64,000 nucleotides of DNA. It comes from Ignavibacteriae bacterium HGW-Ignavibacteriae-1. GTDB lineage: Bacteria; Bacteroidota; Ignavibacteria; Kapaibacteriales; UBA2268. Each line of letters opens with the position of its first letter. The stretch's first letter is position 1. Of the stretch, positions 1 through 64,000 are shown piece by piece. The position numbers and the translations under genes are program-made. The notes below the pieces were generated by a model. That model was not told the origin of the DNA. It searched no databases and saw nothing but the letters and a program-made list of their open reading frames with translations. The DNA lies in the NCBI GenBank assembly GCA_002839825.1, contig PGYU01000022.1:1-64000 (forward strand). Reading direction: 5' to 3'.

Positions 1-2878
1 CAAATTCGCTAACAACGGAATCCTTCAAGGAACCCACCAAAACTTGGAGCATATCAATATCTCTTGATGATGCAATTGGCTCTACGATGGAAAATACTGC
101 ATCAGACACATCAGACTGCAAAATAGTAGGCACAGAAAGTTTTATCACCCATACGTCACTCTGTCCATTATTCACTGATACATCACCGTCGTTGGAATTT
201 GAGTAACCGGCAACGATATATCCACCATCACTTGTCACTTTTAAAGAGCTTGCATAATCAGCATCACTTCCACCATAAGTCTTTTGCCATTTGATACTTC
301 CATCATTACCTAACATCATCACCCATACATCAAACCCACCTTTATTTTCTGTGATATCACCGTCCTTGGATTGAGTGTTTGCTAATACTATATAACTATT
401 ATCACTTGTCTCTTGGATGTAGCTGGCTGCATCAGTACGACTTCCCCCAAATGTCTTCTGCCATTCAATGTCTCCAACTATACTCAATTTCAACACCCAG
501 GAGTCCCAGCCACCCTTGTTCTCAATTACATCTCCTTCATCTGAATCAGAACTACCGGCGACTATATACCCACCATCACTCGTCTGTTGGATGAAATCTG
601 CTTGATCATAAGAATAGCCACCATATGATCTTTCCCATTCTATAATTCCATCAACGCTTAATTTCATTATCCATATATCATTATAGCCATTATTTTCTGT
701 TATATCACCATCATTTGAGTCAGTATAAGCTGCTAATATAAAACCACCGTCACTTGTCTCTTGGATATAAGTAGCTCTGTCACTAGCTCTCCCACCATAG
801 GTCTTCTGCCATTCGAGACTGCCATCACTTCTTAATTTCATTACCCATGAGTCCCATCCACCCTTGTTTTCTGTTACATCGCCGTCTTTTGAACGAGTAA
901 ATCCCGCAACAATATATCCACCTTCCCTCGTTTCTTGGATGGAATAAGCGTAATCCAAAGCAGTTCCACCAAAAGTTCGTTGCCATTCGATACTACCATC
1001 TATTCTTAATTTCAATATCCAAACGTCACTTTCACCCTTGTTTTCAGTTACATCGCCGTCATTTGAATAAGTATATGCTGCTACTATAAAACCTCCATCC
1101 CTTGTCTCCCGGATTGATTTTGCCTCATCTCGATCAAGCCCTCCAAAAGTCTTTTGCCATTTAATTTTTCCATTAATGTTTAATTTCAATATCCATATGT
1201 CCCAAGAACCTTTATTCTCTGTTACATCCCTGTCATTTGATTCCGTCCAACCTGCAACGATATAGCCACCATCGCTGGTCTCTTGAATAGAATTTGCTCT
1301 TTCTTCTTTACTTCCACCATAAGTCTTTTGCCATTCGATTTGAGGAGCAGGATTATCCGAATCCGGGTCTAATATTCCGTCGCCTTGGCTCACTCTTACC
1401 AAACATTGATTGCTTGTCGGTCGCGGAATATTGTTCCATTTGTAAATTAATTCGCTTGCAGTATTAGTAATGGTTTGCCATTTTTGACCATTATCTATGC
1501 TGTATTCTAAAAGCACTTTATCGTCAGCCGGAATACCGTCCCAAGTTATTACCGTATCACTGCCGACTGCAAAAGTTTCGCCACCGTTAGGATGTGTCAG
1601 ATTTAGGGTTTGCGTTGATGCATTTTTGTCTTTATACCCGCCTCTTGCGTAATATACCATAGGGCATGGCTCACTTTCAAACTCAAACCTGCTGAAGCTG
1701 TAACTGCTGTCAATTGGAGTGTAACTTACTGTTAGTTCCATACTTTCACCTTGATTCAATACAAAATTTGTAGGCGAAATCGTAAAGTCACCATTATTGC
1801 TCGTAATATTTGTTACAGTGAAATCAGCATTTAATGCTGTTACTGTCACTTTTTCTTCAACTTTCACACCTACAACAGGATAAGCAAATTTCACGGATGT
1901 AGGATTGAAATTTACTGTTCCTACAGATGCATTAGGACTTTGGTAGCTTCCAGTTGCTTTTGCACCCAAATCCTTATTTTGTAATTCAACATTAGTTATA
2001 CCTGTTATGCACGATATTCCGCTTTCCCATTCTATTTCACAAGGCGTTCCACCTTGGGCTAAATGTTGTATTGACATACCTATTTCTTGGGCAGCCGTTA
2101 AAGAAGTTACACCATCATATAAATAACCACCTGTAAAATCTGCCAGTTCTTTGAGGGATTTTTTTATACCATTAGGGCTTGCTTCGAGTCCTGAATATAT
2201 AACTGCAAAAAAAGTAATATTATACTGGGAACAAATATCTTTACATAACTTTAGCTCTTGTTCGGGCAATTCAGTCCACCAAGCATCGGTATATAATACT
2301 GCTACTCGCTTATTTAATCCGGTTTTCGCTATATTTAACAAACCAGTCAATCTATTTAATAAATGTTCAAAAAAATCATTACCTCCACGGGCTATTATTG
2401 GATCGATTGCTGATAAAATTTGGGATTTATATACTGTAAAATCTTGAATAATAAGTGCTTTGTGATCACAAGTTTGCAAAGCAAATTCTGATGGTGGCAT
2501 CGGAACTATACTGCATAATTCTTTTGCAGTTAATTTACCAAGTTCAAGAGGAATTTTACCATAATCACTAACAGACATAGAACCGGATACATCTAAACTC
2601 ATAGCGATGGAAACCGCTATAGGTTGCTTCGGCTGCGGACAACTAACAAATGTTACATTTCGTTCTACCCCATTTTCAGTAACTTCTAAATCGGATGGAG
2701 ATAGATTTATGAGCTTCCCTCCAGCATCTAAAGCATAAAATTTCGCTTTGATGGTCGGGAAATTTGAAATGTCAATGTCGAACAATGATAGGCTCTGCCC
2801 GCTTACATGATTTACGCAAAGCACTAAAAGCACGAGTGCTACAGCGAAAAAGCTTTGAATTTTGATGGGGTTTTTCAT
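1..2878 (-). CDS. Giant modular secreted protein, VWA plus 58-residue repeats (C-terminus cut by window edge)
   Basis: About 959 codons are visible; the gene runs off the left edge. It opens with a signal peptide (MKNPIKIQSFFAVAL..., ending near SGQ). A von Willebrand A-like domain follows at about residues 79-256, with a metal-site motif DVSGSM, a GGND loop and a weaker TDA third motif. Then come an abnormal-spindle/HYDIN-like Ig module (about 326-412), a Kre9/Knh1-like module with HPNGGETF (about 423-496), and seven copies of a 58-residue EWQKTYGG repeat (about 513-918). The visible end enters the same ILQSDVSDAVFSIVEP linker as its neighbours, so a T9SS sorting tail probably lies beyond the edge; this is inference. 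It is the last visible gene of a run beginning with the OmpA-family gene, 11 bp after its upstream paralogue. Likely a cell-surface or secreted binding protein; the ligand is unknown. Confidence 0.85.
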   Translation of the reverse strand, partial: MKNPIKIQSFFAVALVLLVLCVNHVSGQSLSLFDIDISNFPTIKAKFYALDAGGKLINLSPSDLEVTENGVERNVTFVSCPQPKQPIAVSIAMSLDVSGSMSVSDYGKIPLELGKLTAKELCSIVPMPPSEFALQTCDHKALIIQDFTVYKSQILSAIDPIIARGGNDFFEHLLNRLTGLLNIAKTGLNKRVAVLYTDAWWTELPEQELKLCKDICSQYNITFFAVIYSGLEASPNGIKKSLKELADFTGGYLYDGVTSLTAAQEIGMSIQHLAQGGTPCEIEWESGISCITGITNVELQNKDLGAKATGSYQSPNASVGTVNFNPTSVKFAYPVVGVKVEEKVTVTALNADFTVTNITSNNGDFTISPTNFVLNQGESMELTVSYTPIDSSYSFSRFEFESEPCPMVYYARGGYKDKNASTQTLNLTHPNGGETFAVGSDTVITWDGIPADDKVLLEYSIDNGQKWQTITNTASELIYKWNNIPRPTSNQCLVRVSQGDGILDPDSDNPAPQIEWQKTYGGSKEERANSIQETSDGGYIVAGWTESNDRDVTENKGSWDIWILKLNINGKIKWQKTFGGLDRDEAKSIRETRDGGFIVAAYTYSNDGDVTENKGESDVWILKLRIDGSIEWQRTFGGTALDYAYSIQETREGGYIVAGFTRSKDGDVTENKGGWDSWVMKLRSDGSLEWQKTYGGRASDRATYIQETSDGGFILAAYTDSNDGDITENNGYNDIWIMKLSVDGIIEWERSYGGYSYDQADFIQQTSDGGYIVAGSSDSDEGDVIENKGGWDSWVLKLSIVGDIEWQKTFGGSRTDAASYIQETSDNSYIVLANTQSKDGDITENKGGFDVWVMMLGNDGSIKWQKTYGGSDADYASSLKVTSDGGYIVAGYSNSNDGDVSVNNGQSDVWVIKLSVPTILQSDVSDAVFSIVEPIASSRDIDMLQVLVGSLKDSVVSEF
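122..1339 (-). repeat. Seven coding copies of a 174-bp (58-residue) repeat
   Basis: Seven in-frame copies encode units of the form IEWQKTYGG...SIQETSDGGYIVAG...SNDGDVTENKG..DVWILKL. W, the GG pair, the DGGYIVAG core and the ENKG...W end are nearly invariant, while residues between them vary. Seven copies fit a closed seven-bladed beta-propeller; that fold is inferred. Confidence 0.85.
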
Positions 2879-2889
2879 AAAGCACCAGT

Positions 2890-5505
2890 TTATCTCATTA
2901 TAATTAGATTTTTTGTAGTGATGTAAGTTGGTGTTATTAAAACTAAATAATATTGTCCCGAACTTAAATCCGAGATGTCGCATTTGAGGCTTTGGGCTCC
3001 AAGTGTGCCAATAGTCTGCTTGAATAGCTCTTTTACTTTTTCGCCTTGCATATTATAAATCAACAATTCCGTCTGTCCTTCCTCGTTTAATAGCAAATCC
3101 ACTTCGAGTAAGTTCTCTGCGGGGTTGGGGTTCACGCTTTCGATTCCGGCTTTGCTGTTTGCATTGAAGAGTCGTGTGCCACCTTCATAACAAATGCCGA
3201 GAAGTTTGAATGTGCCGTCTTCGTGGGAAATTGTGGTGTTGCCGCCAATTGCTTCGATGTTTGTCAATTCGAGTTTGCTGATTTCGGCATTCCCAAGACC
3301 CGCTCTGAACCATACAGTAGCAAGAGTATCACCGGTTTCAACATCAACAGGTAAATCTTCAATTTTGATTTTTGCATTACGGTCGTCTATGTAATCCATC
3401 GGGAAGTCAAGCGGATAGAGCATACTCGGGTTGAAATTGAGTTCTAAACTGAAACTTTCAGTGCGAGAAAATTTCAATAAGTAGCTGTCTGTGACAATAA
3501 TATAGACTTTCACGCCATCTGTGGCATATCCTTCAGCATCTAATACTTTGAGTGTTATAGCCGATGAATCAATTATCCCTTCGCCGATGATGCTTTGCTT
3601 CAGGGTATCTGATTGAGTTATGATTACGATTTCTGCTGTATGAAGACCGACTCTATTTGGCACGAATCGAAATTCACCGAAATAACTATCATTGGGCTCA
3701 ATTGTATATACGGGTAACCCTGCTACAAGTGAGAAAGCAGAAGCATCCGCACCTTGGATGTATAATGAATCCACTCTGAATTTCCAAGTCCCGACATTAC
3801 TCACAAATTCGTTTATAACGGAATCCTTCGTAGCGCCGACTAACACTTGGAGCATATCAATATCCTTTGATGAAGCAATTGGCTCTACGATGGAAAATGC
3901 TGCATCAGAAACATCTGATTGCAAAATTGAAGTTCCGGCGAGTTTTACCACCCATACGTCACTCTGTCCCTTATTCTCTGTAACATCACCGTCGTTGGAA
4001 TTTGAGAAACCGGCAACGATATAGCTACCATCACTCGTCTCTTGAATTGATCTTAATCCGTCAGATAATGTACCACCGTAAGTTTTTTGCCATTCAATAC
4101 TTCCATCAATTTCATATTTTATCACCAATGCGTCACTCATTCCCTTATTTTTTGTGACATCACCGTTGTTTGAGCCAGTTGAGCCTACAATAACATAGCC
4201 ACCATTGCTCGCCTCTTGAACGGAACGGAAACTATCAGATCCTGATCCACCAAAGGTATTTTGCCATTCAAGACTCCCATCAAAGCGTAATTTTAGCACC
4301 CATGCGTCCCAACTACCTTTATTATTAGTTATATCGCCATCGTTAGACTCTGCAAAACCCACAACAATATAGCCACCATCTTTGGTCTCATGAGCAGAAA
4401 ATGCAAATTCCAAAGAACTTCCTCCAAAAGACATTTGCCATTCGATGTTCCCATCAGTACTTAATTTTAAAATCCATACGTCATGTTCACCCTTATTCTT
4501 TGATACATCTCCATCATTTGATCTTGACTGACCAGCAACAATATATCCGCCATCTCGAGTCTTTTCGATTGAATTTGCATAGTCTGTTTCGCTTCCTCCA
4601 AATGTCTTTTGCCATTCAATATTTCCATCAATACTTAGTTTCACAACCCATACGTCACCTAAACCTTTACTATCTGTTACATCACCGTCTTCTGAACTCG
4701 CATTACCAGCTACGATATAACCACCATCACTTGTCTCTTGAATGGATTGTGCAAAATCTAAATGTCTGCCACCAAAAGTCTTTTGCCATTCAAGACTCCC
4801 ATCAAAAGTTAATTTCAATATCCATACATCGTAATCGTAATAGCCTTTATTCTCAGTTACATCGCCATCATTAGACCTTGTCCAACCTGCAACTATATAA
4901 CCACTATCTTTCGTTTCTTTAATTGAATACGCAAAATCCTCATTACTTCCACCGTAGGTCTTTTGCCATTCAATAATTCCATCAATCGTTAATTTAAATA
5001 TCCAGACGTCGTAATCGCCTTTATTCTCAGTTACATCGCCATCATTAGACCGAGACTCACCAACAACGATATAACCACCATCACTCGTTTCTTGAATAGA
5101 GTACGCTCTATCATCTTTACTACCACCATAGGTCTTTTGCCATTCGATTTGAGGTGCAGGATTATTTGGGTCTATTTGGTTGACTCTTATTAAACATCGA
5201 TTGCTTGTTGGTTTGGGGATATTCTTCCAAATGTAAGTTAATCCGCTTGCGTTATTAGTTATAGTTTGCCATTTTTGACCATTATCTGTGCTGTATTCCA
5301 AATGCACCCTGTCTGAAGGCAGAACACCTTCCCAAGTTATAACTGTATCGCTACCGACTACGAAAGTTTCGCCACCGTTCGGGTGTGTCAGTTTTAGAGT
5401 CTGGCTTTGGAGAGTCAAGCTCTGTCCGCTTACATGATTTACGAACAGCACTAAAAATAGTAGCGCTACAGCGAAAAGGCTTTGTTTATTAAGGGTGTTT
5501 TTCAT
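2890..5505 (-). CDS. T9SS-exported repeat protein without VWA, with cohesin-like module
   Basis: 871 residues. Signal peptide at 1-27, then directly the Kre9/Knh1-like module (HPNGGETFVVGSDTVITW, about 35-108), seven 58-residue EWQKTYGG repeats (about 116-523), an Ig-like linker module (about 535-645), a cohesin-like stretch (about 650-772), and a C-terminal type A sorting domain starting at NPNPAENLLEV and ending NLIIMR. Compared with its neighbours it lacks both the VWA domain and the L-type lectin. The last about 70 residues are almost identical to those of the 1494-residue paralogue. Only 13 bp separate it from the gene upstream and 11 bp from the one downstream, so it is cotranscribed. 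Expected to be exported through the outer membrane by T9SS and attached to the surface or released. The cohesin-like call is by pattern only. Confidence 0.88.
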   Translation of the reverse strand: MKNTLNKQSLFAVALLFLVLFVNHVSGQSLTLQSQTLKLTHPNGGETFVVGSDTVITWEGVLPSDRVHLEYSTDNGQKWQTITNNASGLTYIWKNIPKPTSNRCLIRVNQIDPNNPAPQIEWQKTYGGSKDDRAYSIQETSDGGYIVVGESRSNDGDVTENKGDYDVWIFKLTIDGIIEWQKTYGGSNEDFAYSIKETKDSGYIVAGWTRSNDGDVTENKGYYDYDVWILKLTFDGSLEWQKTFGGRHLDFAQSIQETSDGGYIVAGNASSEDGDVTDSKGLGDVWVVKLSIDGNIEWQKTFGGSETDYANSIEKTRDGGYIVAGQSRSNDGDVSKNKGEHDVWILKLSTDGNIEWQMSFGGSSLEFAFSAHETKDGGYIVVGFAESNDGDITNNKGSWDAWVLKLRFDGSLEWQNTFGGSGSDSFRSVQEASNGGYVIVGSTGSNNGDVTKNKGMSDALVIKYEIDGSIEWQKTYGGTLSDGLRSIQETSDGSYIVAGFSNSNDGDVTENKGQSDVWVVKLAGTSILQSDVSDAAFSIVEPIASSKDIDMLQVLVGATKDSVINEFVSNVGTWKFRVDSLYIQGADASAFSLVAGLPVYTIEPNDSYFGEFRFVPNRVGLHTAEIVIITQSDTLKQSIIGEGIIDSSAITLKVLDAEGYATDGVKVYIIVTDSYLLKFSRTESFSLELNFNPSMLYPLDFPMDYIDDRNAKIKIEDLPVDVETGDTLATVWFRAGLGNAEISKLELTNIEAIGGNTTISHEDGTFKLLGICYEGGTRLFNANSKAGIESVNPNPAENLLEVDLLLNEEGQTELLIYNMQGEKVKELFKQTIGTLGAQSLKCDISDLSSGQYYLVLITPTYITTKNLIIMR
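3935..5158 (-). repeat. Seven coding copies of the 58-residue repeat
   Basis: Seven in-frame units of about 174 bp. The second has a two-residue insertion (YYDYDVW). The sixth is the most diverged (VIKYEIDG end). The copy number matches the partial paralogue at 122-1339. Confidence 0.85.
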
Positions 5506-5518
5506 AAATCACCTTTTT

Positions 5519-8500
5519 TTATCTCATTATAATCAAATTTTTTGTAGTGATGTAAGTTGGTGTAATCAATACTAAATAATAATGACCCGAGCTTAAGTCA
5601 GAAATGTCGCATTTGAGGCTTTGGGCTCCAAGTGTGCCAATAGTCTGCTTAAACAGTTCTTTTACTTTTTCGCCTTGCATATTGTAGATCAGTAGCTCTG
5701 TCTGTCCTTCCTCGTTTAATTGCAAATCTATTTCGAGCATATTTTCCGAGGGGTTGGGAGAGATTCTGACTATTCCTTGATTTGATTTTGGTGTATTATA
5801 GACACTAAGTGGGGAATTTTTGCATGGAACAATCCAATCATTAATATTATGCACCTGAAAAGCGCGACCGGTGGCAGATGTAAATCCAACATAGCCAAAT
5901 TCACCATCCTCGAGACTCAAATATTCCGGTAAATCTATGTCATCCAAAGTAAGTACTGGTTCGGTGAACATGCGTTCATTATTTAAATAAATGTTCAATC
6001 TTTTTAATGCATAATTATAAGCTATACGAACATAATAAACTGAGTCTTGTTCCAAAAGCATGATATTTTTGTTCATTGCAAGTGTTGATTCCTTGATGCT
6101 GTGGTCGGCTGTGTTAGGCTCTGGTCCTAAAGATTGGATTGCAATATGATTTCCGTTCGGGTCATACGGGTTGCGGAATAAATCAATTTCAATCGCCAAG
6201 CTGTTACGAAATCCTGTGTATCCGATATCATCGCCTTGTTCGCCGAGTGAAGGGTTGAATTCATTTAATATTACAAATGCTAAGCCACCCGCGCCGGGCA
6301 GTGATGTTTCTTCCATACCGCCATTGTCGCCGTCAGTATAGTTAAATTTAAACTCTGTGAAAAAATCCTTTTTGAAAGATAATTTTTCTTTCATCCACAC
6401 GGCGCCTAAGTTAAATTCGAAGGCTTCGGTCAATTCGATGTGTAAATCATCTCGTTTTGTATTGCCCAAGAAAACCAAATTTTCATCGTTTGGAGTGACG
6501 ATATTTTCATTGACAAGGACATCGAAATGAGTTGTATCAGTCATCGTACCTTCGATTTCGACATACAAGCTATAGCGTCCGGAATGGTGCAGTTGCGCAT
6601 TTGGGATTATGATATATTGTTGATCGGATGTGAAACCGTTTGGTCCCATCCAGTGATACTGCCCCTTATGAACTTCGTTTGTAAATAAGTAAAGCAGGTC
6701 GCCGACGCACAATGGACTGAAAGAGAGGATTTTTGGTTCAAGCTGCCCATTGCCGAATAGCTGTACTATAGCTGGACTGCCTACTCCATCGTAATGGAAC
6801 TCTAAAGTACCACTCGTTCTGCCGAGCGACGAGGGCGCAAATCTGAGGTCCATCAAATGAGTTTCACCGGGCTGCAAAGTGAATGAACCTTCACCGTTTA
6901 TGGTAGAGAAATCTACGATATTCGGATAATTATGCTTCGTTGAAGTAATTGTTATAGGGCTATTGCTGACATTTTTAATTGTTTGAATTCTTAAGGAATC
7001 TTTGTGTGATTGGTAAGGAACATCCCCAAAATCAATCAAATTGTTGATTTTTTGGAGATGTGGCTCAACAATGTAGAAAACTGCATCGGAGATATCAGAT
7101 TGCAAAACAGTCGCCCCAACTGCAAGTTTTATCACCCAAAAATCTTCCAGACCCTTATTCTCCGTAACATCACCGTCATTTGATTTTGTATAACCTGCTA
7201 CGATGTAACCTTTATCACTCGTCTCTTGGATATTTCGTGAATCATCATTATTACTTCCTCCATAAGTTTGTTGCCATTCGAGACTTCCATCAGATTGTAC
7301 TTTTATTATCCATAAATCACCTTTACCCTTGTTTTCTGTGACATCACTGTCTAAAGATTCTGTATAACCTGCAACAATATAATCACCATCATCAGTCTCT
7401 TGGATGAAATATGCACGCTCATGAAGACTCCCACCATACGTCTTTTGCCATTCAAGACTTCCATCAAGCTTTAATTTCATTATACAGATGTCACTATTAC
7501 CCTTATTTTCAGATAGATCACCGTCATTTGACCAAGTATAACCTACCATGATATAACCACCATTTCTTAATTCTTGGATGTAAGTTGAGAAATCATTATT
7601 ACTACCTCCATAAGTCTTTTGCCATTCGATATTTCCACTATTACTAAGTTTCAATACCCACATGTCATTTTGACCTTTGTTTTCTGTAACATCACCGTCC
7701 TTTGAAATAGTATTAGCTGAAATCACATAACCACCATCAATGGTTTGTTGAATTGAAAATGCTACGTCACGGCCACTTCCTCCATAAGTCTTTTGCCATT
7801 CTATATTTCCATTACTACTTAGTTTCAGTACCCATATGTCTTCAACACCTTTATTCTGGGCTATATCACCGTCATCTGAGTCTGTATAACCTGCAACGAT
7901 ATAACCACCGTCACTCGTCTCTTTTACGCTATGTACATAATCACTTTCACTTCCGCCATACGTCTTTTGCCATTCTATGTTTCCATCAATGCTTAATTTA
8001 AAAACCCAAATGTCAAACAAACCTTTATTCTCAGTTATATCTCCGTCGTTAGAGAAAGTATCTCCTGAAACGATATATCCACCATCTCGTGTCTCTTGGA
8101 TAGATTTTGCATCATCTCCTGAACTTCCTCCATATTTTTTTTGCCATTCGATATCTCCATCTCTATTTAATTTAAAAATCCATATGTTTCCATTTCCTTT
8201 AGTATCTGTTAAATCGCCATCAATTGACCAAGTAGTACCCGCTACTATATAACCATCATCCCTAGTCTGTTGAATGTAATTTGTAAAATCACCTTCACTT
8301 CCCCCATAAGTCTTTTGCCATTCAATACTTCCATCAAAGCGCAACTTTAATATCCATATGTCGTGATCACCTTTATTTTCATTAATATCACCATCATTGG
8401 ACAATGTAGAACTCGCTACTATAAAACCATTATCTCTCGTCTCTTGAATGAAATACGCTCCTTCGACATCACTACCTCCAAATGTCTTTTGCCATTCGAT

Positions 8501-10003
8501 TTGAGGCGCGGGATTATCAGGGTCTGAATCGTTAGTCACCCCACCTTGACTAACCCTGACCAAACACTGATTACTTGAAGGTTTGGGAACATTGGTCCAA
8601 TTGTAAGTTAATCCACTTGCATTTTTTGTTATTATTTGCCAATTTTGTCCATTATCATTACTATATTCCAAATGTACTTTATCTGAAGGCAGAATTCCCT
8701 CCCACGTAATAACCGTGTCGCTGCCAACTACGAAAGTTTCACCACCATTCGGGTGTGTCAATTTTAACGTCTGAACAGTTGGCTTTTTTCCTTTATAACC
8801 ACCACTTGCATAATATGTCATTGTGCATGGTTCGCTTTCGATTTCAAACTTGCAGTTGTTGTAGCCACTATCTGTCGGGGTATAACTTACGGTTAATTCC
8901 CTGCTTTCCTCTTCATAAAGTACAAAATTTGATGGTGATATAGTAAATGCGGCATTGCTCCCGATAATACTCGTTACATTGAAATTAGCATTTCTCGCCG
9001 TTATGGTTACTTTTTTCTCTACTTTAACTCCAATTTCAGGATTTAGAAATTTCACCGTTGGCGGATTAAATTCTAATTTTGCAACTGTTTCTATGGGACT
9101 TTTATAGCTTGTTATAGCTTTTAATCCCAAATCTAATATTTGTAATTCTACATTTGTCAATCCTGCTTTACATGAAATTCCACTTTCCCATACTATTTCA
9201 CAAGGGTCCCCATTTTGTGCTACTTGATAAATCATATGAAGTGCATTCTTTGCTTTTTCTAAATCATGATAAGGGATATTATTAATTGAAAAACCTCCTG
9301 TTTTAAATGACATTTCCTTGCACAGATCCGATGTATAATCATAATTGTCAAATATTACAAAATTTAATGTGACTCTTGATTGATTTGCTTTTTGTATTAT
9401 CATTGAAATTGAATTTTTATCAAAATGGCTGCAACTGCTTAACAACAAAACTACTTTCTTATATTTGCCTTTTTCTGCAACTGAAATACCACCTGTTAGA
9501 GGTCTAATCATAGCTCCAGTATGATCTTCCGAACTACTAAGTGTTTGTAAATTATTTATTGCAGATTCTAATCGATTCCTATCTGTTGTGAAATCTTGGT
9601 TAATATAACTATTACCATCAAAGCTAACTAAAGCGACTTCATTAGTTCCAATTTCTAACATATCAATCCAAGAAAGTAACACATTTTTGGCATTTTTTAA
9701 GTTATTATAAATTGTCACATCTACGAGTAGCACAACTGAAAGTCTCTCCGGATTTTGCATAGGACAATTCAAATTCGTAATTTCTCTATTAATTCCGTTT
9801 TCAGATACTATCAGTTCATTTTGTGTAGGTCGTATCAGATTTATGTCTTTATCAAATGCAATAAACTTCGCTTTGATTGTGGGGAAATTGGATATGTCAA
9901 GGTCGAACAATGACAGACTTTGTCCGCTTGCTTGATTTACGCAAAGCACTAAAAGCAGTAGTGCCACGGCGAAAAGGCTTTGTTTAATGATGGGGGTTTT
10001 CAT
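5519..10003 (-). CDS. Giant T9SS-exported protein: degenerate VWA, eight repeats, L-type lectin
   Basis: 1494 residues. Order: signal peptide (1-28); a VWA-like domain (about 89-254) whose metal site is lost (DVTIY where the paralogues have DVSGS, no GGTD, no TDG); HYDIN-like Ig module (about 308-401); Kre9-like module (about 411-481); eight 58-residue EWQKTYGG repeats (about 501-965); a second HYDIN-like module (about 981-1091); an Ig-like segment; an L-type (legume-like) lectin domain (about 1171-1391) with AIEIDLFRNPYDPNGNHIAI; and the type A sorting tail (about 1414-1494). The start has an AAAAAGG-type ribosome site inside the 13-bp gap after the upstream stop. The lectin suggests carbohydrate binding at the cell surface. 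The VWA fold may persist structurally without metal. Confidence 0.9.
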   Translation of the reverse strand: MKTPIIKQSLFAVALLLLVLCVNQASGQSLSLFDLDISNFPTIKAKFIAFDKDINLIRPTQNELIVSENGINREITNLNCPMQNPERLSVVLLVDVTIYNNLKNAKNVLLSWIDMLEIGTNEVALVSFDGNSYINQDFTTDRNRLESAINNLQTLSSSEDHTGAMIRPLTGGISVAEKGKYKKVVLLLSSCSHFDKNSISMIIQKANQSRVTLNFVIFDNYDYTSDLCKEMSFKTGGFSINNIPYHDLEKAKNALHMIYQVAQNGDPCEIVWESGISCKAGLTNVELQILDLGLKAITSYKSPIETVAKLEFNPPTVKFLNPEIGVKVEKKVTITARNANFNVTSIIGSNAAFTISPSNFVLYEEESRELTVSYTPTDSGYNNCKFEIESEPCTMTYYASGGYKGKKPTVQTLKLTHPNGGETFVVGSDTVITWEGILPSDKVHLEYSNDNGQNWQIITKNASGLTYNWTNVPKPSSNQCLVRVSQGGVTNDSDPDNPAPQIEWQKTFGGSDVEGAYFIQETRDNGFIVASSTLSNDGDINENKGDHDIWILKLRFDGSIEWQKTYGGSEGDFTNYIQQTRDDGYIVAGTTWSIDGDLTDTKGNGNIWIFKLNRDGDIEWQKKYGGSSGDDAKSIQETRDGGYIVSGDTFSNDGDITENKGLFDIWVFKLSIDGNIEWQKTYGGSESDYVHSVKETSDGGYIVAGYTDSDDGDIAQNKGVEDIWVLKLSSNGNIEWQKTYGGSGRDVAFSIQQTIDGGYVISANTISKDGDVTENKGQNDMWVLKLSNSGNIEWQKTYGGSNNDFSTYIQELRNGGYIMVGYTWSNDGDLSENKGNSDICIMKLKLDGSLEWQKTYGGSLHERAYFIQETDDGDYIVAGYTESLDSDVTENKGKGDLWIIKVQSDGSLEWQQTYGGSNNDDSRNIQETSDKGYIVAGYTKSNDGDVTENKGLEDFWVIKLAVGATVLQSDISDAVFYIVEPHLQKINNLIDFGDVPYQSHKDSLRIQTIKNVSNSPITITSTKHNYPNIVDFSTINGEGSFTLQPGETHLMDLRFAPSSLGRTSGTLEFHYDGVGSPAIVQLFGNGQLEPKILSFSPLCVGDLLYLFTNEVHKGQYHWMGPNGFTSDQQYIIIPNAQLHHSGRYSLYVEIEGTMTDTTHFDVLVNENIVTPNDENLVFLGNTKRDDLHIELTEAFEFNLGAVWMKEKLSFKKDFFTEFKFNYTDGDNGGMEETSLPGAGGLAFVILNEFNPSLGEQGDDIGYTGFRNSLAIEIDLFRNPYDPNGNHIAIQSLGPEPNTADHSIKESTLAMNKNIMLLEQDSVYYVRIAYNYALKRLNIYLNNERMFTEPVLTLDDIDLPEYLSLEDGEFGYVGFTSATGRAFQVHNINDWIVPCKNSPLSVYNTPKSNQGIVRISPNPSENMLEIDLQLNEEGQTELLIYNMQGEKVKELFKQTIGTLGAQSLKCDISDLSSGHYYLVLITPTYITTKNLIIMR
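7109..8500 (-). repeat. Eight coding copies of the 58-residue repeat
   Basis: Eight in-frame units of 174 bp, one more than in the two downstream paralogues. The EWQKTYGGS core is highly conserved across all eight. The extra unit fits either an eight-bladed propeller or gain of one unit by recombination. Confidence 0.85.
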
Positions 10004-10016
10004 AAAGTACCTTTTT

Positions 10017-13000
10017 TTATCTCATTATAATTAGATTTTTTGTAGTGATGTAAGTTGGTGTAATCAAAACTAAATAATACTGTCCTGAGCTTAATTCTGA
10101 GATGTCGCTATTTAAATTCTTGGCTCCAAGCGAGCTTATTGATTGTTTTAAAAGCTCTTTTACTTTTTCGCCTTGCATATTATAAATCAACAATTCCGTC
10201 TGTCCTACTTCGTTTAATTGCAAATCCACTTCGAGAATGTTATTTGCCGGGTTGGGTGAAATTCTGACTATTCCTTGATTTGATTTTGGTGTATCATAGA
10301 CACTAAGTGGGGAATTTTTGCATGGAACAATCCAATCATAAATATTATGCACCTGAAAAGCGCGTCCGGTGGCAGATGTAAACCCAACATAGCCAAATTC
10401 ACCATCCTCGAGACTCAAATATTCAGGTAAATCTATGTCATTCAAAGTAAGTACAGGTTCGGTGAACATGCGTTCATTATTTAAATAAATGTTCAATCTT
10501 CTTAATGCATAATTATAAGCTATACGAACATAATAAACTGAATCTTGTTCCAAAAGCATGATATTTTTGTTCATCGCAAGAGTTGATTCCTTGATGCTGT
10601 GGTCGGCTGTGTTAGGCTCTGGTCCTAAGGATTGGATTGCAATGTGATTTCCGTTCGGGTCATATGGGTTACGGAATAAATCAATTTCAATCGCCATACT
10701 ATTCTTAAAGCCGGTGTAGCCAATATCACCGCCTTTTTCGCCGAGTGCCGGGTTGAATTCATTTTGGATTACAAACGCCAAGCCGTCGGCTCCGGGCAAT
10801 GAAGTTTCCTCCATATTACCATTGTCACCGAGTGTATAGTTGAATTTAAACTCTGTGAAAAAATCTTTTTTGAACGAGAATTTTTCTTTCATCCACACTG
10901 CGCCTGAGTTAAACACGGTAGCTTCGGTCAATTCGATGTGCAAATCATCTCGCTTGGTATTGCCCAAGAAAACCAAATTCTCATCATTGGGAGTAACGAT
11001 ATTTTCATTTACAAGGACGTCGAAATGCGTTGTATCGGTCATCGCTCCTTCGATTTCGATATACAAGCTGTATCGTCCGGAGTGGTGCAGTTGCGCATTT
11101 GGGATAACGATGTACTGCTGATCGGAAGTGAAACCATTTGGTCCCATCCAGTGATACTGCCCTTTATGAACTTCGTTTGTGAACAAATAGAGCAAATCGC
11201 CGACGCATAAAGGACTGAAAGATACAATTTTTGGTTCAAGCTGTCCATTACCGAAAAGCTGCACTATTGCGGGACTGCCGACTCCATCATAATGAAACTC
11301 CAGAGTGCCGCTCGTTCTGCCAAGCGACGAGGGCGCAAATCTTAGGTCCATCAAATGCGTTTCACCGGGTTGCAAAGTGAATGAACCGCCACCATTTATG
11401 GTAGAGAAATCTACGATATTCGGGTAATTATGCTTAGTAGAGGTTATTGTGATTGGGCTGCTACTGACATTTTTAATTGTTTGAGCACTAATTGAATCTT
11501 TTTGTGATTGGTAAGGAACTGTCCCAAAATCAATCAAATTATTGATTATTTGGAGATGCGGCTCTACACCCTCGCCAATGATGCTTTGCTTCAAAGTATC
11601 AGATTGAGTTATGATTACTATTTCTGCGGTGTGAAGACCCACTCTATTAGGCACGAAACTAAATTCAGCGAAGTGGCTTTTGTTCGACTCTATCGTATAT
11701 TCAGGAAATCCCGATACAAGCGAGAAAGCAGAAGCATCCGCGCCTTGGATATAAATCGAATCCACTCTAAATTTCCAAGTGCCTATATTCATAATGAAAT
11801 CACTAACAACAGAATCCTTTGTAGTGCCGAGCAAAACTTGGAGCATATCAATGTCTCTCGATAAAGCAATGGGCTCAACAATTGAAAAAACTGCATCGGA
11901 GACATCGGATTGTGGAAATTCATCATTACTTTCTAATCTCCAGACTCTTGCTTTTTTGTCTGAACCAGCTGTTAATATTCTCTTACTATCAGGACTCCAG
12001 GAAGAATAATTCCATGGTATTTCTTGATTACTAAATAATTCAATTAGTTTCTTACCAGAATTGGCATCCCAAACTATTGCATGATTTCCTGAAGTAACAA
12101 AATATTTATTATCCGGACTCCAAGCACCATCGAATACATGCGAATTATGCCCTTCTAAGGTATATAGCAATTGTGAATTATTAACATCCCAAACATAAGC
12201 TTGTAAATATCCAAGCCCTAATATTTGACTTCCATCATTATTCCAGACAGCCTTATTAAAATGAATATTAGTATCAGGAAGCTCTTTATAAACTCCACCT
12301 CCAATCGAATTATGAATACTTATTTTATTGTATCTACTTGTAGAATAAAATTTTGTTGTAGAAAGAAATTTTGTTCCATCTGGGCTCCAGTCCGCATATT
12401 TAATTACATAAGTGGCACTAGGATAATCAGACCACCCAATTAAAAGTGTACCATCAACAGCACTGTAAACACCACCTTTTCCAATATAAGAAGAAACTAA
12501 AATTTTAGTACCATCATTATTCCAAAAAGCGAAATCGAAATCCAAATAATTTTTGAAATGCACTAATTCTTTTCCTGTAAAAGGGTCCCAAATAATTACC
12601 CTAGTAATTTGACTTACAATACGGGCACCATCTGGACTCCACTTTAGGAATGTCCCTGTATTATAAATCTCAGATAATTTTTCCCCATTTTCAACATTCC
12701 AAATAGTAGCATTGCCGGGACTTCCATACCTATCTTCAGTTATTGTTGCTACTAACTTTCCATCAGGGCTCCAAGCTCCATTAATTATTTTATTATACGT
12801 ATATTTTAAAGTAAGTAAAGGTAATCCATTCCAACTATCCCAAATGATGGCAGAAAAATCATCACTTACAGTTAATATCATATCGCCGTTGGGACTCCAT
12901 ATTGCATTGTTCACCCGTTCAGAATGTTCAAGAGAAAATTCTAAATATTTTGATTCATTTGAATCATTTTTTACTCCACCTTGACTAACTCGTACCAAAC

Positions 13001-14438
13001 ATTGGTTGCTTGCAGGTTTGGGGATATTCGTCCAGTTGTAAGCCAATCCGCTTGCATTTTTTGTTATTGTTTGCCAATTTTGCCCGTAATTTGTGCTGTA
13101 TTCCAAATGAACTTTTTCATCAGGTAGAACCCCTTCCCAAGTTATCAAAGTGTCATTACCGACTACGAAAGTTTCGCCACCATTCGGGTGAGTCAGTTTT
13201 AGGGTCTGTATTTTTGGCTTTATTCCTCTATAACCTCCAACTGCATAATATTGCATAGTACATGGAGCACTTTCAATCTCAAACTTGCAGAAATTGTAAC
13301 TGCTGTCTGATGGAGTATAACTTATAGTTAATTCCCTGCTTTCACCCTTATTCAAAATAAAATTTGTTGGTGTAATTGTAAATGCCGTATTGTTGCCAGT
13401 AATATTACTTACTGTAAAATCTGCATTTCTTGCAGTTACTCTTACTTTTTCTTCTACTTTAATGCCAATTACCGGATTAAGAAATTTCACTGTTAAGGGG
13501 TCAAATTCTAAGTTTGCAACTGATGCAATGGGACTTTGGTAGCTTGTTTTAACTTTTAACCCCAAATCTGATATTTTTAATTCTGCATCTGTAATACCCT
13601 CAATGCAGGGTGCTCCACTTTCCCATTCAATTTCACAGGGTTCACCACCTTGGGCTTCTTGAAGGATTTTTCTATAAACTTCAACTGCTTCATCTATTGT
13701 CGTAACATTTTCGAACCATTGCCCACCAGTTTGAGTTGTAATATCTTTGATGTTCTGCGGACAAAGCATATTGAGAGTTACTCCATAAATTACAACATCT
13801 TGAGATAAAGCCTCTTGAATTATCTTGCTTGTTTGAGGTTCACGATTAGGTTTTCCATCTGTTATAAATACAATAACTCTTTTAAACTTTGCGTTTTGTG
13901 TGACTAACAAACCCCCAGCCAGTGGATTGATTAACGCCACATCATAATCAGTTCCTCCTTTTGCATTTAGATTGTCTATCCCATCGAGCAATTTACTGAT
14001 ATCCGATGTAAAATCCTGGATTATATAATTCAAATGGTCAAATGCCGTAATTGCACATTCGGATTTCCCGAGTGGGAGACCTTCTACCCAAGCTCTGCTT
14101 GCGGCTTTGGCATTCGCTATTCCTCTACCACTCATAGAGCCACTGACATCTATCGTCAGAACACTTGATATTGCAATAGGTGGTGCAGGCGTTGGACAAG
14201 AAACATTTGTAACAGTCCTTTTAAGTCCATTCTCCATCAATTCAAAATCCGATGGGGAGAGGTTTAAAATCTGCTTCCCATCGGCATCGAAGGCATAAAA
14301 TTTCGCTTTGATAGTCGGGAAATTGGAAATGTCAAGGTCGAATAATGACAGACTTTGTCCGCTTGATTGATTAACGCACAGCGCTAAAAATAGTAGCGCT
14401 ACGGCGAAAAAGCTTTGAATTTTGATGGGGGTTTTCAT
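10017..14438 (-). CDS. Giant T9SS-exported protein: intact VWA, WD40 propeller, L-type lectin
   Basis: 1473 residues. Order: signal peptide (1-28); VWA domain (about 88-253) with all three metal-site motifs intact (DVSGSMSG, GGTDYD, ITDGKPN); HYDIN-like module; Kre9-like module (about 405-490); an eight-blade WD40 propeller (about 496-836) with WSPDGK...IIWD signatures; two HYDIN-like modules (about 854-1067); Ig-like segment; L-type lectin (about 1149-1371); type A sorting tail (about 1392-1473). Everything outside the propeller aligns with the 1494-residue neighbour, which has EWQKTYGG repeats in the same slot. The ribosome site AGGAGAAATAAA precedes the start. It follows the OmpA-family gene by 55 bp. 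WD40 repeats in an exported bacterial protein suggest a protein-binding platform; the partner is unknown. Confidence 0.9.
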   Translation of the reverse strand: MKTPIKIQSFFAVALLFLALCVNQSSGQSLSLFDLDISNFPTIKAKFYAFDADGKQILNLSPSDFELMENGLKRTVTNVSCPTPAPPIAISSVLTIDVSGSMSGRGIANAKAASRAWVEGLPLGKSECAITAFDHLNYIIQDFTSDISKLLDGIDNLNAKGGTDYDVALINPLAGGLLVTQNAKFKRVIVFITDGKPNREPQTSKIIQEALSQDVVIYGVTLNMLCPQNIKDITTQTGGQWFENVTTIDEAVEVYRKILQEAQGGEPCEIEWESGAPCIEGITDAELKISDLGLKVKTSYQSPIASVANLEFDPLTVKFLNPVIGIKVEEKVRVTARNADFTVSNITGNNTAFTITPTNFILNKGESRELTISYTPSDSSYNFCKFEIESAPCTMQYYAVGGYRGIKPKIQTLKLTHPNGGETFVVGNDTLITWEGVLPDEKVHLEYSTNYGQNWQTITKNASGLAYNWTNIPKPASNQCLVRVSQGGVKNDSNESKYLEFSLEHSERVNNAIWSPNGDMILTVSDDFSAIIWDSWNGLPLLTLKYTYNKIINGAWSPDGKLVATITEDRYGSPGNATIWNVENGEKLSEIYNTGTFLKWSPDGARIVSQITRVIIWDPFTGKELVHFKNYLDFDFAFWNNDGTKILVSSYIGKGGVYSAVDGTLLIGWSDYPSATYVIKYADWSPDGTKFLSTTKFYSTSRYNKISIHNSIGGGVYKELPDTNIHFNKAVWNNDGSQILGLGYLQAYVWDVNNSQLLYTLEGHNSHVFDGAWSPDNKYFVTSGNHAIVWDANSGKKLIELFSNQEIPWNYSSWSPDSKRILTAGSDKKARVWRLESNDEFPQSDVSDAVFSIVEPIALSRDIDMLQVLLGTTKDSVVSDFIMNIGTWKFRVDSIYIQGADASAFSLVSGFPEYTIESNKSHFAEFSFVPNRVGLHTAEIVIITQSDTLKQSIIGEGVEPHLQIINNLIDFGTVPYQSQKDSISAQTIKNVSSSPITITSTKHNYPNIVDFSTINGGGSFTLQPGETHLMDLRFAPSSLGRTSGTLEFHYDGVGSPAIVQLFGNGQLEPKIVSFSPLCVGDLLYLFTNEVHKGQYHWMGPNGFTSDQQYIVIPNAQLHHSGRYSLYIEIEGAMTDTTHFDVLVNENIVTPNDENLVFLGNTKRDDLHIELTEATVFNSGAVWMKEKFSFKKDFFTEFKFNYTLGDNGNMEETSLPGADGLAFVIQNEFNPALGEKGGDIGYTGFKNSMAIEIDLFRNPYDPNGNHIAIQSLGPEPNTADHSIKESTLAMNKNIMLLEQDSVYYVRIAYNYALRRLNIYLNNERMFTEPVLTLNDIDLPEYLSLEDGEFGYVGFTSATGRAFQVHNIYDWIVPCKNSPLSVYDTPKSNQGIVRISPNPANNILEVDLQLNEVGQTELLIYNMQGEKVKELLKQSISSLGAKNLNSDISELSSGQYYLVLITPTYITTKNLIIMR
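11930..12950 (-). repeat. Coding array of eight WD40 units
   Basis: Eight units of about 42 residues with the signature W(S/N)(P/N)DG...WD. It sits exactly where the sister genes carry EWQKTYGG repeats. Units 4 and 6 use WNNDG instead of WSPDG. Confidence 0.85.
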
Positions 14439-14493
14439 TTTATTTCTCCTAATAACAGATGGATAGTATTACGCCGAGCATCCGTCAGATTGA

Positions 14494-16650
14494 TTATTTC
14501 ACTTTTGTTTTCACTATTATGTTTACGGTTCTGCAATAGAAACGACCTTCGGGTAATTCATTGTTATATAGTAATTCATCGCTACCGAAGCCCACTACTT
14601 TGGCATCGGGGCGTTGCAGTGCAGTTCTTGTCGCTTCGGCACGTCGCTCGGAAAGCTTTTTGTTGTGGTCGGCGATTCCGGTTCTGTCCGTATAACCCAA
14701 AATTTCTAATTCCGATTCTTTTTTCAGCCTGCTTCGGATGAATTCGATAATCGTTTTGTCATTATCAGCAATGGCGTGTTTGTCAAAATCGAACAAAATT
14801 AAGCTGAATTGCTCGATTTCATAATCGCCGATTTGTTCGGTGCGTTTGTGCTGAACGGTGATTACTTCGATTTCTTTCGTTTGATTGTCTATTGACTTGA
14901 CGTTACCGTTGTTATCAACCAAATTTAGCGAATATATTAGCGGTTGCGGTGATTTGGGGATGAGCTTTTGGAACTGAGCCAATTCCCAATCAACGCTTTC
15001 AACCAAATTCCTATCACCGGATTTTGTGAAAATACTCTCATCGTCACTATTTTGATATGCTTTCAATTCCCAGGATTTCAAACCGGCATCAGATTGTCCA
15101 TTTAGTTTGAATCTGACAATCGGCGGATTGGAGGAACGGTCAATTTTTTCGATGAAAATTGGTTCCAAAATTCTGAAATCGTCACTATAAATTTCTACTC
15201 TGCGGTTTTCTGCGGTTTTATCTGCTTCTGTCTTGGGTGTAGATGCTTTGTCGGGTAGATTTTTAGCCTCAACTTTGAATCGTTCGGGGTTTATATTCCA
15301 CACATTTACAAGATAATCTCTGACTGTTTCAGCACGCTTTCGAGAAAGTTCAAGTTTTTTGCTTTCTGAACCATAATCAGAATTGCAACCGATTAATACC
15401 ACATTTGCAGCCGGATACATATTCAATCTTTCGCCAACAATATTAAGTATATTATGATAAATTTGAAGTGTAGAATCTCTGAAAAGGTCTGTCAAATCGA
15501 ATTGTCTGGCGGCATCTTTGCTGATTGATTTGTAGCGAGCAGGCAAAGTATGTGAATTATCCTCAAAGAAAACATAGTTGAGCAGCGGGTCGAGCCTGTT
15601 TGAAATAAATTCCTCAATTCTGAAAATCGGATTGGGAATTTCATTTCCGGCATTATCAACGCCAACGGCTTCAATCGAACCATCTAATGCATATGATTTG
15701 GGTATCATGAGCGTATCAACTCGTGATGTGATTTCTGTATGGATGATTTCAACATCCGTTTCACCTGTGTGATTTTCAAGATTTTCGATACCACGTTTGT
15801 AAGTTACGGCAGTAATCATATCGGATTCGATCCTGACAGAATCAATTTTAAATTCTTTTTTGAAGATTTCCGTTTTGACGGGTTTCGGGAGTGGCACGTA
15901 TTTTATCGCCACTGATAATCTCAGGCTATTAACTGTCCAATCAGTTTCCTTGACCATATTGGATAGCCCGAAATAATAAAATAGCTCGGGAACTATTCGC
16001 ATGGTGTTGTCCGAATTTAATGGCATTTCGTAACTTATCCCCGGAAACAAAGCCAACTGAAAAGTATTTGCATCAGGCAAATCACCTTCAAATTCGTTGC
16101 GAGTTCGCTTTCTGGTGTCGTTACCGGCTTCATCCATAAATGTACCCACACCTTCAGGCTGAACAATTGTTTCAACTTGCTTGAAAGTATAAGTGAGATT
16201 TTGCCCCGCTCTCATACCTAAGCTGATATTGAATCTTGGTGAGAGGGAATAAATGAGTGCCGGCTCGAGACCAACGTTCATGAAACCACTTTCTACGGTG
16301 TGCTCAAACACACCGTCTAAGGGACCGGTTGGGGTTATGACAGTAGTTCCCTCCTCTGCTGACAGAGTACCGCTCAGGGTATGCAGTCCCAATCTCACAC
16401 CCAAGCTGAATTTTTTGCCGAGTCGATGTTCGTAAAGCACACCAAAGTTGTATCCAAGCCCTGAGCCTGATTCAAACCGTGGGCAACAATTGGGGATGCC
16501 GGGTAAATTGGTGAATTGGGCTGAATGAAAATTTAGGTTGATTCCACCATATACTCCGTACTTGGATGTCGCGGTATCGTTTGCAGAGAAGGCACTTATG
16601 CTTAACAATTGAAATGCAATCATTATCTGCGAGAATTTCATAAAGGTCAT
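14494..16650 (-). CDS. Outer-membrane beta-barrel protein with two OmpA-type domains
   Basis: 718 residues from the first ATG; an ATG three codons in (16641) gives a cleaner signal peptide (MKFSQIMIAFQLLSISAFS). The N-terminal about 250 residues alternate in the manner of an outer-membrane porin-like barrel. Two OmpA-like peptidoglycan-binding regions follow. The first (about 380-490) has LSRKRAETVRDYL and ENRRVEI; the second, C-terminal one (about 610-715) has FDFDKHAI, GYTDRTG and LSERRAEA. Typical OmpA proteins have one such domain. It is the first gene of the run, 55 bp before the first giant secreted protein, so it may anchor or stabilise the envelope for those proteins; that link is inferred from gene order only. 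Confidence 0.85.
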   Translation of the reverse strand: MTFMKFSQIMIAFQLLSISAFSANDTATSKYGVYGGINLNFHSAQFTNLPGIPNCCPRFESGSGLGYNFGVLYEHRLGKKFSLGVRLGLHTLSGTLSAEEGTTVITPTGPLDGVFEHTVESGFMNVGLEPALIYSLSPRFNISLGMRAGQNLTYTFKQVETIVQPEGVGTFMDEAGNDTRKRTRNEFEGDLPDANTFQLALFPGISYEMPLNSDNTMRIVPELFYYFGLSNMVKETDWTVNSLRLSVAIKYVPLPKPVKTEIFKKEFKIDSVRIESDMITAVTYKRGIENLENHTGETDVEIIHTEITSRVDTLMIPKSYALDGSIEAVGVDNAGNEIPNPIFRIEEFISNRLDPLLNYVFFEDNSHTLPARYKSISKDAARQFDLTDLFRDSTLQIYHNILNIVGERLNMYPAANVVLIGCNSDYGSESKKLELSRKRAETVRDYLVNVWNINPERFKVEAKNLPDKASTPKTEADKTAENRRVEIYSDDFRILEPIFIEKIDRSSNPPIVRFKLNGQSDAGLKSWELKAYQNSDDESIFTKSGDRNLVESVDWELAQFQKLIPKSPQPLIYSLNLVDNNGNVKSIDNQTKEIEVITVQHKRTEQIGDYEIEQFSLILFDFDKHAIADNDKTIIEFIRSRLKKESELEILGYTDRTGIADHNKKLSERRAEATRTALQRPDAKVVGFGSDELLYNNELPEGRFYCRTVNIIVKTKVK

Positions 16651-16679
16651 TTTTTTCTCAAATTAGTTGTTGCTATTTA

Positions 16680-16708
16680 CAAAAATAAAAATATACTTGA
16701 AATAGCAA
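16680..16708 (-). promoter_or_regulatory. Candidate Bacteroidetes-type promoter for the OmpA/giant-protein operon
   Basis: On the minus strand TATTTTTG (16687-16680) fits the TAnnTTTG -7 element, and a TTG (16708-16706) lies 18 bp upstream, within the 17-23 bp spacing reported for Flavobacterium promoters. The implied start of transcription is about 20-30 bp before the ompA-like ATG. A/T-rich DNA makes chance matches possible. Confidence 0.4.
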
Positions 16709-17063
16709 TGATAAATGCTGATTTTAAGGGCTTTTTTGGCTTGTTTTATTCGTTTTTATATCAAAATATGCAGAAATCGCAAAAAGACACAGAAATTTGC
16801 CTGATTCGAGGTGAAAGATGTTAAAATGTCTTAGCCTTATTGTGATTTCGAATGAATGAAAGAATCAAAATTTAATACAATTTGGTTGATTGAGCCGGAT
16901 TCAGGATTTAATTTTAGAATTTTTATACTTCAGGCAAATATTTTGTTCGATTTTAAGAAAAAAGAGCAGATTTATTTTGCAGATTAACACAAAATACTTA
17001 ATTTAACTTTCATCTGATTTGAAATTATCAGAAAGTATTTGATCATAAATTTAAGGAGTAGTT
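16709..17063. other. Divergent intergenic region
   Basis: A/T-rich spacer between the minus-strand operon and the plus-strand gene at 17064. I see no convincing gene, hairpin or repeat. An AAGGAG ribosome site for the plus-strand gene sits at about 17053-17058. Confidence 0.6.
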
Positions 17064-19127
17064 ATGACAAGTTATATTTACAAAATTTTTGTGTTCTTAT
17101 TTTTCCCCGTAATTGTTGTTTCGCAGGGCAATGTCTTGATTGAATCAATGCCTTCACTAATGCCAAATCATGACATTGAATCAGCAATTAACGAGAGTTC
17201 GCCCTACTTAGGCTATGATAAAGATATATCGCCTTTGTTGATGGGCAAATATAAAGAATTGGATATTGCTTTCAATTTATTTTCGAACACATTTTTTCCG
17301 GGAATCAATCCATTCGTTTACGAGCCAAAATCCGGCACTCTTATACTTGCTCAATCATATCGTGCAAGATTGCCTGAAGGCTCGGATACAGCCGATTACA
17401 CGGGGTTTTTATATCTCTACACTTCGCAAGATGGAGGTGAGAATTGGCAGAAACACGAAATTTATCGTAAGTGGGGAGAAATTCCTACTAACCCTTCGGT
17501 TGCTGTTTTAAACCCCAATAATTCAACAGACCCTGCTGATTTTCAATACGTTATCAATAACCGATATTTTACTACTAATTGGGTAAACGGAGTACCGGTG
17601 CTTGTATTATACGGTTGTAAATTCCTAATTTTTGAGGGAAATAATTGGAATTATCTCGAATACGATGAAATTGGACCTTTATCCGACAATCCGGGTGTTC
17701 AGCAGAGATGGACAATGACCAATAACGTCCCATCTGATAGCAAAAACGGAAATTGGGTTTACACAACGGGTTTATTATCGCCGTCTAATGATTTCACCCA
17801 ATACGGCTCTTATGGAGTTGGATATATTAATATAGATGAATCTGATGTAGGCTCGTCAATTCCGGAACAATTTAGACATGGTAATTTTAGACCCGGAACA
17901 ACAAGCAATGTATCATACCAAGGTCAAATTGAAATTGACGTGGACCCTATAGGAAATGTATATACTGCTGTTAATAATTATTTTCAACCATACGAAGAGG
18001 ATGGAAGAGACCGAGTTGTAGGAGTAGCAAAATCAATTGACAATGGTAAAACTTACGGAGCGTTCGACAAAATGTCTAAGTCATTAATAGAAGAATTTGT
18101 TACTTCAACAGGTGGTAGCACAAGTATCGGGGTACCAATGCCGGGTAATTATCCTTATAGTTCTAATGGTTTTAAAGTAGTTGCTGAAGATGAATACAGC
18201 TTTATATATAGAATAATTAGCTGGGCTTCAACAGAATCGAGCACCGCATATATAGTTGAAGCCTTCAGAAAAGACGGACAATGGGGATTGAGAGAAGTTT
18301 CGACCTTTAAGGGGGGAATTCCTTATGTAATTCAAGATACAAGTGCGTCAATAGAACAAGACGTTATCATGGAAAGTTCAAGACAACACGAAGTGCAATT
18401 ATCCATGACTGCCGACGGACAATATTTAGTAGCAAAGTGGATTGACTTTCGTGATGAGTTCGTCCGATTAGACCCGCCCGTTACAATTATCGGCTCAGGA
18501 ATTGCTGATTCTTTGTTATCTACAGATATTTTTATTTCCTACAGACCCGTAAACGGTACGCAATGGTCTACACCACAGAATTTAACTGACGATGTTTGGT
18601 TTAATAAATGTACCTGGATTCCGACAATTATTCCGAGTTTGAATAATATTCCGATAATAGAAAATATAACCGTAAAATTCACAAATCCATCTGACCCTAG
18701 ATTCGAATATCCTTACTTTGTTCAAAATTATGTAGTCGGCACTTCAATTCGCAATCATATTCTTGTTGCTTCGTTTGACGCTATGAATCCCGAGAAAATC
18801 GGCAATCCGGAGCTTCAAATACCTGAAGGAGTTTTTGGTACTGTTAGTGTAAACGAAGAAAATTATAGCTTTAGAATATTGAGTGTATCTCCTAATCCGA
18901 TTGATGATGAAGGATATATTAATTACCAATTAGACCATTCGGGATTAGTTACGATGGATATTTATAACTCATTGGGTCAAAAAGTCTTAAATGTCCGGAA
19001 TCAATTCACTGAAAAAGGTTTATGGCAGGCTAATTTTTCAGCTGCGAATTTACCAACAGGCACTTATTATTGCACTTTAAATTTCAATGGTTACACTTTA
19101 ACTAAAGCTTTGAAAGTAGTAAGATAA
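17064..19127 (+). CDS. T9SS type A sorting domain protein, sialidase-like body
   Basis: 687 residues. Signal peptide MTSYIYKIFVFLFFPVIVVSQ, then a body with Asp-box-like elements (YTSQDGGENWQKHEIY near residue 125; AKSIDNGKTYG near 330) as in exo-alpha-sialidase-like propellers. The type A sorting domain starts near residue 610 (SVSPNPIDDEGYINY) and ends TKALKVVR. No sialidase catalytic set can be confirmed by eye, so a function should not be assigned. A good AAGGAG site precedes the ATG. Monocistronic, with a terminator 48 bp after the stop. The tail is not closely similar to the tails of the 1-14438 paralogues, so it belongs to a different lineage of T9SS cargo. Confidence 0.85.
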   Translation: MTSYIYKIFVFLFFPVIVVSQGNVLIESMPSLMPNHDIESAINESSPYLGYDKDISPLLMGKYKELDIAFNLFSNTFFPGINPFVYEPKSGTLILAQSYRARLPEGSDTADYTGFLYLYTSQDGGENWQKHEIYRKWGEIPTNPSVAVLNPNNSTDPADFQYVINNRYFTTNWVNGVPVLVLYGCKFLIFEGNNWNYLEYDEIGPLSDNPGVQQRWTMTNNVPSDSKNGNWVYTTGLLSPSNDFTQYGSYGVGYINIDESDVGSSIPEQFRHGNFRPGTTSNVSYQGQIEIDVDPIGNVYTAVNNYFQPYEEDGRDRVVGVAKSIDNGKTYGAFDKMSKSLIEEFVTSTGGSTSIGVPMPGNYPYSSNGFKVVAEDEYSFIYRIISWASTESSTAYIVEAFRKDGQWGLREVSTFKGGIPYVIQDTSASIEQDVIMESSRQHEVQLSMTADGQYLVAKWIDFRDEFVRLDPPVTIIGSGIADSLLSTDIFISYRPVNGTQWSTPQNLTDDVWFNKCTWIPTIIPSLNNIPIIENITVKFTNPSDPRFEYPYFVQNYVVGTSIRNHILVASFDAMNPEKIGNPELQIPEGVFGTVSVNEENYSFRILSVSPNPIDDEGYINYQLDHSGLVTMDIYNSLGQKVLNVRNQFTEKGLWQANFSAANLPTGTYYCTLNFNGYTLTKALKVVR

Positions 19128-19174
19128 ATCGTTTCGTCATTTGTTGCAACTGACGAGACAAAATAATTTTAATT

Positions 19175-19206
19175 AAGCAAGGGATATATATTCCTTGCTT
19201 TTTTTT
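19175..19206 (+). terminator. Rho-independent terminator
   Basis: An 8-bp stem AAGCAAGG/CCTTGCTT (19175-19182 with 19193-19200) is followed by a run of T. It lies 48 bp after the T9SS protein stop. Confidence 0.8.
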
Positions 19207-19218
19207 ATTTATTTCTAT

Positions 19219-19347
19219 CTGAACTATGATTTATATGATTAAGATTATTATGTTGTCTGAACTATGATTTTTATGATTTTTGTTATTAACGTGATTATGT
19301 TATCTGAACTATGATTTTTGTGATTAACGTGATTAACGTGATTAAAG
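19219..19347. repeat. Three copies of the dispersed CTGAACTATGATTT element
   Basis: Copies start at 19219, 19257 and 19304. Each begins CTGAACTATGATTT and continues with a variable chain of ATGATT/GTGATTAA units. More copies lie at 20637-20705 and 21938-22028. Non-coding. The rest of the 19128-19632 gap holds a terminator and scraps of other dispersed elements (TGGACAGAGCGCTGTTC at about 19383; CGTTTCGTCA motifs). Confidence 0.8.
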
Positions 19348-19632
19348 AAATATAAATATTCAAACCCTCCATGTACAACATTGTGGACAGAGCGCTGTTC
19401 TATCCCTACAAAGTATAATCTTAATATCGTTCCGTCATTTCCCGTTTCGTCAGTTTAAAAAAAGACGAGACTCAAATAATACAAAGGATACAAAATCGTT
19501 TCTATTTTAATAAATAATTCGTTTTTTGTTGTTCGTTTGTTAAAATTTTATTTTAACTAAATTCGTATGGGATTATGTTTTTAAGTTTTGATTTTTTGAA
19601 GTAAATTGATTTAAAAAAGTGTCGGAAAAGAT

Positions 19633-20631
19633 ATGATGATAGATATAAAGTCTTTGTTGAAGAAAGAAATAAGGAAATTTGAAGTCGGAGATAAATTCAT
19701 TTCCGGATTTAAAGAACTTACAGGGAAATTAGAGGTTCCCAGTATTCATTTTCCGGAACTTATAGGTATAGAAATCAGTTCCATATGCAATCTTTCGTGC
19801 GTTCATTGTCCACCGCAAACTGAAAGTAGCAGCCCAAAACATAGCATGATGGATTATGACTTATTTCTTAAAATTATAGATGAAATTGATTCGGTCGGAA
19901 AAAGAAGAATTGCTTTGCATAAAGACGGTGAACCGCTGATATATCCTAAAATTATTAACGTGCTGGAAAGATTAAAATTAAATCATGAACATGAAGTATA
20001 TTTAACTTCGAATGCCCACAAACTCAATAAAAGCATTTCGGAATCTATTCTAAAAAACAGAGTAGATATAATCAATTTCAGCTTAGGTGCAGCTACGGAG
20101 CCTTTTTATAAGAAAGTCAGGGGTGGCAACTTTGGATATGTTATTAAAAATATTATAGCTTTTCTGGAAATGTCAGAAAATTATAAAACAAAACCATTAA
20201 TTAAAATACAAATAATTAATTTACCGGAATTTCCCGAAATGGCGGAGGAACTAAAATTATTTAAAGAATTTTGGTCGGCTTATCCGGTAAAAATTGAAGA
20301 ATGGGATAAACTGACTTGGGGTTTGTATGACAACTCTGATTCCGTATCCTATCGCTATCCATGCTATTCTCTATGGAATTCGATGGATATAAATTCGGAC
20401 GGAACAGTTTCAACATGTTGTATGGATTGGAAGCACGAATTAATTATAGGCAATATTAATACAGTATCATTGCGCGAAGTTTGGCATTCCGAATCATTGA
20501 ATAATTTAAGAATAGCTCATAAAAAAGACAACGGCATTTCAATTGAGCAATGTGCAGGTTGTAACTATTGGCATTGGCAACCACGTTTGAGTAATTATCC
20601 TTTATCAAAGATGGTTAATTCAAAATCATAA
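19633..20631 (+). CDS. Radical SAM / SPASM domain protein
   Basis: 332 residues. The radical SAM cluster motif CNLSCVHC gives C52, C56 and C59 (CxxxCxxC). A C-terminal SPASM-type region has SDGTVSTCCMDW and a closing EQCAGCNYW, which would hold auxiliary Fe-S clusters. Such enzymes modify peptides or act in cofactor and sugar chemistry using S-adenosylmethionine. No precursor peptide or maturation partner is visible beside it, so the substrate is unknown. It stands alone between two repeat-rich gaps. The start is the first of two adjacent ATGs; the upstream ribosome site (GGAAAAG) is weak. Alternative: an enzyme acting on cell-envelope sugars, as with other orphan SPASM proteins. Confidence 0.85.
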   Translation: MMIDIKSLLKKEIRKFEVGDKFISGFKELTGKLEVPSIHFPELIGIEISSICNLSCVHCPPQTESSSPKHSMMDYDLFLKIIDEIDSVGKRRIALHKDGEPLIYPKIINVLERLKLNHEHEVYLTSNAHKLNKSISESILKNRVDIINFSLGAATEPFYKKVRGGNFGYVIKNIIAFLEMSENYKTKPLIKIQIINLPEFPEMAEELKLFKEFWSAYPVKIEEWDKLTWGLYDNSDSVSYRYPCYSLWNSMDINSDGTVSTCCMDWKHELIIGNINTVSLREVWHSESLNNLRIAHKKDNGISIEQCAGCNYWHWQPRLSNYPLSKMVNSKS

Positions 20632-20636
20632 CTTTT

Positions 20637-20705
20637 CTGAACTGATTTATATGATTAAGCTGTCTGAACTATGATTTATATGATTAATGTGATTAACGTG
20701 ATTTT
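20637..20705. repeat. Two copies of the dispersed CTGAACTATGATTT element
   Basis: Copies begin at 20637 (shortened, CTGAACTGATTT) and 20664. They share the ATGATTAA/GTGATTAACGTGATT chain with the copies at 19219-19347 and 21938-22028. Confidence 0.8.
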
Positions 20706-20718
20706 GATAGATTGAATT

Positions 20719-20791
20719 GTCATTCTGAACGAAGTGAGGAATCCATGTATTTAAAACAAAACTTGATTCTTCGCCTGCGCCTCAGAATGAC
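20719..20791. repeat. Dispersed inverted repeat (GTCATTCTGA ... TCAGAATGAC)
   Basis: Arms GTCATTCTGA (20719-20728) and TCAGAATGAC (20782-20791) enclose GAAGTGAGGAATC and GATTCTTCGCC halves that can also pair. The layout resembles REP-like hairpins common between genes in many bacteria. Non-coding. Confidence 0.75.
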
Positions 20792-20805
20792 GATGTAAAA
20801 AATAA

Positions 20806-20838
20806 AGATGTGCCACACTTGCGAAATATGGCACATCT
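20806..20838 (-). terminator. Hairpin after the WD40-like lipoprotein gene, likely terminator
   Basis: A 10-bp stem AGATGTGCCA/TGGCACATCT (20806-20815 with 20829-20838). Read on the minus strand it is followed by TTATTTTTT, and it lies 25 bp after the stop of the minus-strand gene. The same core forms the longer perfect hairpin at 22102-22150, so it is also a dispersed element. Confidence 0.55.
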
Positions 20839-20863
20839 AAAAAATAATAAATATTTATTTAAT

Positions 20864-21745
20864 TTAATATCTCCAACATAGCTGATTTCCTGAAGATGCA
20901 TAAGCATTGTCAATCTCCGTTACTGTCAAGGCTACCAAATCAATAATATAAATTGTACCATAACTTGTTACTGCAACATTTTTGCTGTCAGGTGACCATG
21001 TAGGCATTGCGAAATTATTTATAGTTGTGTTGATTTGTGTAGCGTTCGAACCATCCGAGTTCATTGTCCATAATTTTCCATTACATATAAATGCAACTTT
21101 TGTACCATCGGGACTAACACTTGGTGAATATACATTATTCAAATCCGGATCAATTCTTTCCATAGTAGTGAAATCGGCTGATACTCGGTATATTCCATTG
21201 TTCATTGAAGTCCATCCGGCAACGTAAATTGAGCCATCAGGAGCCCAACTGGGTGCTACACAAGGAAAGCTATCATCGTAATCGCCAATTGTCAGAAGTA
21301 GTTCACCATCATTAGCATCTATAATATAGGTAATCGGATTTAAAACAGCGTCACCTTCGTAAGCAATATATTGCTGATTGTATGATATTCTGGGTTTATC
21401 AAAGTACTTTTTATGTACTGGTCCCTTGTAACCTTCACTTTCAATAATTGAAACTCTGTTTGCGCCCGTTAGATCAGTAACAATAATTCTAGTATTGGGA
21501 TATGCTTCTACTGCAACAATTCTACCGTCTGCTGCAACATCAGGCATATCAGCGTTTGAAAACAATTCTTCATCTTTTTCATCGTTAAGGCGTATCCTAT
21601 ATACTGACCCGCCATTAGAATAGTAAATATAGCCCTTCAATCCGGATTGATTAACAGGGTTGTCCGTATCAGGACATCCGGTTAACATAACTACCATAGT
21701 TATGATTATCGCAAAAGTAAAAATATTTCTCACACACAACCTCAT
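20864..21745 (-). CDS. WD40-like (TolB-type) propeller lipoprotein
   Basis: 293 residues. Signal peptide with a lipobox LTGC (Cys at about residue 24) predicts a lipid-anchored envelope protein. The body has PD40/TolB-like propeller units: SWAPDGSIYVAG, SVSPDGTKVAF and TWSPDSKNVAV. TolB itself is longer and works with Tol-Pal; no tol or pal gene is adjacent, so this is a stand-alone propeller lipoprotein of unknown partner. It is isolated between repeat-rich gaps. The gap after it (21746-22178, upstream on its strand) is A/T-rich with two dispersed-repeat blocks and no gene. Confidence 0.8.
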   Translation of the reverse strand: MRLCVRNIFTFAIIITMVVMLTGCPDTDNPVNQSGLKGYIYYSNGGSVYRIRLNDEKDEELFSNADMPDVAADGRIVAVEAYPNTRIIVTDLTGANRVSIIESEGYKGPVHKKYFDKPRISYNQQYIAYEGDAVLNPITYIIDANDGELLLTIGDYDDSFPCVAPSWAPDGSIYVAGWTSMNNGIYRVSADFTTMERIDPDLNNVYSPSVSPDGTKVAFICNGKLWTMNSDGSNATQINTTINNFAMPTWSPDSKNVAVTSYGTIYIIDLVALTVTEIDNAYASSGNQLCWRY

Positions 21746-21937
21746 AAAATAAATTAATAAAACCTACAATTTAGTCAATGCAAACTTTTACTTATACGTT
21801 ACCATAACATATAGTTTAAGTTATGCAAATATAATATATTTATTGAAATCAAAGGTAAATTTTTTTGTAATGGAGAATGAAATATTTCAAAATAGCTAAG
21901 AGGGAAAATTCAAATGTGTCAAACCTGCTAGACTTGT

Positions 21938-22028
21938 TTGAACTATGATTTAAATGATTTTTGTGATTAAGGTGATTAAAATAAATAAGTTGTCTGAACT
22001 ATGATTTATATGATTTATGTGATTTATG
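21938..22028. repeat. Two copies of the dispersed CTGAACTATGATTT element
   Basis: Copies begin near 21938 (TTGAACTATGATTT) and at 21994 (CTGAACTATGATTT), each followed by TGATTTNTGTGATT chains. These are the sixth and seventh copies in the window. Confidence 0.8.
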
Positions 22029-22101
22029 AGAAGCTAAATGAATAGATCTTTAACTCTATCGGGGTAAAACATTGGAGGCAAAATGCTGTTGCGGTCACTA
22101 C

Positions 22102-22150
22102 AATATTTTAGATGTGCCACACCTACGGAGTGTGGCACATCTAAAATATT
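22102..22150. repeat. Perfect 21-bp inverted repeat with 7-nt loop
   Basis: Left arm 22102-22122, loop CTACGGA (22123-22129), right arm 22130-22150. All 21 pairs match; the core is GATGTGCCACAC / GTGTGGCACATC. It shares its core with the hairpin at 20806-20838 and lies 28 bp after the stop of the minus-strand gene. No T run follows on either strand, so a terminator role is doubtful. Confidence 0.85.
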
Positions 22151-22178
22151 GACATTCTAAAGGCGAGAGAAAAGGATT

Positions 22179-24239
22179 CTATTTCCCGCTTTTCACAAAT
22201 TTTTGAAATTCCGTTGTTCCGTCATCGTATTTCATATTTATAAAGTAAATTCCTGCGGGATATTCCGTCAAAGGTAGGCTTAAATTCAGCTTTCCGGCTT
22301 GTATCGTGCCACTATAAACAGTTTGCCCGAGAGTGTTTGTTATGACAATTTCAGCCCGTCCGACACCATTTCTTTCGATAGTGAGTAGTTCAGTAACCGG
22401 ATTAGGATAGATTTTCAAATTACTATTTGAGCTATATTCATCATCCACACTCGTAGAAACTAAGTCCGATATTTTTGCTCTGAAAATGCCGCCACTCAAA
22501 GTTCCTGCAAAAATATAATCTCCATTAACAGCTAATGACCAGACGTCTGAATTTGACATGCCAAAATTATTCTGCTTCCAATTATCTCCTATGTCTGTGG
22601 ATTGAAAGAACCCACCATTTGTTCCAACAAAAACATTGTTACCAGTTGCGGCTAAAGTCCAGATGTTATAGTTTGTCAAACCATTTATTTTCTGAGTCCA
22701 TAAACTTCCTTCGTTTGATGAGTGATAAACTCCGGTACCCAACAAAGTCCCTGCATACATATTATTCCCACTAATTGTAATATTATGCATATATATACTC
22801 ACACCATTGTTCTTTGAAGTCCAGTTATCACCATTATCTTTTGATAAATAGACACCGCCATTCCACAATCCGGCAAAAATGTTGTTATCATTATTGGCTA
22901 TAGTTACGACATTCTTGTTTGGCAAACCTTTATTTTTTTGCGTCCAAGAATATCCATAGTCTGATGAGTGGCAAAAGCCTGCACCTGCAGCACCTGCAAA
23001 AATATTATTTTCATGTATAATAATTGAAAAGACATGTAGTTTTGACACAATCTCGTTTTTAATCTGTAACCAAGTATTTCCAAGGTCAGTGGAATGAAAT
23101 ATACCACTACCCTCAGTTCCAACAAAAATGTTGTTCCCATCTACAGCAATCGAATAAACGCTTAAATTTGTTAATCCATTATTTTTTTTTGTCCAACTAT
23201 TCCCATTGTTATTGGATAATAACACACCGCCGCCCTCAGTACCAGCATAAATATTATTTCCGTTGACTGATAAATTCCAGATTCGTAAATTTGTAAACCC
23301 AGAATTATTCTCCGCCCAAGTTTTTCCAAAGTCTGTGGAGTAAAAATTTCCCGCGTGATAAGTTCCGACAAGAATGTTCTTTCCATTACGTGTTATAGTA
23401 TAGACATATAAATCAGTTAAACCGTAATTTCTCTGGGTCCAAGTATCGCCAAAATCAGTTGAGTAGAAAATTCCTCCGCCCCAAGTTCCGGCATAAATGT
23501 TACTATCAATTATCGCCAAAGCAAAAACATTTAAATTTGTCAATCCATTCTTTTTACGTGTCCAGTTATGACCGTTATCTGTAGATAAATAAACTCCACC
23601 ACCTTCAATGCCAGCAAAAATATTTTCACCACTGATGATAATAGAATTGACAGTTAATCTCGGTAAACCTCTATTTATACTTGCCCAATAATTTCCATTG
23701 TCCGTTGATAAATACACACCACCACTATCAGTTCCGATAAAAATATTGTTTCCGCTATTTACAATAGTTCTAATAGCCCCTTTGTCCAAACCACTACTTT
23801 TTCTTGTCCATGAATCCCCATTGTCAGTAGATAAAAAAACGCCATTCCAATAACTTCCGGCAAAAATTTTATTGTCAATATTAGCTATTGATATTATATC
23901 ACTATCAGGCAATCCATTATTTTTCAAGGTCCAATTATCACCATTGTCTGTTGATAGATATGTACCACCATTGAAAGTTCCTGCAAATAAGTTATTTCCA
24001 CTGATATTAACAGTCATGACAATTAAACCTTTTAATCCATTATTTTTCGGTTCCCAACTTTCACCATTGTCTATTGATAGAAATACTCCATCCCGAGTTC
24101 CGGCAAAAATGTTGTTTCCACTTATGGCATAACTGGTTACCCATCCACCGTAAACACCATTATTCACTGCCTCCCATTGCGAGAAAAGGGTGTTTGCTGC
24201 AAAAAGCATAAAAACTGCTGACAAAAATAACTTTTTCAT
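22179..24239 (-). CDS. T9SS-exported Asp-box propeller protein
   Basis: 686 residues from the ATG at 24239, which has a good AAAAAGGAAG site and begins a clean signal peptide MKKLFLSAVFMLFAANTLFS. The reading frame stays open upstream to 24452, but that extension runs into tmRNA and its terminator and is rejected. Thirteen Asp-box motifs of the form S-x-D-x-G-x-x-W (for example STDNGDNW) recur about every 43 residues with NNIFAGT..GGVYLS cores, as in sialidase-like and YCF48-like propellers. No sialidase active site is evident. A type A sorting domain (IYPNPVTELLTI ... FQKFVKSGK) closes the protein, predicting T9SS export. Thirteen units suggest two stacked propellers. Confidence 0.88.
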   Translation of the reverse strand: MKKLFLSAVFMLFAANTLFSQWEAVNNGVYGGWVTSYAISGNNIFAGTRDGVFLSIDNGESWEPKNNGLKGLIVMTVNISGNNLFAGTFNGGTYLSTDNGDNWTLKNNGLPDSDIISIANIDNKIFAGSYWNGVFLSTDNGDSWTRKSSGLDKGAIRTIVNSGNNIFIGTDSGGVYLSTDNGNYWASINRGLPRLTVNSIIISGENIFAGIEGGGVYLSTDNGHNWTRKKNGLTNLNVFALAIIDSNIYAGTWGGGIFYSTDFGDTWTQRNYGLTDLYVYTITRNGKNILVGTYHAGNFYSTDFGKTWAENNSGFTNLRIWNLSVNGNNIYAGTEGGGVLLSNNNGNSWTKKNNGLTNLSVYSIAVDGNNIFVGTEGSGIFHSTDLGNTWLQIKNEIVSKLHVFSIIIHENNIFAGAAGAGFCHSSDYGYSWTQKNKGLPNKNVVTIANNDNNIFAGLWNGGVYLSKDNGDNWTSKNNGVSIYMHNITISGNNMYAGTLLGTGVYHSSNEGSLWTQKINGLTNYNIWTLAATGNNVFVGTNGGFFQSTDIGDNWKQNNFGMSNSDVWSLAVNGDYIFAGTLSGGIFRAKISDLVSTSVDDEYSSNSNLKIYPNPVTELLTIERNGVGRAEIVITNTLGQTVYSGTIQAGKLNLSLPLTEYPAGIYFINMKYDDGTTEFQKFVKSGK

Positions 24240-24380
24240 ATCGTGCTTCCTTTTTTCAAGTATAACATCAAAATACTCATTTAAAAGCCTTATATACCAA
24301 TATCCACATTGCAAACATAAATAAAAGAAATATAAAAACCAAGCAAGAATTGAAATATAGTAAAAGCCGAACTTAAACGC

Positions 24381-24404
24381 AAAAAACCCTGACATAATCA
24401 GGGT
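24381..24404 (-). terminator. Rho-independent terminator of tmRNA
   Basis: Stem ACCCTGA/TCAGGGT (24386-24392 with 24398-24404), loop CATAA. On the minus strand it is followed by six T. It starts 8 bp after the tmRNA 3' end. Confidence 0.85.
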
Positions 24405-24411
24405 CTTGTTG

Positions 24412-24771
24412 TGGAGATGGCGGGAGTCGAACCCGCGTCCGAAGAGTTTCAATCTGAGCCTCTACATGTTTATTCCGCTTTCTAATTTTCTTTCTTCGGG
24501 TGACCAACGGACGGGTCTCCGAAAACCTATCATTCTGTTATTTCGCATGGGTACCGAATGAGAGCACACACACTATCCTGTTTGTTTGCGTCACCCTCGT
24601 AAGAACTAACAGGCAAGTCCTTAAAAGAATGTGGCTACGTTTTAATTAAGCAGCCAGAGCATAGTTATTGTCAGCATTTATAGCTGTGTCAGTTGAATTT
24701 ACGTGCGCCACCGACTAAGCACGACATGCCACATCAAACGTCCATCACCCCGTCGAATCCGTTACATCCCC
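24412..24771 (-). ncRNA. ssrA: tmRNA (transfer-messenger RNA)
   Basis: About 360 nt. The 5' end GGGGATG pairs with the 3' end CATCTCC to close the acceptor stem. The 5' domain has the conserved GGATTCGACGGGG. The 3' domain has a T-loop GGGTTCGACTCCCGCC. A tag frame ends ADNNYALAA and then TAA, the usual YALAA-type degradation tag. The resume codon is not certain: the frame is open upstream through TDTAIN, so the tag could be ADNNYALAA or a longer form such as AINADNNYALAA. CCA is not encoded. The RNA rescues stalled ribosomes with SmpB, whose gene is not in this window. Confidence 0.95.
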
Positions 24772-24919
24772 GGGTTATTAATAGCGACGAATTAGACTGC
24801 GTTTGTTGTATTGTGCTCTTATATTGTTAATTTTTTATTTATTGCTACGATTTTTCTTGCTTGTTACAAAATTTAGTGTTATTTTTGAATCAGATTATTT
24901 TATCTGTTTTGAGAATTAT

Positions 24920-26455
24920 ATGAAAAGATTATATAGAATATCGAAGTTTTTACATAAATACTCCAGCTTGACGCTGATTGTATTCCTAATTTGGATGAGC
25001 ATTTCGGGGATTTTGATGAATCATCCGGAGCTTATAAGCGGACTATCTATTCCTTATAAGTATCTGCCGGATAATTATAGTGCCCACAATTGGGCAAGAA
25101 GCACTCTGAACAATGTTCAATTCTCTAATGACGAGCCAAAGCTCGCTTACATCGGAGGTTTTGAGGGCGTGTGGAAAACTACTGATGCAGGAGTGAATTT
25201 TTCGAGCTTAAATGTAGAAGGTTTGCCCGATTCGAGATATTACAGACGCGTCAAATCTATGATGCTCACTGACATTGATGGCAAGGAGTTGCTTCTGGCG
25301 GGGACATACGGTGGATTGTACTTTTACGATAAGAACATCAATAAATGGACAAATATTGAACTTGGCGGAAAAAATCCCAGAATTGCGAAAGTGCTTAGTT
25401 ATAAGGACAGCATAGCGGTTTTTAGCGAATCGAATGCCTTTATCAGCCATGCTTCGTTGCCTTTGAATTTTCAGCAGAGCGATTTGAGAAGGTTTGATGA
25501 TAATAATAAACTGACGATGGTCGAATTCATGTTCAGCCTTCATACGGGCGAACTTTGGGGCTTACCGGGTAAGCTGCTGTTCGATGTTGCAGGATTGATA
25601 TTATTATTCCTCGCCATAAGCGGATTTTTCTTGTGGATTACTCCCAAAAAGAGCGTTTTTAAGCTCAAATTACTTGAAAAATATCGTAAATCGCGATGGA
25701 CTCTGTATAAGTTTTTTACTAAATATCATCTGAAACTTGGGATATATTCTGCTGTAATTCTCTTCATTTTCGGTTTGACAGGCTTTTTTATGCGTCCTCC
25801 GATGATTGCGGTGATTTTTGGTAGTGATATTGATAAATCTTGGATACTCGGGATGGATAAATCGAATCCATGGAATCATAGAATTCGCAATGCTATGTAC
25901 GACGAAAAGCGTGATAAATTCATTATAGACACGAAAGACGGCTATTGGGTTTCTGAGAGTGGCTTAAGGGGATTTTACACAAAGCAAGCTCCTCCGGCAC
26001 CAATATTTGCGATGGGTGCTACGGTTTTGGAAACTGATTATGCCGGAAATCATTTGCTGGGGTCATTTGCAGGGCTTTTTAAAGTCAATTATGAAGGGGA
26101 TATTGTGGATGTTGCCACCGGAAAACCACCTTATAACGTTGCGGCACTCCGTCCGGGCACAAATCTGGTGACGGGCTATTTTGCAACTCCTGATGGCGAA
26201 GAATATATTGCAACACATTTTGCGGGATTGATGCCTGCTAATAAAAAGGCGGCTGACAGCGATAAATTCATAATGCCTGAACATATATTAAATACGGCAG
26301 AACTACCTTTTTGGAATTTTTTGTTTGAATTGCATAATGGCAGAATTTTCCAAGCAATACTTGGTCCATATCATATGCTTTTGATACCGTTAGCATCATT
26401 AATATTTATGATATTAATAATTACGGGTGTTTTTGATTGGTTTTATCGTCGCTAA
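24920..26455 (+). CDS. PepSY-associated membrane protein with a periplasmic Asp-box-like region
   Basis: 511 residues from the ATG at 24920 (MKRLYRISKFLHKYSS). An upstream in-frame start at 24803 would add 39 hydrophobic residues and is less likely. TM1 at about 15-35 has the PepSY-TM pattern (LHKYSSLTLIVFLIWMSISG). A periplasmic stretch contains VWKTTDAGVNF and GGLYFYD, like an Asp-box propeller unit. Further TM segments lie near 218-240, 268-290 and the C-terminus (about 480-505). PepSY-TM proteins are often linked to metal reduction or siderophore handling. No iron gene is adjacent here and the usual PepSY domain is not obvious, so the function is open. Divergent from tmRNA and convergent with the GT39-like gene (7 bp apart). 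Confidence 0.75.
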   Translation: MKRLYRISKFLHKYSSLTLIVFLIWMSISGILMNHPELISGLSIPYKYLPDNYSAHNWARSTLNNVQFSNDEPKLAYIGGFEGVWKTTDAGVNFSSLNVEGLPDSRYYRRVKSMMLTDIDGKELLLAGTYGGLYFYDKNINKWTNIELGGKNPRIAKVLSYKDSIAVFSESNAFISHASLPLNFQQSDLRRFDDNNKLTMVEFMFSLHTGELWGLPGKLLFDVAGLILLFLAISGFFLWITPKKSVFKLKLLEKYRKSRWTLYKFFTKYHLKLGIYSAVILFIFGLTGFFMRPPMIAVIFGSDIDKSWILGMDKSNPWNHRIRNAMYDEKRDKFIIDTKDGYWVSESGLRGFYTKQAPPAPIFAMGATVLETDYAGNHLLGSFAGLFKVNYEGDIVDVATGKPPYNVAALRPGTNLVTGYFATPDGEEYIATHFAGLMPANKKAADSDKFIMPEHILNTAELPFWNFLFELHNGRIFQAILGPYHMLLIPLASLIFMILIITGVFDWFYRR

Positions 26456-26462
26456 ATAAGAA

Positions 26463-28010
26463 TTAATTTCGATTATAAATCACAAAATAGTCGTCTTGAT
26501 ATATCATATGAAAATCATTTTGCAAAATATTCTTAATTTCAGCATTCTCGTTAATTTTCTCGAGAGTCGGTTCGATATATCCACTTACAATCGGGTGCGA
26601 ATCATCGGTTTGAACGATTAAAATATCAGAATTTTTAATTTCTACAATATATTCTTCAAGCCATAATTTGCTGACACCAGACATCGGAAATAACGGCAAA
26701 GGAAATTTTGAAATATGTTTGTTATCTAAATAATAGTTTAATGTCTGACATCCAACACTCATAACCATGATTTTGTCATTCTCATTGTAATATTCAGTAT
26801 TCTTGACAAATTTGACGACATCGTCCATTTCCTTAAGTATTACTGAATGAGTTTCCGGTTTATTATAATGTTCGAGATATTTATCCTTATTCAAATAGTA
26901 ATGCGGAATTGGAGTCAATACGGTCATATAACGCGGAAGAGGCGAAAAAAAGATGACAAAAGGAATTATAATGAGTATTACTATGATTTTGGGGATAGTG
27001 ATATTATTAAATTTATATTTTAATATTTTTATTAATTCATTTGTTCCGATAGCAAAAATAAATGATAAAGGGATGAATATTCTGGTGAAGTGATAAGGAG
27101 CAAATTTTTTCTCAACAAAAACAGTTAATAATAGGAATAGAGCTATTGATAATAAAAGAAAGATTATCTGTTTTTGATCTTTATAGTTATTACTTTTGCT
27201 GAATATATTGAATAGACCTATAATGATAACTGATACAAACAGCATAGATAAATGATTCCCGAAAAAATAAGTTACTTTCTCGTGTGCAAACTTGAATAAT
27301 GCAAAATTTACTTCAGGTAGCTGTGCATATAAATAAGTAAAATTCTGAACTTCCCAAAATCCTGTCCTGACTTCCGAATCCAATAATAAAACAAAAGTCA
27401 GCCCGAATCCGATAACAACACCTAAAATAATGATTAATTGCTCACGAATAAACACTTTTGCTTGCTTTTTGGCAAATAAATCTGCAAGAAACATTGCAGG
27501 ATAAATTGCAATAAACGTATATTTCAATCCTCCCGATAGTCCAATAAATAGACCTTGGAGGAAAAGATTAAGATTGCTTTGATTTCTAATTCTTAAATAT
27601 ATAATTGGTAATATGAAAAGTGGCAAAAATGATTCAGTTTGAAACGTACTTGTATGGGTAAGAGCACCATAAGATAAGGCATAAAAAAACGTACCGTAAA
27701 AAGCTAAATTAGCCGAATCAAACACTTTTCGCATTAAATAATATAAAGAAATAATTATTCCGGATTGGATTAAAAACTCTGCAAAACGGACGTTAATTTC
27801 GGAATTGCCAAAAATCGAATAAATAACGGAAAATATCATAAATAGGAAGGGTGGCTTCAAGTCCACAAAATCTTTAAATATTTTGCCACCTTCGGCAATT
27901 ACTTGACCACCGGTTACATAAATCCACAAATCACCCGAATATGGAAAATAAATTACAGGTATGATAATTATTATACATATAGCAATATGCCAAATTGATT
28001 TCATTTTCAA
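26463..28010 (-). CDS. Glycosyltransferase family 39-like integral membrane protein
   Basis: 515 residues with about 10-12 hydrophobic helices. The first periplasmic loop carries DLWIYVTGGQVIAEGG and FKDFVDLKPP, the acidic loop pattern of GT-C enzymes that use polyprenyl-phosphate sugars (ArnT/PMT type). The C-terminal about 120 residues form a soluble periplasmic part. Likely transfers a sugar to lipid A, a glycolipid or a protein; donor and acceptor are unknown. Its start overlaps the stop of the GlmU-like gene by 4 bp, so the two are translationally coupled behind pyrG. Confidence 0.8.
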   Translation of the reverse strand: MKMKSIWHIAICIIIIIPVIYFPYSGDLWIYVTGGQVIAEGGKIFKDFVDLKPPFLFMIFSVIYSIFGNSEINVRFAEFLIQSGIIISLYYLMRKVFDSANLAFYGTFFYALSYGALTHTSTFQTESFLPLFILPIIYLRIRNQSNLNLFLQGLFIGLSGGLKYTFIAIYPAMFLADLFAKKQAKVFIREQLIIILGVVIGFGLTFVLLLDSEVRTGFWEVQNFTYLYAQLPEVNFALFKFAHEKVTYFFGNHLSMLFVSVIIIGLFNIFSKSNNYKDQKQIIFLLLSIALFLLLTVFVEKKFAPYHFTRIFIPLSFIFAIGTNELIKILKYKFNNITIPKIIVILIIIPFVIFFSPLPRYMTVLTPIPHYYLNKDKYLEHYNKPETHSVILKEMDDVVKFVKNTEYYNENDKIMVMSVGCQTLNYYLDNKHISKFPLPLFPMSGVSKLWLEEYIVEIKNSDILIVQTDDSHPIVSGYIEPTLEKINENAEIKNILQNDFHMIYQDDYFVIYNRN

Positions 28011-29266
28011 ATTTGACTTTCTCTAACTTTATCATATTCGATTTGCATAAGTGCAATTTCTTCGTCAGTTATCGTTTTGTTCCGTCTTGCCATTACAATT
28101 TTGGCTGTTTCGATGGCGCTATCGAATTTGTAAACCGGCGATGTTGATTTGCCGCCCCAAGAATATGATTTGATATAATTTGGCAAAAACCATTCTTTTA
28201 CCAATATCCCGCAAATACCTGCTGTAGTGCCTGTAGTGAACATGGAATTAATGCCGCTTTTGGTATGGTCGCCACACATCAGACCCACGAAAATTTTGCC
28301 TGTATCAATTGATTTATGTGGCAATTCCATCCTAATTTCGGAATACGTATTTTTCAAATCGGATGTGTTTGTATCAGCGCCCAGATTAACCCATTCGCAG
28401 ATATAGGAATGACCGAGATATCCATCATGTTGTTTGTTGGAATAGCTTTGAATTATACTATTTTCAATTTCGCCTCCAACTTTGCAATGTGGACCGAAAA
28501 TATTATTGCCGTATATTTTTGCACCGATTTTAATTACAGTATTATCGCCTATTGATGTCGGTCCGATAATTGTAGAATTAGGCATGATTCGCACTCCGTC
28601 ACCAAGAATGATGGGACCTTCTGTGGCATCGAGCAGAACATTTGGCGAAATGCTAATATTTTTTCCTACAAGTACATTATCGGGGTTATGAGCATGAATG
28701 CCATGGAATTGGGGCAAATATAATCTGTGGTAGTTTTTTGTGACGATTTTTGCGTCTTTAGCAATATTCTCCCCTACCGTATCGAGCGTATCCCACAGAT
28801 AATTGTATTGAATAATACCCGGAAATTCAATTTCATCAAATACTTTGAAAATATCGTCATCAAGATTTATATTTTGAGAATTTAACGAAGATTTAAAATC
28901 ATAATTTTCCGGTATAAAACATCCAAATCTTTTGCCGTTAGAAGTCAAAATAATCGGTTTATCGCCAATAGAATCCAATTTTGATTCTAAAAGCTCGGGG
29001 AAATCATAATTGATATATGCTGAACCATCAATCAGCAGTGCATTACCATCAGTAAAATTATTTTCTAAGCCTTCCCGAGCAGTAAAAGAGGCAATATGCA
29101 AAGCTCTGCCTATAAATCCTATGTTGACCTTTGGGAATAAGTGTTGAACTCTGTCGTAATTCCTGAAAACTCCAGTCCGTAATTCCCAACTGCAATGCAT
29201 TATTGAAAATGGATACAAATCAACTGTATTATTATTTTCGAACAATATGATGTTATTTATATCCAT
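28007..29266 (-). CDS. Bacteroidetes-type GlmU-like nucleotidyl/acetyltransferase
   Basis: 419 residues. The N-terminal half has the layout of the alternative bacterial GlmU family (FENNNTVDLYPFSIMHCSWE, then WELRTGVFRNYDRV), without the usual LAAGxGTRM loop of classical GlmU. The C-terminal half (about 195-345) is a left-handed beta-helix with hexapeptide steps such as VLLDATEGPIILGDGVRI and SIGDNTVIKIGAKI. The predicted role is making UDP-N-acetylglucosamine or a related nucleotide sugar for peptidoglycan and lipopolysaccharide. It lies 7 bp after pyrG and overlaps the GT39-like gene by 4 bp, so CTP/UTP supply, sugar activation and sugar transfer sit in one operon. Confidence 0.8.
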   Translation of the reverse strand: MDINNIILFENNNTVDLYPFSIMHCSWELRTGVFRNYDRVQHLFPKVNIGFIGRALHIASFTAREGLENNFTDGNALLIDGSAYINYDFPELLESKLDSIGDKPIILTSNGKRFGCFIPENYDFKSSLNSQNINLDDDIFKVFDEIEFPGIIQYNYLWDTLDTVGENIAKDAKIVTKNYHRLYLPQFHGIHAHNPDNVLVGKNISISPNVLLDATEGPIILGDGVRIMPNSTIIGPTSIGDNTVIKIGAKIYGNNIFGPHCKVGGEIENSIIQSYSNKQHDGYLGHSYICEWVNLGADTNTSDLKNTYSEIRMELPHKSIDTGKIFVGLMCGDHTKSGINSMFTTGTTAGICGILVKEWFLPNYIKSYSWGGKSTSPVYKFDSAIETAKIVMARRNKTITDEEIALMQIEYDKVRESQI

Positions 29267-29273
29267 GCGGTGA

Positions 29274-30920
29274 TTAATCCTCTGCCTTTTTGTTGCGATT
29301 GGTCTTGTTGTTAGATTGCAAAGCCGCTTTGATAAAGCTGATAAAAAGCGGATGTCCGGTAACGGCGCGAGATTTCAGTTCGGGATGAAACTGAACTCCG
29401 ACAAACCAAAGATGGTTTTTCAATTCAACAATCTCGACTAAATGTCCATCCGGCGAATGACCGCTCATAATCATACCATTTGCAACCAAATCGTCTTTAA
29501 AACTATTATTTAACTCATATCTATGTCTGTGACGTTCAGAAATATCATAACTTTTATAGGCTTGGAATGCTTTAGTTCCGGCTTCGATAGTGCAAGGGTA
29601 TGCACCCAAACGCATTGTTCCGCCCTTGTTTGTGATTTTTTTCTGTTCTTCCATCATATCAATTACATTATGCTCGGTTTTTTCGAATTCACCGGAATTT
29701 GCATCAGCCATACCACAAACATTGCGAGCAAATTCGATTACTGCACATTGCATACCCAAGCAAATACCGAAAAATGGGATATTGTGTTCCCGCACATATT
29801 TAATAGCAGTAATTTTTCCTTCGATGCCTCGGTGCCCAAATCCGGGACCAACCAATATTCCGTTCACGTTACCTAAGAGTTCTTCAACTGTTTCTTCGGT
29901 TATACTTTCGGCGTTTACTAATTCAACGTTTACACGCGTGTTATTTATTGAACCTGCATGGATGAATGCTTCGAGAATGCTCTTATATGAATCTCTATAT
30001 TTGGTATATTTGCCTACTAATGCAATAGTCACTTCGTGTTTGGGACTTTTGATACGATTTACGAACTTGGTCCAAGTTTCAAATTCCAATTTGCTTTCCG
30101 GAAGATTTAGCTTTTTGAGGACGATTTCTTCCAAGCCTCTTTTGGCAAACATAATCGGAACTTCGTAAATTGTATTATCAACATCAACAACTTCGACTAC
30201 TGAGTTTTCCTCGACACTGCAAAAGAGAGCGATTTTCTGGCGTACATCCTTAGAAAGCTTGAACTCGGAGCGGCATAGTAAAATATCGGGTCTTATACCG
30301 AATTCCATGAGCGTTTTGACAGAGTGCTGCGTCGGTTTAGTCTTAACTTCTCCCGCAGACTTTACGTATGGTACATATGTCAGATGCAAACTAATCGTTC
30401 TACTCGAACCTAATTCGAGATTGATTTGTCTTTGGGCTTCCAAAAATGGCAATGATTCAATATCGCCAACAGTACCGCCAATTTCGATAAGCACAAAATC
30501 GTATTCGCCTTCGAAACTGAAAATGCGTTTTTTAATTTCATCGGTAATATGCGGAATAACTTGCACCGTTTTGCCGAGATATTGCCCTTTGCGCTCTTTG
30601 GTGATAACTTCGAAATAAACCTGACCTGTAGTATGGTTGTTTTTCTTGTTCAAGGAATAGCCCAAGAATCTTTCGTAGTGCCCTAAATCCAAGTCAGTTT
30701 CGGCTCCGTCGTCAGTAACGAATACTTCGCCGTGTTGAAAAGGGTTCATTGTTCCCGGGTCAACATTTATATACGGGTCGAGCTTCATCATAGTTACGCT
30801 GAAACCGCGTTGTTGCAAGAGCAATCCAAGTGACGCTGATGCAATGCCTTTTCCCAACGAAGATAGCACTCCGCCCGTTATAAATACATACTTAGTCGTA
30901 AATTGTTTATTTTTTGACAT
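29274..30920 (-). CDS. pyrG: CTP synthase
   Basis: 548 residues, normal length. The N-terminal synthetase domain opens with [18 protein letters not shown] and has [20 protein letters not shown] and [10 protein letters not shown]. The C-terminal class I glutaminase domain has the nucleophile motif GICLGMQ and the HPELKS His-Glu pair. It converts UTP, ATP and glutamine to CTP in the cytoplasm. First gene of a three-gene minus-strand operon. Confidence 0.97.
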
Positions 30921-30999
30921 TATAATATTTCAATTGTTACAAAAATCTGTTACAAATTAACAAAATTACTAAGGAATATGAGTAAAAAAAAAGACAGTT

Positions 31000-31026
31000 T
31001 TGAAAAATTTCTTATATTTAAATTTG
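31000..31026 (+). promoter_or_regulatory. Candidate TTG/TAnnTTTG promoter for the solute-binding lipoprotein
   Basis: TTG at 31000-31002 and TAAATTTG at 31019-31026 with a 16-bp gap, one short of the usual 17-23 bp. It lies inside the longer open frame that begins at 30978, which supports the later start at 31056. Confidence 0.3.
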
Positions 31027-31055
31027 AAACATTCTCTAAATTTAAACTTTATACA

Positions 31056-32273
31056 ATGAAAAAGTTACTTATTATCATTTTGACTCTTGTTGTGATATCA
31101 TGCTCAGAAAAAGAAGAGCAAACAAGCGAAACAGGAAAATTAGTCTTTTGGCACTTCTGGAGCGAACCAAACCATCGAAAAGTTCTGAAGGAAATCATAA
31201 ACGGATTCGAGCAAGAATACGATTGCAAGGTCGAAACTGTTGAGCTTAGTTGGTCCGACGGCAAAACTAAGTTGTTTGCGGCGTTCAATTCATCTACTGC
31301 TCCCGATGTTTTAGAACTTGGCTCCGATTGGGTTGCACAATTTTCATCTTCGGGTGTTCTCGAAAAATTGACAGATGAGGAGGCAAATTTAGCTCAATAT
31401 GTAGAATTTTCGACTGCGCCCTCACTGTGGAATGATAGCGTTTATGCCTTACCTTGGATAGTTGATACACGTGTGTTGTTCGTCAACAAGGCTTTGTTGA
31501 ATCAAGCAGGTATTGCTGACGCGAAAGTTGTCAACACAAAGCAGTTACTTGAAAATGCGGAGAAAGTTAATGCTATAGAAGGAGTCTATGGTTACGGGGC
31601 GACAGGTTCGGGCTCTCATATGATTTACAAAAAAGTTGTATCATTATTTTGGACTTATGGCGGAACAATTTTGGATTCGTCAGGCAAACCGATTATCAAT
31701 TCTGAACAAAACATCAAAGCTCTTGACTCATACGTTCGACTATCCCAAAATGGCTTAATCGAGACACAGCGCCAGTTAGATTCACGATTCGCAGAAGGGA
31801 AACTCGGATATTGGGTTTCAGGAGGTTGGCTATTAGAAAAAATCAAGAACGAGAATCCGACGCTAAATTTTGAAGTTCAGACTGTTCCGGGCGTCAATGA
31901 CAGTCTCGGAATATCTTTTGCAGGTGGAGAATACCTCGCAATCAGCAAATCAAGTCCAAATCGGGAACTTGCATTGAAATTTATCAAATATATGACTTCC
32001 GGCGAAAATGCCATAAAATTCAGCAGCAAAATTATCGAAGCCGGATTTCCGGCAGATATTAACTACTACAATGATGAATTTTACCAAAGTCAACCGAATA
32101 GATTAGTCTTCGCAAATCAGCTTAATCATGCTTTGATGACACCTGTTCACCCGAAATGGCTCGATATTGAAGCTATAATCGAGGAGGCAGCAGTCGAAGC
32201 GCTATACGGCAAGAAAACTCCTAAAGAAGCTTTAGATGATGCTCAAGCAAAGTTATTTTTGATTTTAAAATAA
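31056..32273 (+). CDS. Extracellular solute-binding lipoprotein, sugar ABC family
   Basis: 405 residues from the ATG at 31056, which starts a lipoprotein signal MKKLLIIILTLVVISC; the in-frame start at 30978 adds a non-signal leader and is rejected. The body matches family 1 sugar-binding proteins: LVFWHFWSEPNHRKV near the N-terminus, APDVLELGSDWVAQF, and a LGYWVSGGWLLEKI segment. It would capture an oligosaccharide outside the inner membrane for an ABC importer. No permease or ATPase gene is adjacent, so its transporter must be elsewhere. Confidence 0.85.
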   Translation: MKKLLIIILTLVVISCSEKEEQTSETGKLVFWHFWSEPNHRKVLKEIINGFEQEYDCKVETVELSWSDGKTKLFAAFNSSTAPDVLELGSDWVAQFSSSGVLEKLTDEEANLAQYVEFSTAPSLWNDSVYALPWIVDTRVLFVNKALLNQAGIADAKVVNTKQLLENAEKVNAIEGVYGYGATGSGSHMIYKKVVSLFWTYGGTILDSSGKPIINSEQNIKALDSYVRLSQNGLIETQRQLDSRFAEGKLGYWVSGGWLLEKIKNENPTLNFEVQTVPGVNDSLGISFAGGEYLAISKSSPNRELALKFIKYMTSGENAIKFSSKIIEAGFPADINYYNDEFYQSQPNRLVFANQLNHALMTPVHPKWLDIEAIIEEAAVEALYGKKTPKEALDDAQAKLFLILK

Positions 32274-32299
32274 TAATGCAATCTATACTTGCTATTTAG

Positions 32300-32335
32300 T
32301 TAGATTTGTCTAATTTTGTAATTAGATTTTTCTAA
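32300..32335 (+). promoter_or_regulatory. Two inverted-repeat operators upstream of feoA (probable DtxR-family sites)
   Basis: TTAGATTTGTCTAA (32300-32313) and TTAGATTTTTCTAA (32322-32335) are both TTAGA-N4-TCTAA, offset by 22 bp (two helical turns), 19 bp before the feoA ATG. DtxR/MntR-family operators are AT-rich TTAG...CTAA inverted repeats, and a DtxR-family gene ends this same cluster. Binding is inferred. Confidence 0.65.
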
Positions 32336-32354
32336 TGATTATTGTGTGTATCAA

Positions 32355-32606
32355 ATGAAAGAATTGAATTTACTTCAAGCTGAATTAGGTAGAAATTTTG
32401 TAATTGAAAAGATAGATCTAGACAAGGAATCTAAATTACGGCTGCATACTATGGGTATTCATGCACGTAATATTTATGTCAAAACCGGTGGCAACTCCGC
32501 GAGCCCTGTATTAATAAGTAATGTATCAAATATGTCCACCCCGATAGCATTGGGGCAAAATCTGGCATCGAACATATATATATCCTATATCCATGCCCCA
32601 CACTAA
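32355..32606 (+). CDS. feoA: FeoA-type ferrous iron transport protein
   Basis: 83 residues from the ATG at 32355 (MKELNLLQAELG); an in-frame GTG three codons earlier is a weaker option. The small SH3-like FeoA fold is visible in KLRLHTMGIHARNIYVKTGG and the closing VSNMSTPIALGQNLASNIYI. FeoA is a cytoplasmic partner of FeoB needed for ferrous iron uptake. Its end overlaps the feoB start by 14 bp, so the two are translated together. Confidence 0.88.
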   Translation: MKELNLLQAELGRNFVIEKIDLDKESKLRLHTMGIHARNIYVKTGGNSASPVLISNVSNMSTPIALGQNLASNIYISYIHAPH

Positions 32607-34533
32607 AACTATAGCGATTGTTGGGCAACCAAACGCAGGAAAAAGCACCTTATTTAACGTACTTTCGGATTTGAAGACCTCCACTTCCAATTTTGCAGGT
32701 ACTTCGGTTCAGATGTCAGAATCGCTCATTAATATCTATGGAGATTACTTCAAAATAGTTGATTTGCCCGGGACATATTCGCTGAACTATTCCGATAACG
32801 CCGAAAAAGTGACTTATGATTACCTCCTAAATGAAAAAGTTGACCTAATCATCAATGTGATGGATGCGTCACTATTCGTTCGGAGCTTGGAGATGACCGT
32901 CGAGATAATGGAATTAGGCATTCCGATGGTTGTGGCTCTCAATATGATGGACGAAGCAAAGTTTAGTGGTTTGGAGTTACATCAGGATATTCTGGCTAAT
33001 GAACTCAAAATTCCAATTGTCCCGATTTCTGCAATTTACGGCAAAGGAGTTAGGACTCTCACTACAAAGTGCTACGAGGTACTCCGCAAAAGCGAAATTA
33101 ATTTTACTCGATTTCCATATACTCAGCATATGGAGCAACACGTACAACGAATCAGTGCGGAAATACAGAAGCATAGCACAATATCTTACAAGGTTTCTGA
33201 TGTATTTTTGGCAATCAAAGCCATCGAAAACCCTGAGCTTTTACCTTTGGAATTGCAATCATCGCTCAGTACAGCTTTGAAAGAGGTCGAAAGCGAAATC
33301 AAACTCGAGCACAATGTTGATACCTACGAAGCAATTTCGTACGAGCGGCATCATTTATCAATGAAAATTGCCGAAAAAGCCTCACGATTTACGCCTAAGG
33401 ATAAATTCAGCTTCATAGACAGACTTGATAGATTCATCATGAATCCGAGTTATGGATTTTTGTCATTGCCAATATTTTTCGGGCTGATGTTTGTAACGAT
33501 ATTTTATGTAGGAAATTTCCTAACTGAACTGATTGAACCGGCTTTCGACTTCATAGGCAACTTATATTCCCCTCTGAAAGAATGGAATATGTTCGCTTGG
33601 TTTACAGTAAATGGGATTGTGCAGGGAATTACGGGTGCTATCGGGATAGTATTGCCCTATTTCCTGCCGCTTGTCTTCCTCACTGCATTTTTCGAGGACA
33701 CAGGCTATTTGGCTCGTTTAGCATTTTTGATAGACAACACAATCCACCGAATCGGCTTACACGGCAAATCAGTTGCGGCATTTATTTTAGGAGTCGGTTG
33801 TACTGTACCTGCAATTTATGCAACTCGAATACTCGAATCACGACGAGACAGGATTTTGACAGGCATATTGGTGCCATTTGTGCCATGTTCGGCAAGAATA
33901 GCCGTAATATTTGCACTCACAGCCGCATTTGCAGGTCCTATTTGGGCAATAGTAATATTTTTGTATGTGATATTAGTAATCGCAGTCAATGGCAAATTGA
34001 TTTCATTATTCTTAAAGAAGCCGATTGGGTTGATTTTGGAAATTCCGGTACTAAGAATGCCACAAATATCTATGACATTTCGCAAAACCTGGTACAAAAT
34101 CATAGATTTTCTCAAGGAAGCATTGCCGTTTTTGATTCTTGGTAGTATATTTTTGGGATGGATAGAATATTTTGACATTGCCGTGTATGTAGATTTGCTT
34201 TTCGCACCTATACTCGAGTATGTATTGAATTTACCTGAAGAATTGGGCTCTACATTAGTGTTTGGATTTTTTAGGAAAGAACTGATTCTGGTTATGGTCA
34301 ATCAAGCATTAGGAGTAGAAAGTTTGGAACTTTTGCCGTTGACGACAGCACAAGTAATGACATTCATTGCCTTTGTAACTTTCTATTTTCCGTGCTTCAC
34401 AACTTTTGTAGTCATCTGGAAGGAGTTTGGAGCAAAGGTAGCAACAGGTTCGGCGGTTTTAAGTATTTTGGTTGCAATCGGTTCGGCACTTATTTTTAGA
34501 TTTTTATTTTATGTAATTGAATATTTTATTTAG
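32593..34533 (+). CDS. feoB: Ferrous iron transporter FeoB
   Basis: 646 residues, a little shorter than common FeoB (about 700-770). The N-terminal G domain has G1 GQPNAGKS (11-18), G3 DLPG (57-60) and G4 NMMD (117-120). The membrane part holds two gate-type repeats, with the Cys-containing motifs LGVGCTVPAIYATR and ILVPFVPCSARI in the first half. It imports Fe(II) across the inner membrane. FeoA overlaps upstream, and a DtxR-family repressor follows 92 bp downstream. Confidence 0.95.
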   Translation: MPHTKTIAIVGQPNAGKSTLFNVLSDLKTSTSNFAGTSVQMSESLINIYGDYFKIVDLPGTYSLNYSDNAEKVTYDYLLNEKVDLIINVMDASLFVRSLEMTVEIMELGIPMVVALNMMDEAKFSGLELHQDILANELKIPIVPISAIYGKGVRTLTTKCYEVLRKSEINFTRFPYTQHMEQHVQRISAEIQKHSTISYKVSDVFLAIKAIENPELLPLELQSSLSTALKEVESEIKLEHNVDTYEAISYERHHLSMKIAEKASRFTPKDKFSFIDRLDRFIMNPSYGFLSLPIFFGLMFVTIFYVGNFLTELIEPAFDFIGNLYSPLKEWNMFAWFTVNGIVQGITGAIGIVLPYFLPLVFLTAFFEDTGYLARLAFLIDNTIHRIGLHGKSVAAFILGVGCTVPAIYATRILESRRDRILTGILVPFVPCSARIAVIFALTAAFAGPIWAIVIFLYVILVIAVNGKLISLFLKKPIGLILEIPVLRMPQISMTFRKTWYKIIDFLKEALPFLILGSIFLGWIEYFDIAVYVDLLFAPILEYVLNLPEELGSTLVFGFFRKELILVMVNQALGVESLELLPLTTAQVMTFIAFVTFYFPCFTTFVVIWKEFGAKVATGSAVLSILVAIGSALIFRFLFYVIEYFI

Positions 34534-34573
34534 ATATTTGTAAAAAATTTCTTACTTTAGGTAAGATTAAAAA

Positions 34574-34588
34574 TTAGTTTCTTTCTAA
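34574..34588 (+). promoter_or_regulatory. Weak inverted repeat upstream of the DtxR-family gene
   Basis: TTAGTTTCTTTCTAA (TTAG-N7-CTAA) lies 37 bp before the regulator's ATG and resembles the feoA-side operators loosely. It could allow autoregulation, but the match is poor and the DNA is AT-rich. Confidence 0.3.
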
Positions 34589-34625
34589 GTGTAAATTTAT
34601 TGTGTTAAAATTATAAAAAAATGTT

Positions 34626-35279
34626 ATGTTAAGTCAATCAGTTCAAGACTACTTGAAAACAATCTATAAACTGCAGGAAAATACTTCGGCAGTTTCTACA
34701 ACTCAGATAGCCAAAGAGTTGGATATATCCGGTGCCTCAGTTACCGGCATGTTGAAGCGTTTAGCTGCTATGAAATTAGTGGATTATAACTCATACAAGG
34801 GTGTTCGTTTGACCGAAGACGGAACAAAAGTTGCTCTTGAAATTTTACGTCACCACAGACTTTTAGAGCTTTACCTTAAAGAATCTCTCGGTTTTTCATT
34901 AGCAAAAGTTCATGATGAAGCTTGTCGTTTGGAACATTACGTTTCCGATGAATTCGTTGAACGTATTGATGATTTGTTAGGTCGCCCCGAGTACAGCCCA
35001 TTAGGTAATCCAATTCCGACGAAGGAAGGCAGAATTCCCGAAAGCAGCTATTTGCCTGTGACTGATGCTGAACTCAACAAGCAATACATAATCAAGCGAA
35101 TTGCCGATGACAATCATGAAATGGTTGCATATTTTGAAGAAGTCGGATTGATTCCGGGAGTTGATATTATGGTACTTTCCAAAGCACCCTTCAACGGTCC
35201 TCTCACGATTAAGTACAGCGGAAAAGAATATATCGTTGGTAACGAAGTGGGTAGAAATATCTACGTTGACGCCATATAA
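34626..35279 (+). CDS. DtxR-family iron/manganese-dependent repressor
   Basis: 217 residues. N-terminal winged helix (STTQIAKELDISGASVTGMLKRL, about residues 23-45), a dimerisation and metal-binding domain (HHRLLELYL, CRLEHYVSDEFVERI), and a C-terminal FeoA/SH3-like domain (ending YIVGNEVGRNIYV). Length and three-domain layout fit the IdeR/MntR group. It would bind DNA when Fe(II) or Mn(II) is plentiful. Its place directly after feoAB and the paired inverted repeats before feoA point to control of ferrous iron uptake. Iron versus manganese cannot be decided by eye. Confidence 0.9.
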   Translation: MLSQSVQDYLKTIYKLQENTSAVSTTQIAKELDISGASVTGMLKRLAAMKLVDYNSYKGVRLTEDGTKVALEILRHHRLLELYLKESLGFSLAKVHDEACRLEHYVSDEFVERIDDLLGRPEYSPLGNPIPTKEGRIPESSYLPVTDAELNKQYIIKRIADDNHEMVAYFEEVGLIPGVDIMVLSKAPFNGPLTIKYSGKEYIVGNEVGRNIYVDAI

Positions 35280-35302
35280 GATTGGGTTTCACATATAAAA
35301 AA

Positions 35303-35330
35303 ACGCTGTCTCGAGCAATCAAGACAGCGT
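35303..35330. terminator. Bidirectional terminator between dtxR-type gene and lipoprotein gene
   Basis: A 9-bp stem ACGCTGTCT/AGACAGCGT (35303-35311 with 35322-35330) is flanked by an A run on the left and a T run on the right, so it can stop transcription from both converging genes. Confidence 0.9.
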
Positions 35331-35354
35331 TTTTTTTTTTGCTTTATACAAGAT

Positions 35355-36137
35355 TTATTTTACAGTGACATTAGTTCTTAACAAAATTTCTTCTCTGCCG
35401 CTAATCGGTACTTGGATTGTGTTAAAAGCTGTCTTTATTTTAGCCAATAAAGGTTCAGAACGATATTTGACAAGACCAACATTATCAGCATAATAATATC
35501 TGACATTGATTTTTTCGTCAATAGTACCAGTCAAACCAACTGATGCTTCTTTGAATGTGCCTACAATATGGTTTTCGATAGTAAATTCTTGAGTATTGTA
35601 AGATTGTCCCATAATTCCGGAGAGACTTACCATGCCGCCTTTTCTACCGGTGATTTTTAATGTACCTGTCAACTTACCTTTCACACCCTCAATTTCAATC
35701 TCAAAATCATTTAATGCAAGCTCAAAAATAGCCCATGAGGATTGATTTTCATCAGCAATTTTCACCCATTGTTCATCTATATAAGGTAACGGTAATTCTT
35801 CCGGGTCGGGTAAAATCACATCTATAAGTGTATATAGCTCCGTTTCAGTTTTATATTGGTAAGTGTTTCCATCATGGTCATCACCTTCATAGTTTTTGAA
35901 TTCAAAGCATTCTTTACCAAGTTTGGTTGTTGTCTTTGAAATAGCTACCGAATCAGTCGTAGTCGCGGTTACTTTTCCTTCGCCATCAAGTTCTTTGGAT
36001 TCATAAACCCAGTAAGAACCGGTAGTCATTGGGTAATATTCAGCGTCGGTATTGGTATTTGGAGTCTCATCATCCGAACAAGAAAAAAGTGCAAACAACG
36101 CGAAAGCTGTCAAGCTGATAGTCAATAATTTAGTCAT
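35355..36137 (-). CDS. Predicted lipoprotein of unknown function
   Basis: 260 residues from the ATG at 36137, preceded by GTGGAG; an in-frame GTG at 36149 lies inside that ribosome site and is rejected. Signal peptide with lipobox LFSC followed by SDDE. The body begins with YYPMTTGSYWVYES, a pattern often seen at the start of Bacteroidota lipoproteins of unknown role. It is mostly beta and has no catalytic motif I recognise. Single gene ending at a shared terminator with the iron cluster. Confidence 0.75.
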   Translation of the reverse strand: MTKLLTISLTAFALFALFSCSDDETPNTNTDAEYYPMTTGSYWVYESKELDGEGKVTATTTDSVAISKTTTKLGKECFEFKNYEGDDHDGNTYQYKTETELYTLIDVILPDPEELPLPYIDEQWVKIADENQSSWAIFELALNDFEIEIEGVKGKLTGTLKITGRKGGMVSLSGIMGQSYNTQEFTIENHIVGTFKEASVGLTGTIDEKINVRYYYADNVGLVKYRSEPLLAKIKTAFNTIQVPISGREEILLRTNVTVK

Positions 36138-36352
36138 AAGTATCTCCACTTATATGTTTTAAAATATAATTGTAAAACGGAACTCAAGAAAAAATGTTTC
36201 ATTAGCATTTCATAAAAAAATTCTATGCTCGAAAATTTATTAGTTACCTATTGATTGCTAATTTCGTCTATACTATTAACAAACAAGAATTTGATATTTT
36301 GAACGTTTATTTACTTGTTAAATTATAATAATAAATATAGGTAGGAGTAATA

Positions 36353-37873
36353 ATGAAAAGGACCTTAGTTGTCTCAGTCCTGATGGTCGGAATCGGCATC
36401 TTCATGGGTGTCTTGCTTGTGTCCAACCTTAGCTTGGGCTCTTTAAATTCGCTTTTTGCTGACGAAAATACAAAATTAGGAGCTGACAATGCCCCAATCA
36501 AAGCGGATGAATCTGCTATGGTGTTGAACAGAACTTTTGTTGCAGTTAGTGAAGCTGTACTTCCAACGGTAGTATATATTAGTGTTGACGCTGAAATTAC
36601 CCGTGGAGCTGACAATTGGATAGAACGATTTTTTGGACAACAGCCCGATGGTCATCCCAATATTCAACCCGAACAACGTCGCCAACGTGGAAGCGGCTCG
36701 GGGGTCATCATATCGTCGAACGGTTACATCGTAACAAATAATCACGTAGTACAAAATGCTACAAAAGGTGGTATCAAAGTAATGACTTTCGATAAGAAAG
36801 AATATACCGCCAAAGTAGTTGGTACTGACCCTTTGACAGACTTGGCATTACTTAAAATCGAGGTAGAAGGGCTAAGTTCGGCTCACTTCGCCAATATTGA
36901 TAATCTAAAAGTTGGCGAGTTAGTGCTTGCAGTCGGCAACCCAATCGGGCTGAATCATACCGTTACAAGCGGTATTGTCAGTGCAACCGGCAGAGGCGCA
37001 CGTGGCAGATCGGAACCAAACAGCATCGAACACTACATTCAAACTGATGCGGCGATTAATCCCGGCAACAGTGGCGGTGGGCTTTTCGACATACACGGTT
37101 CGCTAATTGGAATCAATACTGCAATCGCAACAGAAACCGGTGCCTTCATGGGCTACGGATTCGCAATTCCTGTTGATTTGATGAAAGCCGTTGTAGATGA
37201 TTTGATTGATGACGGAAAAATTAATCGCGGCTATATTGGAGTCTATATCACAAATGTAGATGAATTGATTGCCAAAGGATTTGGAATGCCCAAAGTTCAA
37301 GGAGTTTTGGTAGAAAATTTAGTAGAGGATGGCGCTGCTAGGTCTGCAGGTGTTGAAAAAGGCGATGTAATACTCGAAATCGAAGGCAGAGAAGTCAATT
37401 CACCCTCCGAATTACAAAGCCGAATAGTATTCCACAAAGCAGGCGACAAAGTAATGCTTACGATATGGAGAGATGGTAAAACTATAAAACTCCCGGTAAA
37501 ACTCAAAGCGAGAGAAGATGATGAAGTAATTGCGGGCAAATCAGATATCCCCGATGAAACAGAAGATAATGAAGATAACGTTATAAAATTTGACAATCTC
37601 GGTTTTACGGTAGAACCTTTGACAAAGGACATTAAGGACGAATATGATGTAAAAAGCGGAGTTTTGGTAAGCGATGTAGCGAGATACGGTGCTGCTGCCG
37701 AACGTGGTTTGATGCCAAGCGGAGTAATTACAAATATTGACCGCAAGCCTGTCAATTCGCCCAATGAATTGAAAAAGATATTAGACAGCAAAAAGCAGGG
37801 CGACGTAATCATCCTGAACGTTAAATATCCGAATCGTAGCCAAATCGTAGCTCTCGAAGTAGGACCTTCCTAA
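36353..37873 (+). CDS. HtrA/DegP-family periplasmic serine protease
   Basis: 506 residues. An N-terminal hydrophobic segment (about 5-25) exports or anchors it. The trypsin-like domain has the full triad: H131 (TNNHVVQNA), D163 (DPLTDLALL) and S240 (NPGNSGGGLF). Two PDZ domains follow, near 275-385 and 415-500. It degrades or refolds damaged envelope proteins under stress. A GGAG site precedes the ATG, and a strong terminator follows, so it is monocistronic. Confidence 0.95.
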   Translation: MKRTLVVSVLMVGIGIFMGVLLVSNLSLGSLNSLFADENTKLGADNAPIKADESAMVLNRTFVAVSEAVLPTVVYISVDAEITRGADNWIERFFGQQPDGHPNIQPEQRRQRGSGSGVIISSNGYIVTNNHVVQNATKGGIKVMTFDKKEYTAKVVGTDPLTDLALLKIEVEGLSSAHFANIDNLKVGELVLAVGNPIGLNHTVTSGIVSATGRGARGRSEPNSIEHYIQTDAAINPGNSGGGLFDIHGSLIGINTAIATETGAFMGYGFAIPVDLMKAVVDDLIDDGKINRGYIGVYITNVDELIAKGFGMPKVQGVLVENLVEDGAARSAGVEKGDVILEIEGREVNSPSELQSRIVFHKAGDKVMLTIWRDGKTIKLPVKLKAREDDEVIAGKSDIPDETEDNEDNVIKFDNLGFTVEPLTKDIKDEYDVKSGVLVSDVARYGAAAERGLMPSGVITNIDRKPVNSPNELKKILDSKKQGDVIILNVKYPNRSQIVALEVGPS

Positions 37874-37900
37874 GAGATTAGATATAGTGTGGAATATACA

Positions 37901-37939
37901 ATCATCCGATGACTTTGAGTCATCGGATGATTTTTTTTT
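37901..37939 (+). terminator. Rho-independent terminator after the HtrA gene
   Basis: A 14-bp perfect stem (37901-37914 with 37918-37931), TTG loop, then a run of T. Confidence 0.93.
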
Positions 37940-38128
37940 ATGGAGGCTTTGCTATCATTTTTGTCCCGACACTTGTTACAACTTATGAGAACATGCTCTT
38001 TTATTTTAGGCTGTCTTTGTAACAAAGAAAGGGCAAAAAAAATATTTTAGGCAATTCTAAAAATATTTTGTATTTTTGATATTTAATGGTAATGTTCTTA
38101 ATTTCTAAATTAATTTAAGAGATACTTT

Positions 38129-39184
38129 ATGAAAAAATTCTTCTTCATCGTTTTGTTTCTATTATGCAATTTGATTGCATTCGCGCAGCCAACTACTATA
38201 ACATACCAGGGTAAGCTGCTTGACAATAGTGACAAGCCGATCAACGAATCGGCTGTAGCATTTACTTTTGCTTTATATGATGCTGAAACAGGTGGCAACA
38301 AAATATGGCCCCCAAATAATTCTGCTGCGACGAAATCCATTGACATAGTAAATGGATTATATTCAGTAATTCTTGGAACTGGTTCAGGCAATGACGAGGT
38401 CATAGAACCGAGCATTTTAAATGGTATTACGCCATATCTGGAAGTTAGAGTAAATTCTACTACACTCCCAAGGACAAGTATTACCAGCGTACCATTTTCG
38501 ATAATATCAAATAATTTAACAGCAAGTGCATGGGCTTCGCCAGGTGCAATTGGCTCGACGGCTCCAAATAGCGGCGCATTTACTACCGTTACTGTAGGAA
38601 CAGGGGCAAATTCATTCACACTTCCTGTTACTCGTGGTAATAATGAGCAAGTTATCGCCTCTGATGGAACTGGAAATACTATTTGGTTGACTCCAATCAA
38701 ATCTCCAACTGATGCAGTAGCCAATGACTTACTTACATTTGATGGTACAAACTGGATTGCAAGAAATATAGTTATACAACCTACCGGCTCAGGTCAAGCC
38801 ATAAATAATATGCAACCATATTTAGTTGTAAATTATAGTATAGCATTACAAGGTATTTACCCATCAAGAAATGGTGCTGATAACTATATCGGCGAAATTT
38901 GTATTTATGGATTCAACTTTGAACCTCAGGGATGGGCGTTGTGTAATGGACAAATTCTTTCTATTTCTCAAAATACGGCGCTGTTTTCTTTGCTGGGAAC
39001 TATGTATGGTGGAAATGGAACAACAACTTTTGCGTTACCTGATTTGAGAGGTAGAACACCTATTCACTATGGGCAAGGACCTGGTTTATCATCAAGAACA
39101 ATAGGTAATGCCGGTGGTACAGAAACCGTAACGATAACAGTTGGTCAGCTTCCAGCACATAGTCATACAGTGATATACGAATAA
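38129..39184 (+). CDS. Exported protein with C-terminal phage tail-collar domain
   Basis: 351 residues. Signal peptide MKKFFFIVLFLLCNLIAFAQ, then an N-terminal domain typical of Bacteroidota exported proteins (ITYQGKLLDNSDKPI ... FALYDAETGG). The last about 95 residues are a tail-collar / microcystin-dependent-protein domain: GEICIYGFNFEPQGWALCNG, LFSLLGTMYGG and ALPDLRGRTPIHYG, ending LPAHSHTVIYE. No phage structural genes surround it, so it is a domesticated domain rather than a prophage piece. It is followed 1 bp later by a subtilase gene and so is probably the first gene of a three-gene operon. A TATTTTTG (38071-38078) might be its -7 element. Confidence 0.85.
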   Translation: MKKFFFIVLFLLCNLIAFAQPTTITYQGKLLDNSDKPINESAVAFTFALYDAETGGNKIWPPNNSAATKSIDIVNGLYSVILGTGSGNDEVIEPSILNGITPYLEVRVNSTTLPRTSITSVPFSIISNNLTASAWASPGAIGSTAPNSGAFTTVTVGTGANSFTLPVTRGNNEQVIASDGTGNTIWLTPIKSPTDAVANDLLTFDGTNWIARNIVIQPTGSGQAINNMQPYLVVNYSIALQGIYPSRNGADNYIGEICIYGFNFEPQGWALCNGQILSISQNTALFSLLGTMYGGNGTTTFALPDLRGRTPIHYGQGPGLSSRTIGNAGGTETVTITVGQLPAHSHTVIYE

Positions 39185-39185
39185 A

Positions 39186-40862
39186 ATGATTATCAAATTA
39201 GCAGCATTTGGCATAATTTTATTATCAAGCATTAACTCGATTTTTGCTAATGATACTTTGTACCATAATTTAGCTTATGATATGCTAAATATAGTTGCTA
39301 AGAAATCAAAGAATAACAAAATGGTAAAGGTTGCAATTGTAGATGATGGTTTTAGATTATCGCACAAAGTTTTAAAGAATTACGTTTTCAAAAATGAGAA
39401 TGAAATTCCGAATAATTTTCGTGATGATGATAAAAACGGTTTTATAGATGATATTTCTGGTTGGGATGTTTCCGATAATGACAATAATGTTGGTATTATT
39501 GAAGGTCGAGAAAGCGAGTTTAAGCACGGAACTTACATTGCCAGCATTATAATAAAAGTATTCGAGCGATATTACGGCGAAGATGCACCAAAATATTTAA
39601 GAATAATTCCTGTAAAAGTTCTGTCTGACCATTCCAAGAATACTTATCTGAAAGATGGTTACAAAGGGATAGAATATGCCTCTAAGATTGGTGCTGATAT
39701 TATTTGCTGTGCTTGGAGTGGTGGTGAATTTGGCGGAGATGAAAAAGCAATTGTTGATGAGGCTTTATCAAAAGGGCAAATTATTGTTAGTTCAGCCGGT
39801 AATTTTTTCACAGAAAATGTCAATTATCCTGCAAAACATGATGGTATCATAACGGTTTCGGGTGTTGATGTTAACTATCGAAAAACTCCAAAAGCTAACT
39901 ACGATATGCGTGTAGATATTTGTGCTCCCGGAGATTCGATTTATGGTGCATATCCCAGTGCTGATAATGCTTTCACTTTCAGTAATGGAACGTCGCCAGC
40001 AACTGCATTCATTTCGGGATGTGTTGCTATACTAAAATCTATAGGATATACTTATAATACAGAATTTATTAAGGATGCTCTGTTTCTTACTGCCAAACCA
40101 ATTGATGGGCATAATCTTACTTATGCCGGAAAATTAGGTGCCGGATTTCCAAATATGGAGAATGCTGTTGAGTACATTCTAAACCCAAGTTATAAGTACA
40201 GTTACTTTAACGAAAAGTTACCCGAAGGTAAGGTTTTATTTGGAGCAAGTAGTAAAATTCAAACTCGATTAATTAATCCTATTGGAGAATATCGTGGAAT
40301 TCATATCTTGCCGATAAAAATTGATAATTCTGCAAAGCTTAAAATATACTCAAATGATTCTGTTTATTACGAAGGTAAGACCAATGAATTCAAAACCGGA
40401 TTATATATCGAAAGTAATGCAATTATGATTGAATCAGGTGCAATAAAAGGTAAGAATAACTCGACTGAAATTAATTATTTTATGCAAACAATTGATTCTA
40501 CGAAATTATTTTGTAACGACGTTGTTTATATAAAAAGCGACTCAGGAATTATAACTGATGGCAGTGGAGAAAATAATTATGCAAACAAATCTGTCTGTAA
40601 ATGGATTATCACTGCATCGGAAAATAAGAGAATCAAACTTGATTTTACAAAAATGCATACCGAACCGAACGTAGATTTTGTATATATTTATGATGGTGAT
40701 ACAAGTTTAAAGGAAAACTTATTAGCTCAGTTTTCAGGAGCTAATAAACCTCCAATAATCACATCAAACACTAACCAGGTTATGATTTGGTTTTTGTCAA
40801 ATGACTTTATAACAGGCAATGGCTGGGAAATGAAATTCGAAGCTGTTGAAAGTATAAATTAA
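39186..40862 (+). CDS. Secreted subtilisin-like (S8) protease with C-terminal CUB domain
   Basis: 558 residues. Signal peptide at about 1-21. Catalytic triad of the S8 family: D53 (VAIVDDG), H114 (FKHGTYIAS) and S270 (NGTSPATAF), plus the oxyanion Asn N206 (SSAGN). An aspartate-rich insertion DDDKNGFIDD (about 80-90) may bind calcium. The C-terminal about 110 residues look like a CUB domain (NYANKSVCKWIITA ... VDFVYIYDGD). No T9SS sorting tail is visible. Placed 1 bp after the tail-collar gene and 18 bp before the IPTL-CTERM gene. It may process one of its neighbours; this is inference. Confidence 0.9.
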   Translation: MIIKLAAFGIILLSSINSIFANDTLYHNLAYDMLNIVAKKSKNNKMVKVAIVDDGFRLSHKVLKNYVFKNENEIPNNFRDDDKNGFIDDISGWDVSDNDNNVGIIEGRESEFKHGTYIASIIIKVFERYYGEDAPKYLRIIPVKVLSDHSKNTYLKDGYKGIEYASKIGADIICCAWSGGEFGGDEKAIVDEALSKGQIIVSSAGNFFTENVNYPAKHDGIITVSGVDVNYRKTPKANYDMRVDICAPGDSIYGAYPSADNAFTFSNGTSPATAFISGCVAILKSIGYTYNTEFIKDALFLTAKPIDGHNLTYAGKLGAGFPNMENAVEYILNPSYKYSYFNEKLPEGKVLFGASSKIQTRLINPIGEYRGIHILPIKIDNSAKLKIYSNDSVYYEGKTNEFKTGLYIESNAIMIESGAIKGKNNSTEINYFMQTIDSTKLFCNDVVYIKSDSGIITDGSGENNYANKSVCKWIITASENKRIKLDFTKMHTEPNVDFVYIYDGDTSLKENLLAQFSGANKPPIITSNTNQVMIWFLSNDFITGNGWEMKFEAVESIN

Positions 40863-40880
40863 ATTTTTAGGCGAAATATA

Positions 40881-41513
40881 ATGATTCAAAATAAAATTAT
40901 CAAATTACTAATATCTATATTTTTATTAATATTGATGATATCAGTGATTGCAAACAGCCAAACCAAAAAAGCAGATGTTTTTCCTTCAGGTGGCGGGCAA
41001 TCGGAAAATTCTCAGTACAAGAATTTCGGAACCACTGCTCAACCGGCGGCGAGCACAAGCTCAAATTCTACCTACAAAAATAAGGAAGGTTTTCTAAATG
41101 CCCAGGATTTATTCGGAGCAACGATTTTAACCCAACCGGTTTATAATATCACCAATAATTCGGCAATAAGTGGTGGCTCTATCAATTTGACTAAATATGA
41201 TAGCGATGTCCTCGAAAAAGGCGTCGTTTGGTCAACTTCTGCAATGCCAACAATTGAAGTTTACACCGGATTAACCGAACAAGGAGCCGGACCAACGAGT
41301 GGCAATTCTACAACATTCGCATCAAATCTGACCGGACTTCAGTTAGGCACAAAGTATTATGTCCGTGCTTACATGGTGAATGCTGATGGCATATTCTACG
41401 GTCAGCAACGCATCTTCACCACCATCCCGACTCTTGGCGAATGGGGTTTAATAGCTCTCGGACTCCTTTTCGCAAGTTTTGGTGGCTGGTTCGTTATGCG
41501 GAAAATGGTGTAA
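40881..41513 (+). CDS. IPTL-CTERM sorting-domain protein
   Basis: 210 residues. N-terminal signal segment (about 8-28), a low-complexity Ser/Asn-rich stretch, a fibronectin III-like module (about 75-180), and a C-terminal IPTL-CTERM signal: IPTLGEWGLIALGLL, then a hydrophobic helix and a final basic RKM. Such tails are recognised by an exosortase-type membrane enzyme, which is not in this window. A protein sorted by that route inside a genome full of T9SS cargo is notable. Last gene of the tail-collar / subtilase / IPTL set. Confidence 0.85.
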   Translation: MIQNKIIKLLISIFLLILMISVIANSQTKKADVFPSGGGQSENSQYKNFGTTAQPAASTSSNSTYKNKEGFLNAQDLFGATILTQPVYNITNNSAISGGSINLTKYDSDVLEKGVVWSTSAMPTIEVYTGLTEQGAGPTSGNSTTFASNLTGLQLGTKYYVRAYMVNADGIFYGQQRIFTTIPTLGEWGLIALGLLFASFGGWFVMRKMV

Positions 41514-41530
41514 GTTGGGACTTGGGACTT

Positions 41531-41554
41531 GGGGTTTGGGGTTCGGGGTTTGGG
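41531..41554 (+). other. G-quadruplex-type motif
   Basis: GGGG-TTT-GGGG-TTC-GGGG-TTT-GGG: four G runs with 3-nt loops on the plus strand, 17 bp after the IPTL-CTERM stop. It meets the classic G4 pattern and stands out in AT-rich DNA. Confidence 0.7.
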
Positions 41555-41580
41555 TGTTATATCCTGAAGGGATAGAATAT

Positions 41581-41775
41581 GAATAAGCCCGTATGAAATG
41601 CGGGGAAAGAAGCATATGCAATTTTCAAACCACGAAGTGGTTAAATATGAATAACCCCGTATGAAATGCGGGGAAAGAATCATATGCAATTTTCAAACCA
41701 CGAAGTGGTTAAATATGAATAAACCCGTATGAAAAGTGGTTAAATATGAATAAACCCGTATGAAATGCGGGGAAA
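41581..41775. repeat. 68-bp tandem repeat, about three and a half copies
   Basis: Units begin GAATAA at 41581, 41649, 41717 and 41748. The first two steps are 68 bp; the third unit is cut to 31 bp by an internal deletion. Each full unit contains CCCGTATGAAATGCGGGG and CCACGAAGTGG, both self-complementary, so every unit can form two hairpins. Non-coding. Confidence 0.85.
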
Positions 41776-41806
41776 GAGAGTAATTTTATTGTCCTAATAA
41801 TTCTTT

Positions 41807-41905
41807 CCCACGGTTAAAACCGTGGGCTATGTTTTGGGACAGAACGCTGTTGCGGTCCCTACATATTTCACAAAACCCACGAATAAATTCATGGGCTATG
41901 TTTTC
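41807..41905. repeat. Composite dispersed element with 9-bp hairpin
   Basis: CCCACGGTT-AA-AACCGTGGG (41807-41826) followed by GGGACAGAACGCTGTTGCGG. The same composite recurs at 44663-44720, and scraps at about 19383 and 22078. A variant (CCACGAATAAATTCATGGG) follows near 41875. Confidence 0.85.
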
Positions 41906-41909
41906 TTTT

Positions 41910-44447
41910 TTATCTAATCAAATTCATTTTACCGGATTGAATTATTTCGCCAATCTTGAGAGTGTAAATATATATTCCCGTCGGCACTGCTATGTCGTTC
42001 GCATCCAAGCCGTTCCAAATCATAGAATATGAATTTGCGGGAACATTTTGGTCGAATAAAGTGATAACCCTATTACCCTGAATATCGTAAATGCTCAAAT
42101 TAGCTTTTTGACCATCCAAATTCCAAGGGATTACAAAATTGATGACAGTTGTATGATTGAATGGATTAGGATGATTTTTCATCCGAATGTTATTTGTTGC
42201 CAAAGGTAAATCTTCGGTGCTATTGCTGATATATGTGAATAATGACATTATATCGCCATCGGGCTTATTTCCCTCTTTATCTGCAAGATACAAATTTGTA
42301 GAAGCCGGGCGATATGCCGGGGCGCCATCCATTTCCCGCCATTCTTCATTTGTAAGTCGTTTGAAATCATTAGAAATAAACTCGTAATAGCTCGAAACAG
42401 GACCTATATATGAGCGCATTCCACCTTCTGGCGTGGGTGCAGTTATCACAGCCATATTAATTTTACCTGTACCGGCATGCAATACCCAGCCTACTTTATT
42501 GCCAAATTCATCTGTGGGAATTGTGTGTACGTCTGCCACGACAGCTTTGTCGGAGTCAAATCCATCATCTTCTAAATAATCATACTTGAATTCATTTGCA
42601 GTAAAATTTGGATATAGCCCCATATACCACCCGAGATCAGCTCCTCCGCAACTCATATCTTTCTTTATAGTGGAACATAAAAAATCAATATCACTTTCAG
42701 AATATTCTTCTCCGGCAAGTATTTTTTCTGAAATGGACTTAAGGTTATCGCAGGCATACTCCCAATAATGATATGTATTTTGGATGGTATAGGGAAGAAA
42801 ATCGTTAATTCTCTTTACTAAATTCTTCATTTCTTCATATAATTCAGGGACGGGCTCTACATAGCCATGAGGATATGAACAAAGATCACCATTTGTATAT
42901 GGTTGTTTGCCATATAATAGGAAGTCATGTCGGAGTTCCGCCCATGAAGCAAGTTGTGTGTTCATTGTCTTTTGCCACCAAGCAGCAGTCTGCATAAAAG
43001 GAGGTAAATTTTCACGATTCAAAGGCGGATTCAATGAACGAATTGAATTTATCCAACTACCATAAACATTTTCATCCCAAAAGCTATCATCATATGAATC
43101 AATCAGATACCGAAGTGCAGCTAAATTTGAGGAATAAGGATATTTTTTTAATTCTTTCTGCATTAATTGTATAGCGGCATCATTTCCAAGTGAAAAAAGA
43201 ATATCTAAAGTCTGAGGTACCATTCTTCCAACTTTTCCGCCTTTATATAGAATTTTGTCATATGTAACATTCGCAGTTATAAATCCGTCAATAATTGGTC
43301 TTTGCCCCATTAGTAAAAATGCCGCAGGTGGCACTACTTGGTTCGGGTCGAAAGGGTCAGAAAATAGTATCTGCGAACTATATAGCTGATTTGCAGAATT
43401 TAACTCAAGAATTTTATTTCGGAAAATTTCTAATTTATTAGTATCGGCAAGCTCAAGAGCAGTAATTTGGAGCTCATCCATAGCATTAATAATTTCCCAT
43501 AAATTAATGTTATCTTGCCTACCTACAAGAATTACCAGCATACTGTCTATCCACGCAAAATCCTTATCAGCACCTGATCTATGTACTGTTTCTGCAATCA
43601 AACCTGTCAAAAGCGTCATTTGGTCTAAGTCACCTTTTGTGAAATAATTAACAGGGTCAAATTTGGGTGCCGAGATTAAAATTTCCGTTCTACCAAGCCA
43701 CATCATAGCTTGAAAGTATCTTTGTAAATTAACACTTCTGGTATAATGCCCACGAATTTGAAACTGACTGAAATCTAATTTGCGAGGACTATCGCAAAAA
43801 AGAGGATATTCTACAGGCGATAAATCTTTAACCATTTGCTTTATTTCTTCAACTTTAGCTTGATTATCAGGGAATGTACATTCAAATTGAGTGGTAAGCA
43901 ACATTTCTGTTACCGAGAAATATAAATCCATATCTAACAAGGCTTTGTAGTAATTGTCCGGCAAATCGCTTGTGTCAATGCCTTTCATGTATTCTTTTAC
44001 GGTATTGATACCGGTTTCAAGTCTTGGTGATATATTGCCCTCTTCAATATTCGGTAATATACTGCTATAAGTGTAATGTAGCGCATGAAGCATTGCATCT
44101 GCGGAAATATAAATAGGCATATCCTTGATGAAAACATCCCAAAATCCATGGATAAATGTCGGGTAGTTCAATCTTTCCGTGACCATGAAGCCATGTTTTG
44201 CAATTAAAGCTTTTTCATAATCAGTCAATGTGTAAACGGAATCAATTTCTTTCGAAAAATCGGCATTCATGAAATCTGTGTTTGCTTCTTTGAGAAAAGC
44301 TCCGGCGGGATACATCCCAAGCAAATCATCTACGCTCATGTCCTTGTGCTCTTCAAGGAATTTGATATATTCCTCCACTTTAAAATCCGCTTGCGTGGAA
44401 GTAGAAGCAAACAACAAAGCTAAAATAATAGTCAAAAACTTTTTCAT
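41910..44447 (-). CDS. DUF3160 protein with T9SS sorting domain
   Basis: 845 residues. Signal peptide MKKFLTIILALLFASTSTQA. The long helical body matches the DUF3160 family, with LTDYEKALIAKHGFMV near the start, ISADAMLHALHYTYSS, and GGMRSYIGPVSSYYEF near the end. The function of the family is not known to me. The C-terminal about 85 residues are a FlgD-like Ig fold and sorting tail (NHPNPFNHTTVINF ... GKMNLIR), so it should leave the cell by T9SS. Isolated between two repeat-rich gaps. Confidence 0.88.
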   Translation of the reverse strand: MKKFLTIILALLFASTSTQADFKVEEYIKFLEEHKDMSVDDLLGMYPAGAFLKEANTDFMNADFSKEIDSVYTLTDYEKALIAKHGFMVTERLNYPTFIHGFWDVFIKDMPIYISADAMLHALHYTYSSILPNIEEGNISPRLETGINTVKEYMKGIDTSDLPDNYYKALLDMDLYFSVTEMLLTTQFECTFPDNQAKVEEIKQMVKDLSPVEYPLFCDSPRKLDFSQFQIRGHYTRSVNLQRYFQAMMWLGRTEILISAPKFDPVNYFTKGDLDQMTLLTGLIAETVHRSGADKDFAWIDSMLVILVGRQDNINLWEIINAMDELQITALELADTNKLEIFRNKILELNSANQLYSSQILFSDPFDPNQVVPPAAFLLMGQRPIIDGFITANVTYDKILYKGGKVGRMVPQTLDILFSLGNDAAIQLMQKELKKYPYSSNLAALRYLIDSYDDSFWDENVYGSWINSIRSLNPPLNRENLPPFMQTAAWWQKTMNTQLASWAELRHDFLLYGKQPYTNGDLCSYPHGYVEPVPELYEEMKNLVKRINDFLPYTIQNTYHYWEYACDNLKSISEKILAGEEYSESDIDFLCSTIKKDMSCGGADLGWYMGLYPNFTANEFKYDYLEDDGFDSDKAVVADVHTIPTDEFGNKVGWVLHAGTGKINMAVITAPTPEGGMRSYIGPVSSYYEFISNDFKRLTNEEWREMDGAPAYRPASTNLYLADKEGNKPDGDIMSLFTYISNSTEDLPLATNNIRMKNHPNPFNHTTVINFVIPWNLDGQKANLSIYDIQGNRVITLFDQNVPANSYSMIWNGLDANDIAVPTGIYIYTLKIGEIIQSGKMNLIR

Positions 44448-44577
44448 AGTCTATCCTTCAAATTTTCAAATTTGTACCTTCATATATTATATGACACAAA
44501 AAAATGGAATTTGTTCCCGGAAATTGTGATTTTTTTTCGTTTCAGGTGTAACAACTTACCGAACAAATTCAAGAAGA

Positions 44578-44720
44578 GACACGGCGCGCCGTGTCCCTAC
44601 GATATTAATTCCCCTCTTGAGGGGTGTCTGCGAAGCAGACGGAGTGGTTTGTATTGTTTTCACCCACGGTTAAAACCGTGGGCTATGTTTTGGACAGAAC
44701 GCTGTTGCGGTCCCTACAAT
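44578..44720. repeat. Cluster of palindromic dispersed elements
   Basis: Contains a perfect 18-bp palindrome GACACGGCGCGCCGTGTC (44578-44595), CCCCTC-TTGA-GGGG, the hairpin GTCTGC-GAA-GCAGAC, and the CCCACGGTT/AACCGTGGG composite (44663-44720) shared with 41807-41865. No gene. Confidence 0.85.
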
Positions 44721-44726
44721 TAACAT

Positions 44727-45908
44727 CTAATCCATGCTTTGCAATGCGTAGAATTTTAAGTATGAGGTTTCGGGCATTGGCGGATAAACCGGATGGTCTG
44801 GGGCTTGGGAGCCGCGATAAATCATATTAACGGTTTTGTCCGCTCGCAAAGCTGCTCTTGCGATGATGTCGTAAAAGACATCTTCATAGATGTGGTGCGA
44901 GCAACTTGCAGTTAGCAAAATTCCATTAGGTGCTAAGGCTTCGAGAGCGATTTGGTTCATTTTTAAGTAAGCTGCTTTTGCGTTTGTTACAGATTTTTTA
45001 TTTTTTGCAAAAGCCGGAGGGTCGAGAATAATTATATCCCATTTTTTATCGGGATTATTCTTGAAAAAGTCGAAAACATCTTGCGTAATAAAATTAATAT
45101 TATAATTATTATTTGCTGCATTTTGCTTTGCTAATTCAATTGCCGATGCTGATGAATCTACTGCCGTAATTTCTGCCGCACCACCATAAGCTGAATTTAG
45201 GGCAAATCCGCCGATATGTGTAAAGCAATCCAGCACCTTTTTTCCGCGACTAATTTGCGATAATAAATGTCTGTTATTACATTGGTCTAAGAAATAACCC
45301 GTTTTTTGCCCGTCGGAAATATTAATATTTATTTTAATTTCTCTATCATTTATTTGAATTAATTCAGGAATTTCGCCAAATAGAATTTCATCTATTGTGG
45401 ACAGACCTTCGATTTCGCGAGATTTAGAATTTGCTTTTAAAATAATTCCTTTCGCATTTGAATCAATTTCCAAAATTGTGTCGGCAATTAATTTTTTCAT
45501 ACTCTCAAATCCGGCAGATTGAATCTGAACGGCATAATACGAGCCATATTTGTCAATGATTAATCCGGGCAACAAATCCGATTCGCCAAACACCATGCGG
45601 TAGCTGTCAGAATTCGCTAATAATTGTTTGCGGCGATTATTTGCTCCGATAATTCGATATTTAATTAATTCGGAAATATTTGAATTAACTTCAGTTAGCA
45701 ATAATCGCAATGAAATCAAGCTGTTAGGATTATAGAATGCCACACCCAGACTGACGTTATCGCCGGCAATAGCTTCAACTAAAGTTCCGGCTTCAATTTT
45801 TGGTACTTCAACAAGTTCATTGCTGAAAATCCACAAATACCCGCTTTGGTATTTGTTATGATACTTTTTTAATTGTATTTTCGGGATTAATTTGTCGGAG
45901 TCGCCCAT
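44727..45908 (-). CDS. rlmI: PUA-domain class I rRNA methyltransferase (RlmI-like)
   Basis: 393 residues. N-terminal PUA domain (about 8-75, HNKYQSGYLWIFSNEL), then an SAM-binding Rossmann fold with VLDCFTHIGGFAL (motif I) and IILDPPAFAKNKK (catalytic loop). It fits the RlmI/YccW family that methylates C5 of cytosine in 23S rRNA (C1962 in E. coli); exact site specificity is inferred. Its start overlaps the end of rimO by 22 bp, so two translation-apparatus modification enzymes are coupled. Confidence 0.88.
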   Translation of the reverse strand: MGDSDKLIPKIQLKKYHNKYQSGYLWIFSNELVEVPKIEAGTLVEAIAGDNVSLGVAFYNPNSLISLRLLLTEVNSNISELIKYRIIGANNRRKQLLANSDSYRMVFGESDLLPGLIIDKYGSYYAVQIQSAGFESMKKLIADTILEIDSNAKGIILKANSKSREIEGLSTIDEILFGEIPELIQINDREIKININISDGQKTGYFLDQCNNRHLLSQISRGKKVLDCFTHIGGFALNSAYGGAAEITAVDSSASAIELAKQNAANNNYNINFITQDVFDFFKNNPDKKWDIIILDPPAFAKNKKSVTNAKAAYLKMNQIALEALAPNGILLTASCSHHIYEDVFYDIIARAALRADKTVNMIYRGSQAPDHPVYPPMPETSYLKFYALQSMD

Positions 45909-47197
45909 AAATCGTATTCTTCTGCTTTGTTAATAATAACTTCCATAATATCTCCATTTTGCAATTCGGCATCCGATTCGACAAACACAAAATTGTCCAC
46001 TTCCGGTGCGTCATGGCGGCTACGTGCTATATAATGCCCGTTTTCTCGCCCGTCAATCATGACCTCGATTTTTTTGCCGATTTTAGCATTATTTTTCTTG
46101 AGCGAAATTTCCTGCTGCACCAACATAAGTCTGCCGCGGCGTTCATCTTTGACACTTTGTGGAATTGGGTCGCCAAGCGGATAAGCCGAAGTTCCTTCTT
46201 CGTGCGAATAAGTAAACACGCCGACTCTGTCAAGCTCGGTCTCGCGGATAAAGTCTAATAGCATCTCAAAATCTTGCTCAGTTTCGTTAGGATAGCCGAC
46301 AATAAATGTGCTACGAATTGCAACATTCGGAATTTTTTCGCGAATTGTATCGACTAAATTCTTGATTTTAAATGCTTTAATTCCGCGTTTCATTGATTTC
46401 AGAACATTATCCGAAATGTGTTGGAGCGGAATATCAATATAATTACATAATTTTGGGTGATTGGCGATTACGTCCAATATTTCGTGAGGAAATTGGCGCG
46501 GATATGCATACATCAGGCGCACCCATTTCAGTTCTTCGATATCGGCAATATTTTGCAAAAGCTGGGCTAAAATTTGTTTCCCGGAGGCATCTTTTCCATA
46601 ATATGTGCTGTCTTGTGCTATCAGGACCAATTCCTTGGTACCGTTTTTAGCAAGTCTGCGCGCTTCGTTCAGCAATTTATCTTGCGGCTCGGAAATGTGC
46701 TTGCCGCGCATGAGCGGAATCGCACAAAATGAGCACTTTTGATTACAACCTTCCGAAATTTTCAGATAAGCATAATGCTTGGGAGTGAATAAGGCTCGCT
46801 CTCCATGCAAAATGTACTTTGAGTCGCCCTTAAGGATTTTCAGGATTTTCTCGTCAGAATTTATACCCAAGAAAAAGTCAACATTTTTGATTTGAGTGCT
46901 CAGTTCCTTGTTGTAGCGCTCGCTTAGGCAGCCCGTTACAATCAGCTTTTTCAACTTTCCGCGGCGCCGCATATCTGCAGCTTGCAGTATCAGTTGTACA
47001 TTTTCCTCTTTTGCCGACTTTATAAAGCCGCAAGTGTTGATTATCAAAGCATCGGCTGTATCGGCATTGTCGGTATATTCAAAACCGTTAGCCAAAAGCA
47101 AGCCCGTGAATCGCTCCGAATCAACAAGATTTTTAGCACAACCGAGTGTCATCACGTTGATACTTTTAATCGTTTTATCTATTTCAATCTTTCGCAT
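45887..47197 (-). CDS. rimO: Ribosomal protein S12 methylthiotransferase RimO
   Basis: 436 residues. N-terminal MTTase domain with cysteines in MTLGCAKN, INTCGF and GCLSE holding one Fe-S cluster; radical SAM domain with CNQKCSFC (CxxxCxxC); C-terminal TRAM domain (about 370-436). The LGCAKNLVDSE opening and the GKHISEP segment favour RimO over MiaB. It adds a methylthio group to an aspartate of ribosomal protein S12. Upstream and overlapping with rlmI. Confidence 0.95.
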   Translation of the reverse strand: MRKIEIDKTIKSINVMTLGCAKNLVDSERFTGLLLANGFEYTDNADTADALIINTCGFIKSAKEENVQLILQAADMRRRGKLKKLIVTGCLSERYNKELSTQIKNVDFFLGINSDEKILKILKGDSKYILHGERALFTPKHYAYLKISEGCNQKCSFCAIPLMRGKHISEPQDKLLNEARRLAKNGTKELVLIAQDSTYYGKDASGKQILAQLLQNIADIEELKWVRLMYAYPRQFPHEILDVIANHPKLCNYIDIPLQHISDNVLKSMKRGIKAFKIKNLVDTIREKIPNVAIRSTFIVGYPNETEQDFEMLLDFIRETELDRVGVFTYSHEEGTSAYPLGDPIPQSVKDERRGRLMLVQQEISLKKNNAKIGKKIEVMIDGRENGHYIARSRHDAPEVDNFVFVESDAELQNGDIMEVIINKAEEYDLWATPTN

Positions 47198-47274
47198 AAT
47201 CTCTAAGTATAAATACTACAATTATATATAGACGTCAGATTTGGATTTTATGATAAAAAGTTTGCGAATGGCGA

Positions 47275-47655
47275 TTATTGCGCTTTGGATTTCTTATACC
47301 AGATGTTTGTAAGATGCTCGATTCGGCTATTGCATCTGTCTTTGACGACTGAAAATTCGAGATTCCCGCCTATTAACACATATTGGTAAATGCCGGTATC
47401 ACCTTTGCAGCGAGCAATGTCGGGATAGTTGAGGAAGTAAACATAGCCCTTGTTGTGCCAAAGAGTGCCTTCGATTGTTGCACCCGAACCATCTTGAAGT
47501 TGAACGGCGAAAGTTTCATCCTTGGTAATCTCTAAGCTGCTACTGTCAAACCGGCTAATCCAGTTACCTTCGAGCTCTACATACTTCTCGTCCTCGTCCT
47601 TGTGGGAGCACGAGATAATCATCACAAAAAATAATATGTACATCAATTTCGCCAT
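47275..47655 (-). CDS. Small predicted lipoprotein
   Basis: 126 residues from the ATG at 47655; an in-frame TTG two codons earlier is less likely, and an ATG four codons later is possible. Signal peptide with lipobox IISC, followed by SHKDEDEKY. The body is short and beta-rich (LEGNWISRFDSSSLEI ... TIEGTLWHNKGYVYF), reminiscent of small lipocalin-like lipoproteins. No motif decides a function. Confidence 0.7.
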   Translation of the reverse strand: MAKLMYILFFVMIISCSHKDEDEKYVELEGNWISRFDSSSLEITKDETFAVQLQDGSGATIEGTLWHNKGYVYFLNYPDIARCKGDTGIYQYVLIGGNLEFSVVKDRCNSRIEHLTNIWYKKSKAQ

Positions 47656-47797
47656 GGACAAAATTACATAAACTTTTGAAATAATGCAAAAAAAGTTTTT
47701 TTCTTATCTATCCAAATTCTTTTGTAATTTTGAATTATATGTAATTTAGTTTTTTGAAAGATTCAAAAACAAATTTTAACTTTTCATAAGGAGTGCT

Positions 47798-48496
47798 ATG
47801 AAAAAGTCCTATTTTACCGTGTTGTCACTAATTTTTGCTTTGATTCTCATTTCTTGTAATAAGCAAGATAAGGAAGCAGAAAATGCAGAAAACAAAGACA
47901 CTTTGCAAACTGTCGAGAAGGTTGAGATATTAACGCCTGGTGACGCTCTCGCTGAACTCAAAGCCGGAAATCGGAGATTTCTGTCAGAAAAGCTGATTAA
48001 TACTAATTATAGCGAAAATATTGAAGAAACTAAATCCGGTCAAAAGCCACATTCGGCTATTCTGAGTTGCATGGATTCGCGTGTACCACCGGAAATCATA
48101 TTCGACCAAGGGATTGGGAACATTTTTGCTATTCGGAATGCAGGCAATGTCGAAGACGAAAACATTCTCGGTAGCATGGAATATGCTGTTGACCATGCAG
48201 GCGCCAAACTAATTGTCGTGATGGGTCACAGTAGTTGCGGAGCAGTTACAGGTGCCATTCATAATGTGAAATTGGGTAATTTGACTCAATTGTTAGCACA
48301 AATCAAACCTGCAATCAAAAGTGATTTGAGCCATTCTGATGTTATCAACGAAACTGCTAAAAACAATGTCAAAATGACTATCGAAGATATTTTGGCGAAA
48401 AGTGCTGTAATAAGCGAGTTACTCCATGAGAAGAAAATCGCAATAGTTGGTGCATTTTATGATATTGCAACCGGCGAAGTACAATTCATGGAATAG
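47798..48496 (+). CDS. Beta-class carbonic anhydrase, predicted lipoprotein
   Basis: 232 residues. Zinc ligands C91, H144 and C147, plus the catalytic pair D93/R95 (CMDSR ... HSSCG), mark a beta-carbonic anhydrase that interconverts CO2 and bicarbonate. The N-terminus is a lipoprotein signal with lipobox ILISC (Cys20), so it should be anchored outside the inner membrane; most beta-class enzymes are cytoplasmic. An AAGGAG site precedes the start. Convergent with the histidine kinase gene, 9 bp apart. Confidence 0.9.
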   Translation: MKKSYFTVLSLIFALILISCNKQDKEAENAENKDTLQTVEKVEILTPGDALAELKAGNRRFLSEKLINTNYSENIEETKSGQKPHSAILSCMDSRVPPEIIFDQGIGNIFAIRNAGNVEDENILGSMEYAVDHAGAKLIVVMGHSSCGAVTGAIHNVKLGNLTQLLAQIKPAIKSDLSHSDVINETAKNNVKMTIEDILAKSAVISELLHEKKIAIVGAFYDIATGEVQFME

Positions 48497-48505
48497 TATT
48501 TATTT

Positions 48506-49408
48506 TTAATCACTGACAGGTATTTCAATTTTTATCAAAGTACCATGACCAATTTTGGAATCAATCCAAAATCTGCCATTATGCCTTTTGGTTAAGTGGT
48601 ATGCTTTGGTCAATCCAAATCCTCCACCTTTGGTTTGGATGTGAAGTACGTTATCTGCTCGATAGCCAAAATCTACAACTAAGTCAATCTCCTCTTCGGG
48701 GATTCCGATTCCGGAGTCCTCGACTTCAATTGTAAGATTGGTTCCGTCGTTGATTAAGTGCGCTCTTATTTTGCCACCCGGCTCTGTATATTTTCGTGCA
48801 TTTGCTATCAAATCGCGAAAGACATCTTGCATTATAGGAGGCATCAGAATTATTTCTTCATCCGAACTTTGGATTTTTAAATCAACAAGATATGAGTTTT
48901 CGTCATGCTCATCAGCAGAGTAAACAATTTTGTAACGACCTTTGCTATTTTTTTCAATCGCGGCAAAGACATCAGAAAAATTTCTCTTTAGCTGTGCGAT
49001 ACCATGTTCGAACCACTTTTCTTCAGAATCAATTCTATTCAAAATTTCTGTTATCCTTATTTTCAATATGCTAAAAATTGAACGTAGATTATCACGAGCA
49101 ATTTCAAATATTGGAAGTTTGTCAGATGGAAGCTGTTTGGCAAATTTATCAAGATGAAGATTATTTTGTGATATGAAATCATCTATCAAATAAAAGCGCT
49201 TCATACGTGCTTTTTCTGAATACATATCCTTAGCAAATGATTGATTTAGGTCAAGAGCTTCATTCAGTTCATTGTCGAAGAAAGTGTTAATCTGCAAAAA
49301 GTATAATTCGCTTACAATGATGTTAATAATATTCATCAAACTATGCATATCCACAATCGTTTGTTGTGTTTTGTCTAACACAATCGGATGTAAAATTTCC
49401 TTTTTCAT
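48506..49408 (-). CDS. Cytoplasmic sensor histidine kinase
   Basis: 300 residues from the ATG at 49408 (AAAGGGAAAT site); an in-frame start at 49459 adds a hydrophobic leader without a ribosome site. No transmembrane helix or recognised sensor domain. A possible phospho-acceptor lies in VDMHSLMNIINIIV. The C-terminal ATPase domain has the N box (LIANARKYTEPGG), G1 (EDSGIGIPEEE) and G2 (GGGFGLTKAY). Divergent from a receiver-SpoIIE phosphatase gene 163 bp away, the likely partner. Confidence 0.85.
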   Translation of the reverse strand: MKKEILHPIVLDKTQQTIVDMHSLMNIINIIVSELYFLQINTFFDNELNEALDLNQSFAKDMYSEKARMKRFYLIDDFISQNNLHLDKFAKQLPSDKLPIFEIARDNLRSIFSILKIRITEILNRIDSEEKWFEHGIAQLKRNFSDVFAAIEKNSKGRYKIVYSADEHDENSYLVDLKIQSSDEEIILMPPIMQDVFRDLIANARKYTEPGGKIRAHLINDGTNLTIEVEDSGIGIPEEEIDLVVDFGYRADNVLHIQTKGGGFGLTKAYHLTKRHNGRFWIDSKIGHGTLIKIEIPVSD

Positions 49409-49571
49409 ATTTCCCTTTTTAAAGAATAAACAAACATAAGCAATTTTTAATGAAAGCAAACGAACCCTATTATTTTTATTTCAGAAATTTGAAATCGTCA
49501 AATTTTGACCTTGAAAATCACTAACAATTTTTTAGTATGCGACAAATTCTTTACTTTGGAGTATAAAGGAG

Positions 49572-50753
49572 ATGTCAATGTCGGATAAATATAAGAATAC
49601 TAAAAAACCGTTGATTTTGATTGTGGATGATGTTGTAAGAAATTTGCAAATCATTGGCAATCATTTGATTGAAACCGGCTATGATATATCGCTGGCTATG
49701 ACAGGTGAGCAAGCTCTAACAACGGCAAAGTTAATCAAACCCGATCTGATTTTACTTGATATAATGATGCCGAATATGGATGGTTATGAAGTATGCCGTC
49801 AGCTAAAGCAAATGCCGGAAACAGCCGACGTTCCGGTGGTCTTTCTGACGGCGAAGAATGATATTGACGATATATTGAAAGGATTTGCAGTCGGTGGGAC
49901 TGATTACATCACCAAGCCATTTCACAAGCAGGAAATCAAGGCAAGAATCAAAAGCCAAATTGAGCTAAAACGCTCTCGCGACCAATTGAAAGCCTTTGCT
50001 GACGAAATCAATTTGTTGAACGATAAACTAAACTCGGACTTATCAATTGCTGCAGAGTATTTCCGCTCATTGCTTCCCGAAAAGATTGACAATAAGTCAA
50101 TTTCGACATATTGGCATTATGTCCCAACTCAAAAATTAGGTGGAGATGCTTTCGGGTATTTTATGCTCGATGACGAAAATTTTGTTTTTTACCTGTTCGA
50201 TGTTTGCGGGCATGGTATTGCTTCGGGGCTTTATTCAGTTTCCTTATTGAATATTCTTCGCTTCCGAAATCTACCAAATACGGATTTCCGTCAACCTAAA
50301 GATGTTTTTGCTTCCTTGAACAAAATTTTCCAGACCACATCTCATCATGGAATGTATTTCACGATTTGGTATGGCGTTTACAATATTCCTAAGCGCGAGT
50401 TGAATTATTCTGCCGCCGGACATCATCCATCAGTATTATTCAATTCTGATGACTCCTTTTCTAAGTTGGACGAGGGCAATTTTATTATTGGTGGTATGGA
50501 GGAATACAAATTCAAACAGGAGACTTTGAAGTTAGAACCGGAGAGCGAATTATTTGTGTTTTCCGATGGCACATTTGAAATTGTCAAGTCTGATGGCGCT
50601 CAATGGACAATTGATGATTTGATTCATTTCCTCGATACACGAAAAGATAAAAAGGCATCGGAGCTCAACAATTTGCATAATTACATTTTGGGAATGTATG
50701 GCGAAACCATCCAAAAGGACGATTTCACCATACTTAAAATCGTATTTCATTAG
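49572..50753 (+). CDS. Response regulator with SpoIIE-type PP2C phosphatase output
   Basis: 393 residues. Receiver domain at about 14-130 with acidic pair D19/D20, phospho-acceptor D63 (LLDIMMPNMDG) and the conserved KPF lysine. A short coiled linker leads to a SpoIIE/PP2C domain (about 185-393) with the metal-binding aspartates in FDVCGHGIASGL, SAAGHHP and VFSDGTFEI. RsbU-like regulators of this kind dephosphorylate an anti-anti-sigma factor. No such factor is nearby. An AAGGAG site precedes the start. Confidence 0.92.
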   Translation: MSMSDKYKNTKKPLILIVDDVVRNLQIIGNHLIETGYDISLAMTGEQALTTAKLIKPDLILLDIMMPNMDGYEVCRQLKQMPETADVPVVFLTAKNDIDDILKGFAVGGTDYITKPFHKQEIKARIKSQIELKRSRDQLKAFADEINLLNDKLNSDLSIAAEYFRSLLPEKIDNKSISTYWHYVPTQKLGGDAFGYFMLDDENFVFYLFDVCGHGIASGLYSVSLLNILRFRNLPNTDFRQPKDVFASLNKIFQTTSHHGMYFTIWYGVYNIPKRELNYSAAGHHPSVLFNSDDSFSKLDEGNFIIGGMEEYKFKQETLKLEPESELFVFSDGTFEIVKSDGAQWTIDDLIHFLDTRKDKKASELNNLHNYILGMYGETIQKDDFTILKIVFH

Positions 50754-50759
50754 CTTTGA

Positions 50760-51839
50760 TTATAAAAAAGGATAGTCCACGTAACCTTCGGCGCCACCAC
50801 CGTAAAAGGTTTTTTTGATAGGTTCATTCAAACGTGTATTCAATCTGAATCTTTCGGGCAAATCAGGATTGGCTAAGAACCACCTTGCAAAGGATATCAA
50901 ATTGGCTTTGCCCGATTCGACAAATTCGATTGCCGTTTTGCGATTGTGGTTATTATTCGAAATCAAAGTGCCTTTGTAAATTTTACGAAAATGAGCAGCA
51001 ACATTGGCAACGTAATTCGGCAATTTCTTTGCAGCTTCATCTGCTTCCATAAGTTGGATGTGTCCCAAATTGTAGTCATTCAATTTTTTGATGAGATAGC
51101 CGAATGTTTCGGTAGGATTTTCATCACTCATCGAATTTCCGATATTTGACGGAGATAGTTTGATACCGATTCGCTGTGAATCCATAACTTCGGCAATGGC
51201 TTCAATAATTTCAATTACAAATCTCGCTCTGTTTTCTACAGAACCTCCATATTCGTCACTTCGTTGATTCGACCCTGAGCATAAAAATTGGTCAGGCAGA
51301 TAACCAAAAGCACCGTGAATTTCAATTCCGTCAAATCCTGCTTCCATAGCATTTTTAGCAGCCGTTTTGTAATCGTTGATTACACTTTTGATTTCATCAC
51401 GACTCATTTCTTGCGGCTCCGAGAATTCTTTCCATCCTTCATTTGTATAGGTTTTGCCAATTGCCGCAATTGCGGAAGGAGCGGGCGGTTTCATGCCACC
51501 ATGAAAATCAGAATGGGAGATTCGCCCTGTATGCCATAATTGCATAGAGATATTGCCGCCTTTCTTATGGACAGCCTTAACAATCTTTGCCCAAGACGTG
51601 ATTTGCTCTTCCGTGTAAATTCCCGGACACCACAAATATCCGGAACTTTTGGGCGAAATTTCTGTACCCTCGGTGATTATCAATCCCGCCGAAGCACGTT
51701 GAGTGTAATACAAAGAAGCCAATTCGTGCGGTACACCTCTTTCAAATGAACGACTGCGTGTCATTGCCGCCATGACAAGTCTGTTTTTTAGTTCCATTCC
51801 ACCATATTTGTACGATTCAAATAGCATATTTTCCGTCAT
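50760..51839 (-). CDS. Old Yellow Enzyme family NADH:flavin oxidoreductase (alkene reductase)
   Basis: 359 residues. FMN-binding TIM barrel with NRLVMAAMTRSRS near the N-terminus, QLWHTGRISH, the catalytic region GIEIHGAFGYLPDQFL, and RSDEYGGSVENRARF. Length and the NemA-type motifs fit ene-reductases that reduce activated C=C bonds or nitro compounds with NAD(P)H. A terminator lies between it and the marR-yceI pair upstream, so it is probably transcribed on its own. Confidence 0.93.
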   Translation of the reverse strand: MTENMLFESYKYGGMELKNRLVMAAMTRSRSFERGVPHELASLYYTQRASAGLIITEGTEISPKSSGYLWCPGIYTEEQITSWAKIVKAVHKKGGNISMQLWHTGRISHSDFHGGMKPPAPSAIAAIGKTYTNEGWKEFSEPQEMSRDEIKSVINDYKTAAKNAMEAGFDGIEIHGAFGYLPDQFLCSGSNQRSDEYGGSVENRARFVIEIIEAIAEVMDSQRIGIKLSPSNIGNSMSDENPTETFGYLIKKLNDYNLGHIQLMEADEAAKKLPNYVANVAAHFRKIYKGTLISNNNHNRKTAIEFVESGKANLISFARWFLANPDLPERFRLNTRLNEPIKKTFYGGGAEGYVDYPFL

Positions 51840-51892
51840 TTTTCCTCCGATTAAATTATATATTTATAAACACTTAAGCGATGTATTTGTTT

Positions 51893-51930
51893 TAATAAAA
51901 ATGGAGCATCAGTCATATGTTGATGCTCCA
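51893..51930 (-). terminator. Rho-independent terminator of the marR-yceI operon
   Basis: A 10-bp stem TGGAGCATCA/TGATGCTCCA (51902-51911 with 51921-51930). On the minus strand it is followed by TTTTTATT. It starts 35 bp after the yceI stop. Confidence 0.8.
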
Positions 51931-51965
51931 ATATTTTAGAAATTGAAGTTACATGTAAGTTATTC

Positions 51966-52574
51966 TTAGTTTGCTATACCTTTCAAATTCAACTCAAATT
52001 TGATGTCGTCGTAAATCATCGAGTCGCCTAAACCGCTGAACATACTGCCCGAGTTATATTTTATATCCCATCTTGTGCGGTCTATCGTAAATTCTGCGTT
52101 TGCAGAAAAAGTTCTTTCATCAAAATTGATTTTTGCAGGGAATCGAATTTCGTTCGTGATCCCCTTGATAATCAATTTGCCTGTCACCCAATAATTGTAA
52201 TTTTCTCCGGGCTTCGGGTTGTATGGTGTAATTTTTTCCAACATAAATGTTGCCAATTTGAAATTATCAACATTGAAGAAATCTTCTGATTTCAAGTGTC
52301 CCAAAAGTTTGGCATTTGTTTCAGCATCTTTCAAATCGTCAATTTTTATCGTTGTCATATCAATGCGAAATTCTCCACGTGTTTGGTTATCGTTGCGTAT
52401 CAAGTGACCTTGTTCAAGTTTGATAGTTCCCCAATGTTTGCCTATGACTTTTTCCCCAATCCATTTGATTGAACTGGATTTCGTGTCCAAAGTATATTTT
52501 TGTGCCTGCATAGCAGTAGCTGTAAACATCAGAAAAGCTCCGATGATAATGGTAAGTGCTGTTTGCGTAAACAT
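51966..52574 (-). CDS. YceI-family periplasmic protein
   Basis: 202 residues. Signal peptide MFTQTALTIIIGAFLMFTATAMQ, then a lipocalin-like YceI fold: YTLDTKSSSIKWIGEKV, GEFRIDMTTIKIDDLKD, HLKSEDFFNVDNF, and FTIDRTRWDIKYNSGSMF. These proteins bind long isoprenoid-type lipids in the periplasm. It lies 31 bp after a MarR-family gene on the same strand. Confidence 0.92.
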   Translation of the reverse strand: MFTQTALTIIIGAFLMFTATAMQAQKYTLDTKSSSIKWIGEKVIGKHWGTIKLEQGHLIRNDNQTRGEFRIDMTTIKIDDLKDAETNAKLLGHLKSEDFFNVDNFKLATFMLEKITPYNPKPGENYNYWVTGKLIIKGITNEIRFPAKINFDERTFSANAEFTIDRTRWDIKYNSGSMFSGLGDSMIYDDIKFELNLKGIAN

Positions 52575-52605
52575 AATTACGTTCCTAAAATTTATAATAA
52601 AAAAT

Positions 52606-53055
52606 TTAATTTCTTAATTTGTCTAATAATTCATTGACGATTTTGGCTTCCTCATGGGTAAGCACTTTGAGCGATTCGTTTTGATTGTCAAATACCTCGT
52701 CTAATTGTTTGAGCACTTCGAGCCCCATTTTGCTGATGAAAACATCGCATTGGCGTCTGTCCTCTTCGCATTGGATACGCTCGATTAAGCCTTTGATTCT
52801 CAGTTTTTCGACTAATCGCGATGCATTGGACATCTTGTCCATCATCCTATCCTGAAGCAAAGTAATTGATGCAGGATTGGGATGCTGTCCTCGTAAAATT
52901 CTGAGTATATTGTATTGTTGGGGCGAAATACCTAATGGTTTCAACATTCGTGTATTTTGCAATTCTACCCAATGAGCAGTATAAATGATGTTCAAAACCA
53001 TCTTGTGGTGCTCGCTTTTGAACTTATTTTGCTTTATTTCGTCTTCTAATTTCAT
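52606..53055 (-). CDS. MarR-family transcriptional regulator
   Basis: 149 residues from the ATG at 53055 (MKLEDEIKQNKF), the usual start pattern of this Bacteroidota group; an in-frame ATG at 53085 would add ten residues. Winged helix with PQQYNILRILRGQ, the recognition region RMMDKMSNASRLVEKL, and the wing ERIQCEEDRRQCDVFI. Directly followed by yceI, a recurrent pair in Bacteroidota, so it likely controls yceI and itself; its ligand is unknown. Confidence 0.9.
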   Translation of the reverse strand: MKLEDEIKQNKFKSEHHKMVLNIIYTAHWVELQNTRMLKPLGISPQQYNILRILRGQHPNPASITLLQDRMMDKMSNASRLVEKLRIKGLIERIQCEEDRRQCDVFISKMGLEVLKQLDEVFDNQNESLKVLTHEEAKIVNELLDKLRN

Positions 53056-53244
53056 AGGTGCTTTTATATTTATATGTAACAACATCTAATGTATTAACGT
53101 GCAATATTTTTCCTTATTGTAAGGGTATAAAAATATTTGTGATTTTTTTTTGGGGGAATAGAATGTATGTGTTTAATGTGAAGATGAAAATGCCTCAAAA
53201 AGCATATATTGCATTGTTTTGTCGTACATATTCAAGAATTTTAA

Positions 53245-54018
53245 ATGCTGCCTAAAAGTTCACAAAAAGCATATCTCAAGAAGCGAACTAAGAAATTACT
53301 TCGCAGCTATCACCTTTTTAACGAATTCGAGAATCCCCAAGATTTGCATAAAATGCGTCTTGAAATGAAGAAAATCTCTTCATTTGTGCTGTTTTTGACT
53401 CTGATTAACAAAAACTCCAAATGGAACAAGCAACTCAAAGCCTTTCGCCCGGTATTCAAAAAAGCCGGTTTAGTTAGAATGGCTCAACTCAATCTGAATC
53501 TTGCCGAAAAATACCAACTTGCAGACTTAGAAATAATCGAGATGCAAAACGCCGTATTAGACAATCATCTGATGGAATTCAGGATGAAATACTATGACAA
53601 TACCGAAAAACTGAGCCGCTCTTTGAAGAAAATCAGCCGCGAAATTTCCCGAATTAAAGAAAAAGACATCAAGAGCTTTTACAAATATCAAGTGAATGTG
53701 TTGGCTGAACTTTTAAATTCATCTGAAATCGAAAGACATCTCCACGAATGCCGTAAAAGAATCAAAAATCTGATATATACTTATCGCTTCATGCCCTCAA
53801 AACTCAAGGACAAAGTCTATCTGAATGATGAATATCTCGATGAAATTCAAGAGCAAATTGGTGAATGGCACGACCTTGACGAGACTATATTGCTTTTCGA
53901 GAAAAATGATACGAAGTTCGCCACCGATTTAGCATTACTGCGCATTCACAGCGAAATAAAATTGGAAGAAATTTTGCGAATTGTTAAGCATTTCAAAAGC
54001 AAAGTCAAAGCAAAATAA
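53245..54018 (+). CDS. CHAD-domain protein
   Basis: 257 residues, all helical and rich in Lys, Arg and His. Two halves each carry a CHAD signature: LHKMRLEMKKIS (about residues 35-46) and LHECRKRIKNLIYTYRF near 170. CHAD domains bind polyphosphate and are often found with polyphosphate enzymes; none is adjacent. No signal peptide, so cytoplasmic. No clear ribosome site precedes the ATG. Confidence 0.85.
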   Translation: MLPKSSQKAYLKKRTKKLLRSYHLFNEFENPQDLHKMRLEMKKISSFVLFLTLINKNSKWNKQLKAFRPVFKKAGLVRMAQLNLNLAEKYQLADLEIIEMQNAVLDNHLMEFRMKYYDNTEKLSRSLKKISREISRIKEKDIKSFYKYQVNVLAELLNSSEIERHLHECRKRIKNLIYTYRFMPSKLKDKVYLNDEYLDEIQEQIGEWHDLDETILLFEKNDTKFATDLALLRIHSEIKLEEILRIVKHFKSKVKAK

Positions 54019-54022
54019 GCAC

Positions 54023-54084
54023 CAAGGGAACGCATCATACGGAAAAGTATGAAATGAAGCTTAGGAGTTGTTCGCGTCCCCTTG
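54023..54084. other. Structured element after the CHAD gene
   Basis: An 11-position stem with one A-C mismatch pairs CAAGGGAACGC (54023-54033) with GCGTCCCCTTG (54074-54084) and encloses a second hairpin CATAC-GGAAAA-GTATG (54036-54051). It begins 4 bp after the stop. No T run follows, so it is not a standard terminator. It could be a small RNA or a 3' stabilising structure. Confidence 0.5.
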
Positions 54085-54164
54085 ATAAATTATTGACTTA
54101 TGAATTTCCATTTTAGTTTATGAAATTAGATTTCCGCAATCTAAGTACTTACTTCAATCATTAG

Positions 54165-54237
54165 AGCGAAAGACGGGATTCGAACCCGCGACCTACGGCT
54201 TGGGAAGCCGTCGCTCTACCAACTGAGCTACTTTCGC
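54165..54237 (-). tRNA. tRNA-Gly (anticodon CCC)
   Basis: 73 nt. Acceptor stem GCGAAAG/CTTTCGC, D-arm AGCTCAGTTGGTAGAGC, anticodon stem ACGGC/GCCGT around loop TTCCCAA (anticodon CCC), T-arm GCGGGTTCGAATCCCGT, discriminator U as expected for glycine. CCA is not encoded. Confidence 0.95.
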
Positions 54238-54317
54238 AATATGTAAAATTAGCAAAAGTTCTGATAATAAAAAAATTATATTTTGAGAATTATCGCAGTG
54301 TCAATAATGGTAAATTC

Positions 54318-54383
54318 GCGACAATGTGTCATTGTTGCATTTCGTGCTGACAACTTGGCAATTAAATTGCGACATTTTGTCGC
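54318..54383 (+). promoter_or_regulatory. Two matching inverted repeats upstream of hsp20 genes
   Basis: GCGACA-ATG-TGTCAT (54318-54332) and GCGACA-TTT-TGTCGC (54369-54383) share the form GCGACA-N3-TGTC. They start 51 bp apart, close to five helical turns. Spaced paired sites upstream of a sigma-54-like promoter are typical of enhancer-binding activators. Regulation is inferred. Confidence 0.5.
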
Positions 54384-54414
54384 TCTTTTGTGACAAATAG
54401 GCGCTTTTTTGGTT

Positions 54415-54430
54415 TGGCACGCTTTTCGTA
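54415..54430 (+). promoter_or_regulatory. Candidate sigma-54 promoter for the hsp20 pair
   Basis: TTGGCACG at 54415-54421 matches the -24 box perfectly. The -12 box reads TCGT (54426-54429) where TTGC is expected, so this half is weak. The hsp20 ATG is about 60 bp further on. Confidence 0.4.
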
Positions 54431-54489
54431 ATTCATCTTTCGAATTTGAAAATGTTATTTCATAAATATTATACACAAGGAGTTTTAAA

Positions 54490-54918
54490 ATGGGATATTA
54501 CAGAATGAATCCTGCACGCGGCATCGAAGAATTTGTTAAACAATTTCAAGGGATTGCCGACTCAATCGAAAAAGGTATCACTGTCGAAACGGGCAATTTT
54601 AGCCCCAGACTTGATGTTACCGAAAATGATGCTAATTTTATCGTCCATATCGAATTGCCGGGTGTGGCTAAAAGCGATGTGAAAGTATCGGTCAACGACG
54701 AATATTTGATGACTATCGAGGGCGAAAAGAAACGCTCCGATGAATCGAATCTATTGCGTAGCGAACGCGTTTTCGGAGCATTTAAACGCAATTTACAATT
54801 ACCCGAGACCGCAGATGTCGAAAAAATCAAAGCGACTTACAACCAAGGCGTATTAGAATTGACAATTGACAAAAAAATACCAGAAACACCAAAACAATAT
54901 GAAGTTATTATTAATTAA
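54490..54918 (+). CDS. Small heat-shock protein (Hsp20/alpha-crystallin), copy 1
   Basis: 142 residues. The alpha-crystallin domain (about 38-130) has the usual start FSPRLDVTENDANFIVHIELPG, the VKVSVNDEYLMTIEGEK beta strands, and an AxGxL-type end (YNQGVLELTI). It holds unfolding proteins for refolding by ATP-driven chaperones. Ribosome site AAGGAG. Followed 21 bp later by a second hsp20. Confidence 0.95.
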   Translation: MGYYRMNPARGIEEFVKQFQGIADSIEKGITVETGNFSPRLDVTENDANFIVHIELPGVAKSDVKVSVNDEYLMTIEGEKKRSDESNLLRSERVFGAFKRNLQLPETADVEKIKATYNQGVLELTIDKKIPETPKQYEVIIN

Positions 54919-54939
54919 TCAATCAAAGGAGGTATTACC

Positions 54940-55407
54940 ATGACATACTTAAGATTAGACCCTTTCAAAGGGTTCGAGAAATTATCTCGCAGAATGGCAA
55001 ATATTGCCGATGAATTCGATAAAGGATTTTCAATCGAGTACGGTCCTTTCGCTCCAAGGATTGACATTAGCGAGGACGAAAACAATCTCTACTTTACAGC
55101 GGAATTACCCGGTGTGAAGAAAGAAGATGTGAAAGTAACCGTAAGCGACGACAAAATCATCTATTTCAAGGGTACGAAGAAAAGCCCGTATGCAAATGAA
55201 GAAGTTGTTGACGGCGAAGTTCAAAAGCCTGAGAGAACATATATAAGAGCCGAAAGGGCTTATGGTGACTTCACTCGTTCGTTTACTTTGCCCGACAATA
55301 TAAACAAGGACAGCATTTCGGCAAAGTATGATGATGGCATTTTGACTGTGACTTTGGCAAAAATTGAGCCTGTCAAACCAAAGCAAATCGAAGTTTCGAT
55401 TGATTAA
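54940..55407 (+). CDS. Small heat-shock protein (Hsp20/alpha-crystallin), copy 2
   Basis: 155 residues. Same N-terminal plan as copy 1 (MTYLRLDPFKGFEKL versus MGYYRMNPARGIEEF), then ISEDENNLYFTAELPG and YDDGILTVTL. It is longer in the loop between strands (KSPYANEEVVDGEVQKP). Tandem duplication followed by divergence is likely, and the two may form mixed oligomers. A strong AAAGGAGG site precedes the ATG. Confidence 0.95.
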   Translation: MTYLRLDPFKGFEKLSRRMANIADEFDKGFSIEYGPFAPRIDISEDENNLYFTAELPGVKKEDVKVTVSDDKIIYFKGTKKSPYANEEVVDGEVQKPERTYIRAERAYGDFTRSFTLPDNINKDSISAKYDDGILTVTLAKIEPVKPKQIEVSID

Positions 55408-55430
55408 GTAAAGTGGCTCTAAATAATAAT

Positions 55431-55466
55431 GGTAAGGTATGTGTTACATGCCTTGCCTTTTTTTTT
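55431..55466 (+). terminator. Rho-independent terminator of the hsp20 pair
   Basis: A 12-pair stem including two G-T pairs (55431-55442 with 55446-55457), GTT loop, then a run of nine T. Confidence 0.88.
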
Positions 55467-55581
55467 GATTTTAGCATCATATTTAAATTTAAATATCCTA
55501 AAAAATATTATATTCCAAACAAATCCGTGAATTTTTCGTTAAATATATAGAGATGTTAAATTGGGATATAGATATATAGAT

Positions 55582-55989
55582 ATGAATACAGAGACTCAAA
55601 TTATAGATTACGGTTCAATTAGCATAAGCCCCGACATGAATTCAATTTATGCTTGGATAGAATCGCACGGATTTAAACAAGCAGAATTCAAGAAAGGTCG
55701 AGATTATATTTCCACATATTGGGGCGCTCGCACAATTGTCTTCAAGCTAATCGAAAGAGAAAATTACCGAACTTATTATATAATCGGACCAAAAGGCTCA
55801 CTCATTGCTCTTGAGATTGCGATTGAAGACAACAAAATCCTATATGATTTTTATAGCCCAATCTGGTTATTCGGCATTTGGACTATTAAGCTGAAATTAA
55901 AGCCCGATGCACCGTGGTATGCAAGTTACCTAAGCGTAGGGTACAAGATACAAGAGAAATTCGAGAAAAGATTCAATATGTTGCTCTAA
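55582..55989 (+). CDS. Unknown small protein
   Basis: 135 residues from the ATG at 55582; an in-frame TTG at 55561 is a weaker start. No signal peptide or membrane segment. Mixed alpha/beta composition with aromatic-rich strands (DYISTYWGARTIVFKL, ILYDFYSPIWLFGIW). I do not recognise a family. It lies alone between the hsp20 terminator and an inverted-repeat element. Confidence 0.6.
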   Translation: MNTETQIIDYGSISISPDMNSIYAWIESHGFKQAEFKKGRDYISTYWGARTIVFKLIERENYRTYYIIGPKGSLIALEIAIEDNKILYDFYSPIWLFGIWTIKLKLKPDAPWYASYLSVGYKIQEKFEKRFNMLL

Positions 55990-55992
55990 TTG

Positions 55993-56096
55993 CTGTCCCG
56001 TCAGTTGTTCCATAGTTAGTGAATCCTCATTTGTTACAACTGACACTATAATACAGTTTCATCAATATACATTAGTTGTAACAACTGACGGAACAG
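55993..56096. repeat. Inverted repeat with CGTCAGTTGTT arms
   Basis: Arms at 55993-56009 and 56080-56096 match with one mismatch over 17 nt (CTGTCCCGTCAGTTGTT versus AACAACTGACGGAACAG). An internal TTGTTACAACTGACA copy sits at 56031. Related TTTGTTGCAACTGACGA and CGACACTTGTTACAACTTATG pieces occur near 19140 and 37970, so this is a dispersed family. Confidence 0.75.
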
Positions 56097-56110
56097 AGCG
56101 ATTTAGACAG

Positions 56111-59002
56111 CTATTCCATATTTTTCAAATAAGGTATTTCGACAAAGAAAGTAGTTCCATCGCCTTTGTTCGACTCAAAGTCAATCGTGCCGCCAAGAAT
56201 ATCTAACAAACCCTTTGTAATTGCCAGCCCAAGCCCGGTACCGTCCACTTGTTTGTCAGGGCGTTCTAATTGCATGAATCGCTCAAAAACTTGCTCTCGA
56301 GCCTCTTCGGGTATTCCGATGCCTGTATCTTTGACGTAGAATATAATTTTCGCGTCGTTGATTTTGTACCCAATTTCAATACTTCCCTTATCGGTATATT
56401 TGATAGCATTTCCGATTAAATTGGCAAGAATCTGATATACTCGTTGTTCGTCCGAAACAATGAGCGTTTCCTGATCGGGCAAAGAGATTTGTTTCGATAA
56501 AGCTAAGGATTTCTTTTCTGCAATTGGCTTGAAGAAGATATATAAATCATTAAAAGTCTTATTTAAATCGAATTGGGAGAATTTTGCTTTGATGTTGCCG
56601 GACTGAATTTTGGACAAATCAATAATATCATTCACCAATGCTAACAACCGCTTTCCACTACTATTTATTATCTCGAAAAACTCAAATTGTTCATTTTGCG
56701 AGAAGTCCATTTGTTTCAATAACTCCGAAAAACCGATTATACCATTAAGAGGAGTTCTAATTTCATGCGACATATTTGCAAGGAAAGCAGATTTCAGCTT
56801 ATCATTCATTTCTGCTTTTTCTTTTGCTTCGATTAATGTTTTCTGAGCATTAATTCTTTCTGTAATGTCAATTATCAACATCACTCTTGCATCAATACCT
56901 TGCCAACTAATTTTATCGGTTAATACATCAGCAACAAAAGAACTACCGGATTTTTTTCTTAAACATTTGAGCTTTTCCCAACCGGGACCATAAAAGGATT
57001 TCACTTGAATTAGATTTGCACTATCTTGAGCTTTAATTGAACTTAGTTTAATGTTTATGAATTCTTCGTAGCTAAACCCGAAATGCTTAATTGCGGCATC
57101 ATTTACTTCCAATATATTTTCGGTTTTCAAATCATATACCAGCATAGGCTGCGGATTGGAAACGAACATAGTTTTGAATCGGTTTTCGCTGTCACGAATT
57201 GTCTGAACGTAATGGTGCTCGTTAGTAACATCCAATAATTTCAAGAAAATATATTGCCTTTCTTTCTGTTCAAATAAATCAAGGAAAAGCAACATCTGCT
57301 TTACTTCGCCGATTTTGGTAATGACTTCTACTTCGTGCTTTGTGATTTTTTTCAATGTCATTAACGCACTCATCCGCTCAATAATTGATTCGGGGTGCAT
57401 CCAAATTGGCAGATGATAAAAGCTCTTATTAAAAACATCTTCCGGCGCATAGCCAATTACTTCAGTAAAACTGTCGCTAATATTAAGGTACAGCATCTCA
57501 TCAGCATTCAGAATGGCAGTAGGCAAAGGCGATAAATTGAATAATCTGACAAAAAACTCCCGAGATTCGTTTATTTGATTTTGTGCTACCCGCTCCTCAG
57601 TTTGGTCACGGAATACCAATACCACGCCAAATATTTCGCCCGCTTCGTTTTTGATAGGAGCACCGCTATCTACGATTGGTATTTGATTTCCATCTTTTGA
57701 AATCAGCAATGTATGGTTTGCTAATCCTACAATTTTTCCTTGCTTGAGAACAATCCTTACTGGGTTTTCTACACTTTTTAAGTTATCTTCATTAATAATT
57801 CTGAAAACTTTCTCTATATTTTGTCCTAAGGCATCAGATTCGAGCCAACCCGTGAGTTGTTCGGCAATTTTGTTCATTCTAATGATATTTCCATCCACAC
57901 CTGTAGTGATTACAGCATCGCCAATACTGTATAATGTGGTTTTGAAAATCTCGTTAGTCTCGCGTAGCGCCTTTTCTCGCTGATATAGTTTGTGGAAAAT
58001 CTGTTCTTTTCGATTTTTGTAATAAATTAATAAGCCGAGTATAAGAATTATAATTATAACCCCTACAGCAAACATAATAACAAATTCTCGCTTACGTAAT
58101 TCACTTACAATTTCATCCATATCAATTTCGGTGATAATGAACCAATTTGTATTCTTTATGGGCTGTGCGTGAGTCAGAACCTGCACACCTCTGTAATCTT
58201 CACCGGTTATTTTTCCACTTTGACCCATTACAGCCTTAACAGCAGTATTCTCGACATATCGCAAAGGAATAGTTAGCTTCAGCGCTGTATTTTTTGCATG
58301 CCGTAATTCGTTCAACACAAGCAGTTCGTCATTTTCATATCTTACTAAGAAAGATTCCGCCGATGGACTTGGTCCGGGCCATTCAACAATCAGAGGATAA
58401 AAATTAATTGAAGGGTCAATTCTGAACAGCATAATTGCCCTTACGATTCCGGAACTATCTCTAATTGGGGCGATAAAATCAATAAAAATCACGTCTCGAA
58501 CTTCATCTTTATATAAATCGCTCAATACAATGCTGTCGGCAGCAATTGCTTTGTCAATATATGCATCAAGAATCGAAGGCATTAATGAAGAGCCATTCTT
58601 GAGCGATAATGAAATTTTGCGATTTGTATCCAGAATTATAATATCATGGTATCTATCATTGAGCAAAACAGGCTCGAGAATATCAATTATATGGCTTTCG
58701 AGTTCATCAGAATGGACTTTGCTATTATATTCGATTATCAAGTCACTGAGATAGTTGTTGTTCGAAAAGAATTTAATATCGGAATGTCGTTCAAAGAGCC
58801 ATTGATTGATTCGAGTTGCTTTGATTTGACATAAGGTTTTCAGCTCACTATACTTCTCGTTTACAACAATCTCACGTGTAGAACTGTAATAATAGTAAGC
58901 AATCGAAATCAATAGAATACAAATTCCCGCTACAAAAATTATCAGGAAAGACTTACGTAGTGGCTTTATTTTACTCTCCGAATCAACTTCTTTGATTTTC
59001 AT
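56111..59002 (-). CDS. Membrane-bound multi-PAS sensor histidine kinase
   Basis: 963 residues from the ATG at 59002 (MKIKEVDSESK); an in-frame ATG at 59077 adds 25 residues. TM1 near 18-38, a periplasmic sensor of about 270 residues of Cache/CHASE type, TM2 near 315-335. Three cytoplasmic PAS domains follow (about 370-490, 500-610, 625-740), the first with DAVITTGVDGNIIRMNKIAE. The HisKA box is SAFLANMSHEIRTPLNGIIGF, and the ATPase domain has NLIGNAIKYTDKG, DTGIGIPEEAREQ and GTGLGLAI. No receiver domain and no adjacent response regulator: an orphan kinase whose signal and partner are unknown. Confidence 0.9.
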   Translation of the reverse strand: MKIKEVDSESKIKPLRKSFLIIFVAGICILLISIAYYYYSSTREIVVNEKYSELKTLCQIKATRINQWLFERHSDIKFFSNNNYLSDLIIEYNSKVHSDELESHIIDILEPVLLNDRYHDIIILDTNRKISLSLKNGSSLMPSILDAYIDKAIAADSIVLSDLYKDEVRDVIFIDFIAPIRDSSGIVRAIMLFRIDPSINFYPLIVEWPGPSPSAESFLVRYENDELLVLNELRHAKNTALKLTIPLRYVENTAVKAVMGQSGKITGEDYRGVQVLTHAQPIKNTNWFIITEIDMDEIVSELRKREFVIMFAVGVIIIILILGLLIYYKNRKEQIFHKLYQREKALRETNEIFKTTLYSIGDAVITTGVDGNIIRMNKIAEQLTGWLESDALGQNIEKVFRIINEDNLKSVENPVRIVLKQGKIVGLANHTLLISKDGNQIPIVDSGAPIKNEAGEIFGVVLVFRDQTEERVAQNQINESREFFVRLFNLSPLPTAILNADEMLYLNISDSFTEVIGYAPEDVFNKSFYHLPIWMHPESIIERMSALMTLKKITKHEVEVITKIGEVKQMLLFLDLFEQKERQYIFLKLLDVTNEHHYVQTIRDSENRFKTMFVSNPQPMLVYDLKTENILEVNDAAIKHFGFSYEEFINIKLSSIKAQDSANLIQVKSFYGPGWEKLKCLRKKSGSSFVADVLTDKISWQGIDARVMLIIDITERINAQKTLIEAKEKAEMNDKLKSAFLANMSHEIRTPLNGIIGFSELLKQMDFSQNEQFEFFEIINSSGKRLLALVNDIIDLSKIQSGNIKAKFSQFDLNKTFNDLYIFFKPIAEKKSLALSKQISLPDQETLIVSDEQRVYQILANLIGNAIKYTDKGSIEIGYKINDAKIIFYVKDTGIGIPEEAREQVFERFMQLERPDKQVDGTGLGLAITKGLLDILGGTIDFESNKGDGTTFFVEIPYLKNME

Positions 59003-59345
59003 AAGCAACTTTAAAAAGTTATACTTAACAAAGATAGATAATAATTTTATAGTATGCAAGTTAATTTTGAAATTCATCGAAATTTAGCAAAGGATTCAAA
59101 TGTAACATAAAGCAACTATTTAATGTGATTTCAGATACAATAAATTTAGTCAAGCATAACATCATTATTCGCAAGTCCTTAATTATTAAAGCGTTTATTT
59201 TGTTACAAATACGATTTTCTTTTGCCATGTAAAGAAATTTTCGTAATTTTAAATGTAACAAAATGGTAAAAAACATTTTTTTATGAGAAAAGATTAGCAT
59301 AATAGCTAACATTTAGTAACATCGTAGATAAGAACGAGGTAAAAC

Positions 59346-59606
59346 ATGGCAAAAGTAATGGGCGAAATCATCATTGATATCGAAAGGTGCAAGGGTTGCG
59401 AACTATGCTTCGATGCATGCCCGAAAGAAGCTATTCAGTTGAGCGACACTATAAATTCCAAAGGATACCAATTTGCAATCAAGGTCAACGACTTATGCAA
59501 TGGCTGCGCAAGTTGTGCATTGGTATGCCCTGACGCTGTAATTACAGTTTACCGCAAGGTGGACAAAACAAAAAGACCTGTCAAAGTAATAGAAATTGAA
59601 GATTAA
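59346..59606 (+). CDS. korD: 2-oxoacid:ferredoxin oxidoreductase delta subunit (4Fe-4S)
   Basis: 86 residues with two 4Fe-4S motifs: CKGCELCFDACPKE and CNGCASCALVCPD. It passes electrons from the catalytic subunits to ferredoxin. First gene of a four-gene operon; 15 bp before the alpha subunit. The 268-bp gap before it contains no gene I can support. korD/vorD naming depends on substrate, which is not resolved. Confidence 0.92.
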   Translation: MAKVMGEIIIDIERCKGCELCFDACPKEAIQLSDTINSKGYQFAIKVNDLCNGCASCALVCPDAVITVYRKVDKTKRPVKVIEIED

Positions 59607-59621
59607 CTAAAAGGAACAGAA

Positions 59622-60695
59622 ATGGGCGATCTAAAGCTTATGAAAGGAAACGAAGCACTCTCCGAGGCTATGATTAGAGCCGGATGTGATGCATATTTCG
59701 GTTATCCTATCACTCCGCAATCCGAAGTACTCGAATATCTTGCTCGTGAAGCATCTGCTCGTACGGGTATGGTGGTCTTGCAAGCCGAGAGCGAAGTTGC
59801 GGCTATTAATATGATTTACGGCGCTGCAGGCGCCGGCAGACGTGTTATGACTACTTCATCAAGCCCAGGCATTAGTCTTATGCAAGAAGGGCTTTCATAT
59901 ATCGCAAGTGCCGAACTGCCTTGCCTCTTGGCGAATGTTGTCAGAGGTGGTCCCGGACTTGGCACTATTCAGCCTTCGCAAGCTGATTATTTTCAATCTG
60001 TAAAAGGTGGCGGACATGGTGACTATAAATTAATCGTTTTAGCTCCGTCAAGCGTTCAAGAAATGGTAGATTTTGTCAAGCTCGGATTTGAACTTGGCGA
60101 AAAATATCGCAATCCGGTGATGATTTTGACTGATGGCGCTATCGGACAAATGATGGAAAAAGTCGTTTTGTTCGAGCAAATGCCTCGCAAAACTGAATTC
60201 CCAGATTGGGCTACTACAGGCAAAAAACCCGGCAAAGACAGAAATTATATTACTTCCTTGCATATTCAGTCCGAAAAAATGGAAGAAATTAACCTTCGTC
60301 TCCAAGCAAAATACAAAGAAATCGAAAAAAATGAAATCCGTTACCAAACTGTCAATCTTGAAGATGCCGAATACGTGTTCACAGGATTTGGCTTAGTTGC
60401 TCGGATTTGTATCAAAGCTATGGAAATGGCTCGCGCCAAAGGCTACAAAGTGGGCGTTATCAGACCGATTACAGTATTCCCATTCCCAACGCAAGTTTAC
60501 GCAGACGTTGCTCCGCAACTCAAAGGAATTTTAGATGTGGAAATGAACGCAGGGCAAATGGTAGAAGACGTTCGCCTATCGGTAAATGGAGCCACAAAAG
60601 TTGAATTTTACGGCAGAATGGGCGGTATGATTCCATCACCCGAAGAAATTCTCGAAAATTTTGAAAGAATCTACATCAAAGGAGAAACAAAATGA
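59622..60695 (+). CDS. korA: 2-oxoacid:ferredoxin oxidoreductase alpha subunit
   Basis: 357 residues. Opens with KLMKGNEALSEAMIRAGCDAYFGYPITPQSE, the pyrimidine-binding domain pattern of this family, then SSPGISLMQEGLSY and GPGLGTIQPSQADYF. Together with the beta subunit it decarboxylates a 2-oxoacid with thiamine diphosphate, forming acyl-CoA and reduced ferredoxin, or the reverse. 2-oxoglutarate (Kor) and branched-chain (Vor) types look alike here. Its stop overlaps the beta start by 4 bp. Confidence 0.9.
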   Translation: MGDLKLMKGNEALSEAMIRAGCDAYFGYPITPQSEVLEYLAREASARTGMVVLQAESEVAAINMIYGAAGAGRRVMTTSSSPGISLMQEGLSYIASAELPCLLANVVRGGPGLGTIQPSQADYFQSVKGGGHGDYKLIVLAPSSVQEMVDFVKLGFELGEKYRNPVMILTDGAIGQMMEKVVLFEQMPRKTEFPDWATTGKKPGKDRNYITSLHIQSEKMEEINLRLQAKYKEIEKNEIRYQTVNLEDAEYVFTGFGLVARICIKAMEMARAKGYKVGVIRPITVFPFPTQVYADVAPQLKGILDVEMNAGQMVEDVRLSVNGATKVEFYGRMGGMIPSPEEILENFERIYIKGETK

Positions 60696-61516
60696 GCGAA
60701 AGAACATATGTTGATATAGAAGCTGAATTGACCGACCAACCAATCAATTTTGACGAAGATATTTGTTTGGCAGAAAATGTGGTCTATATCAAACCACAAA
60801 CTCTGATTGACGTCCCGATGCACTATTGCCCGGGTTGCGGTCACAGTACAGCACATAAAATTCTGATGGAAGTTGTGGACGAAATGGGAATTCAAGAAGA
60901 AATCATCGGCGTAGCGCCGGTTGGATGCTCCGTATTCGCCTATCACTACATGAATGTAGATATGCAAGAAGCAGCCCACGGACGTGCTTGTGCAGTTGCT
61001 ACCGGTATCAAACGCATTATGCCCGAAAAATATGTCTTCACATACCAAGGTGACGGCGATTTGGCAGCAATTGGCACCGCAGAAACAGTTCACGCAGCAA
61101 ATCGCGGCGAAAATATTCTTGTAGTTTTCATCAATAACGGTATTTATGGAATGACAAGCGGTCAAATGGCTCCTACTACATTACCCGGAATGGTGACAAC
61201 AACTTCACCTTACGGTCGCGATGTCAAAACTCAAGGCTATCCGCTTTATATTAGCAATTTATTGGCAAATTTGCCGGGTGTGGCATACGTAAGTCGTCAC
61301 TCAGTCCATACTCCGAATAATGTACGCAAAGCAAAAAAATCAATTGCAAAAGCTTTGGAATATCAAAAGCAAGGGCTCGGATTCTGCATGGTGGAAATCG
61401 TGACTAATTGTCCGTCCAACTGGAAAATGACACCCAAGCAATCAAATCAATTCGTCGAAGAAAAAATGATTCCATTCTATCCGCTTGGCGATATAAAAGT
61501 TCCGGAGGGCAAATAA
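60692..61516 (+). CDS. korB: 2-oxoacid:ferredoxin oxidoreductase beta subunit
   Basis: 274 residues. Thiamine diphosphate-binding subunit with HYCPGCGHSTAHKI near the N-terminus and the GDGDLAAIG ... NNGIYGMTSGQ motif that binds diphosphate and Mg. Translationally coupled to the alpha subunit (ATGA overlap) and 1 bp before the gamma subunit. Confidence 0.93.
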   Translation: MSERTYVDIEAELTDQPINFDEDICLAENVVYIKPQTLIDVPMHYCPGCGHSTAHKILMEVVDEMGIQEEIIGVAPVGCSVFAYHYMNVDMQEAAHGRACAVATGIKRIMPEKYVFTYQGDGDLAAIGTAETVHAANRGENILVVFINNGIYGMTSGQMAPTTLPGMVTTTSPYGRDVKTQGYPLYISNLLANLPGVAYVSRHSVHTPNNVRKAKKSIAKALEYQKQGLGFCMVEIVTNCPSNWKMTPKQSNQFVEEKMIPFYPLGDIKVPEGK

Positions 61517-61517
61517 G

Positions 61518-62057
61518 ATGACACAAGAAGCAATTTTCGCAGGATTCGGCGGTCAAGGCGTACTTTCGATGGGAATGATTTTGGCTTATTCGGGCATGCT
61601 CGAAAACAAAGAAGTATGTTGGATGCCATCATACGGACCCGAAATGCGCGGCGGCACAGCAAATGCAATCACAATTGTATCCGACGATTATATCAGTTCG
61701 CCAATTATATCGAGATTTGACTCGGTAATCGCACTCAATCAACCATCCGTTGATAAATTCGAATCGAGAGTAAAACCCGGTGGTATGATAATTTACGATA
61801 GCACAAATATATTGACTCCGCCCACTCGTACCGACATCACAATTTACAATGTGCCCGGCAGCGAAGAAGCAGTAAAGCTCAAAAACATCAAAGTATTGAA
61901 TATGTTGATGTTAGGTGCATTTGTAAGAGCTACAAAAATAGTAAAAGAAGAAACAATCACCGAAGCACTCAAGCAAGTGCTACCAGAACGCTACCATAAA
62001 TTAGTTCCACTAAACATGGAAGCATTCAACGTCGGTACAAGTTTCGTAACAAACTAA
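61518..62057 (+). CDS. korC: 2-oxoacid:ferredoxin oxidoreductase gamma subunit
   Basis: 179 residues. Family start AIFAGFGGQGVLSMGMIL and the GPEMRGGTANAITIVSDD segment are diagnostic of the gamma subunit. Completes a delta-alpha-beta-gamma set, so the enzyme is whole. Terminator 30 bp downstream. Confidence 0.93.
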   Translation: MTQEAIFAGFGGQGVLSMGMILAYSGMLENKEVCWMPSYGPEMRGGTANAITIVSDDYISSPIISRFDSVIALNQPSVDKFESRVKPGGMIIYDSTNILTPPTRTDITIYNVPGSEEAVKLKNIKVLNMLMLGAFVRATKIVKEETITEALKQVLPERYHKLVPLNMEAFNVGTSFVTN

Positions 62058-62086
62058 TCTCTCTATATCTCATAAGACCTCCTAAT

Positions 62087-62114
62087 ACCGTCACTTTGTG
62101 GCGGTTTTTTTTTT
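62087..62114 (+). terminator. Rho-independent terminator of the kor operon
   Basis: Stem ACCGTCAC/GTGGCGGT (62087-62094 with 62098-62105, one G-T pair), TTT loop, followed by about ten T. Confidence 0.88.
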
Positions 62115-62254
62115 ATATTTAAGGTAAAGTGCGGAATTCACGTTAATTAAAAAATATTTGTTTATATCATAAACTATTTTTACTTTGGAAAGTGATTGTT
62201 TGCAATTTGAAAGATTTGTTGATGAGAATGCTTTTTAAACTAATGGGATTTGCC

Positions 62255-62983
62255 ATGAAAATACTATTAATTATTATAGCCTTGGTGCTCGGCTCTTGCT
62301 CAGAAATTGAAAATCTCAAGAACAATATCTATGTTGAGGGCAACTATTGGCATTTTGCCTTAGAGACACACGCCAAAACGGGCGATTCTGTAAAGCTATA
62401 TACCCAAATTGATGAGGAGGACAATTCAAGAAAAGGGGAGCTTATCAATAAATGGGTTTACTATTCTTCGTTTTATCCGGATGGAAATCTGCTAAGCGAA
62501 AAATATTCAACATCAGAAGTCTCAATTTTGAAGATTGAATTGTCAACTCCAAGATTAACAGATGAACAGTTTTGGTCTTTATTGCCCAGCTTACAAATTG
62601 ACAAGTCTCTAAAAGCAAATGAATCTGATGAAAAGACATTTTCAATTAAAAAATGGGAAACATCATCAAAAAGTTATGATGAAGAAGGAAATCTAATTGA
62701 CGATATTGAAAATGCAAAATCGGAACCTAAAACGACTAAATATCCTTATGAATTAAAGTATTTAGGCAAATCCTTTTATTCAAATCCGGTAGTTAATGAT
62801 AGCTGCGAACACTATCAAATCAACTTTACATACAATGTAGAGGGCGATAAATATAATGGTTCAAAATTTTTATACGATTATTATTTTCACGAAAAATATG
62901 GCTTCGTCTCTATCAAAATCAATGTTGGTAACTCAGAATTTTACGAAATGAATCTCAAAGAAAAGAGGTTGAAGAAGGAGTGA
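62255..62983 (+). CDS. Predicted lipoprotein of unknown function
   Basis: 242 residues from the ATG at 62255 (MKILLIIIALVLGSC), giving a lipobox LGSC; an earlier in-frame start at 62192 adds 21 non-signal residues. Acidic, Ser/Lys-rich body with no motif I recognise (EGNYWHFALETHAKTGDSV near the start). First of three consecutive small exported proteins; 10 bp before the next gene. Confidence 0.7.
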   Translation: MKILLIIIALVLGSCSEIENLKNNIYVEGNYWHFALETHAKTGDSVKLYTQIDEEDNSRKGELINKWVYYSSFYPDGNLLSEKYSTSEVSILKIELSTPRLTDEQFWSLLPSLQIDKSLKANESDEKTFSIKKWETSSKSYDEEGNLIDDIENAKSEPKTTKYPYELKYLGKSFYSNPVVNDSCEHYQINFTYNVEGDKYNGSKFLYDYYFHEKYGFVSIKINVGNSEFYEMNLKEKRLKKE

Positions 62984-62993
62984 GGGAAGTAAA

Positions 62994-63467
62994 ATGAGAC
63001 TAACAATTATGATATTGACTATATTTTTGTTTTCATCAATCGTATATTCTCAAAATGGTGATCCGATTAAATATATAGCTGTCAATTATACTGATTTGAG
63101 AATACACACACAAACAGAATTACCCTTAGACCTGTTCATAGAAAAAACTTATCCGGGGTATATAGATAGAGATACAATAACTTCTGATTCCTTATTGAGT
63201 TTATTTGAAGATGAATTCAATAAATTCACATCCCCTGTATATATCGATAATTGCAGTGATTATAGATTAGTTGCATTGGTATTCAGAAATTCAGGTAAAA
63301 TTGACACATTGGCTGTTGGAGAATGCTTTGTCGTAGTCTTTAATCAAAATTTATATAAACCAAGAATAAGACTATTAAAATTATTTACCGAGCGATTACA
63401 ACCATTTTCTCAAGAAGAATATTATGACTATATAAAAAATTTGGAAAGTTATTTTGAATGTGAATGA
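62994..63467 (+). CDS. Predicted exported protein of unknown function
   Basis: 157 residues. Signal peptide MRLTIMILTIFLFSSIVYSQ. Mature part about 135 residues, with VDxCS-like region YIDNCSDYRLVALVF and an acidic/aromatic C-terminus (EEYYDYIKNLESYFECE). No recognised family. In the same run as its neighbours (10 bp and 27 bp gaps). Confidence 0.7.
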   Translation: MRLTIMILTIFLFSSIVYSQNGDPIKYIAVNYTDLRIHTQTELPLDLFIEKTYPGYIDRDTITSDSLLSLFEDEFNKFTSPVYIDNCSDYRLVALVFRNSGKIDTLAVGECFVVVFNQNLYKPRIRLLKLFTERLQPFSQEEYYDYIKNLESYFECE

Positions 63468-63494
63468 ATCAAGACTAATTGAAAAGGAAAAACA

Positions 63495-64000
63495 ATGAAA
63501 AATCAAAGTAGAACATATTTTTGGGTAATTGCTGTCCTTTGTATCTTTATTACAAGGTTACCTATCCATGCCTATGAGTTATCAGATTCTATGAAAATAG
63601 AATTTGTTAAAAGATTATTATTTTTTGAGTTGGTATCAAATAAATTTACTAAAAATTATCAATCTCAAATTAAAAGAAATTGGACATCAATGGAGAATGA
63701 TTCGATACCAATCAAAGACATTTTTTACATGCATGATAACTATATACAGACCATAAAGGTTTGGGAGGACACGACAAATGATTTTTTGAGAGATAGATTT
63801 AAAATTTATATGGGATACCAGTGTTGCACTTCACCCTTTAATCAATATTATTTTGTAGCAATAGGTGCAGGATATAGATATTATTTTTTAGGTGGATTCA
63901 AAACAAGTAGCTTTAATGAATTTATTAAAAACGAAATACGAGCTGTTGATGAGGCAAATGTTATGGAAATTGCAAAATTATATTACAGAACAATGGAATA
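63495..64000 (+). CDS. Predicted exported protein of unknown function (runs to window edge)
   Basis: 168 codons are visible; the final two bases TA may be the first two of a TAA or TAG stop, so the gene may be complete or continue. Hydrophobic N-terminus (TYFWVIAVLCIFITRLPIHA) after a MKNQSR start, with an AAAAGGAAAAA site. Rich in aromatic and basic residues; contains YMGYQCCTSPFNQYYF. No recognised family. Confidence 0.6.
   Translation, partial: MKNQSRTYFWVIAVLCIFITRLPIHAYELSDSMKIEFVKRLLFFELVSNKFTKNYQSQIKRNWTSMENDSIPIKDIFYMHDNYIQTIKVWEDTTNDFLRDRFKIYMGYQCCTSPFNQYYFVAIGAGYRYYFLGGFKTSSFNEFIKNEIRAVDEANVMEIAKLYYRTME

What the first reader, a model, noticed from the sequence alone, without database searches (positions are those of the whole stretch)
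1..16650. Operon of tandem giant surface proteins with a swappable central propeller
Four paralogues follow an OmpA-family gene with gaps of 11-55 bp. Two of them (5519-10003 and 10017-14438) align end to end, including signal peptide, VWA region, Ig modules, lectin and sorting tail, yet one has eight 58-residue repeats and the other an eight-blade WD40 in the same slot. A third drops VWA and lectin and gains a cohesin-like module. This looks like a combinatorial cassette system diversifying the binding head of T9SS surface proteins behind a shared frame. I know of no named system with this layout.
Basis: partly seen in the sequence, partly recalled or inferred. Interest (0 to 1): 0.72.

Follow-up and report, generated by a model that had tools for sequence, protein, structure and literature searches.

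The report
Recombining array of modular surface proteins
A little-known group of uncultured bacteria carries side-by-side genes for large surface proteins that share the same secretion and scaffold parts but carry exchangeable central heads, and comparison of three related species shows that these parts have been reshuffled between genes over evolutionary time.

Summary
Behind an OmpA-family gene, four paralogous T9SS-type proteins follow with gaps of 55, 13, 13 and 11 bp. Genes 5519-10003 and 10017-14438 share frame segments, but one head is an eight-bladed propeller of 58-residue repeats (AlphaFold pLDDT 91) and the other a WD40. Seams drop from about 25/30 to chance identity within 30-60 nt.

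The genome belongs to the Kapabacteria group. The frame occurs in 125 of 149 genomes searched. Among 106 members the slot holds WD40, 58-aa propeller, SBBP, FISUMP or FGE-type heads, needing about 19-25 head changes on frame trees. Between conserved flanking genes, three species of the genus carry 1, 3 and at least 4 genes. Synonymous divergence jumps between modules there, whereas a solitary paralogue is near uniform. So modules recombine among paralogues, on an evolutionary time scale.

No programmed switch was found: no reverse transcriptase in the genome, no recombinase in the flank scanned, no long identical repeats. Unexpected: with FISUMP and most FGE heads the frame is often split into two secreted proteins exactly at the head seam. 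Binding function is inferred.

The parts
14494..16650 (-). OmpA-family outer membrane protein (OMP_b-brl_2 barrel plus two OmpA-like stretches), first gene of the array
   Evidence: orthologues at the same place in G002 (92%) and G001 (86%)
10017..14438 (-). Array gene A: SP-VWA-Ig/ASH-KNH-like - WD40 head - ASH1-ASH2 - Ig+L-type lectin - T9SS tail (1473 aa)
11913..12959 (-). WD40 head of gene A (eight W[SN]PD-like motifs); no close homologue in 148 other genomes; lower GC (33%) than the adjoining frame
10257..11250 (-). Ig + L-type lectin block of gene A; occupies the place of the cohesin-like module of the positional counterpart in G002
5519..10003 (-). Array gene B: SP-VWA(no DxSxS)-Ig-KNH-like - 8 x 58-aa propeller head - one ASH - Ig+lectin - T9SS tail (1494 aa)
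7109..8500 (-). Eight 58-residue repeats of gene B, predicted eight-bladed beta-propeller, nearest solved fold CylK
2890..5505 (-). Array gene C: SP fused directly to KNH-like module - 7 x 58-aa propeller - ASH1 - cohesin-like - T9SS tail (871 aa); VWA and first Ig absent
3130..3577 (-). Cohesin-like module of gene C; with the tail 85% nt identical to the positional G002 gene
1..2878 (-). Array gene D: SP-VWA-Ig-KNH-like - at least 7 x 58-aa propeller - ASH1..., truncated by the contig start (likely start at 2878, inside the longer ORF 2-2983)
17064..19127 (+). Conserved flank gene (687 aa, T9SS tail), syntenic in G002 and G001

Best explanation
This is an array of T9SS-type modular surface proteins of the Kapabacteria group. 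Each chain is built as signal peptide + VWA + Ig/ASH + KNH-like module, then a head, then ASH Ig modules, then a cohesin-like or lectin module, then a T9SS sorting tail. Genes of the array duplicate in tandem, and their modules are exchanged or overwritten between paralogues, most likely by ordinary homologous recombination or gene conversion in the conserved frame segments. Over species time this gives the same frame with different heads (WD40, 58-aa propeller, FISUMP, FGE), different terminal modules and different copy numbers at one syntenic locus. Shown: anatomy, sharp seams, different content in sister species, segment-wise dS, repeated head changes on the frame tree. Inferred: export to the surface, a binding (adhesin-like) role for propeller and lectin, homologous recombination as the agent, and any partner or anchoring role of the OmpA protein.
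For: Same locus, three species of one genus: 687-aa gene and OmpA on one side; a response-regulator-like ORF on the other side in G001 and G002; content 1 gene (G001), 3 ORFs (G002), at least 4 (window). Gene A vs the G002 gene in the same position: 1-1460 76%, heads unrelated, 2527-3188 73%, lectin vs cohesin unrelated, tail 82%. dS by segment: neighbours OmpA 0.39 and flank gene 0.45 between the species; solitary WD40 paralogue 0.38-0.47 (tail 0.17); array blocks at 0.42-0.53 (lectin block A/B, cohesin block C/G002, ASH-cohesin block G002 a1/a3) beside segments at 0.9 to saturation in the same genes. Seams fall to chance within 30-60 nt. 106 members: 67 WD40, 11 58-aa, 6 SBBP, 9 FISUMP, 9 FGE, 4 unclassified; 23-25 head changes on the N-frame tree and 19-21 on an Ig-KNH-only tree, minimum 5. 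T9SS translocon SprA/Sov present.
Against: Only one genome per species, so no exchange between strains is seen. dS estimates (Nei-Gojobori, Jukes-Cantor) are near saturation in several segments and short segments have wide, overlapping intervals. Head assignment rests on HMMs built from few seeds; deep parts of the trees are weakly supported and the trees were quick searches. Nothing shows surface location or binding. Longest identical runs (24-54 nt) are short for efficient homologous exchange today.
Confidence: 0.82

Rival explanations
1. A programmed head-switching system (site-specific recombinase, gene-conversion cassettes or a diversity-generating retroelement) that varies the head within a population.
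For: Tandem array with shared segments on both sides of the variable head; FISUMP and FGE heads in relatives, FGE being a fold that DGRs target (PMC4159848, PMC4891356); 95-96% identical 344-bp gene ends in G061.
Against: No RVT_1 match in the window's genome or in G002; the RT on the G017 array contig reads as group II intron type by inspection and no short TR/VR pair was found there; no recombinase among eight flanking proteins; longest exact shared run between array gene pairs 54 nt; exchanged blocks are already diverged (dS about 0.4-0.5).
Confidence: 0.07
2. Plain tandem duplication followed by divergence, with heads and VWA evolving so fast that similarity was lost in place, without module exchange.
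For: VWA diverges strongly at amino-acid level (25-39% between the window's array genes); the 58-aa repeats and WD40 are both propellers.
Against: Heads are different families; synonymous divergence, not only amino-acid divergence, differs between segments of one gene pair; a solitary paralogue in the same genomes is near uniform; lectin and cohesin occupy the same slot.
Confidence: 0.06
3. Assembly chimera: repeats from several loci were joined wrongly in a draft assembly.
For: The window starts at a contig end inside an array gene.
Against: Paralogues are at most 88% identical over blocks and share exact runs of 54 nt or less; the same frame/head logic and seams recur in independent assemblies.
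Confidence: 0.04

Closest known systems
T9SS surface adhesins of Flavobacterium johnsoniae (SprB, RemA) with cognate PorP/SprF shuttles
   Same: Surface-targeted T9SS cargo; a membrane-protein gene next to the cargo gene is common for type B substrates (PMC12618676, PMC5445135)
   Different: Here the tail is the Por_Secre_tail family (type A model in NCBIfam) and the neighbour is an OmpA/OMP_b-brl_2 protein, not a PorP/SprF shuttle; heads are exchanged on a common frame in a tandem array
Porphyromonas gingivalis Mfa5 (PG0182) and PG0183
   Same: VWA protein among T9SS effectors; PG0183 carries a VWA region identical to that of its neighbour (PMC5445135), a small precedent for a shared module in adjacent genes
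   Different: No shared frame with exchangeable propeller or C-lectin-type heads described there
Rhs / polymorphic toxin loci
   Same: Conserved delivery frame with an exchangeable functional part and recombination-driven turnover (general knowledge, not tested)
   Different: The exchangeable part here is central and non-toxin (propeller, lectin-type folds), followed by a common C-terminal frame
Diversity-generating retroelement targets
   Same: FGE-type domain at the C-terminus of some members (as in DGR targets, PMC4159848, PMC4891356)
   Different: Variation here is whole-module exchange; no reverse transcriptase in the window's genome
Cellulosome scaffoldins
   Same: Weak sequence match of the terminal module to cohesins
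   Different: No Dockerin_1 match in the window's genome; one cohesin-like module per chain

Membership tests
Type IX secretion system cargo (type A tail) | C-terminal Por_Secre_tail / TIGR04183 sorting domain | tested here: met
   Genes A, B, C over both curated cut-offs; gene D is cut before its tail
Type IX secretion system cargo (type A tail) | Genome encodes the SprA/Sov translocon | tested here: met
   TIGR04189 at 947 bits in G000
Type IX secretion system cargo (type A tail) | Sec signal peptide | tested here: inconclusive
   Hydrophobic N-termini are visible; no signal-peptide predictor available
SprB/RemA-type adhesins with SprF shuttle | Cognate PorP/SprF-family gene next to the cargo gene | tested here: not met
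   The neighbour is OMP_b-brl_2 + OmpA; no PorP/SprF match among the array or flank proteins scanned. The far side of the array lies beyond the contig
Diversity-generating retroelement system | DGR reverse transcriptase | tested here: not met
   No RVT_1 match in G000 or G002
Diversity-generating retroelement system | Template repeat / variable repeat pair with A-biased mismatches | tested here: inconclusive
Programmed antigenic or phase variation cassette system | Dedicated recombinase at the locus | tested here: inconclusive
   None among eight flanking proteins 17064-30920; the other flank lies beyond the contig end
Programmed antigenic or phase variation cassette system | Near-identical exchange arms | tested here: not met
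   Longest exact shared run 24-54 nt between array gene pairs
Cellulosome-like cohesin/dockerin assembly | Cohesin domain | tested here: inconclusive
   Profile hits are cohesin/scaffoldin entries but weak; 11 of 19 homologues match Pfam Cohesin, the window's own module does not
Cellulosome-like cohesin/dockerin assembly | Dockerin-bearing partners in the genome | tested here: not met
   No Dockerin_1 at E <= 0.01 in G000; one to three matches in each of seven relatives searched
CylK-like / SBBP beta-propeller (58-aa repeat head) | Ring of four-stranded blades | tested here: met
   32 strands in 8 repeats, pLDDT 91, pTM 0.86; CylK E 1.3e-30 by sequence, 2.9e-20 by fold

The most novel reading that the evidence does not exclude
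The frame is a plug-in display platform that exists in a one-chain and a two-chain form. Propeller heads are built into the chain, while C-lectin-type heads (FISUMP, FGE) end a separate secreted protein without a T9SS tail and are displayed through a partner that carries the C-terminal frame and tail. Heads are still being exchanged within populations, so the array acts as a recognition-diversity locus of Kapabacteria.
Probability: 0.15. Interest if true: 0.75.

Novelty: new variant of a known kind. Interest (0 to 1): 0.52.

Why it matters
Module exchange in bacterial surface proteins is usually inferred from scattered domain combinations. Here one syntenic locus in three sister species, with a solitary paralogue as an internal control, shows which modules move and where the seams are. 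It gives an uncultured group of bacteria a testable family of candidate surface-recognition proteins, and the regular split at the head seam offers a direct test of whether T9SS can display a tail-less partner.

Tried and rejected
DGR hypothesis, raised because FISUMP and FGE heads appeared: rejected for this genome by the absence of any RT and doubtful for the G017 contig because its RT reads as a group II intron type and no short TR/VR pair was found. Structure prediction of the cohesin-like module from a single sequence failed (pLDDT 32) and was not used; a first narrow profile (A3) found nothing in the PDB, a wider one did. Donor of the gene A WD40 head: no hit at E <= 1e-35 outside the window's own genome, donor unknown. 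Completing gene D: the response-regulator-like ORF that closes the locus in G001 and G002 was found in G000 only as a 38% paralogue elsewhere, and the contig ends inspected gave no evident continuation. Papers: no description of this layout found in the held library, which is not proof of absence. The fast-divergence and assembly-chimera readings were weighed against dS, exact-run and cross-assembly evidence.

Full report
What is there. The window is the first 64 kb of contig C36 of a 3.23-Mb, 43-contig draft genome. The nearest named records that carry the frame are mostly Candidatus Kapabacteria / Ignavibacteria MAGs, so the organism is placed in the Kapabacteria group; its formal name was not given. 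On the - strand, an OmpA-family gene (14494-16650) is followed by genes A (10017-14438), B (5519-10003), C (2890-5505) and D (from 2878, cut at base 1), with gaps of 55, 13, 13 and 11 bp. Genes A, B and C end in a Por_Secre_tail above Pfam and NCBIfam cut-offs. The genome encodes the SprA/Sov translocon and at least 150 such tails were scored in it.

Anatomy. Frame order: signal peptide, VWA, Ig/ASH, a KNH-like module (LTHPNGGE...; the KNH name is from general knowledge, not a Pfam hit), head, ASH1, ASH2, terminal module (Ig + L-type lectin, or cohesin-like), tail. Gene A carries a WD40 with eight W[SN]PD-like motifs. Gene B carries eight 58-residue repeats; genes C and D show seven. AlphaFold2 on an alignment of ten heads gives 32 strands in eight blades (pLDDT 91.1, pTM 0.86); the nearest solved relatives are CylK propellers by sequence (E 1.3e-30) and by fold (E 2.9e-20). 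So both heads are beta-propellers of different families. The lectin matches L-type lectins (Pfam E 5e-26; PDB E 5.7e-12). The cohesin-like module is weakly but consistently cohesin.

Seams. Nucleotide comparison of A and B: 1-153 86%, VWA without nt match, 777-1479 77%, heads none, then 2871-4422 (A) with 2934-4485 (B) 88%. In 30-nt steps identity falls from about 25/30 to the chance level of about 8/30 within one or two steps at each seam. Gene B also lacks ASH1; the junction lies at a short shared motif (GTTGAGCC / GTAGAGCC). The VWA of gene B has lost its DxSxS metal site. Gene C goes from the signal peptide straight to the KNH-like module.

Same locus in sister species. The 687-aa flank gene and OmpA are conserved in G002 (89%, 92%) and G001 (OmpA 86%); on the far side both have a 380-aa response-regulator-like ORF (named by inspection). 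Between these, G001 has one gene (VWA / 58-aa x7 / cohesin-like), G002 has VWA / 58-aa x7 / cohesin-like, VWA / FISUMP, and a C-frame-only ORF, and the window has at least four genes. Gene A and the G002 gene in the same position match in 1-1460 (76%), 2527-3188 (73%) and the tail (82%), but not in the head and not in the terminal module. The cohesin block of that G002 gene is instead 85% identical to gene C.

Timing. Between the window's species and G002, dS is 0.39 for OmpA, 0.45 for the flank gene, and 0.38-0.47 along the solitary WD40 paralogue P0009 (0.17 in its tail). Array genes are not uniform: the ASH2-lectin block of A and B has dS 0.48 (0.38-0.62), while their Ig-KNH is 0.91 (0.69-1.25) and tail 1.05 (0.58 to saturation); the cohesin block of C and G002 is 0.53 (0.37-0.74), while its neighbours are about 1 or more; the ASH-cohesin block of G002 genes a1 and a3 is 0.42 with tails of only 36% aa identity. 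A single duplication with later divergence does not predict such steps; block exchange does. Some intervals are wide and overlap, and several segments are near saturation.

Order-wide family. The N-frame profile matches 125 of 149 genomes, the window's own included. Of 106 distinct members, 67 have WD40-like heads, 11 58-aa propellers, 6 SBBP propellers, 9 FISUMP, 9 FGE, 4 unclassified. The head label needs 23-25 changes on the N-frame tree and 19-21 on a tree from Ig-KNH alone, where 5 would suffice for single origins; starred branches alone force at least 11 changes of the WD40 label on the former tree and 5 on the latter. Labels are also clustered (no shuffle as low), so exchange is repeated but not rampant. 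One large part of the tree is mostly WD40; the other, with the window's genes, is mixed.

Split frame. In eight loci a FISUMP- or FGE-headed gene ends with its head and is followed closely (overlapping to 105 bp, counted stop to stop-free frame) by a second ORF that starts with its own hydrophobic leader and then the ASH1 motif (QSDxSDAVWSIV-like); the complete ones go on to a cohesin-like module. A ninth case (G017 C93) has a C-frame ORF about 790 bp behind the last of three FISUMP genes. The propeller-headed genes are fused in one chain; two FGE proteins of another family are fused too. The seam used for head exchange is thus also the seam of gene splitting. The function of the split is unknown; a non-covalent display partner is a guess.

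Mechanism. Best supported is recombination among paralogues in the shared frame segments. Against a programmed system: no RT in the genome, no recombinase in the flank scanned, longest exact run 54 nt, diverged exchanged blocks. Surface display and binding follow from T9SS tail, VWA, lectin and propeller types by established knowledge, not from any test here. The OmpA protein recurs next to frame genes in several genomes (positions, e.g. G017 C17, G061 C69, G061 C63, G064 C69) and could be an anchor or export partner; this is inference by analogy with T9SS substrate/shuttle gene pairs (PMC12618676).

Verdict. It is a well-documented case of modular surface-protein shuffling in an uncultured group, with a frame that has no name I know of and a curious split form, rather than a new switching system.

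Noticed in passing
L029:11953-15514; L101:9930-13532; L106:2310-6823; L080:5442-9133; L189:2112-5967; L197:728-4550; L204:1052-4800; L051:1-2949: Frame split into two secreted ORFs exactly at the head/ASH1 seam, seen only with FISUMP or FGE heads.
   Followed up: partly
L053:505-2958: A member with a head of about 255 aa that matches no Pfam family, in the same slot between KNH-like and ASH1 modules.
   Followed up: no
L106:6506-6846, 10837-11180, 14382-14725: Three 95-96% identical 344-bp stretches at the ends of neighbouring array genes in G061, suggesting recent gene conversion of tails.
   Followed up: no
L033:2499-8005 (own genome, contig C4, about 47.5-53.0 kb): A second OmpA-paralogue plus T9SS protein pair with SBBP repeats, two ASH modules and a cohesin-like module.
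   Followed up: partly
window 5519-10003, residues 85-112: VWA domain of gene B has lost the DxSxS metal-binding motif; 9 of 106 members lack the motif in the stretch scanned.
   Followed up: partly
L085 / G001 C33: Contig JAGXRP010000033.1 is labelled Desulfobulbaceae but has the length of contig C33 of a genome placed in the window's genus; the public label looks wrong.
   Followed up: no
L169:56-1303: Reverse transcriptase that reads as group II intron type on the same contig as an OmpA + FISUMP array in G017.
   Followed up: partly
window 19225-19345 and 41576-41765: Short tandem repeats (47-bp unit, 2.6 copies; 68-bp unit, 2.3 copies at 96%) outside the array.
   Followed up: no
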